A stretch of DNA of 64,000 nt, from NCBI GenBank assembly GCA_003054495.1, contig CP028514.1:1279501-1343500 (forward strand). Reading direction: 5' to 3'. The position numbers and the translations under genes were made by a program. The stretch comes from Carboxydocella thermautotrophica. Its GTDB lineage: Bacteria > Bacillota > GCA-003054495 > Carboxydocellales > Carboxydocellaceae. Every line of letters begins with the position of its first letter. Positions within the stretch are counted from its first letter, which is position 1. The notes below the pieces were generated by a model. The model had not been told where the DNA came from. It did not search any database and was given only the letters and a program-made list of their open reading frames with translations. Below, piece after piece: positions 1 to 64,000 of this stretch.

Positions 1-597
1 CCGAGCAAAATCATTTGTGTTGGGCTTAATTATCGCCAGCATGCAGCTGAGCTGGATATGCAATTACCGCCGGAGCCTGTTATTTTCTTAAAACCGCCGT
101 CAGCAGTGATTGGACCTGGTGATATTATACGATATCCTGAGCAAAGTCAACGGGTAGATTATGAGGGGGAACTGGCAGTAGTTATCGGGCATGAGTGTAA
201 GAAAATCGATACTAAAGCCGCCTCCCGGTATATTTTTGGTTACACCTGTGCTAATGATGTTACCGCCAGAGATTTACAACAAAAAGACGGCCAGTGGACC
301 CGGGCCAAGTCTTTCGACACATTTTTGCCCTTAGGACCGTATATTATAAAGGATATCGACTGGCGGGACCGTACCATCAGGACAACCCTGAATGGACAGA
401 TTAAACAGGAAGCGAAAACGGATATGTTAATTCATAGCGTTGAAGCCCTGGTGTCATACGTATCACAGGTTATGACTCTTTATCCCGGGGATGTAATCCT
501 GACCGGTACTCCTGAGGGGGTAGGGCCGATGCTGAGGGGGGATGAGGTTTCAGTAGAGATAGAAGGGCTTGGTATATTAATAAACAAAGTTGAATAA
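1..597 (+). CDS. Fumarylacetoacetate hydrolase (FAH) family protein, 5' end outside window
   Basis: The frame is open from base 1, so the N-terminus lies upstream; 198 codons are visible. FAH-family enzymes cleave or tautomerise beta-diketo acids using a divalent metal. Visible family signatures are GLNYRQHAAE near the start, an E-x-E metal pair in YEGELAVVIG (visible residues 55 and 57), the ANDVTARDLQ segment around residue 85, and the closing ILTGTPEGVGPM loop. The length suggests that only about 15-60 residues are missing. The substrate cannot be told from sequence: acylpyruvase, 2-hydroxyhepta-2,4-diene-dioate isomerase and oxaloacetate tautomerase are all possible. It ends just before the speD promoter. 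Confidence 0.9.
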   Translation, partial: PSKIICVGLNYRQHAAELDMQLPPEPVIFLKPPSAVIGPGDIIRYPEQSQRVDYEGELAVVIGHECKKIDTKAASRYIFGYTCANDVTARDLQQKDGQWTRAKSFDTFLPLGPYIIKDIDWRDRTIRTTLNGQIKQEAKTDMLIHSVEALVSYVSQVMTLYPGDVILTGTPEGVGPMLRGDEVSVEIEGLGILINKVE

Positions 598-607
598 AAA
601 ATTTTTA

Positions 608-635
608 TTGACATCCGGGGAAAATGTGCTATTAT
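608..635 (+). promoter_or_regulatory. Sigma-A-type promoter for speD
   Basis: TTGACA at 608-613 is followed, after 16 bases, by TATTAT at 630-635. It lies in the 118-base gap between the FAH gene and speD, with a roughly 70-base leader and AAAGGAGG at 696-703. Confidence 0.7.
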
Positions 636-715
636 TTAATTTGATTGGATTCCGAAAAGCGCCTGGAGGTGGGATCGGTTTCCAAAAAAATGTTTAAAGG
701 AGGATGAGATGTTAA

Positions 716-1099
716 ATGAACGCTTTGGGTCGTCACATCTTGGCTGAAATTTATGGATGCAAATTTGATATTCTGAACGATGTAAAGAAAGTTGAGCAAA
801 TTATGGTTCAAGCTGCTCTTGAAGCAGGTGCCGAAGTACGGGAGTTTGTGTTCCATAAATTCAGCCCCCAGGGTGTTAGTGGAGTTGTTGTGATTTCTGA
901 ATCCCATTTAGCCATTCATACCTGGCCTGAACTGGGGTATGCGGCAGTAGATGTCTTTACCTGCGGAGAAAAAGTTGATCCCTGGGATGCTTGCAATTAT
1001 CTGGCTGAGCAATTCGGCGCAGAGCAAGTGGAAGCCAAAGAAACCAAACGAGGGATCATCGATTCCATTCTTCCGCAGAAGGCCGCTGCCAATCTGTAG
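716..1099 (+). CDS. speD: S-adenosylmethionine decarboxylase proenzyme
   Basis: This pyruvoyl enzyme decarboxylates SAM to give the aminopropyl donor for spermidine synthesis. The 127-residue protein is the usual length of the short bacterial SpeH/SpeD class. The autocleavage site is clear: Glu62-Ser63 within [10 protein letters not shown], with His68 and Cys83 (VFTCG) at the positions known for the Thermotoga enzyme. I use ATG 716 because [15 protein letters not shown] matches the family N-terminus; an ATG at 709 is in another frame. Its product methylthioadenosine is the substrate of the mtnP-mtnA genes near 17 kb, so the two loci are metabolically linked. Confidence 0.96.
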
Positions 1100-1144
1100 G
1101 AGGGATATTTATTAGTACTGACCGACGACGTCAAAAAGGTTAGT

Positions 1145-1190
1145 ATAAGCCTTGACAGCCTGGAAGAGGTTGCAAGGCTTATATTTTTTT
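1145..1190 (+). terminator. Rho-independent terminator after speD
   Basis: ATAAGCCTT (1145-1153) pairs perfectly with AAGGCTTAT (1174-1182) across a 20-base loop and is followed by a run of T. It separates speD from the Hdr-like pair. Confidence 0.7.
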
Positions 1191-1267
1191 GCTTTTCTGT
1201 TTTCAAAAAAGAGGAATTATTCTGACAATGTAGAATTACTTTTTTGATAGAGATGGGAGGGGAGAAG

Positions 1268-1783
1268 ATGGATAAACTGATTCAGGTCGCAAGACAGTGT
1301 TATCAATGTGGAAAATGCAGTGCGGGCTGTCCGGTTCAATTTGCCATGGACATACCACCCAACCAGGTTATGCGTTTGTTGCAGAGAGGCCTGGTGGATG
1401 AAGTTCTCACTGCCAAATCCATCTGGGTTTGTGCCAGCTGTAATACCTGTACCACCCGTTGTTTGCGGGGCATTGATATCGCTGCCACCATGGATGAATT
1501 GAGGAGGCTATCATTAAAAAGAGGTATGGCAAATCGGTTTGGGCGCAATGCCAATATATTCCACGATGTCTTTCTGGGCTCAGTACGGCGTTTTGGCAGG
1601 TTGTATGAACTGGGGCTGGCCATCCAGCTAAATTTAAAAACAGGCAACCTGTTTAAGGATGCCCAATACGGCTGGCCTATGTTCAGTAAAGGAAAACTGA
1701 AACTTTTCCCTGAATCGATCAATGGTCTGAACCAGATCAATAAAATCTATCAGGCTGCACGCGAGATGGGAGATGATATCTAA
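1268..1783 (+). CDS. hdrC: HdrC-like 4Fe-4S protein
   Basis: This 171-residue protein carries two ferredoxin-type cysteine clusters: Cys11, 14, 17, 21 (CYQCGKCSAGCP) and CASCNTCTTRC around residues 54-64. This is the arrangement of heterodisulfide reductase subunit C, which passes electrons to the HdrB catalytic subunit. ATG 1268 is preferred over an upstream ATG at 1244 because GGGAGGGGAG lies directly before it. The stop overlaps the start of hdrB (TAATG). No hdrA, mvhD or membrane subunit is adjacent, so the electron source is unknown. The true substrate need not be a CoM-CoB disulfide, because this is not a methanogen context. Confidence 0.9.
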   Translation: MDKLIQVARQCYQCGKCSAGCPVQFAMDIPPNQVMRLLQRGLVDEVLTAKSIWVCASCNTCTTRCLRGIDIAATMDELRRLSLKRGMANRFGRNANIFHDVFLGSVRRFGRLYELGLAIQLNLKTGNLFKDAQYGWPMFSKGKLKLFPESINGLNQINKIYQAAREMGDDI

Positions 1784-2643
1784 TGGCCAATTATGCATAC
1801 TATCCTGGTTGCAGCTTACACGCGACTGCCAGGGATTTTGACCTTTCCACAAAAGCTGTGGCTCAAAAACTGAATATGAGGTTAATCGACATTCCCGACT
1901 GGAATTGCTGTGGAGCTTCATCTGCTCATAATAGAGGTCATTTTCTGGCAGCAGCTATTCCAGGCCGGAATCTTTTTCTAGCCCAAAAAGTGGCTGGGGA
2001 TATTGTTGTCCCTTGTGCTGCCTGTTATCAGCGGTTGCAGACGGCCAGACATGAGCTACAGCATTCTGAAAAGGCAAGAGAAAAAATGGAAGAAATTATG
2101 GGCTATTCCTATGATCCGACCATCAAAGTAAAAAATATAATCGAGGCTGTGAGTGAAAATATTGAGAAAGGTCAGTTAGTCCGCAATCTGGCCGGATTGA
2201 AGGTTGTTTGCTATTACGGCTGTTTGCTGGTAAAACCCCCTGGTATCACAGGATATGATCATCCGGAAAATCCAATGTCTATGGATAACATACTGGCTTC
2301 AATCGGTGCCCAGGTTCTGCCTTACCCTTATAAAACAGAATGCTGCGGCGGTTCACTGCCTTTTTATCAGGAAGGGGTACACGAAAAGTTAATTTATGAT
2401 ATTCTCCGTATTGCCTGGGATGCGGGGGCAGAGGCGATTGTTACCGCATGCCCTCTCTGTATGTCGAACCTGGATATGCGGCAAAAGGAAAGCAAAAAAT
2501 ATGGTGATTTACCGGACATTCCAGTATTTTATTTAACCGAGCTGGTAGGGCTGGCTCTGGGTTGTAAAAGCAATGAGCTCGGACTGGAAAAGCATTTTAT
2601 AGATCCACTGCCTTTGTTGCAAAGATACAACTTACTTGCATAG
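1783..2643 (+). CDS. hdrB: HdrB-like CCG-domain protein
   Basis: The 286-residue protein has two cysteine-rich CCG domains. The first has YPGCSLHATARDF at the N-terminus, WNCCGA around residue 46 and PCAACYQR near 78. The second has YYGCLLVKP near 145, TECCGGS near 188 and TACPLCMSN near 223. In HdrB these cysteines bind noncubane 4Fe-4S clusters that reduce disulfides. Every key cysteine of both domains is present. It is translationally coupled to hdrC and followed by a terminator, so the transcription unit is probably just hdrCB. Possible roles are disulfide reduction or an Hdr-linked electron-transfer module serving another oxidoreductase. Confidence 0.9.
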   Translation: MANYAYYPGCSLHATARDFDLSTKAVAQKLNMRLIDIPDWNCCGASSAHNRGHFLAAAIPGRNLFLAQKVAGDIVVPCAACYQRLQTARHELQHSEKAREKMEEIMGYSYDPTIKVKNIIEAVSENIEKGQLVRNLAGLKVVCYYGCLLVKPPGITGYDHPENPMSMDNILASIGAQVLPYPYKTECCGGSLPFYQEGVHEKLIYDILRIAWDAGAEAIVTACPLCMSNLDMRQKESKKYGDLPDIPVFYLTELVGLALGCKSNELGLEKHFIDPLPLLQRYNLLA

Positions 2644-2681
2644 CACCTTTAAGAAAGGTTATAATATACGCAAACATTACA

Positions 2682-2703
2682 AAAGCCCGTTGCAGGGCTT
2701 TTT
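2682..2703 (+). terminator. Terminator after hdrB
   Basis: AAAGCCC (2682-2688) and GGGCTTT (2695-2701) form a stem with a 6-base loop, ending in a T-rich tail. Confidence 0.75.
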
Positions 2704-2717
2704 CCTTTGTTTTTAGA

Positions 2718-2737
2718 TTCCTGCCTTCAGGCAGGAA
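2718..2737 (+). other. Perfect 8-bp stem-loop in menaquinone operon leader
   Basis: TTCCTGCC (2718-2725), loop TTCA, then GGCAGGAA (2730-2737). There is no T-run after it, so it is more likely a leader structure or a second element of the terminator region than a terminator itself. Confidence 0.5.
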
Positions 2738-2795
2738 AAGTGGATTTGGCCACGAATATATTAAAGGTTACAAATTTTACTGAGGAGGTTTGTCG

Positions 2796-3494
2796 ATGGC
2801 CGCTGAGGTACTGGAAGCTGTTGCAGGTGATTTAGAAGAGGTGGAAAAGATTATTGGACGATATCTTAAGGTTCGTTCCGGCCATCTAACTGATTTTGCC
2901 CACCTGGAAGCCGATGGGTATGAACGCTGGCTCCGGCCTGCAGCGGTTTTGTTGATAAGCCGTATTTTCGGGTATAAAGGGCAGAAAGCTCCCGCTTTGG
3001 CAGCAGTTGTTCAATTGATTTATCTGGCAGCAAGGATTCATCGACAGGTACCTGATACTCATCCTGCGGGAGAGGAGATAGATCCCCGGGATGGTACCCA
3101 GCTGCCGGTTTTAGTAGGGGACTACCTCTATGGACGCTTTTTTACTACCCTTTGTGAGGCTGATTTGCTGGAATTTCTAGGGCCGTTGGCAGACATTATT
3201 CGGAAAATAAACGAGGCGGCTGTGCTTCGATTACAGGGCCACCAGCTGGACTGGCCGGAAGAAGAAAAGGAGCTACTGGCCGGGGGCTGCCGACTGGCAT
3301 CCAGGCTGGCCCGGGTTGATTCCAGCCGGGAAGAGGAAGCCTATCAGCTGGGGTTGGCTCTGGCCCGAAAAGATGAGTGGCAGGCTCTTAAGATTATTGC
3401 CAGCTGGCCGGAGTGCCAGGAAAAACAGGATTTAACCTGGTTGATCAACTGGTATTGTAATGCAGAAAACCAATTATTGATGGAAAGGAGATAA
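2796..3494 (+). CDS. Degenerate polyprenyl diphosphate synthase-like protein
   Basis: The protein is 232 residues from ATG 2796, which sits 7 bases after GAGGAGG. It keeps the outline of a trans-prenyltransferase N-terminal half: LRPAAVLLISRIFGY, then VQLIYLAARIHRQV, then VLVGDYLYGRFF. The first aspartate-rich motif, normally HDDxxD after the LIYLA helix, reads HRQVPD. The protein stops before the second DDxxD motif would occur. Catalysis is therefore unlikely. It could be a regulatory or partner subunit, in the way the HepS component lacks these motifs. As first gene of the menaquinone operon, a role in making or presenting the prenyl tail is a reasonable inference. Confidence 0.65.
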   Translation: MAAEVLEAVAGDLEEVEKIIGRYLKVRSGHLTDFAHLEADGYERWLRPAAVLLISRIFGYKGQKAPALAAVVQLIYLAARIHRQVPDTHPAGEEIDPRDGTQLPVLVGDYLYGRFFTTLCEADLLEFLGPLADIIRKINEAAVLRLQGHQLDWPEEEKELLAGGCRLASRLARVDSSREEEAYQLGLALARKDEWQALKIIASWPECQEKQDLTWLINWYCNAENQLLMERR

Positions 3495-3497
3495 TCA

Positions 3498-4952
3498 ATG
3501 GGTTATCGGGATTTGCGACATTTCATTGAGGCATTAGAACAAAAAGGCTGGCTAAAGAGGATTACCACAGAAGTGGATCCCATTCTGGAAATTACCGAAA
3601 TTACAGATCGAGTTTCTAAAGCCTATGGACCTGCTCTTTTGTTTGAAAATGTCAAAGGTTCGGACATGCCGGTTCTGATTAATGCTTTCGGAACTTTTGA
3701 AAGAATGAACCTGGCTTTAGAAGTAAACAATCTGGATGAAATAGGACAGGAAATTCTTACTTTTTTGCAACCGCCGGAAGTTCCAACTAGCTTTTTCGAC
3801 AAATTGAAAGCATTGCCGAAAGTTGCTCAAATCGCGAATTTTATGCCTAAAATTGTTAAGACTGGTCCGGTTAAAGAAGTGATTCTTAAAGGGGACGAAA
3901 TCGATATTACCAAATTCCCCATTCTCAAATGCTGGCCGGGGGATGGGGGGCGGTTTATTACTTTGCCCCTCGTCTTCACCAAAGATCCGGAAACAGGGAA
4001 ACGCAATGTAGGCATGTACCGAATGCAAGTATATGACGGTCGGACTACCGGTATGCACTGGCATCTACATAAGCATGGTGCTGAGCATTATCGGGCCCAC
4101 AAGCGCCGTGGGGATCGGAAAATGGAAGTAGCAGTGGCACTGGGGGCTGACCCGGCTACTATTTATGCTGCTACCGCTCCGCTGCCAGCCGGGGTGGATG
4201 AGATGTTTTTTGCCGGGTTCCTGCGTAAAGAGCCAGTAGAACTGGTGAAATGCGAAACCGTTGACCTGGAAGTACCTGCCCATGCTGAAATTGTGCTGGA
4301 AGGTTATGTTGATCTGGATGAATTGCGCTGGGAAGGACCCTTTGGGGATCATACCGGTTACTATTCTCTGGCTGACTATTATCCGGTCTTCCATATTAAT
4401 TGTGTTACAATGAGAAAGAAACCCATTTATCCTACTACTATCGTTGGTAAACCACCGATGGAAGATTGTTATCTGGGGAAAGCAACAGAAAGAATCTTTT
4501 TGCCCCTCTTGAAACTTCAGTTGCCGGAAATAGTGGATATGAACTTGCCTTTAGAAGGGGTTTTCCATAACTGTGCCATTGTTTCCATTCGCAAAAGCTA
4601 TCCTGGCCATGCCAAAAAGGTAATGCATGCTCTCTGGGGCATGGGACAAATGATGTTTACCAAACTCATAATCGTTGTGGATGAACATGTTAACCCACAC
4701 AATGTTTCCGAAGTCATGTGGAAGGTTTTCAATAATATCGATGCCAAAAGGGATGTAGTAATGGTCGAAGGACCCCTTGATATCCTGGACCACGCTTCGC
4801 CTCTTCCAAATTACGGAACTAAAATGGGGATCGATGCAACCAAGAAGTGGCCCAGTGAAGGTCATACCAGGGAATGGCCGGATGATATTGAAATGAGCCC
4901 GGAAATCAAGGAACTGGTCGACAGGAAGTGGAAGAGTTATGGCATCGACTAA
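3498..4952 (+). CDS. mqnL: UbiD-family decarboxylase of the futalosine menaquinone pathway
   Basis: UbiD enzymes use prenylated FMN, made by UbiX, to decarboxylate aromatic or unsaturated acids. At 484 residues this is full length. Family regions seen are NVGMYRMQVYDGRTTGMHWH around residues 170-190, which forms part of the prFMN site, and EGPFGDHTGYYS around 277-288, carrying the acidic catalytic residues. In a cluster with ubiA, ubiX and mqnE/A/C, the likely substrate is the naphthoic-acid intermediate, before or after prenylation. The start follows AAAGGAG, and the 3' end overlaps ubiA by 14 bases, indicating translational coupling. Confidence 0.9.
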   Translation: MGYRDLRHFIEALEQKGWLKRITTEVDPILEITEITDRVSKAYGPALLFENVKGSDMPVLINAFGTFERMNLALEVNNLDEIGQEILTFLQPPEVPTSFFDKLKALPKVAQIANFMPKIVKTGPVKEVILKGDEIDITKFPILKCWPGDGGRFITLPLVFTKDPETGKRNVGMYRMQVYDGRTTGMHWHLHKHGAEHYRAHKRRGDRKMEVAVALGADPATIYAATAPLPAGVDEMFFAGFLRKEPVELVKCETVDLEVPAHAEIVLEGYVDLDELRWEGPFGDHTGYYSLADYYPVFHINCVTMRKKPIYPTTIVGKPPMEDCYLGKATERIFLPLLKLQLPEIVDMNLPLEGVFHNCAIVSIRKSYPGHAKKVMHALWGMGQMMFTKLIIVVDEHVNPHNVSEVMWKVFNNIDAKRDVVMVEGPLDILDHASPLPNYGTKMGIDATKKWPSEGHTREWPDDIEMSPEIKELVDRKWKSYGID

Positions 4953-5808
4953 TCTGATGGCTAAAGTAAAAATTTTTGCTGAAATGATTAAATTTGAACA
5001 TACTATTTTCGCTTTACCCTTTGCCTATCTAGGAGCCTTTCTGGCAGTCGGTGGAGCACCGACCTTGAGTCAGTTTCTCTGGATAACCCTGGCCATGGTC
5101 GGTGCCCGCACCGCCGCCATGTCTTTAAACCGTATCATAGATCGACACATAGATGCCCGTAATCCCCGCACAGCTACCCGGGCGATTCCTAGAGGTCTGT
5201 TATCGGTTGGTGAAGTCTGGGTTTATACGCTCCTTTCTTTTTTGCTAATGGGGTACGCTGCAGCTCAGCTGAATGAGTTGTGTTTTAAGCTTATGCCGAT
5301 TGCTATTTTCTTTCTGGTCATTTATTCTTATACGAAACGGTTTACCTGGCTTTGTCATTTGGTACTGGGTATAGCCATTGGCCTGGCACCGCTGGGAGCC
5401 TGGGTTGCTATTAGAGCTGCTATTGAGTTACCAGGGGTTGTACTTGGCCTGGCGGTTGCCACCTGGATCGCTGGTTTTGATATTATCTACGCCTGTCAGG
5501 ATTATGAATTTGACCGTACCCATGGCATTTACTCCATTCCTGCCCGGTTTGGCCTTGCTAAAGCGCTGTTAGTCGCCCGTGTCATGCATGCTTTAACGGT
5601 TGTATTGCTGGTGTTGACCGGGGTACTGGTGGCAGCCGGATGGATATATTACTTGGGGGTACTTATTACTGTTGGCATACTAATTAAGGAACACTCTCTG
5701 GTATCTCCCCGGGATCTTTCTAAACTGGATATCGCTTTTTTCAATATGAATGGTATTATCGCTGTTCTAATGTTTGTTTTTACATTACTGGACCTGTTTC
5801 TCAGGTAA
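4939..5808 (+). CDS. mqnP: UbiA-family prenyltransferase for menaquinone
   Basis: This integral membrane prenyltransferase has 289 residues and about eight hydrophobic helices. The two Mg-diphosphate binding motifs are present: NRIIDRHIDARNPRT around residue 64 and DIIYACQDYEFDR around residue 180. The family attaches a polyprenyl chain to an aromatic acid. In this cluster the acceptor should be the dihydroxynaphthoate-type acid of the futalosine route. It overlaps ubiD by 14 bases and is followed 10 bases later by ubiX. Confidence 0.9.
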   Translation: MASTNLMAKVKIFAEMIKFEHTIFALPFAYLGAFLAVGGAPTLSQFLWITLAMVGARTAAMSLNRIIDRHIDARNPRTATRAIPRGLLSVGEVWVYTLLSFLLMGYAAAQLNELCFKLMPIAIFFLVIYSYTKRFTWLCHLVLGIAIGLAPLGAWVAIRAAIELPGVVLGLAVATWIAGFDIIYACQDYEFDRTHGIYSIPARFGLAKALLVARVMHALTVVLLVLTGVLVAAGWIYYLGVLITVGILIKEHSLVSPRDLSKLDIAFFNMNGIIAVLMFVFTLLDLFLR

Positions 5809-5818
5809 GGAGGATTTT

Positions 5819-6457
5819 ATGGGCTCATTCGTAGTCGCAATTACGGGGGCCAGTGGAGCTCCTTATGGGGTAAGGTTGCTCCAGGCTTTGGCTGAACTGG
5901 GCTGGGATGTGGATTTGACTATTACCGGTCCGGGTTTTCTGGTACTACAAGATGAACTGGGCTGGCAGCTAGATGCTGACAGTCCCCAGCTCGAGGGAGC
6001 AATAAAGGCATATTTAAACTGGCCTCAAAGCAGGCGTCTTACCTACTATCACTGGCAGGATATCAGTGGTCGCCTGGCCAGTGGTTCATATCGTACCCAG
6101 GGCATGATTATCATCCCCTGTACCATGTCCACCTTGTCAGGAATTGCTACTGGCCGTTCCAGCAATCTGGTAGAACGGGCGGCAGATGTAATGTTAAAGG
6201 AAGGAAGACCACTGGTATTAGTGCCAAGGGAGACGCCATTGAATCAAATTCATCTAGAAAATATGCTGAAATTGTCCCAAATGGGAGTGAAAATAGTACC
6301 GGCAATGCCAGCTTTTTATCAACGCCCACAGACAATTGATGATATGGTGAATTTTGTGGTCGGACGTGTGCTGGATATTCTGGGAATAGAACATCAGCTG
6401 TACAGACGCTGGTCTGGACAAATTGGAGGGGAAACTGATGCAGGAATTGTTTCGTGA
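5819..6457 (+). CDS. ubiX: UbiX-like flavin prenyltransferase
   Basis: UbiX makes the prenylated FMN cofactor that the neighbouring UbiD-family enzyme needs. The 212-residue protein has the flavoprotein start VVAITGASGAPYGVRLL, the central PCTMSTLSGIATGRSSNL segment, and LVPRETPLNQIHLENM, typical of the UbiX phosphate and FMN sites. I place the start at ATG 5819, preceded by AAGGAGG, although the frame stays open upstream into ubiA. The last 20 bases overlap mqnE. Confidence 0.93.
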   Translation: MGSFVVAITGASGAPYGVRLLQALAELGWDVDLTITGPGFLVLQDELGWQLDADSPQLEGAIKAYLNWPQSRRLTYYHWQDISGRLASGSYRTQGMIIIPCTMSTLSGIATGRSSNLVERAADVMLKEGRPLVLVPRETPLNQIHLENMLKLSQMGVKIVPAMPAFYQRPQTIDDMVNFVVGRVLDILGIEHQLYRRWSGQIGGETDAGIVS

Positions 6458-7538
6458 TAGTGACCTCTATGATATCGTTGAAAAAGTAGTAAAAGGAGAA
6501 AGATTAAGCCGGGAAGATGGGATACGGCTTTATCAATCGAATGACCTGTTAACCATTGGCTACATGGCTGACCTGGTCAGGAAAAGGAAAAATGGTAACA
6601 GGGCCTATTTTATTGTCAACCGTCATATTAATCACACCAATATCTGCAAAGTACGTTGCAAATTCTGTGCCTTTGGCAGAGACAAGGATGATCCTAAAGC
6701 CTACTTACTGCCCCTGGAGGTTATTGAGGCTAAAGCCAGGGAAGTAGTAGACATGGGAGTAACTGAGGTCCATATTGTTGGCGGTTGCCATCCCGATCTG
6801 CGTCTGGAGTATGCCGAAGAAATGCTGCGGAGAGTGCACCGGATTTTACCGGGTGTTCATCTTCAGGCTTTTACCGCCGTTGAAATTGACCATTTTGCTG
6901 AACAGGAAGGGATAACGGTTGAAGAGGTCCTGCGTCGCCTGCAGGCGGCTGGACTGGGCTCTTTGCCTGGAGGTGGAGCGGAAATCTTTTCTCCCAGGGT
7001 TAGAGAAAAGGTTTGTGAGAAAAAAATCAGTGGGGAACGCTGGCTAGAAGTCCATGCTACCGCCCATAAAATTGGGATGAGGTCAAATGCTACTATGCTC
7101 TATGGCCACATCGAAACCATTGAAGAACGGGTAGATCATATGCTGCGCCTGCGGGAAGTTCAAGACCAAACCGGCGGTTTCATGACCTTTATTCCCCTGG
7201 CTTTTCATCCCAAACATACTCAGATGGAAAATGTTATTACTACCCGTACCACCGGTTTTGATGACCTTAAAACACTGGCTATCGGCCGGTTATTGCTGGA
7301 TAACTTTGACCATATCAAGGCTTTCTGGATTATGATCGGCCCGAAAGTTGCCCAGGTTTCACTGGCCTTTGGTGTGGACGATTTGGATGGAACTGTGGTA
7401 GAAGAAAGAATTACTCATGATGCAGGAGCGGATACCAGTCAGTCCATGACACGGGCGGAAATAGTCAAGCTGATCAGGGATGCCGGCTTTGTTCCGGTGG
7501 AAAGAGATACGCTCTATAATGTAGTCAGGGAGGGTTAA
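6438..7538 (+). CDS. mqnE: Aminofutalosine synthase (radical SAM)
   Basis: MqnE adds the chorismate-derived enolpyruvyl benzoate radical to SAM to form aminofutalosine. The 366-residue protein has the radical-SAM cluster motif CKVRCKFCAF around residues 68-77. It also has the MqnE-type segments VGGCHPDL, FTAVEIDHF, LPGGGAEIFS and NATMLYGHIET, which distinguish it from the MqnC paralogue two genes downstream. ATG 6438 follows GGAGGGG and overlaps ubiX by 20 bases. Together with mqnA and mqnC it defines the futalosine route and not the classical MenFDHCEB route. Confidence 0.94.
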   Translation: MQELFRDSDLYDIVEKVVKGERLSREDGIRLYQSNDLLTIGYMADLVRKRKNGNRAYFIVNRHINHTNICKVRCKFCAFGRDKDDPKAYLLPLEVIEAKAREVVDMGVTEVHIVGGCHPDLRLEYAEEMLRRVHRILPGVHLQAFTAVEIDHFAEQEGITVEEVLRRLQAAGLGSLPGGGAEIFSPRVREKVCEKKISGERWLEVHATAHKIGMRSNATMLYGHIETIEERVDHMLRLREVQDQTGGFMTFIPLAFHPKHTQMENVITTRTTGFDDLKTLAIGRLLLDNFDHIKAFWIMIGPKVAQVSLAFGVDDLDGTVVEERITHDAGADTSQSMTRAEIVKLIRDAGFVPVERDTLYNVVREG

Positions 7539-7540
7539 GG

Positions 7541-8398
7541 TTGGCCAGTTTGCGTTTGGGGCAGGTGGATTTTATCAATTGCCTGCCTGTCTATACGGCA
7601 ATAAACCAGGAGATTATTACCCTGGAGGCGGAAATCGTTCCCGGCCCACCGGCCCAGTTGAATCGCATGTTTTTACAGGGAGAACTGGATGTTACACCCA
7701 TTTCATCCATTGAATATGCCCGGCATGCTGACCAGTGTCTGGTTTTACCTGATCTATCCATTGGGGCGGATGGGGAAGTAATGAGCTTATTGCTTTTTTC
7801 CCGGATACCTGTTACTGAACTTGATCACAAAGTCATCGCCTTGCCTAACACATCAGCTACTACGATAGCCTTATTAAAAATATTACTGGAGCACTATTAC
7901 CATATCAGCTGTGACTTCGTCACCATGGAACCGGATTTAACAGCTATGTTATCCCGGGCCGAGGCGGCTCTGTTAATTGGCGACATCGCCATGATTGAAC
8001 AGCTAAAAGTGAACAGCGGCTATTATGAGGGCATAATAGTTACCGATGTTGGAGCTGTTTGGAAAGAGATGACCGGGGAAAGTATGGTGTATGCTGTCTG
8101 GGTGGTAAAAAAGGATTTTGCTGGAGAACACCCCCAGGAAATTGCCCGGCTGGCCAGTGCCCTGCAGGCTAGCTTGCGCTGGGGGCGGGAGCATGAAGAC
8201 CAGCTGATTGCCCTGGCCCAGGACCGCAGTCCCTGGTTTACTGAAGACTATCTGAGAAGGTATTTTCATACCATCACCCATTCTTTAACAGAGAAAGATA
8301 TTAGGGCAATGAATGCCTTCTTTGATTATGCTTATAAAACAGGGATACTGGAAGAAAGAGTGAAAATAGAGATCTGGAGGGAAAAAGATGGGCGTTGA
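7541..8398 (+). CDS. mqnA: Chorismate dehydratase
   Basis: MqnA dehydrates chorismate to 3-[(1-carboxyvinyl)oxy]benzoate, the first committed step of the futalosine pathway. The 285-residue protein has the family opening LRLGQVDFINCLPVY, followed by DVTPISSIEYA and the periplasmic-binding-like fold sequence LLIGDIAMI. The start is a TTG two bases after the mqnE stop, with GGGAGGG at the right distance. The end overlaps mqnC by 11 bases. Confidence 0.94.
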   Translation: MASLRLGQVDFINCLPVYTAINQEIITLEAEIVPGPPAQLNRMFLQGELDVTPISSIEYARHADQCLVLPDLSIGADGEVMSLLLFSRIPVTELDHKVIALPNTSATTIALLKILLEHYYHISCDFVTMEPDLTAMLSRAEAALLIGDIAMIEQLKVNSGYYEGIIVTDVGAVWKEMTGESMVYAVWVVKKDFAGEHPQEIARLASALQASLRWGREHEDQLIALAQDRSPWFTEDYLRRYFHTITHSLTEKDIRAMNAFFDYAYKTGILEERVKIEIWREKDGR

Positions 8399-9455
8399 AC
8401 CGATTTTAAAAAAGGCATTGGACGGTGAACGCCTGTCTATGACTGAAGGCGTTGCCTTACTCCAATCCAACGATCTGGTGGCGATTGGCCAGGTTGCTCA
8501 TCAGATCCGTTTACGCAAACACCCAGAAAACCTGGTGACTTTTGTAATTGATCGTAACATCAATTATACTAATATTTGTAAAGTAAAATGCCGTTTTTGC
8601 GCCTTTTACCGTTCGGAAGATGATGCTGATGCTTATGTTTTGTCCTATGAAGAAATCTACCGCAAAATTGAGGAAACACTAGCTGTTGGTGGTACGCAAA
8701 TTTTGATGCAGGGCGGTATTAACCCCAGTTTGCCTTTTGAATGGTACCTGGATTTGCTCAAAGGCATAAAGGAACGATATAATGTGCATATCCACTCTTT
8801 TTCGCCTCCGGAAATCGTACATCTGGCTGAAATCAGTGGGCTGAGTCTAAAGGAAACGATTGCTGCTTTACGGGAGGCTGGCCTGGATTCCATTCCTGGC
8901 GGTGGAGCTGAGATTCTGGACAACCGGGTCAGACATTATATCAGTCCCAGAAAAATTACCTGGGAGCAATGGATGGAAGTGATGATTATTGCCCATCAGC
9001 TGGGCATGAAAACAACAGCGACTATGATGTTTGGCAGTGTGGAAAGTCCTGAAGAGCGGGTGGCCCATATGGTACGGTTGCGGGAGGTTCAGGACCAAAC
9101 CGGCGGTTTTACGGCTTTTATACCCTGGAGTTTTCAACCTCTCAATACCGAACTGGGAGGCACTACCGCTGGTGGTTTTGAGTATTTGAAAACCCTGGCA
9201 GTCAGTCGTATAATGCTGGATAATTTCCCTAATATCCAGGCTTCCTGGGTAACCCAGGGGTCCAAAATGGCGCAAATTTCCTTGCGCTTTGGAGCCAATG
9301 ATTTCGGAGGCACCATGCTGGAGGAAAATGTGGTCAGAGCGGCAGGAGTAACCAACAGAGTGCCGATGGACGAGATAATAAGATGCATTAAGGATGCAGG
9401 TCATCGTCCTGCCCAGAGAGATACCTTATATCGCATTATCCGCTACTTTGATTAA
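8388..9455 (+). CDS. mqnC: Cyclic dehypoxanthinyl futalosine synthase (radical SAM)
   Basis: MqnC cyclises dehypoxanthine futalosine. The 355-residue protein has the radical-SAM motif CKVKCRFCAFYR around residues 60-71, the MQGGINP segment, HSFSPPEI, and SIPGGGAEIL, all typical of MqnC. It is clearly paralogous to mqnE (shared GGGAEI, ATM-FG-E, RLREVQDQTGGF). It completes mqnE-mqnA-mqnC. The nucleosidase MqnB, needed between MqnE and MqnC, is not in this cluster. Confidence 0.95.
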   Translation: MGVEPILKKALDGERLSMTEGVALLQSNDLVAIGQVAHQIRLRKHPENLVTFVIDRNINYTNICKVKCRFCAFYRSEDDADAYVLSYEEIYRKIEETLAVGGTQILMQGGINPSLPFEWYLDLLKGIKERYNVHIHSFSPPEIVHLAEISGLSLKETIAALREAGLDSIPGGGAEILDNRVRHYISPRKITWEQWMEVMIIAHQLGMKTTATMMFGSVESPEERVAHMVRLREVQDQTGGFTAFIPWSFQPLNTELGGTTAGGFEYLKTLAVSRIMLDNFPNIQASWVTQGSKMAQISLRFGANDFGGTMLEENVVRAAGVTNRVPMDEIIRCIKDAGHRPAQRDTLYRIIRYFD

Positions 9456-9472
9456 GGCAAGGAGGGGCAAAC

Positions 9473-9652
9473 ATGTTTGGATTTGTAATTGGCTGGCAGG
9501 AAGCAATAATTATTCTGGTGATTGTTCTGATCATTTTTGGGCCCGGTAAGTTGCCCAGTATCGGCAAGGCACTGGGAGAAACTGTGCGCAATTTCAGAAA
9601 AAGCGCCAGTGAAACAGATACAGACAATGGCACCGAGAAAAAGGAACAATAG
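9473..9652 (+). CDS. tatA: Sec-independent translocase protein TatA/TatE
   Basis: This short gene encodes 59 residues. It has one N-terminal hydrophobic helix (residues 9-23, EAIIILVIVLIIFGPGKLP), the conserved hinge FGPGKLP, an amphipathic helix IGKALGETVRNFRK and an acidic polar tail. It starts at ATG 9473 after AAGGAGGGG and is followed two bases later by tatC. With TatC it forms a minimal export pore for folded, cofactor-bearing proteins. The Rieske protein at 58.6 kb, with its twin-arginine leader, is a candidate substrate. Confidence 0.93.
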   Translation: MFGFVIGWQEAIIILVIVLIIFGPGKLPSIGKALGETVRNFRKSASETDTDNGTEKKEQ

Positions 9653-9663
9653 GGGTGAGCCCC

Positions 9664-10407
9664 ATGTCTGAAAAGGAAATGTCCCTGCTGGGCCATTTAG
9701 AGGAGTTACGCTGGGTTATTATCAAGAGCCTTCTCTCTCTAATTCCTGGTTTTGCTATTGGTTGGTATTACCGGGAAACTATTATGCAAATTCTTTTAAA
9801 ACCACTACTGGATATTAATCCGAATTTTAAACCGATTGTTCTGAAACCGACAGATGTTTTTTTCGTCTATGTCAAGATTGCTTTTGTAACTGGGATCGTT
9901 CTGGCCAGCCCTTATATTATCTATCAGATCTGGTCGTTTATTGAACCAGCTCTGAAGCCTCATGAGAAAAAGATCGTAGGCAGAATTCTTCCTGCGGCCG
10001 TACTGCTCTTTTTCACCGGCCTGATTTTTGCTTATTTTACTGTATTTAAAATCGGTACAGTATTTTTCTGGGGTTTTGGTGGGGAAGCAGTTGCACCTAT
10101 GTATGGTATGCAGGAATACTGGAATTTCACATTGGCATTCCTCTTGCCCTTTGGCCTGGTGTTCGAGCTGCCGATAGTGGTGTCTATTTTGGCCAAACTG
10201 GGATTAGTTACTCCGGAATTTCTAAAAAAGAACAGAAAATTTGCCATTTTGCTGATTTTTGTTATTGCTGCTTTTTTAACTCCCGGTCCGGATATTATCT
10301 CCCAGCTTTTGATGGCAGCGCCAATGATTATCCTCTATGAAATCAGCATCTGGTTGGCCCGGATCGTAAAACCGATAAATCGTTTTGAGGAAGAAGAAGT
10401 GCAATAA
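9664..10407 (+). CDS. tatC: Sec-independent translocase protein TatC
   Basis: TatC is the twin-arginine signal receptor. The 247-residue protein has about six membrane helices and the family signatures LLGHLEELRWVI at the N-terminus, FIEPALKPHEKK in the first cytoplasmic loop, and FVIAAFLTPGPDIISQ. ATG 9664 is used; GTG 9655 in the same frame is an alternative. Its last codons lie inside the 5' arm of a terminator. Confidence 0.94.
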   Translation: MSEKEMSLLGHLEELRWVIIKSLLSLIPGFAIGWYYRETIMQILLKPLLDINPNFKPIVLKPTDVFFVYVKIAFVTGIVLASPYIIYQIWSFIEPALKPHEKKIVGRILPAAVLLFFTGLIFAYFTVFKIGTVFFWGFGGEAVAPMYGMQEYWNFTLAFLLPFGLVFELPIVVSILAKLGLVTPEFLKKNRKFAILLIFVIAAFLTPGPDIISQLLMAAPMIILYEISIWLARIVKPINRFEEEEVQ

Positions 10408-10429
10408 GCCCTGAGCTTATTGCGCTTTT
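10399..10429 (+). terminator. Terminator overlapping tatC stop codon
   Basis: GCAATAAGC (10401-10409) and GCTTATTGC (10415-10423) form a 9-bp stem, extendable to 11 with a G-T pair, with a 5-base loop and a short T tail. The tatC stop TAA at 10405 is inside the left arm. Confidence 0.75.
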
Positions 10430-10461
10430 CACTAATATTCCAGGAAAGGAGTTTAACTCCG

Positions 10462-11865
10462 ATGTCTGTAAATGAAAAAATGCGGCATTTGCCGGCAGTA
10501 GAAAAAGTTATGCAGGCAATTAAACCGGCGGTCAAAGCAAGATTTCCGCGGGAAATTCTGGTAAAAAAAATTCAGGCGGTGATAGAGGCCTATCGCCAGC
10601 GAATCAGGAATGAGGAATTAAAAGCGGTACCGGCGATAAGGGAGATCTGCGCTGAGGTGGAAAAGGCCCTATTACGTCTATCCACCCCGCAACTAAAACC
10701 GGTAGTAAATGCTACCGGGGTTGTTTTGCATACCAATTTAGGCAGAGCTCCTCTGTCTGACCGGGCAGTGGCGGCAGTGACAGCTGTGGCTCGGGGGTAT
10801 TGTAATCTGGAAATGGATTTGTCCACCGGGAAACGGGGTTCCCGTTACAGTCATGTTGAGGAGCTGCTCTGTCAGATTACCGGGGCGGAAGCGGCACTGG
10901 TTGTCAATAATAATGCAGCTGCAGTTTTGCTGGCTTTATCCGTTCTCGGGGCAGGCAAGGAAGTGATTATTTCCCGCAGTCAACTTGTAGAAATCGGCGG
11001 TTCATTTCGTGTTCCTGAGGTAATGGCCCAGTCAGGTTGTATTTTAAAAGAAGTGGGGGCTACCAATAAAACTAAGCTCAGTGATTATGAACAAGCTATA
11101 GGTCCTAATACGGGCTTGTTATTGAAAGTACACACCAGTAATTACCGGATAGTAGGTTTCACTCAGGAAGTTGGCCTGGCTGATTTGGTAGAACTGGGTA
11201 AACGTTATCAATTGCCGGTAATGGAGGATCTGGGATCCGGATTTTTGGTAGACCTGGCTGCTAGAGGTATCGGTGATGAGCCTACTGTTCAGGCATCAAT
11301 TGCCGCCGGGGCGGATGTCGTCACTTTTTCAGGGGACAAGCTTTTAGGAGGACCGCAGGCTGGTATTATCGTCGGCAAGAAAAGTCTTCTGGACAAAATG
11401 AAAAAACATCCTTTAAACCGGGCTTTGCGAATCGATAAAATGACTGTTGCTGCCCTGCAGGCAACATTGCTGGCTTATCTTGAGCCGGAAGGAGTATGGC
11501 AGGAAATACCTACTTTGCGCCTGCTGACCTTAACTGCTGACCAGATACAGGACAGAGCAGAAAGTCTGGCAACTTCTCTTCGTACTGTATTGCATGATAA
11601 GGCTGAGGTTCAGGTAGTAGCTGAGGTCAGTGAGGTAGGAGGAGGCGCAATGCCCTTAACTAGTTTGCCTACTTATGCAGTCAGAATAAAGTTTGTACAA
11701 CGAGACTGTCAACTGATGGCAGAGCGTTTGCGGCAACAGGATAGGCCGATATTGGTACGTATCAAGGATGAGGGGATCCTGCTGGATTTGCGCACTGTTT
11801 TACCTGGAGAGGAAAAGATGATTTTATCAGCTTTTACCAGTTTGATGGAGGGAGAGAGCCGATGA
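10462..11865 (+). CDS. selA: L-seryl-tRNA(Sec) selenium transferase
   Basis: SelA converts seryl-tRNA(Sec) to selenocysteinyl-tRNA(Sec) using selenophosphate and PLP. The 467-residue protein has the family stretches [19 protein letters not shown], the GNN-type loop [26 protein letters not shown], and the PLP lysine motif [17 protein letters not shown] 10462 is taken because AAAGGAG precedes it. It overlaps selB by four bases (ATGA), so both are made together. The presence of selA/selB means UGA can be read as Sec in this organism, which matters when judging any in-frame TGA. Confidence 0.96.
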
Positions 11866-13769
11866 AGCGGGTTATTATCGGCACTGCTGGCCATGTTGAC
11901 CATGGCAAAACTACCCTGGTCAAGGCCCTAACCGGGCATGATACTGACCGGCTGAAAGAGGAAAAAGTACGGGGCATTTCGATTGAACTGGGATTTGCTC
12001 CTTTTACCTTACCTTCTGGACAAAGAATCGGCCTGGTGGATGTACCGGGCCATGAGCGCTTTATTAAGAATATGTTAGCCGGAGTTGGTGGCATTGACCT
12101 GGTAATGCTGGTTATCGCTGCCGATGAAGGAATTATGCCGCAAACCAGAGAACACCTGGATATTATTAATTTACTTCAGGTTAAGGGCGGCGTTGTGGTG
12201 ATAACCAAGGCGGACCTGGTAGAAACTGAATGGCTGGATCTTATCCGCGAAGAGGTAGAAGGAGTTTTAAAAGATTCAGTGTTAGCTGGCGCCCCGGTTA
12301 TTGCTGTTTCAGCAATGACTGGACAGGGAATTCCCGAGTTAATTGCTGTTCTTGAAAAACTGGTTAGTGATATTGAGGAGAGACCTGCGACCGGCCAGGC
12401 GCGTTTGCCGATTGACCGGGTCTTTACGATAACAGGCTTTGGCACTGTGGTTACCGGGACTCTGATTAGTGGCCGCCTTCAGATGGGACAGGAAGTTGTA
12501 CTGTTACCTTCTGGCAAACAAAGTCGAATTCGCAGTTTACAGGTGCATGGTAAAAGGGTGGAAGAGGCGAGAGCGGGCCAGAGAGTAGCCGTTAATTTGC
12601 ACGGCCTGGAAATAAACGAGGTGGATAAAGGAGAAGTTTTAACCGTTCCTGGCGCCTTCGTCCCCACTTATCGTCTGGATGTGGAACTGGAAGTATTGCC
12701 GACTGTTGAAAAGGCATTACAACATGGTCAAAGATTGCGTTTCTATCTTGGAACCAGTGAGGTTTTTTGCCGTTTGCGCTTACTGGATCGAGAAGAATTG
12801 GAAGCTGGAACCAGAGCCCCGGTACAGCTGGTACTAGAACAACCTGTGGTAGCAGCCAAAAGAGACCGGTTTATAGTACGTACTTACAGTCCAATGCATA
12901 CTGTGGCGGGAGGTCAGATTATCGACGCCAATCCGCCCCGTCACAGGAGATACCAGGAAGGACTAAACGAGCAATTGCTGCAAAAACTTAAAGGAGAGCC
13001 GGATGAACTATTGTTGAATGTAATGAAATCCACTTCATCCGCCCTGCTTACGTGGGAGGAACTGATTAAAAAGGCACAGCTCTCACAAGAGGAGGGCCAG
13101 GCTGCTCAACAAGTTCTTCTAGGCAGAGGAGATGCTCTGGAAATCAGTGTGGAAAAGCAAAAGTATGGAATAGCCCGGGACATTTATCTACTATGGTTGG
13201 ATACGGTCAAACAGATTTTACAAAAATATCATCAACAGTATCCGCTGCGGCGCGGTTTTTCTAAAGAAGAACTAAGGGGTAAACTGAATCTAAATTTAAG
13301 CAACAAAGAGTTTACTGCTTTGCTAAATATGTGGCAGCAGGATGGGGAGCTGCAAATCTTAGAACAAGATGTCGCCTTAAAAGATTTTCAACCAGAAGCA
13401 AAGGGTAAATTAGCCGAGGCAGTAGCCCAGGCAGAAACAGCTTTTCTGAAAGGAAAATTTCAGCCTCCGTCCTGGGCTGAAGTGGCGGAGAAATTACCAG
13501 TTTCACCCCAGCAGCAGGAGGAAGTGCTACTGTTTTTACAACAACAAGGCAGACTGATAAAAATAAGTGACGATTTATATTTTCACAGCCGGGCCCTAAA
13601 GGAAGCAAAGGATATTTTACTGGAACTTCTGGAAAAACATCAGGAAATAACACTGGCCCAGTTTCGGGATGCTTTGAACTCATCGCGCAAATACATGGTT
13701 CCCTTAATGGAGTATTTTGATCGGCAGCGAGTGACCAGGAGAATTGGGGATTTGAGGGTGAAATTTTAA
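11862..13769 (+). CDS. selB: Selenocysteine-specific elongation factor
   Basis: SelB delivers Sec-tRNA to the ribosome at SECIS-bearing UGA codons. The 635-residue protein has an EF-Tu-like GTPase domain with [16 protein letters not shown] (G1), the G2 region [17 protein letters not shown] (G3) and TKAD (G4). Beta-barrel domains follow (roughly residues 175-340), then a C-terminal set of winged-helix repeats (about 370-635) that bind the SECIS hairpin. No selC tRNA is seen next to it. Confidence 0.96.
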
Positions 13770-14659
13770 TGAACTTACGACAACTTGAGACCTTTTGTCT
13801 GGTGGTTGAACTGGGGTCATTCACTAGAGCTGCCCGGGTTCTGCATATGACCCAGCCGGCGGTTAGCTTGCAAATCAAAAATCTGGAAGAAGAACTGGGG
13901 CTGCCCTTGATCGAGCGCGGAGAAAAACAGCTAATTATTACAGACGGCGGTCATTTGCTTTACCGACAGGCCAAACGCATTCTCAGTGAATGGAATATTT
14001 TACAGGATGGGCTGGAGCAACTGAAAGCTTCCCAGACCGGTACAATCCGGCTGGCAGCTTCTACTATTCCCGGGGAGTATTTATTGCCTGTATTGCTGGC
14101 TACTTTTCGCAATCACATTCCAGGAGTGTCCCTGGGGCTTAATATTACGGATAGTGAAGCAGTAGGACAGCTTTTACTGGAGCGGGCTGTGCATTTAGGG
14201 GTAACAGGTGTAGCTTTGAAAGATCCTTTGCTAGAATGTCAGCCCTGGCGGTCAGATGAGATTTTGCTAATCGTAGGGCCTGAACACCCCTGGTTTGGGG
14301 TGCAGGAAATTGAGCCAGGGCGTTTGTGGGAATCTCCCTGGATTTTACGTGAACAGGGGTCTGGAACCAGAAAGGTTGTGGAAACCAGATTACAAACTTT
14401 AAATATTGAGTTATCCCAGTTGCCGGTTTTGATGGAATTAGGATCCAGCCGGGCAGTAGTGACTGCTGTTGCTTCCGGTTTAGGTGCAGGCTGGGTAAGC
14501 AATTTAGCAGTTGCCGATATGCTTGCTGAAGGGAAAATTGCAGCTGTACGGGTCAAAGGTCTGGACTTGAGCCGCACCTTCTATCTATTGCGCCACCGGC
14601 AGGTGTTTCTTCCGCCAATTGCCCAAAAGTTTTATGAGTTCTTGTTAAAACAGGTTTAG
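13769..14659 (+). CDS. LysR-family regulator, probably selenium-linked
   Basis: The 296-residue protein has an N-terminal winged helix-turn-helix ([18 protein letters not shown], then AARVLHMTQPAVSLQIKNLE) and a C-terminal CysB-like effector domain. Its start overlaps the selB stop (TAATG), and selA-selB-lysR form one unit. A selenium-metabolism-associated LysR subfamily is known in anaerobic Firmicutes, and this gene fits by position and length. The effector is not known. If it is autoregulatory the operator should lie upstream of selA; I see no convincing T-N11-A site there. Confidence 0.85.
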   Translation: MNLRQLETFCLVVELGSFTRAARVLHMTQPAVSLQIKNLEEELGLPLIERGEKQLIITDGGHLLYRQAKRILSEWNILQDGLEQLKASQTGTIRLAASTIPGEYLLPVLLATFRNHIPGVSLGLNITDSEAVGQLLLERAVHLGVTGVALKDPLLECQPWRSDEILLIVGPEHPWFGVQEIEPGRLWESPWILREQGSGTRKVVETRLQTLNIELSQLPVLMELGSSRAVVTAVASGLGAGWVSNLAVADMLAEGKIAAVRVKGLDLSRTFYLLRHRQVFLPPIAQKFYEFLLKQV

Positions 14660-14668
14660 CATGAAACA

Positions 14669-14708
14669 CCTCCTGCTTTGCCAAACTAAAAACAAAAGCT
14701 GCAGGAGG
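14669..14708 (+). promoter_or_regulatory. Hairpin that hides the ribosome site of the next gene
   Basis: CCTCCTGC (14669-14676) is perfectly complementary to GCAGGAGG (14701-14708). The right arm is the Shine-Dalgarno sequence of the gene starting at 14716. A folded mRNA would block initiation, which suggests translational control or coupling. Confidence 0.5.
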
Positions 14709-14715
14709 GTTAGGG

Positions 14716-15849
14716 ATGAAAGTTCAAGGAATTGCCAAAGCGATAGTGGATAAGCTTCTGGAAACCAGTAACCGTCTGGGCCAGGGCCGCAATTGTGGTG
14801 TGTTCGGTCTGGTCAATGAACAGGGTATTATCGATTGTATCACTCCCCTGGTTGAGGGGGGGATTTCAGGTTTGCCCCTGCGCCAGCTTTTAAAATACAT
14901 CTGTAACATGGAAGGCAGACCTGTGATCGAAGGTTTGATGAGTTTGCCAGACAACGCCGTCTTCATTATTACACGGCCAGGGAAAAGCGGCTTGATTACT
15001 GATGTCAGTGGGATTAATTTTTTTGGCTGTTCTGTTGTGGCAATTGGTATTAAACATAAGCGTGTGGCTGGCATCGGTTATATTGATGTCAGGCCAGATT
15101 ATTTCGACCTGGGAACTAAAGCCGAGCGAGTGGATCTAGATATACTGGCCGCTGATAATATGGATGAGGAGAGAAGAGTATTGCAAGCCAGTAATGAATT
15201 AGCCCAGAGATTTCTCTACCTATCAGAGCCTGTCTCGGTTGTAGAGACAGAGCTAAAACCCTGGCCAGGGCCCTTTTGCCAGCAAAACTGGCAGCTCCAG
15301 CGGTTTGAGGTAAATACTATTGCCAAAGAGCTGGCTCAGGAGCTGGTAGTAAAGTCTACAGAGGTGGGACAAGGCCGGGAGGTAGCGGTAATCGGCATTG
15401 TGGATGAAAAGGGGCATGTTACCGGCATGGGAAAACCGGTAGTGGGTGGTATGGGCTATATCCCTTCCCGGCTAATTGCTTCCAGCGCTGTGGACATTAG
15501 TGGGAGGAGCCTAAAAGAAATTTATGCTAAACTGGTTCCGGAAAATGCCGTTTTTGTGCATACCCATCCTGGTGGAACCGGGGTCATGCATATGGGAGAC
15601 GCTATGGCTGGACCTGGGACCTGGGGTAGACCGATTATCGCCATTGGTCACGACCAGGATGGCAACATAAAAGGGGCTACAGTAATTGAAGTCCGAGAGG
15701 AAATTTTCCGGCTGGCAGATGAAGATGAGAAAATCAGTCAGGAGTTTTTCCAGGCTGAGACTCCGGAAGCAGAAGCGGAAATCCGTAACCGCAAATTCGG
15801 GATTGCCCAGGAATTTACCGCTTTATGTAAAGCAATTGAGCTCGTCTAG
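14716..15849 (+). CDS. Tandem-duplicated JAMM/MPN-like domain protein of unknown function
   Basis: This 377-residue cytoplasmic protein consists of two related halves (about 1-170 and 195-377). The C-terminal half holds a JAMM-like zinc signature, VHTHPGGTGVMHMGD around residues 280-294. It has His-x-His-Pro and an Asp at the position found in Rpn11-type metalloproteases, but His replaces the usual Ser. In the N-terminal half the matching segment reads IITRPGKSGLITD, so both metal histidines are lost. Flanking sequence is shared (LPDNAVF/VPENAVF, VVAIGI/IIAIGH). One half is therefore probably catalytic and the other structural or ligand-binding. No pathway can be assigned from context (sel operon before, ftsY after). 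Confidence 0.6.
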   Translation: MKVQGIAKAIVDKLLETSNRLGQGRNCGVFGLVNEQGIIDCITPLVEGGISGLPLRQLLKYICNMEGRPVIEGLMSLPDNAVFIITRPGKSGLITDVSGINFFGCSVVAIGIKHKRVAGIGYIDVRPDYFDLGTKAERVDLDILAADNMDEERRVLQASNELAQRFLYLSEPVSVVETELKPWPGPFCQQNWQLQRFEVNTIAKELAQELVVKSTEVGQGREVAVIGIVDEKGHVTGMGKPVVGGMGYIPSRLIASSAVDISGRSLKEIYAKLVPENAVFVHTHPGGTGVMHMGDAMAGPGTWGRPIIAIGHDQDGNIKGATVIEVREEIFRLADEDEKISQEFFQAETPEAEAEIRNRKFGIAQEFTALCKAIELV

Positions 15850-15864
15850 ACTTTATGCTAAAAT
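15836..15864 (+). promoter_or_regulatory. Possible promoter upstream of ftsY
   Basis: TTGAGC (15836-15841), a 17-base spacer, then TAAAAT (15859-15864). It overlaps the end of the preceding gene and lies before the terminator hairpin, so a transcript from here would pass through the hairpin. Confidence 0.4.
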
Positions 15865-15880
15865 TAAAAAATGATGCCAG

Positions 15881-15913
15881 TGGTTAAGGAGGCATCCTCC
15901 TTAACCATTTTTT
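15881..15913 (+). terminator. Strong terminator before ftsY
   Basis: TGGTTAAGGAGG (15881-15892) and CCTCCTTAACCA (15896-15907) form a perfect 12-bp stem with a 3-base loop, followed by six T. Confidence 0.85.
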
Positions 15914-15930
15914 GCGAGGGAGGGTATTAC

Positions 15931-16863
15931 ATGGGCTTTTTTAGCAAGTTAAAAGAAAGTCTGGCCAAAACCAGGCAGGTTTTCGTAGAAAAAATTGAGA
16001 CTTTATTAACGGGATACCGTAAACCCGATGAGGAGTTTTTCGAAGAGCTGGAAGAAGCTCTGATTCAGGCAGACGTGGGTGTGACTACTTCCATGCAGCT
16101 CGTAGAAAAACTGCAGAAGATATGCAAAGAAAGGCGCATTGAAGATGCATCACTATTAAAAGATGTGCTTGCTGAAGAAGTTGCCCGAATTTTAGGAGAA
16201 GAGGATATTGAGCTTAATCTGAAAGGGCAGCCGTTTTCAGTAATTCTCGTAGTTGGAGTAAATGGGGTAGGGAAAACCACAACCATTGGTAAACTAGCCT
16301 GGTTTTTAAAAAGCCAGGGCAAAAAAGTCATTCTAGCAGCAGGGGATACTTTCCGCGCCGCTGCGATTGACCAGCTGGAAATCTGGGGAAACAGAGCCGG
16401 AGTAGAAGTGATCAAGCACCAGGAAGGCAGTGATCCGGCGGCAGTAGCCTTTGATGCTATGCAAGCTGCTAGAGCTAGAAAAGCTGATGTTATCATTATT
16501 GATACAGCCGGGCGGCTGCATAACAAAGTTAATTTGATGGAAGAATTGAAGAAAATTAAACGAGTGATTCAACGAGAAGTTCCGGATGCCCCCCACGAGG
16601 TTTTGCTGGTACTGGACGCTACTACAGGACAGAATGCAGTAAACCAGGCCAAGATCTTTGGTGAGGCTGCCGGAGTAACAGGGATTGTCCTTACCAAGCT
16701 GGACGGCACTGCCAAGGGTGGAGTGATAATTTCCATTAAAAACGAGTTAAAAGTGCCGGTGAAATTCATTGGCATCGGGGAGAAGATGGAGGACTTGAGG
16801 CCCTTTGCCCCCCAGGAATTTGCCTCTGCCCTCTTTGACCGAAGTGATGCAAAGGAGATGTAG
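15931..16863 (+). CDS. ftsY: Signal recognition particle receptor FtsY
   Basis: FtsY is the membrane-bound SRP receptor GTPase that docks ribosome-SRP complexes at the translocon. The 310-residue protein has a short N domain (residues 1-95, no long acidic A domain) and the G domain with [15 protein letters not shown] (P-loop), [19 protein letters not shown] and [13 protein letters not shown] 15931, after GAGGGAGGG, is chosen over upstream in-frame codons lying inside the terminator. Its partner Ffh is encoded at 29.9 kb. Confidence 0.96.
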
Positions 16864-16867
16864 AAAA

Positions 16868-17659
16868 ATGGCGATTGAAGTAGCGATAATTGGGGGAACG
16901 GGAGTTTATGATCCCCGCCTGTTTAGCGATTTACGAGATGAGTTGCTGGAAAATGAATATGGCACTACCAGTGTAAAAATAGGACTTTACAAAGGCAAGG
17001 AAATAGCATTCCTGAATCGCCATGGGGCTGGACATTCTGTGCCCCCCCATCTGGTAAATTACCGGGCAAATATTAAGGCTTTAAAGGATCTGGGAGTTCA
17101 GAGGATTTTTGCAACAGCTGCAGTGGGTTCCCTGAAACAGGAATTCCCTCCCGGTGCTTTTGTCCTGGTAGATCAATTCCTGGATTTTACCAAACAGCGG
17201 GAATCCACCTTTTTTACCGGGGGCGAAAAAGGGGTTATTCATATTGATATGACTGAACCCTATTGTCCCCACTTGCGAGAAATCATCGCTCAGGCTGCAA
17301 GCAGAAAAGGCATCGAAATAGCCAAAGGCGGGGTGTATGTTTGTACTGAAGGGCCTCGCTTTGAAACCCCGGCGGAAATACGCATGTACCGTAGCTTAGG
17401 TGGAGATCTGGTTGGCATGACTTCCGTTCCGGAAGTGGTTTTGGCGCGAGAAGCGGAAATTTGCTATGCTACAATTGCCATGGTGACTAACTTTGCAGCT
17501 GGAATATCGCCCACTCCTTTAACTCATACGGAAGTACTGGAAACGATGGCCCAGAATGCAAGCAAGTTGCAAACCCTATTACTGGAGGTTATGGATAATC
17601 TACCCCAGGAACGGAATTGTAGCTGTGGCCGGGCTATTTCGGATCTGGGCAGTTTGTAA
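16868..17659 (+). CDS. mtnP: 5'-Methylthioadenosine phosphorylase (PNP family)
   Basis: MtnP phosphorolyses methylthioadenosine (MTA) to adenine and methylthioribose-1-phosphate. The 263-residue protein begins with [12 protein letters not shown] and has [19 protein letters not shown], the phosphate/ribose segments ATAAVGSL and [17 protein letters not shown], and [17 protein letters not shown]. It lies four bases after ftsY with AAAGGAG. It leads the mtnP-mtnA-ahcY-AOR-aldolase-deaminase run. Because a deaminase is encoded in the same run, it may in practice act on methylthioinosine or on aminofutalosine-type nucleosides; sequence alone does not settle this. Confidence 0.9.
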
Positions 17660-17673
17660 AGGAGGCAATTGTT

Positions 17674-18717
17674 GTGGAGAGCTTACGCTGGCGAGAAGGG
17701 ATATTGGAGATACTGGATCAAACCAGGCTTCCATTAACCATCGAATATGTACAATCCTCGGACTATCTGGCGGTAGCCAATGCCATTAAATCTATGCAAG
17801 TGCGCGGTGCGCCGGCTATAGGAGCGGCGGCTGCCTTTGGCTATGCCATGGGGGCCCGGGAACATCAAAACCTGCCCAGAGAGCAATTTCTGGCGGAAAT
17901 GCAAGAGGTGAAACAGGTCCTGGCCAGCACCAGGCCTACAGCTGTTAACCTGTTCTGGGCCTTAGATCGTATGGAGAAGAAACTGCTAGAGGTATCCCAC
18001 TTGCAGCCTGCAGAAATAGCCGACATTCTTCTGGAGGAGGCTAAAGCTATACACCAGGAAGATCTGGAGTTGAATCGCCGTATGGGTGAATATGGACAAC
18101 AGCTGATTCCCTCCGGAGCCCGTATTCTTACCCACTGTAATGCAGGGGCCCTGGCAACAGCAGGGTTTGGTACTGCCCTGGGGGTAATCAGAGCTGCCCA
18201 TGCTGCTGGCAAACAGGTACAGGTTTATGCTGATGAAACCAGACCTTTGCTGCAGGGGGCTCGCTTAACTGCCTTTGAACTTATGCAGGATGGGATTCCG
18301 GTTACCTTAATTACCGATAATATGGCCGGTTATCTGATGCGGCGGGGAATGGTTGATCTGGTCATAGTTGGTGCAGACCGCATTACTGCCAATGGCGATG
18401 TGGCCAATAAGATTGGTACTTATGGCTTAGCTGTTTTAGCCAAAGAAAATAAGATTCCATTTTATGTGGCGGCACCATATTCCACAGTGGACTTGACTTT
18501 GGCTTCCGGAGACGATATACCTATCGAAGAAAGAGATCCCCGGGAAATAACTCATATATGCGGCCAGCGGATTGCTCCCGAAGGGGTAAAAGTCTTTAAT
18601 CCAGCCTTTGATATTACTCCCAATTATTTGATTGATGCCATTATTACCGAAAAAGGAATTATCAGAAAGCCCTATAAAGTCAATTTGCAAAAAACATATG
18701 GGGAGGGAGCAAAATGA
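17674..18717 (+). CDS. mtnA: Methylthioribose-1-phosphate isomerase
   Basis: MtnA isomerises methylthioribose-1-phosphate to methylthioribulose-1-phosphate (MTRu-1-P). The 347-residue protein has [17 protein letters not shown] at about residue 47, the catalytic cysteine in [18 protein letters not shown] (about 153-170), and the catalytic aspartate in [20 protein letters not shown] (about 231-250). It uses a GTG start eight bases after AAAGGAGG and overlaps ahcY by four bases. The next classical salvage enzymes (MtnB dehydratase, MtnC, oxygen-dependent MtnD) are not here as a set; a class II aldolase is found instead. Confidence 0.95.
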
Positions 18718-19967
18718 ATTATCTAGTCAGAGATATCAACCTGGCGGAAAATGGCGCAAAAAAAATTGCCTGGGTTAAAGAACACATGCCGGTATTAAAT
18801 GAAATCCGTAAGGAATTTGAACGGGATAAACCTTTTAATGGAAAAAGAGTTGCCATTTCCATGCATTTAGAAGCCAAAACTGCTTACCTGGCTCTGGTTT
18901 TGCAAGCCGGGGGCGCAAATGTTAGCATCACAGGCTCTAATCCCCTCTCCACTCAGGATGATGTAGCAGCAGCACTGGCGGCACAAGGTTTACAGGTATT
19001 CTCCTGGTATAATGCTACTCCTGAGGAATACAAACAGCATTTATTGATGGTACTGGACACCCGGCCGGATATTATTATAGATGATGGTGGCGATTTAATG
19101 CATTTAATTCACACAGAAAGGCCGGAATTGGCTAGCTCCATTATCGGTGGTTGTGAAGAAACTACTACCGGTGTCTTGCGCCTGCGGGCCCTGGAAAAGG
19201 AAAACCGCCTGCCCTTTCCTATGATCGCTGTTAATGACGCCTATAGTAAATATTTGTTTGACAATCGTTATGGGACCGGGGAGTCAGTCTGGACAGGGAT
19301 TATGCGAACTACTAATCTGATAGTTGCAGGTAAGACAGTGGTCGTTATTGGTTATGGCTGGTGTGGGAAAGGGGTAGCGATGCGAGCTAAAGGCCTGGGG
19401 GCCAAAATTATTATTTGTGAGGTTGACCCCATCAAAGCCATTGAAGCCCATATGGATGGGTTCCAGGTAATGACCATGGATGAGGCAGCGGCTTTAGGAG
19501 ATGTGTTTATTACAGTTACCGGTTGCAAGGATGTAATCCGGCGCTGGCATTATGAAAAAATGAAAAACGGGGTACTGCTGGCCAATGCCGGACACTTTGA
19601 TGTGGAAATCAATAAACCGGAGTTGAATGAACTGGCAATAAGCAAACGGGTAGTACGCAAAGATATTGAAGAATTTACGCTGGCAGATGGTCGGAAGTTA
19701 TATCTACTAGCAGAAGGACGACTGGTTAATCTGGCAGCGGGTGATGGCCATCCTGCCGAAATTATGGATACTTCCTTTGCCTTGCAAGCTCTGTCAGCCC
19801 GTTATCTAGTGGAAAATGGCACCAAACTGGAGAAAAAAGTATACCTGGTTAGTCCGGAGATTGATAGGAGAGTAGCAGAATTAAAACTGCAGTCTCTCGG
19901 AATTACCATAGATAAATTGACACCGGAACAGGAAGCCTATCTTTATGGCTGGCAACATGGTGAGTAA
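18714..19967 (+). CDS. ahcY: S-adenosylhomocysteinase
   Basis: AhcY hydrolyses S-adenosylhomocysteine to adenosine and homocysteine with bound NAD. The 417-residue protein has the Rossmann motif [20 protein letters not shown] around residues 205-224, the substrate region [18 protein letters not shown], and GCKDVI. Its length matches the bacterial class without the large insert. Coupling to mtnA by ATGA places SAM by-product recycling (SAH and MTA) in one operon. Confidence 0.95.
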
Positions 19968-19987
19968 ACACTGGAAGGAGCACATTT

Positions 19988-21778
19988 ATGTTTGGCTGGA
20001 TGGGCAAAATTATTCGTATCGATCTAGACAATTATGAAGTAAAGGTAGACACAATTGTTGAAACAATTTACCGGCAATATATCGGGGGCAGGGGACTGGG
20101 AACTTATCTCCTTTACCGGGAAACGGATCCCGGTTTGGATCCCTTAAGTCCCCAGAACCCTTTAATTTTTACCGTTGGGCCCCTGACCGGAACGAAAGTA
20201 CCAACTTCCGGTAGATTTAGTCTATCCACTAAGTCGCCATTGACTGGAACCATTTTTGATTCCAATGCTGGTGGGGTCTGGGGGGTTAAGTTCAAACGCT
20301 GTGGCTTCGATGCCCTGTATATCAAAGGGAAGGCAGCAGAGCCGGTATATATAGTAATCAAGAATGACCAGATTCAAATAAAAGCTGCTGCTGAGCTCTG
20401 GGGAAGAGATACCAGGGAAACTACTGAATTGCTAAAACAAAAGGAAGGCAGTCAGGTAAGTGTAGCCTGTATTGGCCCTGCTGGAGAAAACCTGGTAAAA
20501 TATGCAGCTATCATTAACGACTATAGCCGGGCTTTGGGGCGCGGTGGTGTGGGAGCAGTTATGGGAGCCAAAAATCTCAAAGCCATAGTAGTTGATGGAG
20601 AGAAGAAGGTTCCTGTAGCAGATCCTGAGCGCCTGGATTTTGTGGTTTATGAAACTAATAAATGGCTAAAGGCTAATCCTATTACTTCCCAGGGACTCCC
20701 GGAATTTGGCACTGCAGTGCTGGTCAATCTTTTTAATGAACTGGGCATTTTACCCACTCGTAATTTTCAGCAGTCACAGTTCGAAAGGGCGGAAGATATT
20801 TCGGGAGAACGGCTAGCAGAAACCCTGACTATTAAGAGAAGTGGCTGTTATGCCTGTCCTATCCAGTGTTCCCGGGTTACTAAAGTAGGTGAACAATCAG
20901 GGGAAGGACCGGAGTATGAGACCATCTGGTCTTTTGGCGCTCAGTGTGGGATAGCTGACCTGGAGCTCATAACCCGGGCAAATTATCTCTGTAATTTGCT
21001 GGGTTTGGACACTATCTCTACAGGTAGCACCATTGGCTGTGCAATGGAACTGGCAGAAAAAGGGCATCTGACCGAGGATCTGGCTTTTGGTTCCCGGGAG
21101 AAAATACTGGAACTGATTGAATTTATCGCTTATCGACGGTCAATTGGAAATGACCTGGCGGAAGGCAGCAAAAGACTGGCAGAAAAATATGGAGCTCCCG
21201 AACTGGCTATGCAAGTAAAAGGCCTGGAGATGCCGGCCTATGATCCCAGGGGCACCCAGGGAATGGGACTGGCGCTGGCTACATCCAACCGCGGTGCCTG
21301 TCATTTACGAGCCTATATGGTAGGACCGGAAGTGCTGGGGGTACCGAAACTGGTAGATCCTTATAGCCCGGCAGGGAAGGCGGGGTTAACAATTAATTTC
21401 CAGAACATCAATGCCGCTATGGACACCCTGGTACTCTGCCGCTTTATTGGACTGGCGGTTTCAGAAGAATACTTTGCCCGCTTGCTGACTGCAGTGACAG
21501 GTATCAATTATCAGCCTCAGGATTTGCATATCATCGGGGAACGCATCTGGAACCTGGAAAGGCTATTTAATCTTAAAGCCGGCTTTAGCGCAGCTGATGA
21601 TACTCTTCCCCCAAGACTTTTAAAAGAACCAGTTCAATCGGGACCTGCTGCCGGTATGGTGGTACAGTTGGAAACCATGGTAAGGGAATATTACCATTAT
21701 CGGGGCTGGGACAAGCAAGGAGTGCCCACTCCCGCCAAATTAAGACAGTTAGGACTGGAGGAAGACCATAGTGCTTAA
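19988..21778 (+). CDS. aor: Tungsten-type aldehyde:ferredoxin oxidoreductase
   Basis: AOR-family enzymes oxidise aldehydes to acids, or run in reverse, with a bis-pterin tungsten cofactor and one 4Fe-4S cluster, using ferredoxin. The 596-residue protein has the family opening GKIIRIDLDNYEV and YIGGRGLGTYLLY. Pterin-binding stretches are SGRFSLSTKSPLTGTIFDSN and YDPRGTQGMGLALATSNRG. The cluster cysteines are CYACPIQC (about residues 290-297) plus CNLLGLD around residue 337. It sits between ahcY and a class II aldolase whose start it overlaps by eight bases. That coupling suggests the aldolase's aldehyde product as its substrate, which is an inference. Confidence 0.92.
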   Translation: MFGWMGKIIRIDLDNYEVKVDTIVETIYRQYIGGRGLGTYLLYRETDPGLDPLSPQNPLIFTVGPLTGTKVPTSGRFSLSTKSPLTGTIFDSNAGGVWGVKFKRCGFDALYIKGKAAEPVYIVIKNDQIQIKAAAELWGRDTRETTELLKQKEGSQVSVACIGPAGENLVKYAAIINDYSRALGRGGVGAVMGAKNLKAIVVDGEKKVPVADPERLDFVVYETNKWLKANPITSQGLPEFGTAVLVNLFNELGILPTRNFQQSQFERAEDISGERLAETLTIKRSGCYACPIQCSRVTKVGEQSGEGPEYETIWSFGAQCGIADLELITRANYLCNLLGLDTISTGSTIGCAMELAEKGHLTEDLAFGSREKILELIEFIAYRRSIGNDLAEGSKRLAEKYGAPELAMQVKGLEMPAYDPRGTQGMGLALATSNRGACHLRAYMVGPEVLGVPKLVDPYSPAGKAGLTINFQNINAAMDTLVLCRFIGLAVSEEYFARLLTAVTGINYQPQDLHIIGERIWNLERLFNLKAGFSAADDTLPPRLLKEPVQSGPAAGMVVQLETMVREYYHYRGWDKQGVPTPAKLRQLGLEEDHSA

Positions 21779-22364
21779 TATGTTCCAGTTGGTAGGCCGG
21801 GACCTTTTTCAATCGGGATTAAACAATTCCCATAGTGGAAACTTAAGTATCAGGCAGGGAGACCGGATAATTATTACCCGTCGCGGAGCAATGCTGGGAC
21901 ATTTAACAGAGCGGGACCTAATTGAAACTGGGCTGGAGAAAAATGATTGCCATATTACCCTGGCGTCAACAGAAATTCGGGTCCACCGGGCCATTTACCG
22001 CAATACAGCGGCCCTGGCTATTGTCCATGCCCATCCGGTGTTTGCAACAACCCTGTCACTTTTGGAAGATGAGATTATACCTGTGGACTCAGAAGGAGCC
22101 TATTTGTTGCATAAAATACCAGTATTGAGTGTGGAACATACAGTGGGCTCACAGGAAGTTGAACAAAAACTCCCTGACTTATTGAAGGAATACAAGATTG
22201 TGATGGTTCGCGGCCATGGCAGTTTTGCTATTGGTCAATTGCTGGAAGAAGCCTATCAATTAACTGCCAGTCTGGAACACAGCTGTAAGATAGCTTATTA
22301 CACTCGCTTATTAAAAGAAAGGGAGAATCCGAAAGCTAAAACGAAGCAGCTGGCCCAGTGGTAG
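21771..22364 (+). CDS. Class II aldolase/adducin-family protein, candidate MTRu-1-P aldolase
   Basis: The 197-residue protein has the family zinc ligands in VHAHPVF (about residues 84-90) and a later histidine in RGHGSF (about 147), with the phosphate-binding segment NNSHSGNLSIR near the start. Members include fuculose-1-phosphate aldolase, ribulose-5-phosphate 4-epimerase and MtnB dehydratase. In the anaerobic MTA (DHAP) shunt of Rhodospirillum and some E. coli, a member splits methylthioribulose-1-phosphate to DHAP and 2-(methylthio)acetaldehyde. Its place right after mtnA, ahcY and an aldehyde oxidoreductase favours that role over dehydration. It has a GTG start overlapping AOR; ATG 21780 is an alternative. 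Confidence 0.8.
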   Translation: MLNMFQLVGRDLFQSGLNNSHSGNLSIRQGDRIIITRRGAMLGHLTERDLIETGLEKNDCHITLASTEIRVHRAIYRNTAALAIVHAHPVFATTLSLLEDEIIPVDSEGAYLLHKIPVLSVEHTVGSQEVEQKLPDLLKEYKIVMVRGHGSFAIGQLLEEAYQLTASLEHSCKIAYYTRLLKERENPKAKTKQLAQW

Positions 22365-22380
22365 AAAAGGAGGGTGCTTT

Positions 22381-23691
22381 ATGGGCAGTTTATTAATTAA
22401 AAACGCAACTGCTATATTGCCAATGACTGGGCCGGATCAGATTTTGTACAATGCTGATCTGGCCATTGAAGGCAAGGAAATCAAGTATGTCGGAAACGTG
22501 CCCGCTGAATTTCAACCCGATACAGTAATAGATGCCAGAGGCAAGGTCGTTATGCCGGGTCTGGTTAACTGTCACAACCATGCCGCAATGACGCTGCTGA
22601 GGAGTTATGCTGATGATTTACCATTAATGGAATGGCTACAGAAAAAAATCTGGCCAATCGAGGCCCATCTAAATAGTGAAGATGTATACTGGGGTTCATT
22701 GCTGGCCTGTGCTGAAATGGTTAAGAGTGGAACTACCCTCTTTGCTGATATGTATTTTGAAATGGGCAGAGTGGCTGAAGCTGCTCAGGTAGTAGGAATC
22801 AGAGCTAATTTGGCCCGGGGCATGATCGGCTTTGGACCGAATGCAGAGCGGGCCATTAATGAATCAGTAGAGCTGGTAGAATGCTGGCATTGCAAGGCAG
22901 ATGGCATGGTCAAGGTTATGCTTGGACCCCATGCACCTTATACCTGCCCACCCGAGTATCTGGAACGGGTAATGAAACTGGCTGATGATCTAAAAGTAGG
23001 TATCCATATTCACCTGGCAGAAACTAAAGCCGAAGTGGAAGAAATTAAAGAAAAATACGGCACCACTCCTGTTAAATTGATGGACCAGATTGGTCTCTTT
23101 AAGGGACGGCAGGTTCTGGCCGCGCACTGTGTCCATTTAACTGATGAAGAGATGGAAATACTGGCCAACCATAAAGTTGGAATTGCGCATAATCCGGAGA
23201 GCAACATGAAGCTTGCTTCTGGAGTGGCCCCAGTTCCCCGCCTCCTGGAGTTAGGGGCTGTGGTTGGCCTGGGGACAGATGGGCCTTCCTCTAACAATAA
23301 CCTGGATCTAATGCAGGAAATGAGAAGCGCAGCTCTACTACATAAAGTTTTTACCATGAACCCTACGGTGTTGCCTGCTTACACAGCTCTGGAGATGGCT
23401 ACGGTTAAAGGGGCTCAGGCCCTTGGCTACGATAATCTGGGGCAGTTGCAACCAGGATACCTGGCTGATATCATCTTAATCGATCTGGAGAAGCCCCATT
23501 TATACCCGCGCCATGACCTGATAGCCAATCTGGTCTATTCGGCTACTGCAGCAGACGTAGATACGGTGATTGTTAACGGTCGAGTCATCATGACCGAACG
23601 CAAACTTCTTTTTGTTGATGAAAAGGAAGTTATTGAGAGAGCAGAAGCCCGGACGAAGGAACTACTGGCCCGGGCTGCCAGCGAAAAATAG
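22381..23691 (+). CDS. mtaD: 5-Methylthioadenosine/S-adenosylhomocysteine deaminase
   Basis: This amidohydrolase (436 residues) has the metal ligands HNHAAMTLLR (about residues 66-75), HIHLAETKAE (about 207), AAHCVHLT (about 243) and the catalytic aspartate in LGTDGPSSNNN (about 298). It deaminates MTA, SAH or adenosine to inosine-type nucleosides. Relatives in some futalosine organisms deaminate aminofutalosine, so a role in menaquinone synthesis is possible. It is the last gene of the MTA/SAH run and is followed by a terminator. Confidence 0.9.
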   Translation: MGSLLIKNATAILPMTGPDQILYNADLAIEGKEIKYVGNVPAEFQPDTVIDARGKVVMPGLVNCHNHAAMTLLRSYADDLPLMEWLQKKIWPIEAHLNSEDVYWGSLLACAEMVKSGTTLFADMYFEMGRVAEAAQVVGIRANLARGMIGFGPNAERAINESVELVECWHCKADGMVKVMLGPHAPYTCPPEYLERVMKLADDLKVGIHIHLAETKAEVEEIKEKYGTTPVKLMDQIGLFKGRQVLAAHCVHLTDEEMEILANHKVGIAHNPESNMKLASGVAPVPRLLELGAVVGLGTDGPSSNNNLDLMQEMRSAALLHKVFTMNPTVLPAYTALEMATVKGAQALGYDNLGQLQPGYLADIILIDLEKPHLYPRHDLIANLVYSATAADVDTVIVNGRVIMTERKLLFVDEKEVIERAEARTKELLARAASEK

Positions 23692-23697
23692 GGAAAA

Positions 23698-23725
23698 GTA
23701 GCCTGTCCCGTTGGGGCAGGCTTTT
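23698..23725 (+). terminator. Terminator after mtaD
   Basis: GCCTGTCCC (23701-23709) and GGGGCAGGC (23713-23721) form a 9-bp stem with a 3-base loop and four T after it. Confidence 0.75.
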
Positions 23726-23752
23726 GCCGTTTTATAAAAGGAGTGATATAAT
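23724..23752 (+). promoter_or_regulatory. Extended -10 promoter for the DUF2600 gene
   Basis: TTGCCG (23724-23729), 17 bases, then TATAAT (23747-23752), with TG one base before the -10. It begins in the T-tail of the terminator just upstream. Confidence 0.6.
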
Positions 23753-23781
23753 CATAGTGATTCATTGACAGGAGGTAGCTC

Positions 23782-24813
23782 ATGAAAAAAGCGGTTCAAT
23801 GGACAAAATGGCTGTACAGGTATATCGTGGAAGTTATGCCTCAGGTAGAACAAAGGCTTGCTAACTGGAAAGAGCTAGCGGAAAGAATGCCCGAAAATTT
23901 ATTAAAAACTCAAGCTCTAGCAAGCATTGAACATAAAAAGTTCCACTGTATTGGAGGGGCAGTTTTTGCCCTTTATCCAGGGGCCAGGCAGCAGGAAGTG
24001 CTTGATTTTATAGTTGCCTTTCAGACAATCAGTGATTATCTGGATAATCTCTGTGATCGGGCCCAGGTAATTGAAGAGCAAGCTTTTCGGCAGTTGCATT
24101 ATGCCATGCTGGATGCAATTAGGCCGGCAGCAGCCAGCCGTGATTATTATCTTAATTATCCTGTAAAGAATGATGGCGGTTATTTAAACCAGCTGGTTAC
24201 GACCTGTCAAAAGGCATTAAAGAGTTTGGGCTGGGATGAATCCAAAGCTCACCTAGCAGCAGAGTGGGTTACCTTATACAGTGAACTTCAGATCTATAAA
24301 CACCTGGATTGGTCAGTGCGGGAAAAAAAGTTAGAGACATGGGCTAGAGAAGCTGGAAAGAGTTACTGGAATCTATATCCCATGGAATTTGCGGCTGCTA
24401 CAGGTTCTACCCTGGGAGTGTTTGCTCTGGTAGCAGGCTTGGAGCCACAAGAAGCGAGTTATTATTTTCCCTGGATTACGGGTTTACATATACTTTTAGA
24501 TTACTATATTGACCAGGAGGAAGACAAAAAAGAGGGAGATCTGAATTTTCATTTTTATTATGCGACTGATGCGGAAAGGGAAAAACGCTTGATTCTGTTT
24601 TATAAAAATGCTAAAGATTCAATTAACAAGCTCCAGTATAATAGTTTTCATGAGCTGGTGATTACGGGGTTACTGGCTATGTATCTTTCAGATCCCAAAA
24701 CGAATGTACCGACTCTAATGTCGGGAAGACAATTAATATTAAAGGAAAGTAGCCTGGAAGCTCAAATTTTACATACCCTTTGTGTATTTTTAAGAAAAGC
24801 TGGCAAGTTGTAG
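23782..24813 (+). CDS. DUF2600 family protein (YtpB-like terpene synthase)
   Basis: The 343-residue protein matches the DUF2600 family, whose Bacillus member YtpB makes tetraprenyl-beta-curcumene from heptaprenyl diphosphate in spore-forming cells. Two acidic clusters stand out: TISDYLDNLCDR around residue 75 and LLDYYIDQEEDKK around 234, which could bind diphosphate-Mg. It has its own promoter and terminator boundaries. The true substrate is unknown. It would draw on the same heptaprenyl pool that supplies the menaquinone tail. Confidence 0.75.
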   Translation: MKKAVQWTKWLYRYIVEVMPQVEQRLANWKELAERMPENLLKTQALASIEHKKFHCIGGAVFALYPGARQQEVLDFIVAFQTISDYLDNLCDRAQVIEEQAFRQLHYAMLDAIRPAAASRDYYLNYPVKNDGGYLNQLVTTCQKALKSLGWDESKAHLAAEWVTLYSELQIYKHLDWSVREKKLETWAREAGKSYWNLYPMEFAAATGSTLGVFALVAGLEPQEASYYFPWITGLHILLDYYIDQEEDKKEGDLNFHFYYATDAEREKRLILFYKNAKDSINKLQYNSFHELVITGLLAMYLSDPKTNVPTLMSGRQLILKESSLEAQILHTLCVFLRKAGKL

Positions 24814-24825
24814 GGAGCTGATATT

Positions 24826-26496
24826 ATGAGCTTATTGCTAACCCTGTTTGAGAGGTTAACAGTAGTAGTAACGATAGCTTACCTTTTTTCACGTACCCCC
24901 TTGTTTCGGAGATTGTTACGCCAGGATTTGACCTGGCGAGAAAAAGGGGGGATGGTGATTATTTTTGGGATAATCACCATTCTGGGCACTTATTATGGTA
25001 TTCCAGTCAAAGGTGCCATCGCCAACTCCCGCGCAGTAGGAGCCATAGTGGCCGGTTTGCTAGGGGGACCAGCAGTAGGAGCTATAACTGGCCTTATCGG
25101 AGGAATTCACCGCTGGTCTCTGGGAGGATTTACGGGTTTTGCCTGTGCTGTTTCCACTACAATAGAGGGACTGTTAGGAGGCCTGGTCAATAAATACTGG
25201 CCCAAACAAGCGATGGACTGGCGAGTAGGTTTTGTTACCGGCTTCATTGCTGAATCTTTACAGATGCTGATCATTCTTGCTTTAGCCCGTCCTTTTGTTT
25301 CAGCTCTTGATCTGGTGAAAGTAATAGCAGCACCAATGACTATTGTCAACGCAGCTGGGATTGCTATTTTTATTATGATAGTCCGCCAGAGTTTTCAGGA
25401 ACAGGAACGAATAGCTGCCTTTATGGCACAACTGGCCCTGAAGATTGCTAATTATACTTTGCCTATTTTACGCCATGGACTGACTATCCAATCTGCCGGG
25501 GAAGTTGCTCAGATAATTTTAAGAGAAACCGGTTCAGCAGCGGTAGCGATAACTGACCGGGAAAACATTCTGGCACATGTAGGTGCCGGCAGTGACCATC
25601 ATCTACCCGGTCAGCCTATCCAGACAGAGGCAACCCGGATAGTAATTGAAACTGGTCAAACCAAAATTGCTGGTAGCAGGCAGGAAATCGACTGTTCCCA
25701 TCCGACCTGTCCTTTAAATACAGCGGTAATAGTTCCATTAAGGCAAAATCAACAGGTAGTAGGTACTTTGAAAATCTACCATCGTACCAACAAACCTGTA
25801 ACAGAAGTGGAAATAGAATTTGCCAATGGTCTAGCCCACCTGTTTTCCACCCAGCTGGAGCTGGCGGAACTGGAACGGCGTTCTCAATTACTGGCTGATG
25901 CTGAAATAAGAGCGTTACAGGCCCAGATTAACCCTCATTTTTTATTTAATGCCCTTAATACTATTATGTTATTTTGTCGTACCGATCCAGAAAAAGCGAG
26001 AGGTCTATTGGCGCAGTTAGGCGACTATTTTCGCAAAAATCTTCAGGACAACAAACGACTGGTGGATATCAGAGAGGAAATCGAACACGTAAAAGCCTAT
26101 TTAGCGATTGAGGAGGCCCGTTTTGGCCATCGCATTGCTATAACCTGGCAGATTGATCCTGAATTGAGACCGGTAAAGATTCCCCCGTTAACTCTACAAC
26201 CATTAGTTGAAAATGCCCTGCGTCATGGATTGTTGCCCAAACGGGGTTTTGGCAATTTGCAAATAGGTATTAAACAAGAGCGGAACCAGGCACTGGTCTG
26301 GATAGAAGATGATGGCGTAGGGTTCAATCAAACAAAAAAAGAATCAGATGGGAGTGGAATGGGGCTGAAAAATGTGGATGCCCGTCTGCGTAGCTGGTTT
26401 GGCCCGGAAGCGGGGTTAAAGATAATTAGTCCATTGCCAGGTCAGACTTATGGAACCAGGGTGGAGTTTGTTATACCGGAAGGAGTACAAAAATGA
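24826..26496 (+). CDS. LytS-type membrane sensor histidine kinase
   Basis: The 556-residue protein has a 5TMR-LYT membrane domain (about residues 1-190, including NSRAVGAIVAGLLGGP). A GAF-like domain follows (about 210-345), with GAGSDHH and CSHPTCPLNTAVIVPL. Next come the phospho-acceptor segment ALQAQINPHFLFNALNTI (about 365-382) and a HATPase domain with LVENALRHG and DDGVGF. It overlaps the response regulator by four bases and is followed by cstA. E. coli BtsS/BtsR control the CstA-family pyruvate importer BtsT, so sensing of external pyruvate or a related nutrient is a reasonable inference. Confidence 0.9.
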   Translation: MSLLLTLFERLTVVVTIAYLFSRTPLFRRLLRQDLTWREKGGMVIIFGIITILGTYYGIPVKGAIANSRAVGAIVAGLLGGPAVGAITGLIGGIHRWSLGGFTGFACAVSTTIEGLLGGLVNKYWPKQAMDWRVGFVTGFIAESLQMLIILALARPFVSALDLVKVIAAPMTIVNAAGIAIFIMIVRQSFQEQERIAAFMAQLALKIANYTLPILRHGLTIQSAGEVAQIILRETGSAAVAITDRENILAHVGAGSDHHLPGQPIQTEATRIVIETGQTKIAGSRQEIDCSHPTCPLNTAVIVPLRQNQQVVGTLKIYHRTNKPVTEVEIEFANGLAHLFSTQLELAELERRSQLLADAEIRALQAQINPHFLFNALNTIMLFCRTDPEKARGLLAQLGDYFRKNLQDNKRLVDIREEIEHVKAYLAIEEARFGHRIAITWQIDPELRPVKIPPLTLQPLVENALRHGLLPKRGFGNLQIGIKQERNQALVWIEDDGVGFNQTKKESDGSGMGLKNVDARLRSWFGPEAGLKIISPLPGQTYGTRVEFVIPEGVQK

Positions 26497-27251
26497 AAAT
26501 CAGGGTACTAATAGTCGATGATGAACTGCCAGCTAGACAAGAGTTAAAATTCCTGCTAAAAGATTATCCCGAAATTGAAGTAGCAGGGGAAGCTGATAGT
26601 GGACAGGAAGCCCTTGAACTGGCACAACAACTGGAGCCAGAACTGGTTTTTTTGGATATTCAGTTACATGACATGTCCGGACTTGAAGTAGCAAAATTTC
26701 TGGCAAGGCTAGTACCCCGGACCAGAGTAATTTTTGTTACAGCATATGACCAGTATGCGATCGAGGCTTTTGAACTTCATGCCCTGGATTATTTGCTGAA
26801 ACCGGTGAATAAAATAAGATTACAAAAAACTATCCAGGAATGGAAAAATATCAAAGCCGTTAATGAGCATTATCAAATTTTAAAAGAAACAATAGAACAT
26901 CTACAAAAAGGGAAAAAGACAAAAATCCCTGCAATAAAAGATGGAAGGATTTTGTTGATTAACCAGGAAGATATTCTCTATATCAAAGCAGAGGGCAGGA
27001 ATGCCGTTGTCAGGGTTGAGGGCCACGATTTTCCAACGAATTTCTCACTATATGAAATTGCCCAGAAACTCAACCAGGATAGTTTTCTAAAGGTTCATCG
27101 CAGTTATATAGTTAATCTGGAAGCTATCGTGGAAATCGTCCCCTGGTTTAAAGGTACTTACAATCTGATCTTTAGAGATAAAGAGGCAGAAGTAGTTCCT
27201 GTCAGCCGATCCTACGTCAATGAATTTAGAGAAAAACTAGGGCTTGTTTAG
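26493..27251 (+). CDS. LytR/AlgR-family response regulator
   Basis: The 252-residue regulator has a receiver domain with the acid pocket VDDE (9-12), phospho-acceptor Asp in LVFLDIQLHDMSGLE (about residue 55), the TAYDQYA threonine and the KPVN lysine. A LytTR DNA-binding domain covers about 145-250 (FLKVHRSYIVNL). It pairs with the overlapping LytS kinase. LytTR proteins bind paired direct repeats upstream of targets, and the short gap before cstA is the obvious place. Confidence 0.93.
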   Translation: MKIRVLIVDDELPARQELKFLLKDYPEIEVAGEADSGQEALELAQQLEPELVFLDIQLHDMSGLEVAKFLARLVPRTRVIFVTAYDQYAIEAFELHALDYLLKPVNKIRLQKTIQEWKNIKAVNEHYQILKETIEHLQKGKKTKIPAIKDGRILLINQEDILYIKAEGRNAVVRVEGHDFPTNFSLYEIAQKLNQDSFLKVHRSYIVNLEAIVEIVPWFKGTYNLIFRDKEAEVVPVSRSYVNEFREKLGLV

Positions 27252-27260
27252 ACCATTTCG

Positions 27261-27300
27261 TGTCGATTTTAGGACATTTTATGTCGAAAATGCTGTCGAA
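27261..27300 (+). promoter_or_regulatory. Cluster of TGTCGA repeats upstream of cstA
   Basis: TGTCGA begins at 27261, 27282 and 27294; the last two extend to TGTCGAA, the core of the Spo0A box. They are 12 bases apart, about one helical turn. They could be Spo0A sites or operators of the adjacent LytTR regulator. I do not see a good -35/-10 pair to anchor them. Confidence 0.45.
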
Positions 27301-27362
27301 AAGGCGGTATGGCAGTACACTGAAAATGCAATTATAAGTCTTTTTGCAGGAGGTGTACTGAT

Positions 27363-29129
27363 ATGCACGCACTAACTCTTGTTTTGACGGCAGCTCTGGT
27401 TTTAATTTTAGCGTATCGGTTTTATGGTGCTTTCATTGCTGCCAAAGTTCTGGCCTTTGACGGTGAACGCACCACGCCCGCCCATCGCTTTAATGATGGT
27501 AAAGACTATGTTCCCACCAATAAATGGGTTGTCTTTGGCCATCATTTTGCGGCGATTGCCGGGGCTGGACCACTGGTTGGCCCGGTGCTGGCAGCACAAT
27601 TTGGCTATTTGCCCGGTTTCCTCTGGATTCTGATCGGTGCTGTGCTGGCAGGGGCGGTTCACGACATGGTAATCTTATTCGCCTCTGTTCGTCATGATGG
27701 AAAATCCCTGTCAGACATTGCTCGCGCTGAAGTAGGACCAGTTACTGGCTTTGCAACCGGGATTGCCATTTTGTTGATTATCCTTATTGCGATGGCCGGA
27801 TTGGGGATTGTTGTAGTAAATGCCCTGTTCCAGAATGCCTGGGGGGTATATACCGTAGGCATGACAATTCCCATTGCAATTTTCATTGGTTTATATATGC
27901 ATAAATGGCGTCCTGGAAAAATTGGTGAGGCTTCCCTGATCGGTACGGCTTTGATCATGCTGGCGGTAATAACTGGTCCCTATATTAAAAATTCTGGTTT
28001 CGCCAGCTGGTTTATCTTTTCTGAGAACGCTTTAAAGATCTTGCTGCCAACATATGGGTTCCTGGCAGCTGCGCTTCCAGTTTGGCTGTTGCTGGCCCCC
28101 CGGGATTATTTAAGCTCTTACCTTAAGATCGGCACCATCTTGGCCCTGGCGCTGGGGATCATTATTGTCAATCCGGAAATTCATATGCCGGCAACCACCA
28201 AGTTCGTTGCTGGAGGCGGTCCGATCATTCCCGGTAAGGTTTGGCCTTTTGTTTTCATCACCATCGCCTGTGGAGCTATTTCGGGTTTTCATGCTCTGAT
28301 TTCCTCAGGTACTACTCCTAAAATGATTAATAACGAAAAGGACATTCAACTGGTCGGTTTTGGCAGTATGCTGGTTGAAGCTTTTGTTGGTGTAATGGCT
28401 TTAATTGCTGCCACAGTTCTTCTGCCTGGCGATTATTTTGCCATCAACACCAAACCTGAAGTTTTTGCCAAACTGGGGATGCAAATTGTTAACCTGCCGG
28501 AGCTATCCAGATTGGTTGGCGAAGAAGTGGCGGGTCGGCCCGGCGGTGCTGTATCACTGGCTGTAGGTATGGCCTATATTTTCTCCAGCATACCTGGATT
28601 AAAACATCTGATGGCTTACTGGTATCAGTTCGCCATCATGTTCGAAGCACTCTTTATTTTAACAACCATTGATGCCGGTACCAGGGTAGCCCGTTATATT
28701 TTGCAAGATTTTGCCAGAGTCAAAAACCCCAATGCCCCCTGGAACGTCATCATCACCAGTGCTATCGTTTCCTTTGCCTGGGGATACTTGATTTACGGTG
28801 GTGAAATTAAGACCATCTGGCCAATCTTCGGGGTTTCCAACCAGTTATTAGCAACTCTGGCTCTGGCAATCGGCACTACTATCATTCTTAAGAAAAGCGG
28901 AAAAATATCATACGCTTTGATTACTTTCGTGCCGATGGTTTTCCTGGCCATTACAACAATTACTGCTGGACTAACTACAATGATCAACGTCTATCTACCG
29001 AAAGGGATGTACTTGAATACCGGGCTAAGTATCTTGATGATTTCACTGGCTGCTGTTATTTTGCTGGATTCCTTCCGGCGCTGGTTCCAGATCATCAAAA
29101 CCGGTGAAAGATCATCATTACTGCAATAA
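27363..29129 (+). CDS. cstA: CstA-family carbon starvation transporter
   Basis: The 588-residue membrane protein has about 15-16 hydrophobic helices. CstA signatures are VPTNKWVVFGHHFAAIAGAG (about residues 50-69), LVGPVLAAQFGYLPGFLWI, GAVHDMVILF, and GFHALISSGTTPKM in the middle. The family imports peptides or pyruvate. It follows the LytS/LytR pair after a 111-base gap with repeats, which mirrors the known kinase-controlled pyruvate importer arrangement. It has a clear GCAGGAGG ribosome site. Confidence 0.93.
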   Translation: MHALTLVLTAALVLILAYRFYGAFIAAKVLAFDGERTTPAHRFNDGKDYVPTNKWVVFGHHFAAIAGAGPLVGPVLAAQFGYLPGFLWILIGAVLAGAVHDMVILFASVRHDGKSLSDIARAEVGPVTGFATGIAILLIILIAMAGLGIVVVNALFQNAWGVYTVGMTIPIAIFIGLYMHKWRPGKIGEASLIGTALIMLAVITGPYIKNSGFASWFIFSENALKILLPTYGFLAAALPVWLLLAPRDYLSSYLKIGTILALALGIIIVNPEIHMPATTKFVAGGGPIIPGKVWPFVFITIACGAISGFHALISSGTTPKMINNEKDIQLVGFGSMLVEAFVGVMALIAATVLLPGDYFAINTKPEVFAKLGMQIVNLPELSRLVGEEVAGRPGGAVSLAVGMAYIFSSIPGLKHLMAYWYQFAIMFEALFILTTIDAGTRVARYILQDFARVKNPNAPWNVIITSAIVSFAWGYLIYGGEIKTIWPIFGVSNQLLATLALAIGTTIILKKSGKISYALITFVPMVFLAITTITAGLTTMINVYLPKGMYLNTGLSILMISLAAVILLDSFRRWFQIIKTGERSSLLQ

Positions 29130-29156
29130 CTTTATTCTGCAAGGGGGGCAGCCGTA

Positions 29157-29444
29157 ATGGTAACACTAGAACCTGAGGTAGTAAAATATCTAAACAGAAA
29201 GGGAGTAAAGGCCATTACTATTGAAGCCCCCAATTCTGTTCACTCCTGTTGTGGGGAGTTCTGTTTCGAACCGGGGATCAGGCTAGGTGCTCCGATAGGG
29301 AAACAAGAAGACTATTTGTGTTTTGTCAGTAATAACATTGAAATTTATTACCATCAGGAGCTGCCAAGGAAGCCAGTTATAATTGAAAGGCAATCATGGG
29401 GACTATTTTCAACTCTGCACATCAAAAACTGGAGAATCTTATAA
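29157..29444 (+). CDS. Small CC-motif (HesB-like) protein, cysteine form
   Basis: This 95-residue protein has the cysteine group SCCGEFCFEP (about residues 30-38), followed by LGAP and an aromatic C-terminal half. It resembles the short HesB-like 'CC/Se motif' family, in which some members carry selenocysteine at this spot. Here only cysteines are encoded, with no in-frame TGA. The function is unknown; metal or sulfur/selenium handling is a guess. It follows cstA by 27 bases with its own AAGGGGGG ribosome site and is closed by a terminator. Confidence 0.6.
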   Translation: MVTLEPEVVKYLNRKGVKAITIEAPNSVHSCCGEFCFEPGIRLGAPIGKQEDYLCFVSNNIEIYYHQELPRKPVIIERQSWGLFSTLHIKNWRIL

Positions 29445-29449
29445 AAAAG

Positions 29450-29489
29450 AGGGTGTCAAGTAAAATTGCTTGACACCCTGATCTTTTTT
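29450..29489 (+). terminator. Terminator between the cstA unit and the SRP operon
   Basis: AGGGTGTCAAG (29450-29460) and CTTGACACCCT (29469-29479) form a perfect 11-bp stem with an 8-base loop, followed by a T-run. Its right arm contains the next promoter's -35. Confidence 0.85.
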
Positions 29490-29498
29490 GTGTAGAAT
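29470..29498 (+). promoter_or_regulatory. Near-consensus promoter for ylxM-ffh operon
   Basis: TTGACA (29470-29475), a 17-base spacer, then TAGAAT (29493-29498). The -35 element is inside the 3' arm of the upstream terminator. Confidence 0.8.
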
Positions 29499-29525
29499 TA
29501 GTAAGGAACAAAGGTGGGGAGCCTA

Positions 29526-29861
29526 ATGGTGATACCGTTTGAACAAAGGGACTATATCAGTCTGCTTTTGTCCTTTTATAGTGACTTTCTGACGGACAAA
29601 CAAAAACTGGTCATGGAGTTATACTATGATGAGGATTTAACACTAACGGAAATCGCAGAACAATTGGCTGTTTCCCGGCAGGGTGTACATGATCTTTTAA
29701 AACGCTCCCTCAAACAATTGGAAGAACTGGAACAGAAGCTGGGTTTGGTTGCCAGATATAATCAAGTAAAAACAATGGTTGAAAAAATTGATCAACAACT
29801 GGCTGCTGGTCAAATCGATGAGGCTCGCACATTGGTGAAAAAATTACTGGCGTTTTTTTAA
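29526..29861 (+). CDS. ylxM: YlxM-family SRP-operon DNA-binding protein (UPF0122)
   Basis: This 111-residue protein has a helix-turn-helix of sigma-70 region 4 type (LTLTEIAEQLAVSRQGVHDLLKR, about residues 37-59), preceded by the family segment SFYSDFLTDKQKLVMELYY. It is almost always found just before ffh and is thought to help SRP assembly or regulation. ATG 29526 follows AAGGTGGGG; GTG 29514 in the same frame is less likely. Confidence 0.9.
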   Translation: MVIPFEQRDYISLLLSFYSDFLTDKQKLVMELYYDEDLTLTEIAEQLAVSRQGVHDLLKRSLKQLEELEQKLGLVARYNQVKTMVEKIDQQLAAGQIDEARTLVKKLLAFF

Positions 29862-29877
29862 AGGCAGGTGTAAAACC

Positions 29878-31230
29878 ATGGCTATTTTTGAAAATCTCAG
29901 TGAACGTTTGCAGGCAGCATTTAAGCGGCTGCGCGGTAAAGGCAAGGTTACTGAAGAAGATGTTTCTGAAGTGATGCGCGAAATCCGGGTGGCACTTTTA
30001 GAAGCAGACGTAAGTTATAAAGTAGTTAAAGATTTTATAAAAAAAGTAAAGGAACGCGCTGTTGGACAAGAAGTTTTAGCCAGTTTAACACCGGCTCAGC
30101 AAGTGATTAAAATAGTCCATGAAGAACTGATAGAACTTCTAGGTGGTATACAAAGCCGGTTAACTACTGCTCCCAAGCCCCCTACAGTTATCATGCTGGT
30201 TGGTTTACAGGGGGCAGGGAAAACCACAAGTGCTGGCAAGCTGGCCAATTTATTGCGTAAACAAGGCAAAAAGCCCCTGCTGGTTGCTGCTGATATTTAT
30301 CGACCTGCTGCTGTTAAACAGTTGCAGGTTTTAGGAGAGCAACTACAAATACCTGTGTTCGCTATGGGGACCTCAGTTAGCGCAGTCAATATAGCAAAAG
30401 GGGCCCTTGAATATGCGGCATCTCATGGTCGAGATATGGTGATAATCGATACGGCGGGAAGATTGCATATTAACGAGGAATTGATGCAGGAGCTTCAGGA
30501 TATCAAAGCCGCTATCAAACCCCATGAGATATTGCTGGTTGTTGATGCGATGACCGGTCAGACAGCTGTAGAAGTGGCTGAGACCTTTAATGCCCAGCTG
30601 GGTATCGATGGTGTTATTATGACCAAATTGGATGGTGATGCCAAAGGGGGAGCAGCTCTTTCAGTTCGGGCTGTTACCGGTAAACCAATAAAATTTGCTG
30701 GCATGGGCGAAAAACTGGATGCTCTGGAACCTTTTTACCCGGATCGACTGGCATCACGGATCCTGGGTATGGGAGATGTGCTGTCTCTAATCGAAAAGGC
30801 ACAGGCTGCTTTTGACCAGGCGGAAGCGGAAAAACTGCAGGAAAAGATGCGAAAAGCAGAATTCACCCTGGAAGATTTCCTGAACCAGATGCAGCAGATG
30901 AAAAAACTGGGGCCGCTGGAGAATATTCTAAGCATGCTGCCTGGCATTGGAGGTAAAGAGCTGAAAGAATTACAAAAGCAGATTAATCCCAAAGAAATGG
31001 CGCGTGTAGAAGCCATCATCCTATCCATGACCCCTCAGGAAAGAGCAAAACCGGAAATTATTGACTCCAGTCGTAAGAAGCGTATTGCCAGAGGTTCAGG
31101 CACTCGTGTACAAGATGTAAATAAACTTTTGGAGCAATTTAAACAGGCGAAAGCGATGATGAAACAATTCGCTCAGCTGGAGAAGAAAATGAAGAAAAAA
31201 GGCGGTATTAAATTGCCGTTCTTTAAATAG
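29878..31230 (+). CDS. ffh: Signal recognition particle protein Ffh
   Basis: Ffh binds SRP RNA and signal sequences and partners with FtsY. The 450-residue protein has the N domain, then the G domain with GLQGAGKTTSAGKLA (about residues 105-119), [19 protein letters not shown] and TKLDGDAKGG, and a methionine-rich M domain (about 300-445) with the RIARGSGTRVQDVNKLLEQF RNA-binding segment. The conventional ylxM-ffh-rpsP order is kept. Confidence 0.97.
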   Translation: MAIFENLSERLQAAFKRLRGKGKVTEEDVSEVMREIRVALLEADVSYKVVKDFIKKVKERAVGQEVLASLTPAQQVIKIVHEELIELLGGIQSRLTTAPKPPTVIMLVGLQGAGKTTSAGKLANLLRKQGKKPLLVAADIYRPAAVKQLQVLGEQLQIPVFAMGTSVSAVNIAKGALEYAASHGRDMVIIDTAGRLHINEELMQELQDIKAAIKPHEILLVVDAMTGQTAVEVAETFNAQLGIDGVIMTKLDGDAKGGAALSVRAVTGKPIKFAGMGEKLDALEPFYPDRLASRILGMGDVLSLIEKAQAAFDQAEAEKLQEKMRKAEFTLEDFLNQMQQMKKLGPLENILSMLPGIGGKELKELQKQINPKEMARVEAIILSMTPQERAKPEIIDSSRKKRIARGSGTRVQDVNKLLEQFKQAKAMMKQFAQLEKKMKKKGGIKLPFFK

Positions 31231-31263
31231 AGAAATCGATATTCTGACAAGGAGGTGAGACTA

Positions 31264-31509
31264 GTGGCTGTAAAAATTCGCTTAAAGCGGATGGGTTCCA
31301 AGAAAAATCCCTTTTATCGGGTAATCGTGGCTGATTCCCGTTCTCCCCGGGATGGCCGTTTTATCGATGAGCTGGGTTATTATAACCCGACTACCCAACC
31401 GGCACAAATCAAGATTGATGTAGAAAAAGCTAATGCCTGGTTGAACAAAGGGGCTCAACCCACCGATACTGTTAAGTCCTTGTTTAAAAAGGCTGGTGTT
31501 CAGAAATAG
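31264..31509 (+). CDS. rpsP: 30S ribosomal protein S16
   Basis: This small-subunit protein of 81 residues contains [20 protein letters not shown] and [21 protein letters not shown] 31264 lies six bases after GGAGGTG. An in-frame GTG at 31255 falls within the Shine-Dalgarno itself, so the shorter start is correct. Confidence 0.97.
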
Positions 31510-31520
31510 GAGGTGCCACC

Positions 31521-31748
31521 ATGAAAGAACTGGTGGAAACCCTGGCCAAGGCCCTGGTAGAACAGCCCGATCAGGTTACTGTGCTTCTCAAGGAAGATGG
31601 TGATGAAATCAACATCAGCCTTAGTGTAGCCCCTGATGATATGGGGAAAATTATCGGTAAGCAAGGCCGAATTGCTAAGGCATTGCGGACTGTTGTTAAA
31701 GCAGCTGCTACCAGGGAAGGCAAAAAGGTAAACTTGGATATCCTGTAG
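31521..31748 (+). CDS. khpA: KH-domain RNA-binding protein KhpA
   Basis: The 75-residue single type-II KH domain carries the GKIIGKQGRIAKALR loop (about residues 43-57). KhpA pairs with KhpB/Jag and affects cell division and sRNA-mRNA contacts in Gram-positive bacteria. Its position between rpsP and rimM is standard for Firmicutes. Confidence 0.93.
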   Translation: MKELVETLAKALVEQPDQVTVLLKEDGDEINISLSVAPDDMGKIIGKQGRIAKALRTVVKAAATREGKKVNLDIL

Positions 31749-31751
31749 AGC

Positions 31752-31771
31752 AGGGGGCCCGTGGGCCCCTT
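31752..31771 (+). other. GC-rich hairpin after khpA
   Basis: AGGGGGCCC (from 31752) and GGGCCCCTT (to 31771) can form a very tight stem with little loop and no T-run. It may attenuate transcription or protect the mRNA between khpA and ylqD. Confidence 0.45.
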
Positions 31772-31794
31772 GTTCAACATCAGGAGGGATTGAT

Positions 31795-32202
31795 TTGCAG
31801 TACCTGAATGAAATATTGATCCGCCGGCCGGTAGTGCTGAAAGTCAAAGTAACCGAGGACTTTCGCCAGCGAATGGCTTCGGAAGTAAGAGAAAATCTTA
31901 ATAGGTTGGATTTGGAATTGCAGCAGCTGGATTTTCTGGTCAAAAGGAACCCTCAGCAGCAAAAAAGATATGAATTGGAAAAACAAAAATTACTGGATCA
32001 GAAACAAAACCTCATTCAAAAACTTAAAGAGATTAGCAATTGGACTGTAGGTGAAGAAATCTATCAAGGTACAGTTGAATCTCTGGCCACTCTGCAAATT
32101 GGCCAATCTTTTAGCTCCCTTTATGGGGTAGAAGTTGTACTGGAAGATGATCAGGTGATAGCCATTAGACAGCATGAATGGCGGAGGGACTCCAATGAAT
32201 AA
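31795..32202 (+). CDS. ylqD: YlqD-family protein
   Basis: This 135-residue protein is of unknown function. It has an N-terminal strand region (ILIRRPVVLKVKVTE), a long charged coiled coil (about residues 25-75, rich in Gln, Lys and Glu) and a C-terminal beta region (VEVVLEDDQVIAIR). The length and the position between khpA and rimM match Bacillus YlqD. It uses a TTG start after CAGGAGGGA. Its end overlaps rimM by eight bases. Confidence 0.82.
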   Translation: MQYLNEILIRRPVVLKVKVTEDFRQRMASEVRENLNRLDLELQQLDFLVKRNPQQQKRYELEKQKLLDQKQNLIQKLKEISNWTVGEEIYQGTVESLATLQIGQSFSSLYGVEVVLEDDQVIAIRQHEWRRDSNE

Positions 32203-32722
32203 TGAATTTATTGCCATTGGGAAAATAGTCAATACCCAAGGACATCGTGGTGAAGTTCGCGTAATTCCTATGACGGATTTTCCGGAACGGTTTTATGAAA
32301 TGGAAGAGGTTTTAGTACAACAAAATGGAAAAACCCGGGCATTCCATATTGACTCTGCCCGTCCGCATAAACAATTTATTATAGTTAAATTTCGAGAGAT
32401 CGTTGATATGAACGCAGCTGAACGGCTAAAAGATGCTTATATTGTCATTACCAGGGACCAATTGAAAGAACTACCTCCTGATACCTGGTATATCCATGAT
32501 TTGCTGGGAATGACGGTTATTACTGATACAGGGGAAAAAATTGGTACGCTGGTTGATGTCTTTTCTACAGGGGCAAATGATGTATATGTAGTCAAGCCTG
32601 CAGATGGCGGAAAAGACATTTTGCTACCAGCTATAAAAGATGTCATACTCTCAGTTGATACTGTTACTAAAACAATGACGGTCTACTTGATGCCGGGATT
32701 GGTGGATGAAGATGAAATTTGA
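32195..32722 (+). CDS. rimM: 16S rRNA processing protein RimM
   Basis: RimM assists 30S head maturation and binds S19. The 175-residue protein has the N-terminal barrel ([16 protein letters not shown]) and the C-terminal PRC-barrel ([13 protein letters not shown], then GANDVYVVK, then LLPAIKDVI). ATG 32195 is used; upstream in-frame codons fall inside ylqD. It overlaps trmD by 11 bases. Confidence 0.95.
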
Positions 32723-33467
32723 CATACTGACCTTATTTCCCGATATGTTCTGGGGACCTTTTGCCCATTCCATTATAAAAAGGGCGCTTGAAAAGGGTTT
32801 GTTAGAAATAAATACCATAAACATCCGCGATTTTACAACCGATAAACACAGAATTGTTGACGATTATCCTTATGGCGGTGGAGCCGGTATGGTCATGAAA
32901 CCGGAACCAATTTTCCGGGCAGTGGATTTTATCGCAGAGAGAGATGGTCGGGTACCAGAGAATATTATACTTTTAAGCCCACAAGGGAGAAAATTTTCCC
33001 AGAATATAGCCCGCGAACTTGCGCTAAAAGAACATCTGGTTTTTATTTGTGGCCATTATGAAGGTATTGATGAACGAGTCAGAGAAGGACTGGTAACAGA
33101 TCAGATTTCCATTGGTGATTTTATTTTGACCGGTGGCGAATTAGCTGCTATGGTTATTGTCGATGCGGTTGCACGGCTGATTCCGGGGGTTTTAGGGGAA
33201 GAAATGTCAGCAGCTGATGAGACGTTTTCCCAGGGGTTGCTGGAATATCCCCAGTATACTCGTCCTCGTGAATACCGGGGTTTAAAAGTACCTGATATAC
33301 TTTTGTCAGGCGATCACGGTAAAATTGCCCGCTGGCGCCGGCAACAGGCATTGAAACGGACCTTAGCCTGGCGACCTGATTTATTGGAAGCGGTAACATT
33401 AAAAGAAGAGGACTACAAACTAATGGAAGAAGAAATCACTGTTGATCCCCGGCAAATTAAAGACTAG
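32712..33467 (+). CDS. trmD: tRNA (guanine-N1)-methyltransferase
   Basis: TrmD methylates G37 of tRNAs, preventing frameshifts. The 251-residue SPOUT enzyme has [12 protein letters not shown] at the start, [14 protein letters not shown] (about residues 57-70), the SAM knot [22 protein letters not shown] and [18 protein letters not shown] 32712 is preferred to ATG 32706 because of GGTGG spacing. It overlaps rimM, so the two are coupled. Confidence 0.96.
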
Positions 33468-33477
33468 GAGGATTGGC

Positions 33478-34056
33478 ATGGCGAAGCCAAGAGTTTTTAT
33501 CGCGTTGCTACACTATCCAATTTATAACAAACACATGGAAGTGGTTACAACCAGTATCACTAATCTTGATGTTCACGATATTGCCAGAAGTGCGCGGACC
33601 TATAACGTGGAGACATACTATATTGTGCATCCGGTTCCAGCTCAGCAGGAGTTAATCAATCATATGCTGGAGTACTGGCGCAGTGGTTACGGAGCAGTTT
33701 ACAATCCTGACCGTCAAGAGGCATTTCAGAGATTACAACTGATCGATACTCTCGAAGATGTAATCCAGGATATAGAGAAAAAAACTGGTCAAAAACCGGT
33801 AACCATAACTACCGATGCTCGAGTCTATCCTAACACTATCTCTTATATAAAATTGCGAGAAGAGATCCATAAGGGTGAAAAACCTTATCTCTTATTATTT
33901 GGCACCGGATATGGCATAATCAAAGAAGTAATGGAAGGGGCTGATTATATTCTAGAGCCCATTTATGGTGGAGGAGAATATAATCACCTTTGTGTCAGAA
34001 GTGCGGTATCGATTATTTTAGATAGACTTCTGGGAGAGCCCTGGTGGGGAAAATAG
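33478..34056 (+). CDS. SPOUT-family RNA methyltransferase (COG4752 type)
   Basis: The 192-residue protein resembles the uncharacterised SAM-dependent SPOUT family that often sits between trmD and rplS in Clostridia. Visible features are FIALLHYPIYNKHMEVVTTS at the start, TNLDVHDIARSARTY, and the knot region YLLLFGTGYGIIKE, then YNHLCVRSAVSIILDRL near the end. The RNA target is not known. It has TAGGAGG eight bases ahead of ATG 33478. The rplS promoter follows directly. Confidence 0.8.
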   Translation: MAKPRVFIALLHYPIYNKHMEVVTTSITNLDVHDIARSARTYNVETYYIVHPVPAQQELINHMLEYWRSGYGAVYNPDRQEAFQRLQLIDTLEDVIQDIEKKTGQKPVTITTDARVYPNTISYIKLREEIHKGEKPYLLLFGTGYGIIKEVMEGADYILEPIYGGGEYNHLCVRSAVSIILDRLLGEPWWGK

Positions 34057-34059
34057 TGC

Positions 34060-34088
34060 TTGTCAAATCATATTGCATGTGTTATAAT
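34060..34088 (+). promoter_or_regulatory. Strong promoter for rplS
   Basis: TTGTCA (34060-34065), 17 bases, TATAAT (34083-34088). Confidence 0.85.
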
Positions 34089-34166
34089 GTGCCTTGTGGT
34101 AGTACGGGCGTTCCGCTGTCCTGACCAGGGGATATGAGCGTCTAGGCAGGAGGGAGGTTAGCAAAA
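34089..34166 (+). promoter_or_regulatory. Candidate L19 leader in rplS 5' UTR
   Basis: The leader of about 75 bases is GC-richer than its surroundings and closes with GCCT (34091-34094) able to pair with AGGC (about 34145-34148), just before AGGAGGGAGG. Autoregulatory L19 leaders are known in Firmicutes. I have not matched this to a specific model. Confidence 0.45.
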
Positions 34167-34508
34167 ATGGATTTGTTGACTATGCTGGAAAAAGAACAAC
34201 TGCGTAAAGATCTTCCCGACTTCCGCCCTGGTGATACAGTTAAGTGCTATGTAAAAGTTAAGGAAGGTAACCGGGAAAGAATCCAGCTTTTTGAAGGGGT
34301 TGTGATCAGACGTCAAGGAGCTGGACTGCGCGAGACCTTTACTGTAAGACGGGTAGCTTCCGGGGTTGGTGTGGAAAGAATTTTCCCTGTTCACTCTCCT
34401 AACCTGGAAAAAATTGAAGTTGTCCGGCGTGGTAAGGTTCGCCGCGCTAAGTTGTACTACCTGCGGAAATTGAGCGGTAAGGCTGCTCGGATTAAAGAGC
34501 TGAAATAG
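34167..34508 (+). CDS. rplS: 50S ribosomal protein L19
   Basis: The 113-residue large-subunit protein contains [35 protein letters not shown], and the C-terminal [26 protein letters not shown]. It has its own promoter and terminator, so it is made as a separate short transcript within the conserved cluster. Confidence 0.97.
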
Positions 34509-34513
34509 TGTTA

Positions 34514-34545
34514 CAAAAAGGGACTGGGTAGCCGGTCCCTTTTTG
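34514..34545 (+). terminator. Terminator after rplS
   Basis: A 14-bp stem (34514-34527 with 34532-34545) has a GTAG loop; its outer part is A-rich on the left and T-rich on the right, so it could work in both directions. Confidence 0.85.
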
Positions 34546-34566
34546 CACAGAAAGGGGCGGAAAAGG

Positions 34567-35106
34567 TTGGTAGAAAATACTGAAAAAAAGGAAGGGCTCT
34601 GGGAGCTACTAGAGGCACTGGCAATTGCAGTCGTTCTTGCGGCTATTATACGCTTTTTTGTCGTACAGCCTTTTTATATACCTTCCGGGTCTATGGAACC
34701 AACCCTGAAACCTGGAGACCGAATCATTGTTAATAAATTCATTTACCGGTTTACCAAGCCCCAGCGCGGAGATATAATGGTATTTAAGTTTCCACTTGAT
34801 CCAAAGCGGGATTTTATTAAGCGCGTAATCGGTTTACCAGGGGATATTGTTGAGATTAAGGATAGTAATCTATATATAAACGGTAAACAAATTAAAGAAC
34901 CATATTTGCCACCGGGATTGCGTTTTCAGGATTTTGGGCCGGTAAAAGTGCCAGATGACCACTATTTTATGATGGGCGATAATCGGAACCACTCGGATGA
35001 CAGCAGATTCTGGGGCTTTTTACCCCAAGATAATATAGTCGGTAAGGCGATGGTCATCTACTGGCCCCTGAGCAGAATCGGTATAATCGACGATTACCAC
35101 GATTAA
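34567..35106 (+). CDS. lepB: Signal peptidase I
   Basis: LepB removes signal peptides of secreted proteins. The 179-residue protein has one N-terminal membrane helix (about residues 12-32), the catalytic serine in PSGSMEPTLKPGD, the catalytic lysine in RDFIKRVIGLPGD, and MGDNRNHSDDSR. The start is TTG 34567, six bases after AAAGGGGCGG; the frame is open further upstream but only inside the terminator. Confidence 0.95.
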   Translation: MVENTEKKEGLWELLEALAIAVVLAAIIRFFVVQPFYIPSGSMEPTLKPGDRIIVNKFIYRFTKPQRGDIMVFKFPLDPKRDFIKRVIGLPGDIVEIKDSNLYINGKQIKEPYLPPGLRFQDFGPVKVPDDHYFMMGDNRNHSDDSRFWGFLPQDNIVGKAMVIYWPLSRIGIIDDYHD

Positions 35107-35123
35107 GAATAGGATGAGGAAGC

Positions 35124-35978
35124 ATGACTATCCACTGGTATCCGGGCCATATGGCCAAGGCTAAAAATTTATTAAAAGAAACATTAAAAATAATTGATGT
35201 CATAATTGAATTAGTAGATGCCAGGATCCCGTCAAGCAGTCGCAACCCGGATTTCGATATTCTATTTGGTACAAAACCTCGACTTATGCTTCTTAACAAA
35301 AAAGATTTAGCTGATGATGTACAAACAAGAAGATGGTTGGAATATCTAAATAAATCGAGAGAAAAAAAACAGCGGGCAATTGCTATAAATACAATGAACA
35401 AAGAGGGTTATAACGAAATAGTGCCGGCTTTAAAAGACCTGGCTGCTGAAAAATTAGAAGCATTAAAAGCCAAAGGCTATCGCCATCGCCCGATCAGAGT
35501 GATGGTGGTTGGTATACCAAATGTAGGCAAGTCCTCTTTTATCAATAAACTGGTCGGTAAAACTATAGCAAAAACAGGTGATAGGCCAGGAGTGACCAGA
35601 GGACAACAATGGATCAGAATACATAAGGATATTGAACTACTGGATACCCCGGGCCTACTCTGGCCTAAATTTGCTGATCCCGAAGTTGGTATTAAGCTAG
35701 CAGCGACAGGTGCGATTAAAGAAGAAATCCTGCCAATAGAGGATGTTGTCTTATGGATAATCCAATGGTTTCTCGTCCATAAACCGGAAGCATTAAAAGA
35801 ACGTTATAAACTAACTGAACTGAGTTATGATCCTTATGAGATATTACTGGCAATTGGCCGTAAACGTGGATTTTTGCTGGCCGGCGGAAAGGTAGAAACG
35901 CAAAGGACTGCGGCAGTTATTCTAGATGAATTCCAGAAAGGCAAAATCGCAAAAGTTACATTTGACTTTATTTTCTGA
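35124..35978 (+). CDS. rbgA: Ribosome biogenesis GTPase RbgA (YlqF)
   Basis: RbgA is a circularly permuted GTPase needed for late 50S assembly. The 284-residue protein opens with HWYPGHMAKAKN and has G4 (NKKD, about residue 59) before G1 (GIPNVGKSSFINKL, about 131-144), then the G2 region RPGVTRG and G3 (DTPG). Downstream in most Firmicutes comes rnhB; here about 4 kb of other genes intervene. Confidence 0.95.
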   Translation: MTIHWYPGHMAKAKNLLKETLKIIDVIIELVDARIPSSSRNPDFDILFGTKPRLMLLNKKDLADDVQTRRWLEYLNKSREKKQRAIAINTMNKEGYNEIVPALKDLAAEKLEALKAKGYRHRPIRVMVVGIPNVGKSSFINKLVGKTIAKTGDRPGVTRGQQWIRIHKDIELLDTPGLLWPKFADPEVGIKLAATGAIKEEILPIEDVVLWIIQWFLVHKPEALKERYKLTELSYDPYEILLAIGRKRGFLLAGGKVETQRTAAVILDEFQKGKIAKVTFDFIF

Positions 35979-36007
35979 AGGTGACGCTTAAGAGTCACCT
36001 TTTTTTG
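35978..36007 (+). terminator. Terminator after rbgA
   Basis: AGGTGAC (35979-35985) and GTCACCT (35994-36000) enclose an 8-base loop and lead into a T7 tail; the left arm starts at the rbgA stop codon. Confidence 0.8.
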
Positions 36008-36179
36008 TTTTTATGCTAGTCCTAGCAATATAGTGATTATTTATGCATTTCAACGGTATCTTGTGATAATTATTTAATTAATTTTGCCATTTGACGGTGA
36101 TTTTAATGCATGATTTTTTGTATTGAATTATACTTTTACCAAGAATTATATAGATCAGTTATTGAGGGAGGTAACAAAA

Positions 36180-36944
36180 ATGGTACATGCAACGGTAATG
36201 GCAAAAGAATCTAACAATGATCAACTTATAATCGTACATTGGCTTCCCCAGAATGTTGATTATGCTGTTGTTTTAATGGATATGGCCGAAAAAATGGTTT
36301 ATAAACCATTTGATGCCTGGCTTGGCCGTATTATCAAAAACAAAACAATCAGAGCCTATCATTTAGAACATTGTCTATTACTTATTGACTATCTTGCCTG
36401 TGAGGTAGGGGTTCCAATATGGAAGCTAAACTACAAATACTTAAAAAACTTTCTATATGATTATTATCCTAAAAAAGTTATAGCAAGTTATGACCAACAA
36501 AAATATTTAATCAAATCAATTATATTGCTAATTCGATTTATGCTGAAAAAGGGTTTTAAGTTGGATGTTTCTTCAAAATTATGGTTTTTATTAGGCGAAA
36601 ATAATTTTGAAAAATTCATAAGGAGTAGATGCAAAATGGGAAGAAAATTATTGACATTAAAAGAAGATCTGGAATATCTTTATGAAGTTTGGAATTTTAA
36701 ACCTTCATTAGCTATTGTAGGTGGTAGCGTTGGAGATGCCAGAATAGATGGGCTGGTACAAATGGCGTCTGAAATTGGTATCAATGTTTATATTTTTGAC
36801 TCTATAGAATGTTTAGAAAAACATAAAAGTGTTTGTGATAACAATTGTCAAAAGTTTATGGTGGTCAGGGAAATTCATGGAGTGAAGGAAATTGACCCAA
36901 TAGAATTTATTGAGGATGTGCTTAGAGATGCTATCGGCTATTAG
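36180..36944 (+). CDS. Protein of unknown function, first gene of the kinase-MTHFR cassette
   Basis: I do not recognise this 254-residue protein. The start at ATG 36180 follows GGGAGG; an in-frame TTG at 36123 would add 19 residues. An N-terminal part (about residues 40-130, with NKTIRAYHLEHCLLLIDYLA) faintly resembles the SAM-like core-binding domain of tyrosine recombinases, but no catalytic domain follows. The C-terminal part (about 175-254) starts with LAIVGGSVGDARIDGL and looks like an alpha/beta nucleotide-type fold with a Cys-x(4)-Cys (CDNNC). The gene is AT-rich compared with the ribosomal genes before it. It overlaps the kinase gene by 17 bases, so the two probably act together. Confidence 0.6.
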   Translation: MVHATVMAKESNNDQLIIVHWLPQNVDYAVVLMDMAEKMVYKPFDAWLGRIIKNKTIRAYHLEHCLLLIDYLACEVGVPIWKLNYKYLKNFLYDYYPKKVIASYDQQKYLIKSIILLIRFMLKKGFKLDVSSKLWFLLGENNFEKFIRSRCKMGRKLLTLKEDLEYLYEVWNFKPSLAIVGGSVGDARIDGLVQMASEIGINVYIFDSIECLEKHKSVCDNNCQKFMVVREIHGVKEIDPIEFIEDVLRDAIGY

Positions 36945-38196
36945 TCTTGCAATATTTGGTTTCTTAGCAGGGGTTTGGCTGGGAAAGCTTCAGTGGAAAA
37001 CAAACAGGGAAGCTACAGCTCCGAGTTATTCTTTATACAAACCTGAAATTTATTTAGCCTATGAAACGTTACACTATTTAAGGCAAGGCCTGACTCCGGA
37101 AACAGCTCAAAAGGTTGTTGAAATTATTAAAAGAATTATTCCGGTAGATGCTGTAGCGATTACTGATACCCAGCAAATTATAGGATTTGCCGGAGCAGGC
37201 TGCAATCATCATCGTTTAGGGAAAAGTATTATTACTAACGTAACCAAGGAAGCCATTAATGCAGGTAAGGTGATGGTAATAAATAACGGTGAATTTAATT
37301 GTTCAATTAAAGATTGTTCCTGTCCCCTTAAAGCAGCGGTAATTGTACCTCTTTTTTGTGACAGCAAGGTTGTTGGTACCCTGAAATTATACCAGGTTAA
37401 TAGGACTCGCATTGATGATTATCTACTGAACTTAGCCAAAGGTATCGGCCAGATCCTTAGTATTCAGATTGAACTTGCGGAAAAAGAACATCAAAAACAA
37501 TTGGCGGCCAAAGCCAAGCTAGAAGCCCTGCAGGCTCAGATTAGACCTCATTTTCTGTTTAACGTTATCAACACGATTATCTATTGTAGTAGAAATGACC
37601 CGGATAAGGCTCGGGAGTTGCTAATTGAGTTCTCAAAGTTCTTCCGCAAAACATTAAAAAGTGACCAAGATTTTATCACCCTCAGCGAGGAAATTGAATA
37701 TATCAAAACTTATATAACGTTAGAACAAGCTAGATTTGGTGATAGACTTAAAGTTGCCTTTAATGTGGAGTCGCATCTATTAAATATTTTAATACCTGGA
37801 CTAATTATTCAGCCCTTGGTTGAAAATGCCATCTTACATGGAGTTTCACCCCTTACCAATGGTGGAGAAGTTACAATAACTTGTAAAGAAAAGAATAAAA
37901 CTTTATATGTGCTGGTTCGTGACAACGGTAAAGGAATTCCTAGAGACCGGCAAGCTAAAATACTGATTCCTACTCAAGATACTAATAACGGTTTGGCTTT
38001 AAGCAATATTGACCAACGATTAATAAGTTTGTATGGACCAAAATACCGGTTGAAAATCAAAAGCCAGGAACATCGTGGAACGATGGTATTAATTAAAATA
38101 CCTTTAGGTGGTGTCAATGATGCGCGGAGTATGTGTAAAATGTCGAAATTGTATGATTCCGATGGCAGGGACTTGTCCTATCATGCACTGTGCTAA
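36928..38196 (+). CDS. LytS-like histidine kinase lacking the 5TMR domain
   Basis: The 422-residue kinase has a single N-terminal hydrophobic helix (about residues 3-20), a GAF-like domain (about 50-170) with GAGCNHH and CSIKDCSCPLKAAVIVPL, the phospho-acceptor ALQAQIRPHFLFNVINTI (about 205-222), and a HATPase domain (LVENAILHG, DNGKGIP). It is a clear paralogue of the kinase at 24.8 kb, sharing HH and C-CPL in the GAF domain, but has lost the multi-helix sensor. The start is uncertain; ATG 36928 is one of several. About 30 extra C-terminal residues beyond the domain are read in a different frame from the overlapping metV-like gene. Its likely regulator is encoded at 39.2 kb, beyond two folate genes. 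Confidence 0.85.
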   Translation: MLSAISLAIFGFLAGVWLGKLQWKTNREATAPSYSLYKPEIYLAYETLHYLRQGLTPETAQKVVEIIKRIIPVDAVAITDTQQIIGFAGAGCNHHRLGKSIITNVTKEAINAGKVMVINNGEFNCSIKDCSCPLKAAVIVPLFCDSKVVGTLKLYQVNRTRIDDYLLNLAKGIGQILSIQIELAEKEHQKQLAAKAKLEALQAQIRPHFLFNVINTIIYCSRNDPDKARELLIEFSKFFRKTLKSDQDFITLSEEIEYIKTYITLEQARFGDRLKVAFNVESHLLNILIPGLIIQPLVENAILHGVSPLTNGGEVTITCKEKNKTLYVLVRDNGKGIPRDRQAKILIPTQDTNNGLALSNIDQRLISLYGPKYRLKIKSQEHRGTMVLIKIPLGGVNDARSMCKMSKLYDSDGRDLSYHALC

Positions 38197-38371
38197 AGGA
38201 TTAATTAATGGCCCTTGTGGAGGGGCTCAAAATGGCAAATGTGAAATTGATGGAGTTAAAGACTGTGTATGGTGCATGGTTATTCCCAAAGTTCAAAATA
38301 GAAGGATATCGATAACGCAGATCCTGAATCAGATTAAAGACTATTCGGTGGTGAGGACTAATGGATTTTAG
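38117..38371 (+). CDS. MetV-like small protein (MTHFR-associated cysteine domain)
   Basis: The 84-residue protein is rich in cysteine: CVKCRNC near the N-terminus, GTCPIMHCAKGLINGPCGGA (about residues 19-38), CEIDGVKDCVWC. This matches the domain associated with methylene-THF reductase (MetV / MTHFR C-terminal type) in anaerobes, where it binds zinc or Fe-S and partners MetF. It is shorter than the roughly 200-residue MetV of acetogens. It overlaps the kinase gene by 80 bases and the MetF-like gene by 11, so expression is tightly linked to both. Confidence 0.78.
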   Translation: MMRGVCVKCRNCMIPMAGTCPIMHCAKGLINGPCGGAQNGKCEIDGVKDCVWCMVIPKVQNRRISITQILNQIKDYSVVRTNGF

Positions 38372-39212
38372 AAGAAAATTATTATCAGGGCAATTCATAA
38401 CAACCGTTGAATTATGTCCTCCGAGAGGGATAGATTGTTCAAAATTACTCACAACGGCTAAAAAAATTTGGGGGAAAGTTGATGCAATTAATATCACCGA
38501 TAATCAAAGGGCAAGTATTAAGATTTCTCCAGTGGCTGTATGTGCCATATTACTAAAGGAAGGCATTACTCCCATATGTCAACTGACCTGTAGAGACAGA
38601 AACCGGATGGCCTTACAATCTGAGATTTTGGGAGCAGCGGCTTTAGGGGTAGAATATTTCCTTTTTATGACAGGTGATCATACATTAATCGGTGAAGACC
38701 CCAAGTCTAAATCTGTGTTTGACCTGGACTCAGTACAGCTCATGGCTACCGCTGCTCAACTTAACAATGGCTATACTTTAAACGGCAAGGTTTTGACCGG
38801 AAAACCTAATTTAATCTATGGTGGTGTAGTAAATCCCTCACTTCAGTGCAGAGAAGCCCAAATGTGGAAATTAGAGAGGAAAGTGGCCGCTGGTATCAGG
38901 TTTGTACAAACACAGGCGGTATATTCTGTTCGGGAAGTTGCTGATTTTATTGAAGATGCTAAAAGATTTAACATACGGTTTTTGGTAGGTATTATTCCTT
39001 TAAAATCAGCTGCTATGGCCAGGTATATGAACAAAAACATTCCCGGAATTAAGGTTCCGGAGAAATTCATTGATATTCTTGAAAAATCTAAAAATCCTAT
39101 AAAAGAGGGATTAAGAATTGCACAAGACACCATTAATGAATTAAAAAGTATTTCTGATGGAGTTCATATTATGCCAATGGGTACAGAGGAATATTTAGAA
39201 GAATTAGTATGA
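38361..39212 (+). CDS. metF: Methylenetetrahydrofolate reductase (MetF-like)
   Basis: MetF reduces methylene-THF to methyl-THF with FAD; in acetogens it supplies the methyl branch of the Wood-Ljungdahl pathway. The 283-residue protein has VELCPPRG near the start, AINITDNQRAS, QLTCRDRNRMALQSE (about residues 75-89, typical family motif), LFMTGDH, and a late VQTQAVYSV segment. With the MetV-like gene before it, it could form the small MetVF unit. Both genes sit between a sensor kinase and a response regulator, which is unusual. Confidence 0.9.
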   Translation: MDFRRKLLSGQFITTVELCPPRGIDCSKLLTTAKKIWGKVDAINITDNQRASIKISPVAVCAILLKEGITPICQLTCRDRNRMALQSEILGAAALGVEYFLFMTGDHTLIGEDPKSKSVFDLDSVQLMATAAQLNNGYTLNGKVLTGKPNLIYGGVVNPSLQCREAQMWKLERKVAAGIRFVQTQAVYSVREVADFIEDAKRFNIRFLVGIIPLKSAAMARYMNKNIPGIKVPEKFIDILEKSKNPIKEGLRIAQDTINELKSISDGVHIMPMGTEEYLEELV

Positions 39213-39231
39213 TTTGAAAGGAAGATTTAAA

Positions 39232-39969
39232 ATGAAAAAGTTACGAGTACTAATCGTTGATGATGAGTACCCCGCCCGCAAGGAGTTACGATATCATTTG
39301 AGCATGTTTAACAATATTTCCATAGTTGGCGAAGCCAGTAATGCCAATGAGGCTTATCAACTGATTACCGCTCTAAATTATGATGCCGTCTTTTTAGACA
39401 TAAGAATGCCAGATATGAGTGGCATTGAACTAGTTCATATATTGCAAAACATGGATAGCGCCCCCAAAATTATTTTTGTTACGGCCTATGAAGATCATGC
39501 TATCGAAGCTATTAAAGTTAAAGCTTTTGACTATCTTTTAAAACCTATTGAAAAATCCAAAGTTGAGGAGGTTATAAATCGATTATTTACAGAGTTCAGC
39601 AAGGAAGGATTTCCTTCTGGGAAATCAAATTATTTCCAAATAGTTACAGGGAAATTAAGAGGAACTATCTATCCTGTTAAGATAGAAGATATAATTTTCT
39701 TTTACTCTGAAAAAGAGTTTGTCTATTTAAGAGTTAAACAAGGTGAAGATTTAATAACACGATTTACCATTAAAGAACTTGAGCAAAGATTGAATCCGGC
39801 TATGTTTTTTCGCCCTCACCGATGTTATATTGTCAATATTAATTACGTAAAAGAAATCCGTCCTAGTTTCCACGGTTGCTACACGCTGATTATGAAGGAC
39901 AAAGATAGTACAGAAATCCCTGCAAGTAGAGGCAAATCAAAACTTTTAAAAAAGATTTTTAATATATAA
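39232..39969 (+). CDS. LytTR response regulator of the MTHFR cassette
   Basis: The 245-residue regulator has a receiver domain with IVDDEYPARKELRYHL, phospho-acceptor Asp in AVFLDIRMPDMSGIE (about residue 54), TAYEDHA and KPIE, and a LytTR domain (about 145-245; FFRPHRCYIVNI). ATG 39232 is used because AAAGGAAG precedes it. It is paralogous to the regulator at 26.5 kb and most likely pairs with the LytS-like kinase at 36.9 kb. It is the last gene of the cassette, followed by a long inverted repeat. Confidence 0.92.
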   Translation: MKKLRVLIVDDEYPARKELRYHLSMFNNISIVGEASNANEAYQLITALNYDAVFLDIRMPDMSGIELVHILQNMDSAPKIIFVTAYEDHAIEAIKVKAFDYLLKPIEKSKVEEVINRLFTEFSKEGFPSGKSNYFQIVTGKLRGTIYPVKIEDIIFFYSEKEFVYLRVKQGEDLITRFTIKELEQRLNPAMFFRPHRCYIVNINYVKEIRPSFHGCYTLIMKDKDSTEIPASRGKSKLLKKIFNI

Positions 39970-39990
39970 ATCTAAAAGCAGGCAAATTAT

Positions 39991-40055
39991 AAAATTAACA
40001 TTCTTGGAATCCTCAATAACTTATGGTTATTTGGGGTTCCAATAATGTTAATTTT
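39991..40055 (+). repeat. Long imperfect inverted repeat (terminator candidate)
   Basis: A left arm starting AAAATTAACATT (39991) and a right arm ending AATGTTAATTTT (40055) pair over about 30 positions with roughly four mismatches, leaving a tiny loop near 40021. It ends in TTTT and could terminate transcription from either side, or be a small mobile-type repeat marking the cassette edge. Confidence 0.65.
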
Positions 40056-40167
40056 CAAAAAAAACAAAATATTTTCATTTTCATTTCAGGCCTTTATTTT
40101 CTATTTTTATTTTTGCAGGAAAAACATATCAAACGTCGAATTTTAAAAGTTTAAAGGGGCGAAGTAT

Positions 40168-40992
40168 ATGAAAACAATTAAAGATATACAGCAATATTTA
40201 AAAGAATTACTTAGCCGTAATCAGGAAATACCGCTAGACATGTTAGAACTGCTGAAAGCCGATCACCGACCAGCAGTAAAAAAGCTATTGCTCAGATATA
40301 TGAAAAACAGAGAAAAAAACTATTTATTACAAAAACGCTGGCATGATTTTAGGGCGTTAGAAAAACGATACCGCCAGCAAGGATTGTTGGTTGCAGGAGT
40401 GGACGAAGCCGGGCGAGGTCCGCTGGCCGGTCCAGTAGTAGCCGCTGCTGTTATTTTACCTGAAGATTGTTATTATCCTGTTTTGGATGACTCGAAAAAA
40501 CTAACTGAATCTAAACGTAATCAGTTATATGAACAAATAAAACAGGATGCGATCGCCTGGGCGGTCGGAATTTCCGATGTGGCTGAAATTGAACAACTTA
40601 ATATTCTAAATGCCACTAAACTGGCCATGCTAAGGGCAGTAAAAGGACTAAAAGTAGAGCCAAAAGTTTTGCTAATAGATGCTTTAACTTTAGCGGACTG
40701 GCCTGGTCATCAAGAAAGGATAATTGATGGTGATGCGTTGCATGCGTGTATTGCTGCTGCTTCGGTTATCGCCAAAGTTACAAGGGATCAAATGATGGCA
40801 GAAATAGGGAAATTGTTTCCGGAATATGGTTTCGAGCAACATAAAGGATATGGTACAGCAGCACATATTGCTGCTTTAAAAAAATATGGCCCATGCCCGC
40901 AGCATCGCTGGTCCTTTGTAAGAAAATTTTTGCTGGAGAGTGAGCGGATTGAAGCTCGACCGCTTGTTGGAAATACAGACAAAAGCTATTGA
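40168..40992 (+). CDS. rnhB: Ribonuclease HII
   Basis: RNase HII nicks RNA-DNA junctions and removes misincorporated ribonucleotides. The 274-residue protein has an N-terminal extension of about 70 residues, as in Bacillus RnhB, then VAGVDEAGRGPLAGPVVAAA (catalytic Asp and Glu), DDSKKLTESKR, the third acidic site LLIDALTL, and IDGDALHACIAAASVIAKVTRD. Its 3' end overlaps the next gene by about 44 bases. It would normally follow rbgA directly. Confidence 0.96.
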   Translation: MKTIKDIQQYLKELLSRNQEIPLDMLELLKADHRPAVKKLLLRYMKNREKNYLLQKRWHDFRALEKRYRQQGLLVAGVDEAGRGPLAGPVVAAAVILPEDCYYPVLDDSKKLTESKRNQLYEQIKQDAIAWAVGISDVAEIEQLNILNATKLAMLRAVKGLKVEPKVLLIDALTLADWPGHQERIIDGDALHACIAAASVIAKVTRDQMMAEIGKLFPEYGFEQHKGYGTAAHIAALKKYGPCPQHRWSFVRKFLLESERIEARPLVGNTDKSY

Positions 40993-41833
40993 TAATATCT
41001 TAAAAAACTTGAAGTTAAATATTGGAAGGCAAATTTGGGCTAAAGTTATAGATGTCAAAGGCGTTGAGCTCAAGATTGCCATTGGTGATATAATTATTTT
41101 TGCGCAAAGTGAGCTCAATTTAAAGCCAGGACAAAATGTACTACTTAAGGTCAATGATATTAGAGAAAACAGGGTTTTCTTTCAGACTCTTGTTGAGTTA
41201 AACCAGAGCGAAATGTTGATATTAGATTATATTTCCAAACATAATATCCCCCAAACTGAGCGCTGGATCAAATGGTTACAACTGGCGATTAAGTTGCATG
41301 GCAGTTCTGCTGAAACATTAAAAGCTGCTGTTTTCGCAGCACGAGAAGGTTTGCCCCTTAAGAAAAAATTGTTGAATTTCCTTGCTCATTGGCTTTTTTC
41401 GTCAGCAAACAATTCTGATTTCAAACCTGAATTAGGGGATTTGTTTAATATGCAGAATTGGCAGAAAAAGGATGAACCCGAACCTGGAGTCTCTTATTGG
41501 GTGTGGAAACCCTTAGCCGAAAGTAATGACACAGAGTTGCAGGCATTGGTTTGGGAAGGGGAAGCAGAAAAAGCCTTAGCTCAACAGATGAAAATTTGGC
41601 GTTTTTTAGTGCGGATTGAGCAGGCTAACAACCCTGCTTTTGTGAGCATTACTGCCACATCAGACAAAGAGATGTGGGTTAATTTTTTCAATATAAAAGG
41701 AACTATAACAGAAGAACTAAAAAATAAGCTCAACGCTTTAGGTTGGAATATAAAACGCTGGGCAGTGCTCTCGGCTGTGGATGAAATGATCGAAGAAACC
41801 GGTTTTTCTTGTGGGATAGATTTAAAAGGGTAG
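40949..41833 (+). CDS. YlqG-like protein (FliK-related position), function unknown
   Basis: The 294-residue protein has no catalytic motif that I recognise. It begins with a helical stretch and a small beta-rich domain (about residues 25-80, GRQIWAKVIDVKG, LKPGQNVLLKVND), then helical and mixed regions. By position, between rnhB and a short FlhB-like gene, it corresponds to Bacillus YlqG, related to flagellar hook-length control proteins. The start is uncertain: TTG 40949 after GGAG is chosen, and GTG 40940 is an alternative. Confidence 0.6.
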   Translation: MKLDRLLEIQTKAIDNILKNLKLNIGRQIWAKVIDVKGVELKIAIGDIIIFAQSELNLKPGQNVLLKVNDIRENRVFFQTLVELNQSEMLILDYISKHNIPQTERWIKWLQLAIKLHGSSAETLKAAVFAAREGLPLKKKLLNFLAHWLFSSANNSDFKPELGDLFNMQNWQKKDEPEPGVSYWVWKPLAESNDTELQALVWEGEAEKALAQQMKIWRFLVRIEQANNPAFVSITATSDKEMWVNFFNIKGTITEELKNKLNALGWNIKRWAVLSAVDEMIEETGFSCGIDLKG

Positions 41834-41835
41834 TG

Positions 41836-42108
41836 ATGGAATTGAATGATAAAAAAAAGAAGATTGCGATAGCATTAGGTTATGATAGCGGTCGGGACGC
41901 AGCTCCACGAATCTTGGCTACAGGGCGTGGTCCAATAGCTGAAAAGATAATTGCTCTGGCGGAGGAAGCGGAAATTCCAGTAGTTAGCCAACCTTATCTG
42001 GCCAGAATTCTAGTCAATCAGGAGCCTGGGGAAATGATTCCAGCAGAACTATACCAGGCAGTAGCAGAAATACTTGCCTATGTCTACCGCTTGCAAAACC
42101 GATTGTGA
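41836..42108 (+). CDS. FlhB C-terminal-like protein (YlqH/FlhB2)
   Basis: The 90-residue protein matches the cytoplasmic EscU/FlhB C-terminal domain: KIAIALGYDSGRDAAPRILATG, GRGPIAEKIIALAEE, IPVVSQPYLARIL, and PAELYQAVAEILAYVYRL. The autocleavage NPTH of full FlhB is replaced here. Stand-alone copies are common next to rnhB and ylqG in spore formers, and their role is unclear. The start at ATG 41836 follows AAAAGGG. Confidence 0.82.
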   Translation: MELNDKKKKIAIALGYDSGRDAAPRILATGRGPIAEKIIALAEEAEIPVVSQPYLARILVNQEPGEMIPAELYQAVAEILAYVYRLQNRL

Positions 42109-42187
42109 GAAAATTTAAGAAAATTTCGGCTACTAGCAGGGATTTTACCTTAAGACGGCGAATATATCTTTTTTGTGGAGGTACAAG

Positions 42188-43303
42188 ATGAAACGCATAC
42201 TAATTTACGATGCAAAACCCGGGATGATTTTAGCGCGACCGGTATATAGTCGTGATGGAGTTCTTCTTATAAAAGCAGGAAAAAAACTTACTGAAAAACT
42301 TATTAAAAGTTTATTTGATTATGCTATACCAACAGTATATATAGTTCAACCTAAACCCTGGGAAGAGATAAATATCCAGACGGCTTACGAAAAAGTTAAG
42401 GAACTTCCTGACGTTATCTCTTTTGAAACTCGTTTGGAGGCAGAGAAGCTGGTTGCAGAGTTCATGAGTGATATTAAGGCTGGACAGTTATTTAATGTGA
42501 AGAAAGCCAGAGCGGTTATTAATGAAATGATTGCACAAATTATTTCATATCCTAAAATACTTACAAAACTCTCGGATATCAGGATATTAGATGATTATAC
42601 GTTTGCCCATAGTGTGAATGTCTGTACCCTGGCTATTGCTGTAGGACATGTTATGGGATTGGAGAAGAGCGCCTTGTATGAACTTGCGATGGGTGCTCTT
42701 CTGCATGATGTGGGAAAATGTTTTATACCTGAATCCATATTGAATAAACCTGGACCTTTGACTAATGAGGAAATGAAAATTGTCAGAACTCATACGGAAA
42801 GGGGATTTCAAATTTTACGTATGCATCCCGAGATTAGTACTCTGGCTGCCAATGTAGCACGACAACATCATGAGCGAGTTAATGGCACAGGTTACCCCCA
42901 GGGGCTTTCCGAGAAACAGATACATATTTTTGCCAAGATCGTGGCTGTGGTAGATGCCTACGATGCCTTGACTGCTGACAGAGTATATAAAAATATGGTC
43001 TTACCTTATGAGGCAATTGAAGTCTTAATCGCATCATCATATCATTCTTATGATGCTGAGATAGTCAAAGCATTTGTACAGAACCTGGCGATTTACCCCA
43101 TCGGCAGTATTGTCGAATTGCTTGATGGACGGCTGGCAACGGTAATTAACATTAACCGTGGTATACCTTATCGTCCGGTAGTAAAAATTATATCTGATCA
43201 GTATGGAAATACAGTATTGCGGGGCGAAATAATTGACTTAATGAAAGAACCGACAGTTTTTGTTAAAAAAGTCTTGCAATTCAAAAATGTGGAATTAATT
43301 TAG
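42188..43303 (+). CDS. HD-GYP domain protein, likely cyclic-di-GMP phosphodiesterase
   Basis: The 371-residue cytoplasmic protein has a short N-terminal region (AKPGMILARPVYSRDG) and an HD-GYP domain at about 120-310. Metal and substrate residues are LLHDVGKCFIPE, THTERGFQIL, QHHERVNGTGYPQGL (GYP) and VVDAYDALTADR. The family degrades cyclic-di-GMP or related dinucleotides. It stands alone between flhB2 and the nuo promoter. Confidence 0.92.
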   Translation: MKRILIYDAKPGMILARPVYSRDGVLLIKAGKKLTEKLIKSLFDYAIPTVYIVQPKPWEEINIQTAYEKVKELPDVISFETRLEAEKLVAEFMSDIKAGQLFNVKKARAVINEMIAQIISYPKILTKLSDIRILDDYTFAHSVNVCTLAIAVGHVMGLEKSALYELAMGALLHDVGKCFIPESILNKPGPLTNEEMKIVRTHTERGFQILRMHPEISTLAANVARQHHERVNGTGYPQGLSEKQIHIFAKIVAVVDAYDALTADRVYKNMVLPYEAIEVLIASSYHSYDAEIVKAFVQNLAIYPIGSIVELLDGRLATVININRGIPYRPVVKIISDQYGNTVLRGEIIDLMKEPTVFVKKVLQFKNVELI

Positions 43304-43327
43304 TGAAAAGAAGAACAGTATCAAGTT

Positions 43328-43334
43328 TGTCGAA
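43328..43334 (+). promoter_or_regulatory. Spo0A-box-like site before the nuo promoter
   Basis: TGTCGAA, with T-rich flanks (TTTGTCGAATTTT from 43326), lies five bases upstream of the -35 hexamer, a position suited to activation or to contacts with sigma. Confidence 0.5.
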
Positions 43335-43339
43335 TTTTA

Positions 43340-43369
43340 TTGACGCTGGCTTGGGCTCGGTGGCATAAT
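43340..43369 (+). promoter_or_regulatory. Promoter of the nuo operon
   Basis: TTGACG (43340-43345), an 18-base spacer and CATAAT (43364-43369), about 50 bases before nuoA. Confidence 0.6.
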
Positions 43370-43419
43370 TTATCTGTCTCCGAGCTAATGATAAATGGGC
43401 TAAAGAAAGGGGGGAGATT

Positions 43420-43776
43420 ATGAGTTTACAGTTTGCGGGTATAGGTGCTATTTTGCTGGTCGCAATGGCTTTCCCTGTAATTATTTTGTTTGTATCCAGA
43501 TTGCTTTCGCCAAAAAGATCAGCAAAATACAAGTACACCACTTATGAATGCGGTCTCGAAACCCAGGGAGATACCTGGATTCAGTTTAAGACAAGTTACT
43601 TCATGTACGCCTTGCTGTTTGTTGCCTTTGATGTTGAAACAGTTTTTCTATATCCCTGGGCAGTAAAATTCAAAGTGCTAGGAACCTTTGCTTTTGTTGA
43701 AATGTTTATCTTTATTGCGATTCTGATTCTGGGATTCTGGTACGCCTGGAAGGAAGGAGCATTGGAATGGATGTAA
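43420..43776 (+). CDS. nuoA: Complex I subunit NuoA
   Basis: The 118-residue membrane subunit has three hydrophobic helices and the conserved [14 protein letters not shown] loop (about residues 37-50), then [13 protein letters not shown]. It opens an 11-gene operon encoding a quinone-reducing, proton-pumping complex. It overlaps nuoB by 10 bases. Confidence 0.95.
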
Positions 43777-44282
43777 AAAATGAAATCCAAAACCCTCAGG
43801 CACTGGTTGAAAAAGGCGTTATTCTGACAACAGTTGAGGCCGTTTTCAATTGGGCCAGGGCACGCTCTTTATGGCCAATGACTTTCGGTTTGGCCTGCTG
43901 CGCTATTGAGATGATGTCAGCAGGTGGGCCTCGTTTTGATCTGGCCCGTTTTGGTTATGAGGTATTTAGGCCATCACCGCGTCAAAGTGATTTAATGATT
44001 GTAGCTGGTACGATAACAAAAAAAATGCAACCTTTGATCGAGGTGCTCTACGACCAAATGCCTGAACCCAAATGGGTAATGGCAATGGGAAGTTGTGCCA
44101 TTAGTGGTGGGCCGTTTGTTGACTCCTATAGTGTTGTAAAAGGCGCAGATACCTTCTTGCCTGTAGATGTTTATGTTCCTGGTTGCCCGCCACGACCGGA
44201 GGCATTGATTTATGGGTTTCTCCAGCTCAAAGAAAAGGTGGAGAACCCTAATAAGGTGAGGTTGAAGAAATATGGCAAATAA
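43767..44282 (+). CDS. nuoB: Complex I subunit NuoB
   Basis: NuoB carries cluster N2, the last Fe-S centre before the quinone. The 171-residue protein has the ligands LACCAIEMM (about residues 47-48), [10 protein letters not shown] (about 111) and [14 protein letters not shown] (about 141). Start ATG 43767 follows AAGGAAGGA. It overlaps nuoC by 11 bases. Confidence 0.96.
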
Positions 44283-44712
44283 CTTTAGGGATAAAGTCCT
44301 GGCTGAACTCAACAAAAAGTTTGGGGATAAAGTCAAGGCTGTTGAAGACATTTCAGGAGACACTATTGAAGTTTCCGCTGGGATCATAGTTGACGTAATG
44401 AAGGAGCTCAGGGACAAGTTTGAGTTACCTTTGCTCGTTAATTTAACTGCAACGGAGTATGAATCCAACTTTATAATGGCTTATCAGGTCACATCGGTAA
44501 AGTCCCCTGATAAAATCAACGTAAAAGCAGTAATAGATAAGGTGAAACCTGAAATCGCCTCAATAACCAGTGTGTATCCTGCTGCTAACGTGCAGGAAAG
44601 AGAGGCCTATGATTTGATTGGGATAATTTTCAAAGGGCATCCTAACCTCAAACGAATACTACTACCCGATGATTGGGAAGGTCATCCTTTGAGGAAGGAT
44701 TACAAACTGTGA
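44272..44712 (+). CDS. nuoC: Complex I subunit NuoC
   Basis: The 146-residue 30-kDa-type peripheral subunit is separate from NuoD here. The family's C-terminal signature is visible as [20 protein letters not shown] (about residues 108-127), followed by [15 protein letters not shown]. It helps connect NuoD to the arm. Confidence 0.95.
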
Positions 44713-44721
44713 GGTGTGACG

Positions 44722-45819
44722 ATGATTAGGACACAGGAAATCACATTGAATCTGGGTCCCCAGCACCCTAGTACCCACGGCGTTTATCGCTGTGTCTTAA
44801 CCCTTGATGGTGAGTACATTACTAAAGCTGAAAATCATACCGGTTATCTGCATCGAGGATTGGAAAAACTTGCCGAAAGCAGAACATATACACAGTTTAT
44901 ACCCTATACTGACCGCTTAGACTACCTTTCCGGTATGTTGAATAACTGGGCCTATGTTGCTACTGTGGAAAAACTCATGGGCATAGAAGTTCCAGAACGG
45001 GCGGAATATATCAGAGTAATCGTTGGTGAATTGAGCCGTATTGCCAGTCACCTGGTTTTTGTTGGAAGTTATGCTCTTGACCTGGCGGCATTTACCGGCT
45101 GGATGTATTGCTTCCGGGACAGAGAAACCGTACTCGACTTACTGGAAATGGTAAGCGGGTCCCGAATGACATTTAGCTATATGCGGATCGGTGGGGTGGC
45201 TGAAGACCTTCCAGATGAGTTTTTCCCGGCTGTAAAAAAATTTATTGCTGAATTTCCTAAAGCTATCGAAGAGTATCATAAAGTTATTTCTGGAAACGAG
45301 ATTTTGATTGCTCGTTCCAAGAACGTAGGGGTGCTTTCCAAAGAGCTGGCACTGGCTTATGGGGTGACAGGCCCTAATTTGAGAGCTAGTGGTGTACCCT
45401 ATGACCTCAGGAAAGTAGAACCTTATAGTGTATATGATCGATTTGATTTTGAAGTACCTGTTCTGTACAACGGTGATAGTTATGACCGCTATATGATCAG
45501 ACTACTGGAAATGGAGCAAAGCCTTAAAATTATTGAGCAAGCTTTAGATCAAATCCCAGATGGACCGATAATGGCCAAAGTACCGAAAGTGATTAAACCT
45601 CCGGCAGGAGAAGTTTATCATCGCATGGAAATTTCCAAAGGTCAATTAGGCTTTTACATTGTCAGTGATGGCTCACCTAAGCCTTATCGACTCCATATTC
45701 ATTCACCTTCGTTCGTCAATCTCGGTGTATTCCCTGAAATTGTTAAAGGCTGCAATATTCAGGATGCCATTGTTGTGCTAGCTTCCATCGATATCGTTTT
45801 AGGGGAAATTGACCGCTAG
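44722..45819 (+). CDS. nuoD: Complex I subunit NuoD
   Basis: The 49-kDa-type subunit forms the quinone site with NuoB. The 365-residue protein has [15 protein letters not shown] (about residues 8-22; the histidines line the quinone cavity), [21 protein letters not shown], and a C-terminal [14 protein letters not shown] 44722, five bases after GAGGTG, is preferred to GTG 44716. Confidence 0.96.
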
Positions 45820-45851
45820 GGGAAATCTGGATTGTATAGGGGAGAAGATGC

Positions 45852-46907
45852 ATGGAAAAAAGTTTTTTTGTTGTCTTTGCCGAATGGCTTCGTCAGTGGT
45901 TTGCCAGCCTTAATTTTTCTCCCGCAGCTGTTGAAGTTTTAATGGATGTTGTTGGCGGTCTGGGCGTTATCATCTTCTGCTTGTTAAACGCACTGGTCCT
46001 GGTGTATTTAGAGCGGAAGATCTCAAGTTTTATCCAACAACGTTACGGCCCGAACCGACTTGGGCCCAAAGGGCTGTTTCAAACCCTGGCTGATACTCTC
46101 AAGCTTTTAACAAAAGAGGATATTATTCCTGAAGCTGTTGATAAATGGGTGTTCCGGATCGCTTCTTTGTTGATTTTTGTGCCAGCAACTATGGTTTTTG
46201 CAGTAATTCCCTTTGGTGACGAAATGATTATCGCTGACTTGAATATTGGCTTGTTTTACTTTGTTTCAGTAGCTTCTGTCTCAACTATCGCCTTTTTAAT
46301 GGCGGGTTGGGGCTCCAACAATAAATACTCCCTTTTGGGTGGTATGCGCAGTGTAGCTCAGATGGTTAGTTATGAAATCCCGCTGGTATTTTCACTGGTG
46401 GGTGTTGTGATGTTGACTGGCTCCTTAAAAATGTCTGATATTGTTGCTGCGCAAAAGAATATGTGGTTTATTGTGCCGCAATTTATTGGTTTCTTCATCT
46501 ATTTCATTGCAGGAACTGCTGAATTGAACCGCGCTCCTTTTGACTTGCCTGAAGGTGAGCAGGAACTAGTAGCAGGTCTTTATACGGAATATAGCGGTAT
46601 GCGCTGGGCCTTGTTTTTCCTGGCGGAATATGCCAACCTGGTTGCGGTGAGCTCCATTGCTACTACCCTTTTCCTGGGCGGTTGGCAAGCTCCCTTTGAC
46701 TTTTTGAACTTTATCCCGTCCTATGTCTGGTTCATTTTGAAAGTGTACTTTATGATTTTACTCTTTATGTGGACCCGTTGGACCTTACCTCGGATCCGGA
46801 TAGATCATTTGATGAGCTTTAGCTGGAAAGTCTTGATTCCGCTATCTTTAGCCAATATATTGGTAACCGGTGTTGGTATAAAGCTCTTCCAGTGGATGGG
46901 ATGGTGA
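45852..46907 (+). CDS. nuoH: Complex I subunit NuoH
   Basis: The 351-residue membrane subunit contacts the quinone chamber and has about eight helices. Motifs: [20 protein letters not shown] (about residues 49-68), [10 protein letters not shown], and [19 protein letters not shown] (about 223-241). It is translated 33 bases after nuoD with a GGGGAGAAG ribosome site. Confidence 0.96.
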
Positions 46908-46911
46908 TTAG

Positions 46912-47349
46912 ATGTTTGGCAAAGGTATTATGACAGGCATGGGTGTAACACTAAAACACTTTTTAAAACATTTTCGTGGTGGAGCAGTTACCGAACTATA
47001 TCCTGATGTGATGCCACAGCTGGCACCCCGTTTTCATGGGGATTTTTATCTGGATGTACCCAAATGCATATCCTGTGGTCTCTGTGCCAATGCCTGTCCC
47101 AACCATGTAATTTCAGTTAAATCTGAAAAGGACGAAAACAACAAGCGTAAACTGGTGGGCTATACCATGATGGTTGAGCGCTGCCTTTTCTGTGGTTTTT
47201 GTGTAGAGGCCTGTCCGACCAATGCTCTGCGCTGGACCCAGAATTTTGAGCTTGCTGCCTACAGCAGGGAAGACGTTAATCGGGACATGTATGCTGAGTA
47301 TTTCAGTAAGAACGGAGGCAATCCCGAGCAAACGGGAAATAAGGGGTGA
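46912..47349 (+). CDS. nuoI: Complex I subunit NuoI
   Basis: This ferredoxin-like subunit carries clusters N6a/N6b. The 145-residue protein has CISCGLCANACP (about residues 46-57) and CLFCGFCVEACP (about 88-99). In complexes lacking NuoEFG, NuoI is the outermost Fe-S subunit and the likely docking point for ferredoxin or another donor. Confidence 0.96.
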   Translation: MFGKGIMTGMGVTLKHFLKHFRGGAVTELYPDVMPQLAPRFHGDFYLDVPKCISCGLCANACPNHVISVKSEKDENNKRKLVGYTMMVERCLFCGFCVEACPTNALRWTQNFELAAYSREDVNRDMYAEYFSKNGGNPEQTGNKG

Positions 47350-47358
47350 AATTGATTA

Positions 47359-47856
47359 ATGCAGGCACTGTTTTTCTATCTACTGTCCTTTATTACATTA
47401 GGGGCAGCGCTGGGAGTAGTTTTAAAACGCAACCTGGTACACAGCGCCCTGTTTCTCATCTTAACTTTTGCCGGAGTGGTAGGTATTTACCTCACATTGA
47501 ATGCTGATTTTATCGCCTTCGTGCAGCTAATGGTCTATGTAGGTGCAGTAGCGATACTCTTTGCTTTTGGTGTTATGCTTACCAGACGGGGTGACATAAA
47601 TCGTTCCAATTTGTTTAATAATCAAAAGTGGACAGCATTGATTGTTTCACTGGGGGTATTTAGCGTTCTTGCCTGGTTGTTAAATGCTACTAGCTGGGGA
47701 AATCAAGCTGCAGAAGGACCTAAAGAAACAGTCGGTCAGCTGGCAGAGCTGATGTTAACCGATTACGTGGTACCTTTTGAAATTGCGGCGGTATTATTGC
47801 TTGTTGCCATGTTAGGGGCCATCGTAATCGCGAAAGAGGTGAAAAATCAGAAATGA
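47359..47856 (+). CDS. nuoJ: Complex I subunit NuoJ
   Basis: The 165-residue membrane subunit has about five helices. VQLMVYVGAVAILFAFGVML (about residues 55-74) is the typical central segment, with its pi-bulge region. It overlaps nuoK by four bases. Confidence 0.94.
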   Translation: MQALFFYLLSFITLGAALGVVLKRNLVHSALFLILTFAGVVGIYLTLNADFIAFVQLMVYVGAVAILFAFGVMLTRRGDINRSNLFNNQKWTALIVSLGVFSVLAWLLNATSWGNQAAEGPKETVGQLAELMLTDYVVPFEIAAVLLLVAMLGAIVIAKEVKNQK

Positions 47857-48161
47857 TTACCTTACAGCATTATTTGATGTTGGCAGCCCTGCTATTTTGC
47901 ATTGGCTTATATGGTGCCCTGGCAAAACGCAATGCTATTGCAGTTTTGATGGGTATAGAGCTGATGTTAAACTCCGTTAACATCAACCTCGTTGCCTTTT
48001 CCCGATTCTTAAAGCCTGAATTTCTTGACGGCCAGCTGTTTGCACTTTTTACTATAATCGTAGCTGCTGCGGAGGTTGCGGTTGGTCTGGCCCTGGTAAT
48101 AGCTATCTATCGTGATCGGCTTTCTGTTGATCTGAATGATATTGACTGGCTGAAATGGTAA
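47853..48161 (+). CDS. nuoK: Complex I subunit NuoK
   Basis: The 102-residue, three-helix MrpC-like subunit has MGIELMLNSVNINLVAFSR (about residues 33-51, with the key glutamate) and the second membrane glutamate in IVAAAEVAVGLALVIA. It continues the antiporter-like relay of the membrane arm. Confidence 0.95.
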   Translation: MITLQHYLMLAALLFCIGLYGALAKRNAIAVLMGIELMLNSVNINLVAFSRFLKPEFLDGQLFALFTIIVAAAEVAVGLALVIAIYRDRLSVDLNDIDWLKW

Positions 48162-48182
48162 TAAAGGTGGTGCGAAGAGCGC

Positions 48183-50105
48183 ATGGTGCAGTTTGCAATG
48201 GAAAAAGCCTGGCTTATTCCGCTGCTACCAGCATTGGCATTTGCTATTATCGGGTTGTTAACCCTGAGATGGCAAAAGTTGAGTGCGCTGGTAGCGATCG
48301 CTGCCATTCTGACATCCTTTGTTTTAGCTGTCAGTGTGGGTATAGGGGTCTTGAATAATCCAGAATTGATTGAAAAACCTTTAGAAATGAATGTTACCTG
48401 GTTCAGCATGGAAGGATTGAATATTAATATGGGGGTACGGATTGACCCCATATCAGCGATGATGCTTTTTGTAGTTACTCTGGTTGCTTCTTTAGTTCAA
48501 ATTTATTCCCTTGGCTATATGCATGGAGATCCAGGTTTTAGTAGATTTTATGCCTATTTGTCTCTGTTTGCAGCTTCAATGCTAGGGTTAGTGATATCCA
48601 CTAACTTACTGCAAATGTTTGTCTTCTGGGAGCTAGTGGGATTGTGTTCCTACCTATTGATCGGATATTACTATTATAAAATTTCTGCTCGAGAAGCAGC
48701 CAAAAAAGCATTTATTACAACAAGAATTGGCGACTTTGGCATGCTTCTGGGGATCTTGTTCCTGCAAATTGTTTTTGGAACCCTGGATTTTTCACAGCTG
48801 GCAGAGGCGGTGCCGAACTACCAGCAATATGGAATTTCTCTGGCGTTGCTGAATGTAATAGCAATCCTGCTGTTTATCGGGCCTATTGGTAAATCTGGTC
48901 AATTTCCCCTGCATGTATGGTTGCCAGATGCGATGGAAGGTCCTACTCCTGTTTCAGCTCTGATTCACGCAGCTACCATGGTGGTGGCAGGGGTATATCT
49001 GGTAGGAAGAATGTTATTCCTGTATCAGACGGCAGAAGTAGCTGGTGAAGTAGTAGCCTGGGTTGGTGGTTTTACAGCCTTCTTTGCCGCAACTATCGCC
49101 CTGACTCAAACAGAGCTTAAACGGATCCTGGCATATTCGACTGTATCCCAGCTAGGGTATATGATGATGGCACTCGGAGTAGGTAGTTTGACTGCTTCCT
49201 TCTTCCATCTTTTTACTCATGCTTTCTTCAAGGCTCTGATGTTCCTGGGAGCAGGTAGTGTATTACATGCAATGCATGGTAAAGTTCACGTCTGGGATAT
49301 GGGTGGTTTAAGGAAAAAAATGCCTTACACGGCCTGGACTTTTGTCATTGGCGGTCTGGCTATTGCCGGTATATTCCCATTTGCCGGTTTCTTCAGTAAG
49401 GATGAGATTTTGTTAGTGACACTGGAAAGCGGTCATACTGCTCTTTACTGGCTGGCAAGTATAACCGCTGCTATGACTGCATTCTATATGTGGCGAATGA
49501 TTTTCCTGACCTTTTTTGGTCCCGAAAAGCCGGAAAATCACCCTCATGAATCTCCTTTCAGCATGTTATTGCCCCTGTTTGTTCTGGCATTTCTTTCCGT
49601 TGTGGGAGGATGGGTTGGCACTCCCTGGGGACCGGAACATGGCTGGGCTTATTGGGTCCGTTCCGGAGAATATCATCATGCCGAAGCCAATTATGGCATC
49701 ATGATAGTATCAACTATACTGGCTCTGGCCGGAATCGGCTTAGCTTACTTGATGTACTTGAAGCGAGTAATTTCTTACGAAAAAGTGGCTGAACGGGCTG
49801 GTTTGTTGTATAAGCTTTCCTACAACAAATATTTTATTGATGAAATCTACCTCTGGTTTAACCATACTATTGTTGATGGTCTAGGAAAGCTGTTGTACTG
49901 GTTCGATATCTATGTAATTGACGGAATTGTAAATGGTCTGGGCTTCTTTACCAGAGAACTGGGTGGCGGATTAAGATATGCTCAAACCGGACGCTTGCAA
50001 AATTATGCGCTGGTACTTTTCCTGGCGATCGTCATCATTGCCATCTATCTAGCCATGGGTAGCCCAGCCAAAGAAATGCTGGCTATGTTAGGGGGTGGCA
50101 ACTGA
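48183..50105 (+). CDS. nuoL: Complex I subunit NuoL
   Basis: The 640-residue antiporter-like proton channel has about 16 helices and the C-terminal lateral-helix region. Motifs: FVFWELVGLCSYLLIGYYYY (about residues 139-158, proton-channel Glu), GKSGQFPLHVWLPDAMEGPT (about 235-254, channel Lys), and HAFFKALMFLGAGSV. Its stop overlaps nuoM (TGATG). Confidence 0.96.
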   Translation: MVQFAMEKAWLIPLLPALAFAIIGLLTLRWQKLSALVAIAAILTSFVLAVSVGIGVLNNPELIEKPLEMNVTWFSMEGLNINMGVRIDPISAMMLFVVTLVASLVQIYSLGYMHGDPGFSRFYAYLSLFAASMLGLVISTNLLQMFVFWELVGLCSYLLIGYYYYKISAREAAKKAFITTRIGDFGMLLGILFLQIVFGTLDFSQLAEAVPNYQQYGISLALLNVIAILLFIGPIGKSGQFPLHVWLPDAMEGPTPVSALIHAATMVVAGVYLVGRMLFLYQTAEVAGEVVAWVGGFTAFFAATIALTQTELKRILAYSTVSQLGYMMMALGVGSLTASFFHLFTHAFFKALMFLGAGSVLHAMHGKVHVWDMGGLRKKMPYTAWTFVIGGLAIAGIFPFAGFFSKDEILLVTLESGHTALYWLASITAAMTAFYMWRMIFLTFFGPEKPENHPHESPFSMLLPLFVLAFLSVVGGWVGTPWGPEHGWAYWVRSGEYHHAEANYGIMIVSTILALAGIGLAYLMYLKRVISYEKVAERAGLLYKLSYNKYFIDEIYLWFNHTIVDGLGKLLYWFDIYVIDGIVNGLGFFTRELGGGLRYAQTGRLQNYALVLFLAIVIIAIYLAMGSPAKEMLAMLGGGN

Positions 50106-51640
50106 TGGGCTTGCTAACAGCATTGTTTTTAGCTCCTATAATCGGAGCACTGGTTATCGTTTTCTTACCGAAAGATGAACATAAGCTAATCAAATCAGTT
50201 GCTGCTGTAGCAACCTTTGTATCTCTGGCCCTTTCCCTTTATGTGTATTTTAGCTATGATAAGCAGGCTGGTGGACTGCAGTTCAGAGAATTTATTCCCT
50301 GGATACCTGATTTCGGCGTTAATTATTCACTCGGTGTAGATGGAATTAGTTTGCCAATGGTATTGTTAACAGCATTGATTGGCTTTAGTGCTGTCTATGC
50401 TTCTTGGAACTATGAAAAGAGACCAAAAGAATTTTTCATCTTGCTGTTGATCCTTATCGCAGGTGTTATGGGTACCTTTGTAACCCAGGATTTGTTCATA
50501 TTCTTCCTGTTTTACGAAGTTGTTGTTATCCCAATTTATATCATGGTTATCATCTGGGGTAGCACCAAGCGGGTTACTAAAGAATATGCCGGTATGAAAT
50601 TGACCATATACCTGCTTATAGGTAGTGCATTTTTACTTGGTGGCTTAATCTATATGCTGGTTGAAGCCCATAATCTGACTGGAGGCAAGTGGGTATTTGA
50701 AATCAGCGAGCTGGCCAAACTTAACTTTACTCCTGAATTCCAGAGAGTAGCATTCCTGTTGATGGCATTAGGATTTACTTCTCTGTTATCGATGTGGCCC
50801 TTCCATTCCTGGTCACCTGATGGTTACGCAGGTGCACCAACTGCTGTATCCATGATCCATGCAGGCGTATTGAAAAAAATCGGTGGCTACGGTTTGATCC
50901 GGATTGGGCTCTTCATAATGCCGGAAGGAGCTAAATACTGGGCGCCGGTGATTATAGCGCTAGCAGTGGTGAACGTGGCTTATGCTGCCCTAATTGCTCT
51001 GGCACAAAAGGACTTGAAGTATGTTGTTGGTTATAGCTCTGTCAGTCACATGGGTTATGTGCTTTTAGGTGTAGCCAGCCTGAACATTATTGGTATCAAT
51101 GGGGCCATTGCCAATATGTTCGCCCACGGTGTTATGTCGGCATTGTTCTTCTCCATGATCGGTTATGTATATGACAAAACCCATGTGCGCACAATGCCAG
51201 ATCTGGGTGGGTTGGCCCATCAAATTCCCAAGATTGCCACTGGTTTTATGATGGCTGGTATGGCTTCCTTAGGGTTACCCGGTTTAGTCAGCTTTGTTCC
51301 TGAGTTTACTATCTTTATTGGTGTCTGGAAAGCAGCTCAGGGAAATAGTACTGTGATGGCAGGTGCTGTTATTGCTATTGCCGGGGTTATAATCACTGCA
51401 CTCTACAGTCTACGCTTATTGGCCAATACCCTGTTTGGACCGCGGCGCAGTGAATATGATTGGCTACCAGATGCTAAGGGCCCGGAACTGGTTCCCCTGT
51501 ATGTATTAGGTTCAGTATTGATCATTGGTGGGTTGTTCCCCTTCTTGTTAATGGATATGGTTAATAACGGTGTTGCTCCGCTGGTTGCCCAAATTAGTGA
51601 TGTCATCGGCGCAGCAACAAAGATGGGGGGGAACTTTTAA
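50105..51640 (+). CDS. nuoM: Complex I subunit NuoM
   Basis: The 511-residue antiporter-like subunit has about 14 helices. Motifs: FFLFYEVVVIPIYIMVIIWG (about residues 138-157, channel Glu), MWPFHSWSPDGYAGAPTAVS (about 234-253), and YSSVSHMGYVLLG. nuoN starts at the very next base after its stop. Confidence 0.96.
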   Translation: MGLLTALFLAPIIGALVIVFLPKDEHKLIKSVAAVATFVSLALSLYVYFSYDKQAGGLQFREFIPWIPDFGVNYSLGVDGISLPMVLLTALIGFSAVYASWNYEKRPKEFFILLLILIAGVMGTFVTQDLFIFFLFYEVVVIPIYIMVIIWGSTKRVTKEYAGMKLTIYLLIGSAFLLGGLIYMLVEAHNLTGGKWVFEISELAKLNFTPEFQRVAFLLMALGFTSLLSMWPFHSWSPDGYAGAPTAVSMIHAGVLKKIGGYGLIRIGLFIMPEGAKYWAPVIIALAVVNVAYAALIALAQKDLKYVVGYSSVSHMGYVLLGVASLNIIGINGAIANMFAHGVMSALFFSMIGYVYDKTHVRTMPDLGGLAHQIPKIATGFMMAGMASLGLPGLVSFVPEFTIFIGVWKAAQGNSTVMAGAVIAIAGVIITALYSLRLLANTLFGPRRSEYDWLPDAKGPELVPLYVLGSVLIIGGLFPFLLMDMVNNGVAPLVAQISDVIGAATKMGGNF

Positions 51641-53071
51641 ATGAATTTGGATCTGTCACTATTTTCGTTAGAATTACAAACAGCTTTAATAGCTTTGGGA
51701 CTAATGGTTTTAGCTATCCTGGTTCCTAAAGCGCAAACTAAGGGTTTTGGCTATGTAACCGGCATTGGCTTGCTGATAGTATTTGCTAATAGTTTTAGCC
51801 TGTATGGAACCAAAACATCTGTCCTGAATGGATTTTACCTTTTTGATGATTACGGTCTGTTTTTTAAACAGCTTGCCTTGCTTACAGGAGCTTTAATTGC
51901 TCTTGCAGCTGCCAGATATTCTGAAAAGTTACCTGTCTATCGGGCAGAGTTTTATTCCCTTCTAGTCTTTGCCTGCCTGGGCATGATGACCTTGGTTTCT
52001 GCCGGGGAATTAATTGCTCTCTATTTAGGCCTGGAATTGATGACTATCAGTTTTTATGCCTTGGCAGGTATGAAAAGGGGAGACAGTGCCTCTGCCGAAG
52101 CTGGTGTAAAGTATGTACTCCTAGGCGGCATGTCATCGGCAATAATTCTTTATGGCTTAAGCATGGTATATGGTGTGACTAGAACTACTAGTTTGCAGGA
52201 AATAGTGGCCATTGCTCAAAAGCAAGGATTGGAACCTGCTTTGCTGTTAGGTTTGGTTTTCCTGGTTGCAGGTTTCGGTTTTAAAATCTCTGCTGTACCT
52301 TTCCATATGTGGTCACCTGATATCTACCAAGGGGCTCCGAGTCCGGTAACCGCTTATTTGGCCGTCGGGTCCAAGGCTGCTGCCTTTGCAGCTTTTGCCA
52401 GGATACTGTACTTTGCTCTCGCACCATATAAGATGAGCTGGATAGGGCTTTTAGCGGGACTGTCTGCTCTCTCTATGGTCATAGGTAACGTTGTGGCTAT
52501 TCCGCAAACTAACCTAAAAAGAATGCTAGCTTATTCTGGTGTTGCCCAGGCTGGATATATCTTAACCGGTTTGGTTGCAGGCACAACTGCTGGTATTAAA
52601 GGCATGGCATTTTATCTGATGATCTATCTTTTTGCAACAGTCGGAGCTTTCACTGTTGCCATGGTAATGAGTATGAATGTTGGCAGCACAGAAATAAAGG
52701 ATATGTCAGGTTTAAGTCAAAGGAGCCCTCTTCTAGCTGCTGTTTTAACTACCTGCTTGCTTTCTATGGCTGGGATACCTCCTCTAGCTGGTTTTGCAGG
52801 TAAACTATACTTGTTTGCTTCAGTTGTAGCTGAAGGGAAGTTGTGGTTGGCGTTAGTGGGCCTGGTAATGTCAATGGTTTCGGTATATTACTATCTGAAC
52901 GTTACCAAAGCAATGTATCTAGGCGAAGCACAAGATAACACGCCCATCGCTGTGCCAGGCAATATGAAGCTAATTTTGATCGTAAGTATGGTCATAACCC
53001 TGCTTCTGGGTGTATATCCAACACCGCTGGCCAATTTAGCTGATCTTGCAGCTAAGGCTTTAATACCATAA
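51641..53071 (+). CDS. nuoN: Complex I subunit NuoN
   Basis: The 476-residue antiporter-like subunit has about 14 helices. Motifs: LYLGLELMTISFYALAGMKR (about residues 127-146), SAVPFHMWSPDIYQGAPSP (about 217-235) and AYSGVAQAGYILTGL. It ends the operon, followed by a strong terminator. No nuoE, nuoF or nuoG lies before or after it. Confidence 0.96.
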   Translation: MNLDLSLFSLELQTALIALGLMVLAILVPKAQTKGFGYVTGIGLLIVFANSFSLYGTKTSVLNGFYLFDDYGLFFKQLALLTGALIALAAARYSEKLPVYRAEFYSLLVFACLGMMTLVSAGELIALYLGLELMTISFYALAGMKRGDSASAEAGVKYVLLGGMSSAIILYGLSMVYGVTRTTSLQEIVAIAQKQGLEPALLLGLVFLVAGFGFKISAVPFHMWSPDIYQGAPSPVTAYLAVGSKAAAFAAFARILYFALAPYKMSWIGLLAGLSALSMVIGNVVAIPQTNLKRMLAYSGVAQAGYILTGLVAGTTAGIKGMAFYLMIYLFATVGAFTVAMVMSMNVGSTEIKDMSGLSQRSPLLAAVLTTCLLSMAGIPPLAGFAGKLYLFASVVAEGKLWLALVGLVMSMVSVYYYLNVTKAMYLGEAQDNTPIAVPGNMKLILIVSMVITLLLGVYPTPLANLADLAAKALIP

Positions 53072-53082
53072 GCTTTAAAATT

Positions 53083-53112
53083 TAGCCGGCCTCAGTTGAG
53101 GCCGGCTATTTT
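53083..53112 (+). terminator. Terminator of the nuo operon
   Basis: TAGCCGGCCTCA (53083-53094) and TGAGGCCGGCTA (53097-53108) form a perfect 12-bp stem followed by TTTT. Confidence 0.9.
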
Positions 53113-53122
53113 AGGTGAGAAT

Positions 53123-53467
53123 ATGAAAAAAAAGGAGCTAGGTAACTTAGGCGAAGAAATAGCGGCTCAATATTTAGCACAGCAAGGGTACAAGATAATT
53201 GCTAGAAACCTAAAACTAAAAAAGGGAGAGGTCGATATATTATGCAAAGATTCCGAAAACAACTTAGTCCTGGTTGAAGTAAAAACTTGTTCAAAATTTT
53301 CGCCTGTACCCGCTATTGAAAATATAACTAGGGTTAAAAAAAATAGATTACGTCGTCTATGGCAAGAATTGACCAGCATTTATAATTGTGATAATGGATA
53401 TATAATGGCCATTGCAATATACTATGAGGGGCATGAGACTAATATAATGGCGTATATCCTTGATTAA
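53123..53467 (+). CDS. yraN: YraN-family protein (UPF0102, nuclease-like fold)
   Basis: The 114-residue protein has the Holliday-resolvase-like nuclease core: GNLGEEIAAQYLAQQGYKII (about residues 6-25), LKKGEVDILCKD with the acidic Asp, and LVLVEVKTCS with the E-x-K signature (about 58-67). ATG 53123 follows AGGTGAG, just after the nuo terminator. Its biological role remains uncertain; DNA repair or uptake is suggested by the neighbouring comM. Confidence 0.92.
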   Translation: MKKKELGNLGEEIAAQYLAQQGYKIIARNLKLKKGEVDILCKDSENNLVLVEVKTCSKFSPVPAIENITRVKKNRLRRLWQELTSIYNCDNGYIMAIAIYYEGHETNIMAYILD

Positions 53468-53487
53468 GAAAGGATTTCAGAGAATTA

Positions 53488-53494
53488 TGTCGAA
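53488..53494 (+). promoter_or_regulatory. Spo0A-box-like site upstream of HDOD gene
   Basis: TGTCGAA within ATTATGTCGAATAAAAA. The same ATGTCGAATAAAAA string recurs at 56248, upstream of the sensor kinase. Confidence 0.4.
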
Positions 53495-53546
53495 TAAAAA
53501 AATTAACCGATGATTTGCGAGGAATTACATACAGGAGGAGAAGAAG

Positions 53547-54380
53547 TTGGCAAAAATCAGTTTAGAGCAGTTTATAAAAGCAGTAGAGGATATACCGCCG
53601 TTACCTCTTACCGTTACAAAAGCTCTTCAGGTTATAGATAATCCTAATTCCGGTCCAAGGGACTTAGCAAATATCATTGGCTCAGACCAGGCAATGACAG
53701 TAACACTGCTAAAGTATGCCAACTCAGCATTTTATGGTCTATCAAGACGCGTAAGTACTATTAATGAAGCGATAGTAATTATGGGGTTTGCCGCAATTAG
53801 ATCCCTTTTAATGAGTTTTGCCCTTTCCAAGACATTAAATCGTGAAATAAAAGGCTATGCTATGCCCCAGGGAGAAATATGGAAACATGCATTATACTGT
53901 GGCAATATTTCACGGCACATTGCCAAGAAAATTAAATATCCACAACCAGAAGAGGCATTTGTTGCAGGGCTTATACATGATATAGGAAAAGTAGTATTAA
54001 ATGAATTTATTTTTGAAGATTACCAACAAGTTCTACAAAAAGTAGAAACGGAACAAAAGCCTTTTGTGGAAGTAGAAAAGGAAATATTGGGTTATAGCCA
54101 CGCAGAAGCTGGGGCGCTTTTAGGCGAGAAGTGGAAACTGCCTCAGAATATTGTTGAGACCATTGCCTATCACCATCAGCCTAAGGATCATACTAATAAA
54201 TTGGTTCATATAGTTCATTTGGCTGATGCTCTGTGTCTGATGTTAGGGATAGGTTTGGGCATAGATGGACTATATTATTCTATAAATGAGACATCTTTGC
54301 AGCTTTTAAATTTGAAGTCTGAGCAAGTCGAACTGCTAATTGCAGAGATTGATGGTAATGCAGAAATTCCTCTCCCGTAG
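53547..54380 (+). CDS. HDOD-domain signalling protein
   Basis: The 277-residue protein is a single HDOD domain: IPPLPLTVTKALQVIDNP near the start, LLKYANSAFYGLSRRVSTI, GFAAIRSLLMSFAL, GLIHDIGKVVLN (about residues 141-152) and AYHHQP. HDOD proteins are usually output modules linked to motility, competence or redox control; most lack phosphodiesterase activity, although the HD pair is kept here. It uses a TTG start after AGGAGGAG. It precedes the comM unit and carries its own terminator. Confidence 0.88.
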   Translation: MAKISLEQFIKAVEDIPPLPLTVTKALQVIDNPNSGPRDLANIIGSDQAMTVTLLKYANSAFYGLSRRVSTINEAIVIMGFAAIRSLLMSFALSKTLNREIKGYAMPQGEIWKHALYCGNISRHIAKKIKYPQPEEAFVAGLIHDIGKVVLNEFIFEDYQQVLQKVETEQKPFVEVEKEILGYSHAEAGALLGEKWKLPQNIVETIAYHHQPKDHTNKLVHIVHLADALCLMLGIGLGIDGLYYSINETSLQLLNLKSEQVELLIAEIDGNAEIPLP

Positions 54381-54408
54381 GTTCGAATTTTTTTTTCGAA
54401 CCTTTTTT
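54379..54408 (+). terminator. Terminator after HDOD gene
   Basis: AGGTTCGAA (54379-54387) and TTCGAACCT (54395-54403), 7-base T loop, then T-run; it overlaps the stop codon. Confidence 0.85.
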
Positions 54409-54470
54409 GTTTCTCAAGCAGGAAATTTCAAGCTAGTGTAGAACATAAGTTCTTGGGAGGGGAAGAAAAA

Positions 54471-55976
54471 ATGTTCGTTAAAGTTAAAAGTGTCGGTATA
54501 TATGGTTTGGATATTTATCCGTTATTGGTGGAGGTGGATGTTCAACGGGGATTGCCAAGTTTTGAAATTGTAGGTCTGCCAGATAAAGCAGTAAAAGAAG
54601 CCAGGGAGAGAGTGCGAAGTGCCATTAAAAATTGTGGTTGGCAGTTCCCATTGGCAAGAATTACAGTTAACCTATCACCAGCCAGTATAAAAAAAGCTGG
54701 GCCCTTTTATGATTTACCCATAGCAATAGGAATTTTACTGGCTTCACAACAGCTTTGCTTGCCAGAAAAAGTTCTAGAGCAGACCTATTTTATGGGGGAA
54801 TTGTCCCTGAATGGAGAAATAAGACAGGTGAAAGGAATTTATGCTGCCGCTCTCATGTTGTCTGAACTGGAAAATAATTGCTATTTATGCTCAGCTGTGA
54901 AGAGTGCTGTTGAAGCCAGTGCTGCGGGAATTATTTTTTATGGTTTAACCACTCTAAAAGATCTAATAGACCTAAGCGAAAATAAATTGAGGCCAAAGAA
55001 AATTTTGCCGTCATTTTCAACATCTCTAAATAATCCGGACAACGGTTTATTTGAAGAGATCTATGGTCAGGAGCAGGCAAAATATGCTGTTCAAATTGCT
55101 GCTGCGGGAGGCCATCATTTACTTCTACAGGGACCACCAGGAGTTGGTAAAACTATGCTAGCCAGATTATTAGCGCAATTGTTACCACCACTGACTACTC
55201 ATGAACAAAAGGAAGTTAATCGTATTTATAGTCTTGCCGGTATTGAAAGAACTTTCTTAGATAATTGCCGTCCTTTTCGAGCTCCTCATCATACCGCCAG
55301 TAAAGCAATAATTATTGGTAGTCCCAGAAGGCAGATGCCTGGAGAAATTACTTTAGCTCATCGAGGAGTATTATTTTTGGATGAAATTGCTGAATTCTCT
55401 AGAGATGTGCTGGAATCTTTACGGCAACCGCTAGAAGAAGGAAAAATTAGCCTTGGTCTGGTTCAGCAGAAACTGGAATTTCCGTCGGTTTTTCAGCTAG
55501 TAGCGGCAATGAACCAATGTCCATGTGGAAAAGATAAGACCGAGTGTAAGTGTTCGCCAGCTCAGGTCGAAAGATATCGATATAAATTATCAGGTCCCAT
55601 TCTAGATAGAATTGATCTAAAGGTTGAGCTTTTTCGTCCAACCTATAAAGAAATAAAATCAACATCAGTTTTTAATAAAGGTAAAGTAAAACAGCAAATT
55701 GTCCATGCGAAGGAAATACAAATGAAAAGATATGGTGTTAGACATCTTAATAATGCTAATGTTTCTCTAAGCATTTTTCGTGAAAAAGCGGAGATTTCTG
55801 AATCAGCTCTGGAGTTGCTGGATTACGCTTATGAAAAATTTAAGATGACAATGCGCAGTTATTGGCGTGTTTTTCGAGTAGCCCGGACTATTGCAGATTT
55901 GGCAGATAGCTTACTAATCAAGGAAGAGCATATGGCAATAGCATTACAGTATAGAATTTTAAACGAAAATAACTGA
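54471..55976 (+). CDS. comM: YifB/ComM-family AAA+ ATPase (Mg-chelatase-like)
   Basis: ComM is a hexameric branch-migration helicase used in natural transformation; other roles are possible in Firmicutes. The 501-residue protein has an N-terminal Lon-like domain (FEIVGLPDKAVKEARERVRS, about residues 32-51; ITVNLSPASIKKAG). An AAA+ module follows, with Walker A GPPGVGKTMLA (about 222-232) and Walker B VLFLDEIAEF, and a C-terminal region with the zinc-like cysteines CPCGKDKTECKC. ATG 54471 follows GGGAGGGGAAG. Confidence 0.94.
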   Translation: MFVKVKSVGIYGLDIYPLLVEVDVQRGLPSFEIVGLPDKAVKEARERVRSAIKNCGWQFPLARITVNLSPASIKKAGPFYDLPIAIGILLASQQLCLPEKVLEQTYFMGELSLNGEIRQVKGIYAAALMLSELENNCYLCSAVKSAVEASAAGIIFYGLTTLKDLIDLSENKLRPKKILPSFSTSLNNPDNGLFEEIYGQEQAKYAVQIAAAGGHHLLLQGPPGVGKTMLARLLAQLLPPLTTHEQKEVNRIYSLAGIERTFLDNCRPFRAPHHTASKAIIIGSPRRQMPGEITLAHRGVLFLDEIAEFSRDVLESLRQPLEEGKISLGLVQQKLEFPSVFQLVAAMNQCPCGKDKTECKCSPAQVERYRYKLSGPILDRIDLKVELFRPTYKEIKSTSVFNKGKVKQQIVHAKEIQMKRYGVRHLNNANVSLSIFREKAEISESALELLDYAYEKFKMTMRSYWRVFRVARTIADLADSLLIKEEHMAIALQYRILNENN

Positions 55977-56030
55977 AGATTATGGCATTTACCTTTATCA
56001 CCTGCATATAATATCAGGGGGTGAAGGTAA

Positions 56031-56192
56031 ATGCGAACTGGTTTTAAAGTCAAGAGAAAATCCTATGGGATGGATGTGGTTTTTCGGGTTATTCATATTT
56101 GCCAATATGAGCGCATTGCTATTCTTGAGGCTGAAGATAGTGACAAAAAGTTTTTCGCTGATGCCCCGTTAGAAGATTTAGTAATCATATAG
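56031..56192 (+). CDS. 53-residue ORF resembling only the N-terminus of sporulation protease YabG
   Basis: The protein starts at ATG 56031 after a GGGGGTGAAGG ribosome site. The segments RKSYGMDVVFRVIHI and ILEAEDS, then FFADAPLEDLVII, match the start of YabG, a spore-coat protease of about 290 residues, including the RKSY, AIL and ADAPLEDL signatures. No YabG catalytic part follows: a stop and a terminator come next. It is either a stand-alone small domain (an SH3-like barrel would fit the length) or a residue of a broken yabG. The intact ribosome site and terminator favour a real small gene. Confidence 0.6.
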   Translation: MRTGFKVKRKSYGMDVVFRVIHICQYERIAILEAEDSDKKFFADAPLEDLVII

Positions 56193-56199
56193 CTAACTG

Positions 56200-56231
56200 A
56201 ACCTGTCGTTGACAGGTTTTAATTTTTTTAA
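56200..56231 (+). terminator. Terminator after the YabG-like ORF
   Basis: AACCTGTC (56200-56207) and GACAGGTT (56211-56218) enclose GTT and run into TTTAATTTTTTT. Confidence 0.85.
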
Positions 56232-56248
56232 AGGAATTGTAAATCATA

Positions 56249-56255
56249 TGTCGAA
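56249..56255 (+). promoter_or_regulatory. Spo0A-box-like site upstream of kinase gene
   Basis: TGTCGAA in CATATGTCGAATAAAA, 35 bases before the kinase start. The flank is identical to that of the site at 53488. Confidence 0.4.
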
Positions 56256-56289
56256 TAAAAATTTGTATAAAGCTGAGAGGAGGGAAAGG

Positions 56290-57571
56290 ATGCAGGAGTT
56301 ACGTAAAATGCGGATCTGGTTTGTGTCAGTAACAGCTATATTTGTCGGAGCTTTTGAATATATCCGTCATTACCCTTTACATGAAACATTGGAAGAAATA
56401 TTTCCCGGGTGGCAGGAAAACTTTTTTTTCTGTACTATTCTTAATGATTGGAGTAATGTTATTATCCAACCATATTTTCGTAAAATTAAAAAAGGTAAGT
56501 GAAAGTTTGAGCAAAATCGTTCAGACTTCACCTGATGCCATTATTTTTATTGACGGTAACCAGAAAATAGATATGTTAAATCCAGCTGCGTTAAAAATGC
56601 TTGGGATTGATGATAATAAGCAGGTGCAGCTAAAAATTCATTGTTCGAATATTTTAAACTGTCAAAATGAGAAAAAAGAGAAGTTGTGTAACTCAGAGGA
56701 ATGTCCTTTTAACTGTACGAAGAACAGTGAAAATCGCATATGTAGAAAAGAGATATATATTAGCGACTCAAATGGAATAAATATTCCAGTGGAAGTAAGC
56801 TGTGCTAAACTGAAAGAAGATAAAGTATTTAATGGTTGTGTTTTTATTATTAGAGACATGAGAGATCGAAAACGCAAAGAGGCCTTAGAAAAACAGCGAA
56901 TTAGTGAAAAAGCCATTGCTGAAGAGCGCTATCGTCTTGCCCGAGAAATTCATGATGGTTTGGCGCAAGGATTAGGATATTTGAATTTGAAAATGAGAAC
57001 ATTAATTGAGACTTGTAGAAAACAAGGATATAATTCTATACTGAGTGAGATGGAAGAATTGATTGCTATAATCAGTGATCTATATCAGGAAACCAGGCTT
57101 GCAATCAGAAATTTACATAGCACAAAACTAATAACTAACGGACTTAATTCATATATTGAAAGTTATCTTTCCAATTTTGCCAGACAGCAAAATATTATGG
57201 TAGACTATAAGTGGGTTTCCTCAGGAATAATTAATAATGCTGAAACGGAAATGCATATATTAAGAATTGTTCAAGAAGCATTAAACAATATCCGTAAGCA
57301 TTCCGGTGCAACGGAAGTAAAGATACTATTAGAAGAAAATGATGGCCACTGGCTCTTAGAAATATATGATAATGGTTGTGGTTTTGAGATAGAAAAAGTG
57401 GATCGAGATAAGCATTTTGGACTAAATAATATGATAGACAGAGCTAAGATCATTAAGGCTGATTTTCAAATTTATTCAGGAGAGCAGGGAACCACTATAA
57501 AGTTGATCATACCTAAACTAAGCCAGGAGGGCGACTTTGATGGAAAAAATTTTGAAAATACTGCTGGTTGA
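56290..57571 (+). pseudogene. NarX/LiaS-type sensor kinase with a frameshift in the membrane region
   Basis: Translation from ATG 56290 (GGAGGG upstream) gives a first membrane helix (MRIWFVSVTAIFVGAFEYI), then leaves frame at a run of eight T (56422-56429) and stops at 56502. The downstream frame, ending at 57571, supplies the second helix (SVLFLMIGVMLLSNHIF), a PAS domain with six clustered cysteines, HisKA_3 (ERYRLAREIHDGLAQGLGYL) and HATPase (IVQEALNNIRKHSG). Seven T would join the frames as QENFFSVLFLM. It may be a real inactivation, a sequencing error, or slippage at the T-run. Its cognate regulator overlaps by 32 bases and is intact, which favours a working kinase. Confidence 0.8.
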
Positions 57572-58211
57572 TGATCACAACCTTTTCCGCAGAGGAATCA
57601 AAAGTATTATTGAATCCCATCCCGCTTTAAAGGTAATTGGAGAGGCAAGTAATGGTAAGGATGCAATTAAAAAAGCCCATGAACTAAAACCGGATCTGAT
57701 ATTGATGGATATTAATATGCCAGAAATGAATGGTCTTGAAGCCACAAAAGTTCTTATTGCTCAAAATGTTGCTGCAAAAATAATAATCCTTACTGTCGAG
57801 GAAGAAGATGAAATTCTCTTTGATGCGATAAAACATGGTGCTAGTGGATATTTGCTAAAAAATCTTGAACCTGAACAGTTAATAAATTATTTATTAGAGA
57901 CAAGCAACGGAATTGTGCCTATATCTCCACACCTGGCAACCAAGATTATACATGAATTTGCGCGCTTATCCCAGTACAGACAGGAGCATAAAGGGGATAA
58001 TGAATCTACCGAGCCCAAGAAAGAGTTATCTTTAAGGGAAAAAGAGGTTTTAAGAATGGTGGCACAAGGTTATACAAATAAAGAAATAGGTGCTGCTCTA
58101 TGTATCTCAGAGAATACAGTCCGCAATCATTTGAGAAATATCCTGGAAAAGTTACACCTGGAAAATAGAGTACAAGCTGCAGCCTTTGCTACCAGGGAAG
58201 GGTTAATTTAA
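57540..58211 (+). CDS. NarL/FixJ-family response regulator
   Basis: The 223-residue regulator has a receiver domain with LLVDDHNLFRRGIKSII, phospho-acceptor Asp in LILMDINMPEMNGLEA (about residue 57), and a LuxR-type HTH (about 160-220; SLREKEVLRMVAQGYTNKEI, ISENTVRNHLRNILEKLH). ATG 57540 follows AGGAGGG and lies within the kinase gene. The following intergenic region, with four related 9-base sites, leads into the cytochrome operon, which is a plausible target. Confidence 0.94.
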   Translation: MEKILKILLVDDHNLFRRGIKSIIESHPALKVIGEASNGKDAIKKAHELKPDLILMDINMPEMNGLEATKVLIAQNVAAKIIILTVEEEDEILFDAIKHGASGYLLKNLEPEQLINYLLETSNGIVPISPHLATKIIHEFARLSQYRQEHKGDNESTEPKKELSLREKEVLRMVAQGYTNKEIGAALCISENTVRNHLRNILEKLHLENRVQAAAFATREGLI

Positions 58212-58217
58212 TTTAGT

Positions 58218-58256
58218 CCAACCAGACCAGCGAGAAGCTGGTCTTTTGGTTTTTTT
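58218..58256 (+). terminator. Terminator after response regulator
   Basis: AGACCAGC (58224-58231) and GCTGGTCT (58237-58244) form the core stem with a 5-base loop; flanking CCAACC and GGTT can extend it. T-runs follow. Confidence 0.8.
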
Positions 58257-58332
58257 GGACGAATGTCAATTTTCTGAATAGTATTATTTTGGTCGTAAAT
58301 TAGTCTATTTCGGCCATGTAGTTTTTCGACCA
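58256..58332 (+). promoter_or_regulatory. Four copies of a TGGTCGAAA-like site upstream of the cytochrome operon
   Basis: Forward: TGGACGAAT at 58256 and TGGTCGTAA at 58290. Reverse: TTTCGGCCA at 58308-58316 and TTTCGACCA at 58324-58332. The two forward and two reverse copies form an inverted arrangement typical of a dimeric regulator. A weak promoter (TTGTTA at 58336, TAAAAA at 58359) follows. Confidence 0.5.
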
Positions 58333-58404
58333 CTATTGTTAAAATTTTTTTAGAGACATAAAAATTCAGAATATTACGTACCATCAAAGGGAAGGAGTGG
58401 GTGA

Positions 58405-58602
58405 ATGGAGACATTATTGTTGATATTAATGTTAGCCATATCTATCCTGATTAGCTGGATTTTAGTTGGACGTAAGGAACCTGAAGCCGGATCAATGAAG
58501 AAATATTTATTTCTGGCTATTGGCTATGGTGTTGCTAATGGTGCTATCTTTGCTGGAGCAATAGCTCTTATTAATTTATTGCAATACCATACACTGAAAT
58601 GA
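58405..58602 (+). CDS. Small two-helix membrane protein of the bc-complex operon
   Basis: The 65-residue protein has helices at about residues 3-21 and 32-58, separated by a charged loop (GRKEPEAGSMKK). I do not recognise the family. It begins the operon, has GGGAAGGAG as ribosome site and ends 11 bases before the Rieske gene. A role as an assembly or small structural subunit of the quinol oxidase complex is inferred from position only. Confidence 0.75.
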   Translation: METLLLILMLAISILISWILVGRKEPEAGSMKKYLFLAIGYGVANGAIFAGAIALINLLQYHTLK

Positions 58603-58613
58603 GGAGGATTGTA

Positions 58614-59144
58614 ATGGAAGAACAAAAGGAAATTTTTCATGCTGAAGCAAGTGACGAAATGGACGAAATCAGTCGCCGTAAGTTTTTAACAACCATGCTC
58701 GGTTTAACAGGGTCAGCAATTGCTTTGAGTCTGGCCACCCCATTAGCCGGATATGCATTAGCTCCGGCGATGAAGAAAGAGAAAGTGGAATTTATCGAGA
58801 TAGGGAGTATCGCAAATTTCAAGACAGGGGAACCAATTAAAGTGGATTTCGAATTCACAAAGAAGGATGGCTGGGTAGAAACCAAACAAAAACGCTCGGT
58901 GTGGGTAGTAAAAAAAGATGAAAATAATATAACTGTATTTTCGCCTAACTGTACCCACCTGGGATGCGGATACAACTGGGACGCAGCCAGCAAACAATTC
59001 AAGTGTCCTTGCCATGGGGCAGTATTCAGTATGGATGGTGAAATAGTTGCGGGACCTCCCCCACGCCCATTAGATCGCTATGAAACTAAAATTGCTGATG
59101 GTAAATTGCTAATTGGGAAGCTAATCCAGGCTGAGGAGGCTTAA
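58614..59144 (+). CDS. qcrA: Rieske 2Fe-2S protein
   Basis: The 176-residue subunit of the menaquinol:cytochrome c complex has a twin-arginine signal anchor (ISRRKFLTTMLGLTG, about residues 18-32) and the Rieske ligands CTHLGCGY (about 107-114) and CPCHGAVFS (about 127-135). The GPPPRPLDRYE segment near the end is typical. ATG 58614 follows GAGGAGG. It should be exported folded by TatA/TatC. Confidence 0.96.
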   Translation: MEEQKEIFHAEASDEMDEISRRKFLTTMLGLTGSAIALSLATPLAGYALAPAMKKEKVEFIEIGSIANFKTGEPIKVDFEFTKKDGWVETKQKRSVWVVKKDENNITVFSPNCTHLGCGYNWDAASKQFKCPCHGAVFSMDGEIVAGPPPRPLDRYETKIADGKLLIGKLIQAEEA

Positions 59145-59149
59145 AACAG

Positions 59150-59803
59150 GTGATGACAGAAAGAATATATAACTGGATAGACGAAAGGCTACAAATCAAA
59201 GATCAAATCAAGGAAATACTGGACCATCCTGTTCCTCCACACGTGAACTTTTTATACTGTTTTGGAGGAATAACCTTTGTTTTAATTATGTTGCAGGTGA
59301 TCACCGGTATTTTCCTGACTATGTATTATGTACCATCTCCTGACCACGCCTATGCTAGTGTTGAGTATATAAGTAAGGAAGTGGCTTTCGGCCGGCTAAT
59401 TCGAGGAATGCATCGTATTGGTAGTTCTGGAGTTGTCATAATGGTAGTTGTACATCTCTTGCGAGTTTATTTCCACGGGGCTTACAAAAAGCCGCGGGAA
59501 CTGAACTGGATGGTGGGTGTTGGGTTACTGCTCATCGTCCTAACTTTTGGGTTTACAGGTTACCTGTTGCCCTGGGACCAGAAAGCTTACTGGGCTACTG
59601 TGGTTGGAACTAAAATGGCTGGTTCAGTTCCAGTTATTGGCGAATTTGTTCTGAAGGCGCTGAGAGGCGGCAATGACCTGGGAGCGGTAACTCTGACACG
59701 CTTTTATTCACTGCATATCTGGTTCTTGCCCGGGGTTCTCTTTGCATTACTGGGGGCTCATTTCTTTATGATTAGAAAACAAGGGATTTCCGGTCCCCTA
59801 TAA
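59150..59803 (+). CDS. qcrB: Cytochrome b6-type subunit
   Basis: The 217-residue, four-helix cytochrome b matches b6, not full-length mitochondrial-type b. Haem-binding histidines are in RGMHRIGSS, VVVHLLRVYFHG and YSLHIWFLPG with GAHFF. VNFLYCFGGITF carries the cysteine (about residue 37) that binds the extra haem c(i) in b6f and Firmicute complexes. The quinone-site segment GYLLPWDQKAYW is present. The start may be GTG 59150 or ATG 59153. Confidence 0.95.
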   Translation: MMTERIYNWIDERLQIKDQIKEILDHPVPPHVNFLYCFGGITFVLIMLQVITGIFLTMYYVPSPDHAYASVEYISKEVAFGRLIRGMHRIGSSGVVIMVVVHLLRVYFHGAYKKPRELNWMVGVGLLLIVLTFGFTGYLLPWDQKAYWATVVGTKMAGSVPVIGEFVLKALRGGNDLGAVTLTRFYSLHIWFLPGVLFALLGAHFFMIRKQGISGPL

Positions 59804-59828
59804 GATTCCAGTTTAAGGAGGCAGAAGA

Positions 59829-61334
59829 ATGGCTGATCTAAAACAACACGGGAAAGGGGAGCCCTTTTTTCCTGGCCATATCCTCAAAGAAGCCGTGGTT
59901 ATGTTATTAACGATAATTATTGTAATGTTTCTGGCTGTAACCATTGATTTGCCCAATGAATCTGTAGCTGACCCCACAGATACGTCTTACATCCCTCGTC
60001 CAGAGTGGTATTTCCTTTTTCTCTTTCAATTTTTGAAGTATTTCCCGGGTAGTATGGAAGTTGTTGCTGCCGTTCTTTTCCCGGCTGCTTTCATTGGTTT
60101 GTTATTATTCCTGCCTTTCCTGGACAAGAATCCGGCCCGTCATCCTAAAAAACGGCCACTGGCTACTTCATCGGCAATAGTAACAATGGTAGGAATTATA
60201 GTTCTGACTATACTGGGGATGGATGATGGAAGTAAAAATACCCAGCATACCATAACCTTCTTTGAAAAATGGAAATATGGTGTTATTATCGCCATTATCT
60301 TTATTAACTACATTGTTACCTGGATGCTGGTAAGCAAAAATTCACCAGTCAAAGATTCGGCAGCTAAAGCTATTACCGCTTCTGTACTGGCAGTATTAAG
60401 TATTATAGCAATCTCAACCGTAGTAGTTTTTTCGGCCTTGGAGCCGAACCAGGTTAAGGCTGCTGCCGGAGAAGGCAACCCCGGTAAAGATGTGTTGCTG
60501 GCAAAGTGTACATCCTGTCATAAATTTGAGGGACAGGGTGCTGATTTTGCCCCTGATTTAAGTAAAGGTCCCAAGAAATATAAAGGCAGTGAAGAAATAG
60601 CTAAGTTCCTTAAAGATCCTGCTTCGGTAGGCTCGGGTATGCCTAAACAACAATTGACTGACGATGAAATTAAGCAATTAGCTGATTTTCTGGCCAGTTT
60701 ACAGGGAGCTGATGCAGGTAGCAGTTCTGGAGCGGCAGTTGAAACGTCCGGCTCCCCTAATAATGGTGGTGGAGGCAATGCTGACAAAGGTAAATCAGCT
60801 GTTGAAACCAACTGTATTGGTTGTCATGCTGTCAATGGCAAAGGTGGCACAGCAGGTCCGGATTTGGCCAAGGTAGTAGCTAATTATGACGAAAACAAGC
60901 TCAAGGAATTCCTGAATAATCCATCAGCTGTTAAACCTGGTACGCCAATGCCCAAGTTGCCGCTTGCTGAAGAAGATCTCAACAATATCGTTACCTATTT
61001 AATGAGTCTGAAAGGAACAAATAAAACTGATACTGCGCAGCCATCAAACAATATCCCAAGTGGCAATGCGCAACCATTGAGTCAGGAAAAAACTTTTGAG
61101 TTTGCCATAAAGACCATCGAAGCTAATAGCTGTAAGTCTTGCCACAAAATCAAAGGGGATGGAGGAAGTTTTGCACCCGATTTATCCAAAGTCGGCAGCT
61201 ATCGTGACAAGGATTATATTGTTAAATTCCTCACAAATCCCAAGGCTGTTAATCCCAATACACAGATGCCCACAGTACCCCTCTCTAAAGAAGAGATCAA
61301 TGCAGTGGCTTCTTATCTTGCCAGTTTGAAGTAG
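59829..61334 (+). CDS. Subunit IV fused to three cytochrome c domains
   Basis: The 501-residue protein has a subunit IV part with PRPEWYFLFLFQFLKYFPG (about residues 56-74), about five membrane helices in all up to residue 215, then three similar c-type domains. CXXCH haem sites are at about residues 227, 329 and 435 (CTSCH, CIGCH, CKSCH), spaced about 100 residues. Each domain ends with a methionine ligand region (SGMPKQQL, TPMPKLPL, TQMPTVPL) and a final helix of the LASLQG/LMSLKG type. Linkers are rich in Gly, Ser and Asn. Firmicute bc complexes often fuse one or two c domains; three is unusual. Confidence 0.94.
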   Translation: MADLKQHGKGEPFFPGHILKEAVVMLLTIIIVMFLAVTIDLPNESVADPTDTSYIPRPEWYFLFLFQFLKYFPGSMEVVAAVLFPAAFIGLLLFLPFLDKNPARHPKKRPLATSSAIVTMVGIIVLTILGMDDGSKNTQHTITFFEKWKYGVIIAIIFINYIVTWMLVSKNSPVKDSAAKAITASVLAVLSIIAISTVVVFSALEPNQVKAAAGEGNPGKDVLLAKCTSCHKFEGQGADFAPDLSKGPKKYKGSEEIAKFLKDPASVGSGMPKQQLTDDEIKQLADFLASLQGADAGSSSGAAVETSGSPNNGGGGNADKGKSAVETNCIGCHAVNGKGGTAGPDLAKVVANYDENKLKEFLNNPSAVKPGTPMPKLPLAEEDLNNIVTYLMSLKGTNKTDTAQPSNNIPSGNAQPLSQEKTFEFAIKTIEANSCKSCHKIKGDGGSFAPDLSKVGSYRDKDYIVKFLTNPKAVNPNTQMPTVPLSKEEINAVASYLASLK

Positions 61335-61343
61335 GTGGAGCAG

Positions 61344-62408
61344 ATGCTGTGGAAGGAAATAAAAGCCTGGAGCCATGAGCATTGGAAACATTTTATTCTG
61401 ATTCTGGTGATTACGCTGGTATTATCCTTCGCTACCACCTATGAATTGCAAAAATTGGTAGCGCCAAAACTCTGCAGCAGCTGCCACGAGGGGTTATCAG
61501 TGGCTCAAGCAATGCAGAAGGGTAATCATGCCCGCTTCAAGTGTGAACAGTGCCACCGCGAGACAGGCATTGGTATCAGTTTGATTCCCAAAACAAACAT
61601 CATACCGGATAGTGTGCAGGGTAAAATTCCAGTTGATAAAGAAATTTGCCTTGAGTGTCACGCAATTGAAAACCGTCAGGTTACACCACGAATACCTATT
61701 AAGGTGCCACATAAGGAGCACCTGGCTAAAGGTATTCAGTGTGTGCAATGTCATATTGGAGTTGTTCATGGACAAAGACCATCTCGCGGTGCAGGAGTTG
61801 TCACTTTTAAAGGCCCTGCAATGCCAACTTGTATCAAGTGTCACCTCGAAAGAGGAGTACCTACTAACTGCTCATGGTGTCATCTACAGGATTTAAAACC
61901 CCAGTCCCATCAAGATAGAAATAAATGGGTCTGGAAAGGGGAGCATGGCTTGATGGCTCAGAAAGACGTGGGGGTCTGCGAGATGTGCCATGCTTATACC
62001 AAAGACAGAGCTGTAAATATGGGCAATAATAACAAACCTGCTGAGTTCGCTCGTAGCAATGCTTTCTGTTCAGGATGTCACATAAATAAACCACCCAGCC
62101 ATACCGAAATTTGGCCAATTGTGCATAAGCAACAGGCAATACCTAACCGGGCAGCCTGTCTGGTTTGTCATAATGAAAATAAACCTGATCCGTCGGAACG
62201 AATTACCCAGAGAATTTATTGTTTCAAGTGCCACAAACCAAGGGATGGGATACAGGGGAATATTACCAATCACCCAACCAACTGGCGAAAACTTCATCCA
62301 AATGTAGTTAAGTCAATTGGGATCGTGGAAGGTAAATGTTTTAATTGTCATGCAAGTAACCATTGTGCTAAATGTCATAGGGCCTATAACATTCATCAAA
62401 TTAACTGA
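61344..62408 (+). CDS. Membrane-anchored dodecahaem c-type cytochrome
   Basis: The 354-residue protein has one N-terminal helix (about residues 14-33) and then twelve CXXCH motifs: CSSCH, CEQCH, CLECH, CVQCH, CIKCH, CSWCH, CEMCH, CSGCH, CLVCH, CFKCH, CFNCH, CAKCH. The early part resembles NapC/NirT anchors. It probably takes electrons from the fused cytochrome or menaquinol and passes them on outside the membrane. ATG 61344 follows AGGTGGAG; GTG 61335 is inside that ribosome site. Confidence 0.93.
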   Translation: MLWKEIKAWSHEHWKHFILILVITLVLSFATTYELQKLVAPKLCSSCHEGLSVAQAMQKGNHARFKCEQCHRETGIGISLIPKTNIIPDSVQGKIPVDKEICLECHAIENRQVTPRIPIKVPHKEHLAKGIQCVQCHIGVVHGQRPSRGAGVVTFKGPAMPTCIKCHLERGVPTNCSWCHLQDLKPQSHQDRNKWVWKGEHGLMAQKDVGVCEMCHAYTKDRAVNMGNNNKPAEFARSNAFCSGCHINKPPSHTEIWPIVHKQQAIPNRAACLVCHNENKPDPSERITQRIYCFKCHKPRDGIQGNITNHPTNWRKLHPNVVKSIGIVEGKCFNCHASNHCAKCHRAYNIHQIN

Positions 62409-62425
62409 AAGATCGGCAGGTAGAC

Positions 62426-62453
62426 GGGAGGGGAATAAATCCCTTCCCCCTCC
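62426..62453 (+). other. Hairpin between the two multihaem genes
   Basis: GGGAGGGGAA (62426-62435) pairs with TTCCCCCTCC (62444-62453) with one bulged C. There is no T-run; it may set the ratio of the two mRNAs by partial stop or processing. Confidence 0.5.
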
Positions 62454-62483
62454 TCCCTTCCGAAAGGAAAGGACTAGAGGTTA

Positions 62484-63464
62484 ATGGCCGTAAAAGAACT
62501 GCTAATAGTTGTTCTGATCGGGCTGATAATTGTGGGAATATTTGTTAATATTTATCAGCTTGACCTGAAAGAATTTTTCCTCGAAAGCTTATTGGGACTG
62601 GTGTCACCAAATAAATATGCGGAAGTAGAAAGCAAAAAAAACTTAATTAATCGCATTCCACGAGAGTTTAAGGTGTGCCTGGACTGCCACGATACGCTTG
62701 TGCAAAAACTGCAGGAAAAAAACATTCATCTTCCGGCAGTAATGGGTCAATGCGGAGTTTGTCATGTTGTAACTGGCCATCCTGGAGCCAGTGCTCAGTA
62801 CACTTTACCTTTAAATGAATTATGTTTTACCTGCCATAATCGGATCTGGGATAAACAAAATCAATATCAACACAGACCTTTTGAGCTGGGCAAATGTGCG
62901 GATTGTCATGATCCCCATGGTTCTCCAAATCAATATAATCTGCGCCTGGTACCGCAGTTATTGTGCAATACCTGTCATAATATGGGGATTAGATATGGTA
63001 AATACAAAGTTCAGCATCCGCCGTTTGCAACTAACCAGTGTCTCGGTTGTCATTATCCTCACAGCTCACCTTATCCCAAAAACCTCAGAGCTCCAGTAAA
63101 CGGGCTCTGTAACACCTGTCACTTTGCTACATTGCCGGGCCAATACGCACTTGTTAAACATCCTCCTTTTCGGGATGGACGCTGCATTGAGTGTCATCAT
63201 CCCCATGCTTCGGATAATATGCGAATGTTAAGAAAGCCCATCCCATACCTGTGCTTGAATTGTCACGATAATGAAAGGCAAATCGGCTGGTATAAAAAAA
63301 TGCATCCTTATGGCGAGAAGTTTCCAGATCGCGCTGAAGGAGGTAGCGTCACTTGTTTAAGTTGCCATCATCCCCATGGTACTGGTAATCCCAGGATGTG
63401 GCGACGACCTGGAAATTACCTGTGTTTTGGATGTCATCGCAATAAAATGGAGCCGATGAGGTGA
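62484..63464 (+). CDS. Membrane-anchored undecahaem c-type cytochrome
   Basis: The 326-residue protein has one N-terminal helix (about residues 4-23) and eleven CXXCH motifs, several in the doubled pattern (CADCHDPHGS, then CNTCH; CLGCHYPHSS, then CNTCH; CIECHHPHAS, then CLNCH; CLSCHHPHGT, then CFGCH). This CxxCHxPH repeat is common in extracellular and periplasmic electron carriers. It lies between the 12-haem gene and a TPR protein and is likely the next step of the same chain. Confidence 0.93.
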   Translation: MAVKELLIVVLIGLIIVGIFVNIYQLDLKEFFLESLLGLVSPNKYAEVESKKNLINRIPREFKVCLDCHDTLVQKLQEKNIHLPAVMGQCGVCHVVTGHPGASAQYTLPLNELCFTCHNRIWDKQNQYQHRPFELGKCADCHDPHGSPNQYNLRLVPQLLCNTCHNMGIRYGKYKVQHPPFATNQCLGCHYPHSSPYPKNLRAPVNGLCNTCHFATLPGQYALVKHPPFRDGRCIECHHPHASDNMRMLRKPIPYLCLNCHDNERQIGWYKKMHPYGEKFPDRAEGGSVTCLSCHHPHGTGNPRMWRRPGNYLCFGCHRNKMEPMR

Positions 63465-63469
63465 AAAAT

Positions 63470-64000
63470 ATGGACTTACAGCCTCAAGAAAACATTATTC
63501 CGCTAAACCGCGCAATCATCTATTTGACCATTCTCATAATAACCGGTCTGTTAGTATTCTATTCTATTGGTAAATTTCTGTTCTGGAACAAACCAGAATT
63601 CCAGTCCAAAACCGAATATGATCTCGCAGTTGCCATGGAAAATGTAAAAAAATATCCGCAAAACGCGCTATTACGGGTTGAACTGGGCTGGGCCTTTGCA
63701 CAGGCCGGTAATTATGATCGGGCCCTGGAAGAATACCAGAATGCTTTAAAAATTGATAAGAAGAACGTTGCAGCTAAATATAATATGGCCTTGATTTATC
63801 TGCAAAAAAATCAAGATCAAAAAGCGGTTAAATTACTCGAAGAACTTATCAAGGAAAGGCCAGCCTTTACAGAAGCCAGACTTACACTGGGCGAATACTA
63901 CCTGCAGACTAAAAAGTATGATGATGCTTTAAAGCATTTTCATTTTGTGCTAAAGGCTAACCCTGGCACAGTAGACTATATCTATTTGATAGGTCAAGCG
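63470..64000 (+). CDS. Membrane-anchored TPR protein, 3' end outside window
   Basis: The frame runs from ATG 63470 (GAGGTG before it) to the window edge, with 177 codons visible. It has a signal-anchor helix (about residues 16-38) and then at least three tetratricopeptide repeats (AFAQAGNYDRALEEYQNALK, NMALIYLQKNQDQKAVKLLE, TLGEYYLQTKKYDDALKHF). TPR proteins scaffold partners; here an assembly or haem-maturation role for the multihaem cytochromes is inferred from position. Confidence 0.88.
   Translation, partial: MDLQPQENIIPLNRAIIYLTILIITGLLVFYSIGKFLFWNKPEFQSKTEYDLAVAMENVKKYPQNALLRVELGWAFAQAGNYDRALEEYQNALKIDKKNVAAKYNMALIYLQKNQDQKAVKLLEELIKERPAFTEARLTLGEYYLQTKKYDDALKHFHFVLKANPGTVDYIYLIGQA

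Follow-up and report, generated by a model that had tools for sequence, protein, structure and literature searches.

A predicted oxygen-independent route for SAM-derived nucleosides in Carboxydocella thermautotrophica with a tungsten aldehyde oxidoreductase at the aldehyde step

We identified an operon in Carboxydocella thermautotrophica that probably (we put this at about 60%) encodes a route, independent of oxygen, for disposing of and salvaging the nucleosides left over from SAM, with a tungsten aldehyde:ferredoxin oxidoreductase (AOR) as the aldehyde step; its substrates, direction and products are predicted from sequence. The operon lies in a 64,000-nucleotide stretch (contig CP028514.1, positions 1,279,501 to 1,343,500), referred to here as the window. 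Standard methionine salvage needs oxygen, and little is known of what becomes of SAM by-products in strict anaerobes. In the proposed route, an amidohydrolase would convert SAH, MTA and 5'-deoxyadenosine to their inosine forms, an AhcY homologue would split S-inosylhomocysteine into inosine and homocysteine, and an MtnP homologue would turn methylthioinosine and 5'-deoxyinosine into hypoxanthine and a 1-phosphate sugar. MtnA would isomerize this sugar to the ribulose-1-phosphate, from which a class II aldolase would release DHAP and either (methylthio)acetaldehyde or acetaldehyde, and the partner AOR would oxidize either aldehyde to its acid, (methylthio)acetate or acetate, while reducing ferredoxin. 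The AOR would in this way stand where the known DHAP shunt has an alcohol dehydrogenase, so that a toxic aldehyde is removed and low-potential electrons are saved.

The genes are as follows, with families assigned by Pfam and NCBIfam searches:

15871..16863, + strand: ftsY, directly upstream of mtnP; a conserved neighbour, outside the pathway
16868..17659, + strand: mtnP homologue; the ATG at 16868 is the start used, and the listed open reading frame opens at TTG 16805
17674..18717, + strand: mtnA; GTG start; TIGR00512, 469.5 bits, cut-off 279
18714..19967, + strand: ahcY homologue with HxExK, read as S-inosylhomocysteine hydrolase from TIGR00936 and the motif
19988..21778, + strand: AOR, tungsten aldehyde:ferredoxin oxidoreductase family, aldolase-paired clade, from PF01314, PF02730, residues and tree
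21771..22364, + strand: class II aldolase, read as 5-deoxyribulose-1-phosphate / 5-methylthioribulose-1-phosphate aldolase; GTG start; NF006413
22381..23691, + strand: MTA/SAH/5'-deoxyadenosine deaminase-type amidohydrolase (mtaD/dadD), from PF01979 and PDB match

All six operon open reading frames are present on the + strand, and their coordinates and overlaps agree with the initial annotation, which had placed mtnP, mtnA, ahcY, AOR, the class II aldolase and mtaD in one run. By coordinates, mtnA and ahcY overlap by 4 bases, and the AOR and aldolase genes by 8. The row is continuous with ftsY, whose stop (16863) is separated from the mtnP ATG by a gap of 4 bases, and ftsY is probably co-transcribed with the operon. 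Besides the window, we found six operon-type loci, five with the AOR and one without. The complete gene order, including upstream ftsY, is kept in five other genomes (L091–L095), all of family f13; the sixth locus (L096, genome G059) has the same operon but no AOR, again with ftsY in the same order. An AOR–aldolase overlap of 7–8 bases recurs in five relatives (L007, L010, L012, L013 and L016). Scans of positions 15700–24000 gave no excess of promoters (11 sites, shuffle mean 11.3) or terminators (5 sites, 8.9 in shuffles), no Rfam riboswitch family reached its gathering score across the whole window, and the 377-aa protein upstream of ftsY had no match in Pfam, NCBIfam or PADLOC at the thresholds used.

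The AhcY homologue passes TIGR00936 (624 bits, cut-off 497.6) and carries HLEAK, an instance of HxExK that is kept in all six operon-type loci. Its first- and third-ranked PDB matches, 7r37 and 7r3a, share HxExK, the latter being named S-inosyl-L-homocysteine hydrolase, and PMC10978960 gives HxExK as the mark of S-inosylhomocysteine-preferring enzymes. We read the protein here as a putative S-inosylhomocysteine hydrolase, as it looks like an inosine-type enzyme. The MtnP homologue passes both the MTA phosphorylase model TIGR01694 (299.8 bits, cut-off 274.85) and the MTI phosphorylase model NF006599 (260.3 bits, cut-off 223). Its motif VTNFAAG places Asn at the site of Asp in the six best-matching MTA-phosphorylase sequences, and this Asn is kept in 6/6 operon-type loci, including the one without AOR; we read the enzyme here as a candidate methylthioinosine/5'-deoxyinosine (6-oxopurine) phosphorylase. 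This sign is not clean, since Asp stands there in the genome's second PNP, even though that protein is above the cut-off of the inosine-guanosine model TIGR01700 (357.5 bits, cut-off 293), and the phosphorylase step is weakened accordingly.

Given the AhcY HxExK and the MtnP Asn, deamination probably comes first, as it does in methanogens, which would make the mtaD amidohydrolase the probable entry step of the route. This protein, encoded within the same operon, is a DadD-type deaminase candidate for the SIHH route, its specificity predicted from PF01979 and from PDB matches to the MTA/SAH deaminase 4f0r (best, 307 bits) and TM0936 (1p1m, 261 bits). Its scores against the best 25 of 62 NCBIfam families all stay below the cut-offs, that for the 5'-deoxyadenosine deaminase model NF005557 being 406 with a cut-off of 522; no second copy of the protein was found in the genome at E ≤ 1e-8.

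The initial annotation had instead read the row as an MTA/SAH disposal operon in which the AOR would oxidize (methylthio)acetaldehyde. Its non-MtnB aldolase and conserved AOR link stand, whereas the upstream steps appear inosine-type (HLEAK, VTNFAAG) and 5'-deoxyadenosine had been omitted. A strict version of that reading, which we consider unlikely, would have MTA phosphorolysed directly and reserve the AOR for (methylthio)acetaldehyde, leaving separate side activities to the SAH and deaminase genes. MtnP passing the MTAP cut-off, the mixed Asn/Asp sign in the genome's own PNPs and a SAM decarboxylase within the window, a possible MTA source that also fits the deamination-first route, all fit such a scheme, but the conservation of the AhcY HxExK and MtnP Asn in 6/6 operon-type loci and the placement of the deaminase in the operon argue against it. 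Also against it, DHAP shunt enzymes process both MTA and 5'-deoxyadenosine, in E. coli too, according to PMC10986504. In the deamination-first route, the AOR is at least as likely to draw on 5'-deoxyadenosine, which would give acetaldehyde, as on MTA.

The window also holds mqnE, mqnA and mqnC at 6423–9455, which raises the question of whether the deaminase and MtnP homologue serve futalosine-route menaquinone synthesis, wholly or additionally, through aminofutalosine deamination and hypoxanthine removal. The genome has four PF01048 proteins, and the matches listed for them include neither a futalosine hydrolase model nor an MTA/SAH nucleosidase model. The former absence, like that of a second deaminase-like protein at E ≤ 1e-8, is in keeping with such a role, and the latter fits the proposed deamination-first route. 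We nevertheless regard the menaquinone role as very unlikely: the best PDB match of the deaminase is an MTA/SAH deaminase, the aminofutalosine deaminase model NF006269 scores 111.6 against a cut-off of 320, and gene order groups the deaminase with mtnP, mtnA and ahcY.

At the cleavage step, the class II aldolase scores 255.4 bits against NF006413 (cut-off 203) and 52.5 bits against the MtnB model TIGR03328, whose cut-off of 137 is not reached. Its Glu68, His86, His88 and His149 are kept in 33/33 aligned sequences, and we assume for this Glu and the three His the catalytic roles of E. coli FucA. The initial annotation had relied on an aldolase apart from MtnB and a genome without mtnD. The aldolase is indeed not MtnB-like, by HMM score only (255 vs 52.5 bits), and ARD (MtnD) has 0 matches to PF03079 in the genome, which is 99.6% complete. 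Since no second class II aldolase-domain protein (MtnB type) was found in the genome either, the branch of salvage that needs O2 is not expected to operate.

We surveyed 398 genomes of the phylum for the aldolase family (E ≤ 1e-35) and found it in 27. Outside the window's species, 13 of 25 aldolase genomes have an AOR gene next to the aldolase on the same strand, compared with ~0.09 expected, and the other 12 have none adjacent; five of the 13 pairs come from one family (f13). The AOR also adjoins the aldolase in 8 of the 10 closest loci of genome contigs, three of these being contigs already within the 13. The pairing is not chance. The link proposed in the initial annotation is conserved and clade-specific, and one further locus, L108, adds mtnA: here an ABC permease, mtnA (426 bits, cut-off 279), a solute-binding protein, mtnK (TIGR01767, 536 bits, cut-off 275), AOR and aldolase form a cluster. 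This independent and differently built locus supports a tie of AOR–aldolase to mtnA and mtnK. Co-occurrence of mtnA was rejected as proof of the link, as mtnA is common anyway (309/398 phylum genomes) and its presence in 25/26 aldolase genomes adds little.

Several pairs lie near other sugar kinases rather than mtn genes: rhamnulokinase-like genes at L098 (508 bits) and L103 (436 bits), neither reaching the cut-off of 528, ROK kinases at L101 (PF00480) and L100 (by reading), and a xylulokinase-like kinase at L012 (344 bits, cut-off 380). The pair therefore looks like a wider module, and the aldehyde may differ at these five loci. Taken further, aldolase and AOR could be a general deoxysugar module, for instance cleaving rhamnulose-1-phosphate or fuculose-1-phosphate to DHAP and lactaldehyde and oxidizing the latter to lactate, so that the place in the operon would not define the substrate. 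These kinases point that way, as does the top-ranked PDB match to the operon's aldolase, the fuculose-1-phosphate aldolase 2fk5; we find the idea quite improbable for the window, as its row has neither sugar kinase nor sugar transporter, the full mtn context is common to five other genomes, and L108 has mtnK and mtnA.

The AOR family is large, and its physiological aldehydes are mostly guessed. The AOR of the operon has AFOR_N and AFOR_C domains (PF02730 and PF01314), Cys 287/290/294/484 (CxxCxxxC plus a distal Cys), Glu311 and His439, and so resembles tungsten AORs (1aor, 9mqx, 9g7j) in its domains, cluster Cys and active-site Glu and His. We assign it to the aldehyde:ferredoxin oxidoreductase family, with tungstopterin and ferredoxin use predicted. 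Unlike other tungsten AORs, it falls in a distinct, aldolase-tied clade, separate from the other AORs of the genome: the 19 paired AORs form one group (97/98 against 19 other AORs; 93/93 against 27, and 97/93 once the divergent L097 is left out). Glu is lacking in one paired AOR (L097, genome G258), which at 573.6 bits has the lowest score among those listed, and His in another (L016, from Pelotomaculum terephthalicicum).

We tentatively extend this to a broader proposal, which we would not yet favour: aldolase-coupled AORs may be a distinct enzyme class that takes whichever aldehyde the cleavage of any deoxyketose-1-phosphate yields (acetaldehyde, (methylthio)acetaldehyde or lactaldehyde), perhaps directly from the aldolase, and oxidizes it to the acid with reduction of ferredoxin. 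Within the operon described here, such an enzyme would complete a fully deamination-first bacterial recycling of SAH, MTA and 5'-deoxyadenosine, possibly also of the aminofutalosine of menaquinone synthesis, turning radical-SAM waste into low-potential electrons. Both AOR-type enzymes and class II aldolases can work in either direction, and the AOR might conceivably run backwards, reducing acids to aldehydes with reduced ferredoxin and feeding the aldolase in the condensing direction. This seems extremely unlikely to us, as the upstream phosphorylase, isomerase and deaminase would best fit a degradative route, and no enzyme in the row would be expected to consume new ribulose-1-phosphate.

Among known systems, the route would be a variant of the DHAP shunt, with the AOR at the aldehyde step as its new element. 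As PMC10986504 and PMC6302742 describe it, the shunt of Rhodospirillum and E. coli ATCC 25922 comprises MtnP or nucleosidase plus MtnK, then MtnA, the aldolase Ald2 and an alcohol dehydrogenase. It shares with the operon MtnA and a class II aldolase, which in the shunt act on MTRu-1-P or 5-deoxyribulose-1-phosphate to give DHAP and an aldehyde without oxygen. Here, in contrast, the aldolase is assigned to NF006413 by HMM score, the AOR stands beside it with no alcohol dehydrogenase within the operon row, and a deaminase and inosine-type hydrolase and phosphorylase genes are included. SAH deamination followed by an HxExK hydrolase recalls the DadD/SIHH route of Methanocaldococcus and Thermotoga (PMC10978960), but the genes here share one bacterial operon with the aldolase and AOR. 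With the universal methionine salvage pathway (MtnB, MtnC/WX, MtnD), the operon has MtnA and the phosphorylase family in common, but the genome search gave no second class II aldolase-domain protein and no ARD. The open-licence part of PubMed Central yielded no description of an AOR link to methylthioadenosine, 5-deoxyadenosine, methionine salvage, lactaldehyde/rhamnose or class II aldolase, in line with the initial annotation, which knew of none, and no account of a 5-deoxyadenosine deaminase/aldolase/acetaldehyde combination. If the reading is right, a conserved AOR ending the DHAP shunt would give one AOR clade a concrete role, account for how anaerobes rich in radical SAM enzymes handle 5'-deoxyadenosine and its aldehyde, and connect the turnover of SAM with the ferredoxin pool.

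Beyond the paired clade, the ten next-best AOR relatives in the phylum neighbour radical SAM and MoaD-like genes, or ferredoxin-like and MoaD-like genes (by reading). Identity alone was discarded as a mark of pairing: an unpaired AOR in G361 (L151) is 55% identical yet falls outside the paired clade, and it adjoins ferredoxin-like and MoaD-like genes; the AOR of G258, on the other hand, is paired despite its lowest listed score. Among 14 control genomes, an aldolase match came from Thermus composti and from Methanosarcina acetivorans, and one of the two passed the cut-off.

The six genes lie in one row on the + strand:

16868-17659, + strand, mtnP, with ATG at 16868 (the listed ORF opens at a TTG at 16805)
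17674-18717, + strand, mtnA
18714-19967, + strand, ahcY
19988-21778, + strand, tungsten-family aldehyde:ferredoxin oxidoreductase (AOR)
21771-22364, + strand, class II aldolase
22381-23691, + strand, amidohydrolase (mtaD)

Pfam and NCBIfam agree at family level for all six. From mtnP to the amidohydrolase the spacings are, in order, 14, −4, 20, −8 and 16 bases, and ftsY ends 4 bases before mtnP. ORF coordinates and both databases bear out the genes, positions and overlaps of the initial annotation. With a probability of roughly 60%, we infer from sequence that this operon is a variant of the DHAP shunt in which the AOR would act after the aldolase; its substrate and direction are part of that inference.

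We examined whether the oxygen-dependent branch of methionine salvage, which the AOR had been proposed to replace, is present. The genome, 99.6% complete, yielded no class II aldolase-domain protein other than the operon aldolase, which scores 255 bits against NF006413 (cut-off 203) but 52.5 bits against the MtnB model (cut-off 137). Judged by these scores it is not of the MtnB type, as the initial annotation held, and its check for mtnD came out the same way, no acireductone dioxygenase being found in this 99.6% complete genome. Given this gene content, the oxygen-dependent branch should not run with known enzymes.

The aldolase and the AOR also occur together elsewhere. Across 398 genomes of the phylum, 27 carry the NF006413 aldolase at E ≤ 1e-35 (24 above its cut-off). 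With the window's genome and a second one from its species set aside, 25 remain, and in 13 of them the aldolase has an AOR gene as its immediate neighbour on the same strand. About 0.09 would be expected by chance, an estimate that ignores kinship and is drawn from AOR counts per genome, genome sizes and an assumed density of one gene per 950 bases; 5 of the 13 pairs come from one family (f13). The pair is likewise present in 8 of the 10 closest genome_contigs loci (45 further loci fall outside this count; L009, L011 and L012 were taken as genomes G259, G283 and G277 and counted once), with MAGs labelled Chloroflexota and Actinobacteria and two Pelotomaculum among the carriers. An AOR-aldolase overlap of 7-8 bases recurs in five relatives.

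In a tree of AORs, the window's copy groups with 18 paired ones (those adjoining the aldolase), apart from 19 unpaired AORs, of which the window's genome supplies four; this split has support of 97/98 and is present in 98% of bootstrap trees. A larger tree, with the ten next-best unpaired phylum matches added and two long rows removed, kept the split (93/93, 90% of bootstrap trees), as it did when the divergent locus L097 was left out (97/93). At fourteen alignment positions, one residue is shared by at least 18 of the 19 paired AORs but occurs in no more than 5 of the 29 unpaired ones. In a phylum-wide ranking, 12 of the 13 best matches outside the species (≥689.6 bits) adjoin an aldolase, the exception (G361, L151) being flanked by ferredoxin-like and MoaD-like genes; the thirteenth paired AOR (G258, L097) scores 573.6 bits, the lowest among the matches listed. 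None of the ten next-best unpaired AORs has an aldolase neighbour: by reading, seven lie with radical SAM and MoaD-like genes and three with ferredoxin-like and MoaD-like genes. The window's AOR has the cluster cysteines and active-site residues, with roles as assigned in P. furiosus AOR work; among paired AORs, the expected Glu is missing in L097 and the His in L016. Elsewhere, the window's genome also encodes two AORs that are almost the same in sequence and lie about 5 kb from each other (L003 and L004; C1:2.370 and 2.375 Mb), ~51% identical to the operon AOR.

Several results speak against a narrow role for the pair. In 12 of the 25 genomes the aldolase has no adjacent AOR, and G059 (L096) keeps the window's order of genes but lacks the AOR. 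Across the phylum, mtnA is common (309/398). Among the nine AOR-less loci inspected (L096, L102, L104, L106, L107 and L109-L112, with L113-L115 outside the set), a ROK-like kinase lies close upstream, by reading, in six (L102, L104, L106, L107, L109 and L110). Near pairs we found rhamnulokinase-like genes in L098 and L103 (both below cut-off, that of L103 on the opposite strand), ROK kinases in L101 (scanned) and L100 (by reading), and a xylulokinase-like gene in L012 (below cut-off). Paired rows do not form one clade in the aldolase tree, which needs at least three label changes. Together with the AOR-less loci and the varied kinases, this suggests gains or losses of the AOR next to the aldolase, and the aldehyde may differ between loci. 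MoaD/ThiS-like small proteins lie beside the aldolase in L098 (scanned, PF02597) and, by reading, in L101, L104 and L110, in the last two though no AOR is adjacent; each of these three loci also has a ROK-like kinase, scanned in L101 and named by reading in the other two. By reading, a MetE/UroD-like protein lies downstream in several aldolase loci.

An independent cluster in G274 (L108) is ordered ABC permease (PF02653), mtnA (426 bits, cut-off 279), solute-binding protein (PF01547), MtnK (536 bits, cut-off 275), AOR and aldolase. By its different gene order, it ties the aldolase-AOR pair to use of methylthioribose or 5-deoxyribose.

Two further regions of the window bear on the substrate:

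716-1099, SAM decarboxylase (TIGR03330), a possible MTA source
3498-9455, consecutive genes ubiD, ubiA, ubiX-like flavoprotein, mqnE, mqnA and mqnC (menaquinone synthesis by the futalosine path)

A reading of the ORFs in the window's first 12 kb shows no apparent spermidine synthase. Radical SAM enzymes such as MqnC make 5'-deoxyadenosine, and mqnC is also inside the window; acetaldehyde is a standard AOR substrate. In E. coli, according to PMC10986504, the same shunt enzymes process both MTA and 5'-deoxyadenosine, giving (methylthio)acetaldehyde or acetaldehyde. The initial annotation took MTA alone as the source of the aldehyde.

The DHAP shunt, SIH hydrolases, methylthioinosine phosphorylase and AORs are each already known. 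A limited search of the open-licence literature returned no account in which an AOR is joined with a class II aldolase, with MTA or with 5'-deoxyadenosine. In PMC6302742 the shunt aldehyde goes to 2-(methylthio)ethanol, whereas here an AOR lies beside the aldolase; the abstract of PMC12632272 names only an aldehyde. What is new would be an AOR joined to the DHAP shunt, with a putative substrate and direction.

We then considered the order of the upstream steps. According to PMC10978960, AhcY homologues with HxExK favour S-inosylhomocysteine as substrate, and those with HxTxE(Q) favour SAH. The window's AhcY has HLEAK, as do all six loci with the window's gene order and ftsY upstream (five with the AOR, L096 without). 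The PDB sequences that match it best and third best, 7r37 and 7r3a (the latter named S-inosyl-L-homocysteine hydrolase), show HxExK in alignments. MtnP reads VTNFAAG, with Asp at the Asn position in the six best-matching PDB MTA phosphorylase sequences, a comparison resting on those six, with 3ozb, another listed relative, outside it. The genome's first PNP has a similar stretch (ITNMAAG) and passes TIGR01700 (inosine/guanosine); the second has VTDMAIG, with Asp, though it also passes TIGR01700, which makes the main reading slightly less certain. Because of this Asp, and because MtnP passes both the MTA phosphorylase and methylthioinosine phosphorylase cut-offs, the S-inosylhomocysteine-type specificity predicted for AhcY is better supported than the base specificity of MtnP. 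For the amidohydrolase, the nearest PDB entry is the MTA/SAH deaminase 4f0r, with TM0936 also matched, but the protein passes no NCBIfam cut-off among its best 25 matches. The genome's four PF01048 proteins are the two PNPs, MtnP and one distant relative; their listed matches include no MTA/SAH nucleosidase model. We infer that deamination would come first, for SAH, MTA and 5'-deoxyadenosine alike.

Neither aminofutalosine deaminase nor futalosine hydrolase lies in the ubiD-mqnC row. Since the listed matches of the PF01048 proteins include no futalosine hydrolase model and the genome searches made found no second deaminase-like protein (E ≤ 1e-8), the operon deaminase may also serve the menaquinone path; the operon amidohydrolase or the distant MTAP-like protein (L150:1408-2250) might fill the missing futalosine steps. 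The aminofutalosine-type deaminase model scores 111.6 on the operon amidohydrolase (cut-off 320), which argues against a sole menaquinone role.

Just upstream of ftsY, a 377-aa protein (14716-15849) has no match in Pfam, NCBIfam or PADLOC at the thresholds applied; by reading, its two halves resemble each other and it contains VHTHPGGTG. It holds this place next to ftsY in all six operon-type loci as well (L091-L096, including AOR-less L096). Downstream of the operon lie a DUF2600 protein (23782-24813), of a family that includes a terpene synthase of Bacillus, and, at 24826-29129, a LytS-like sensor (5TM-5TMR_LYT, His_kinase) followed by a LytTR-like regulator and a CstA-like transporter, the last two named by reading.
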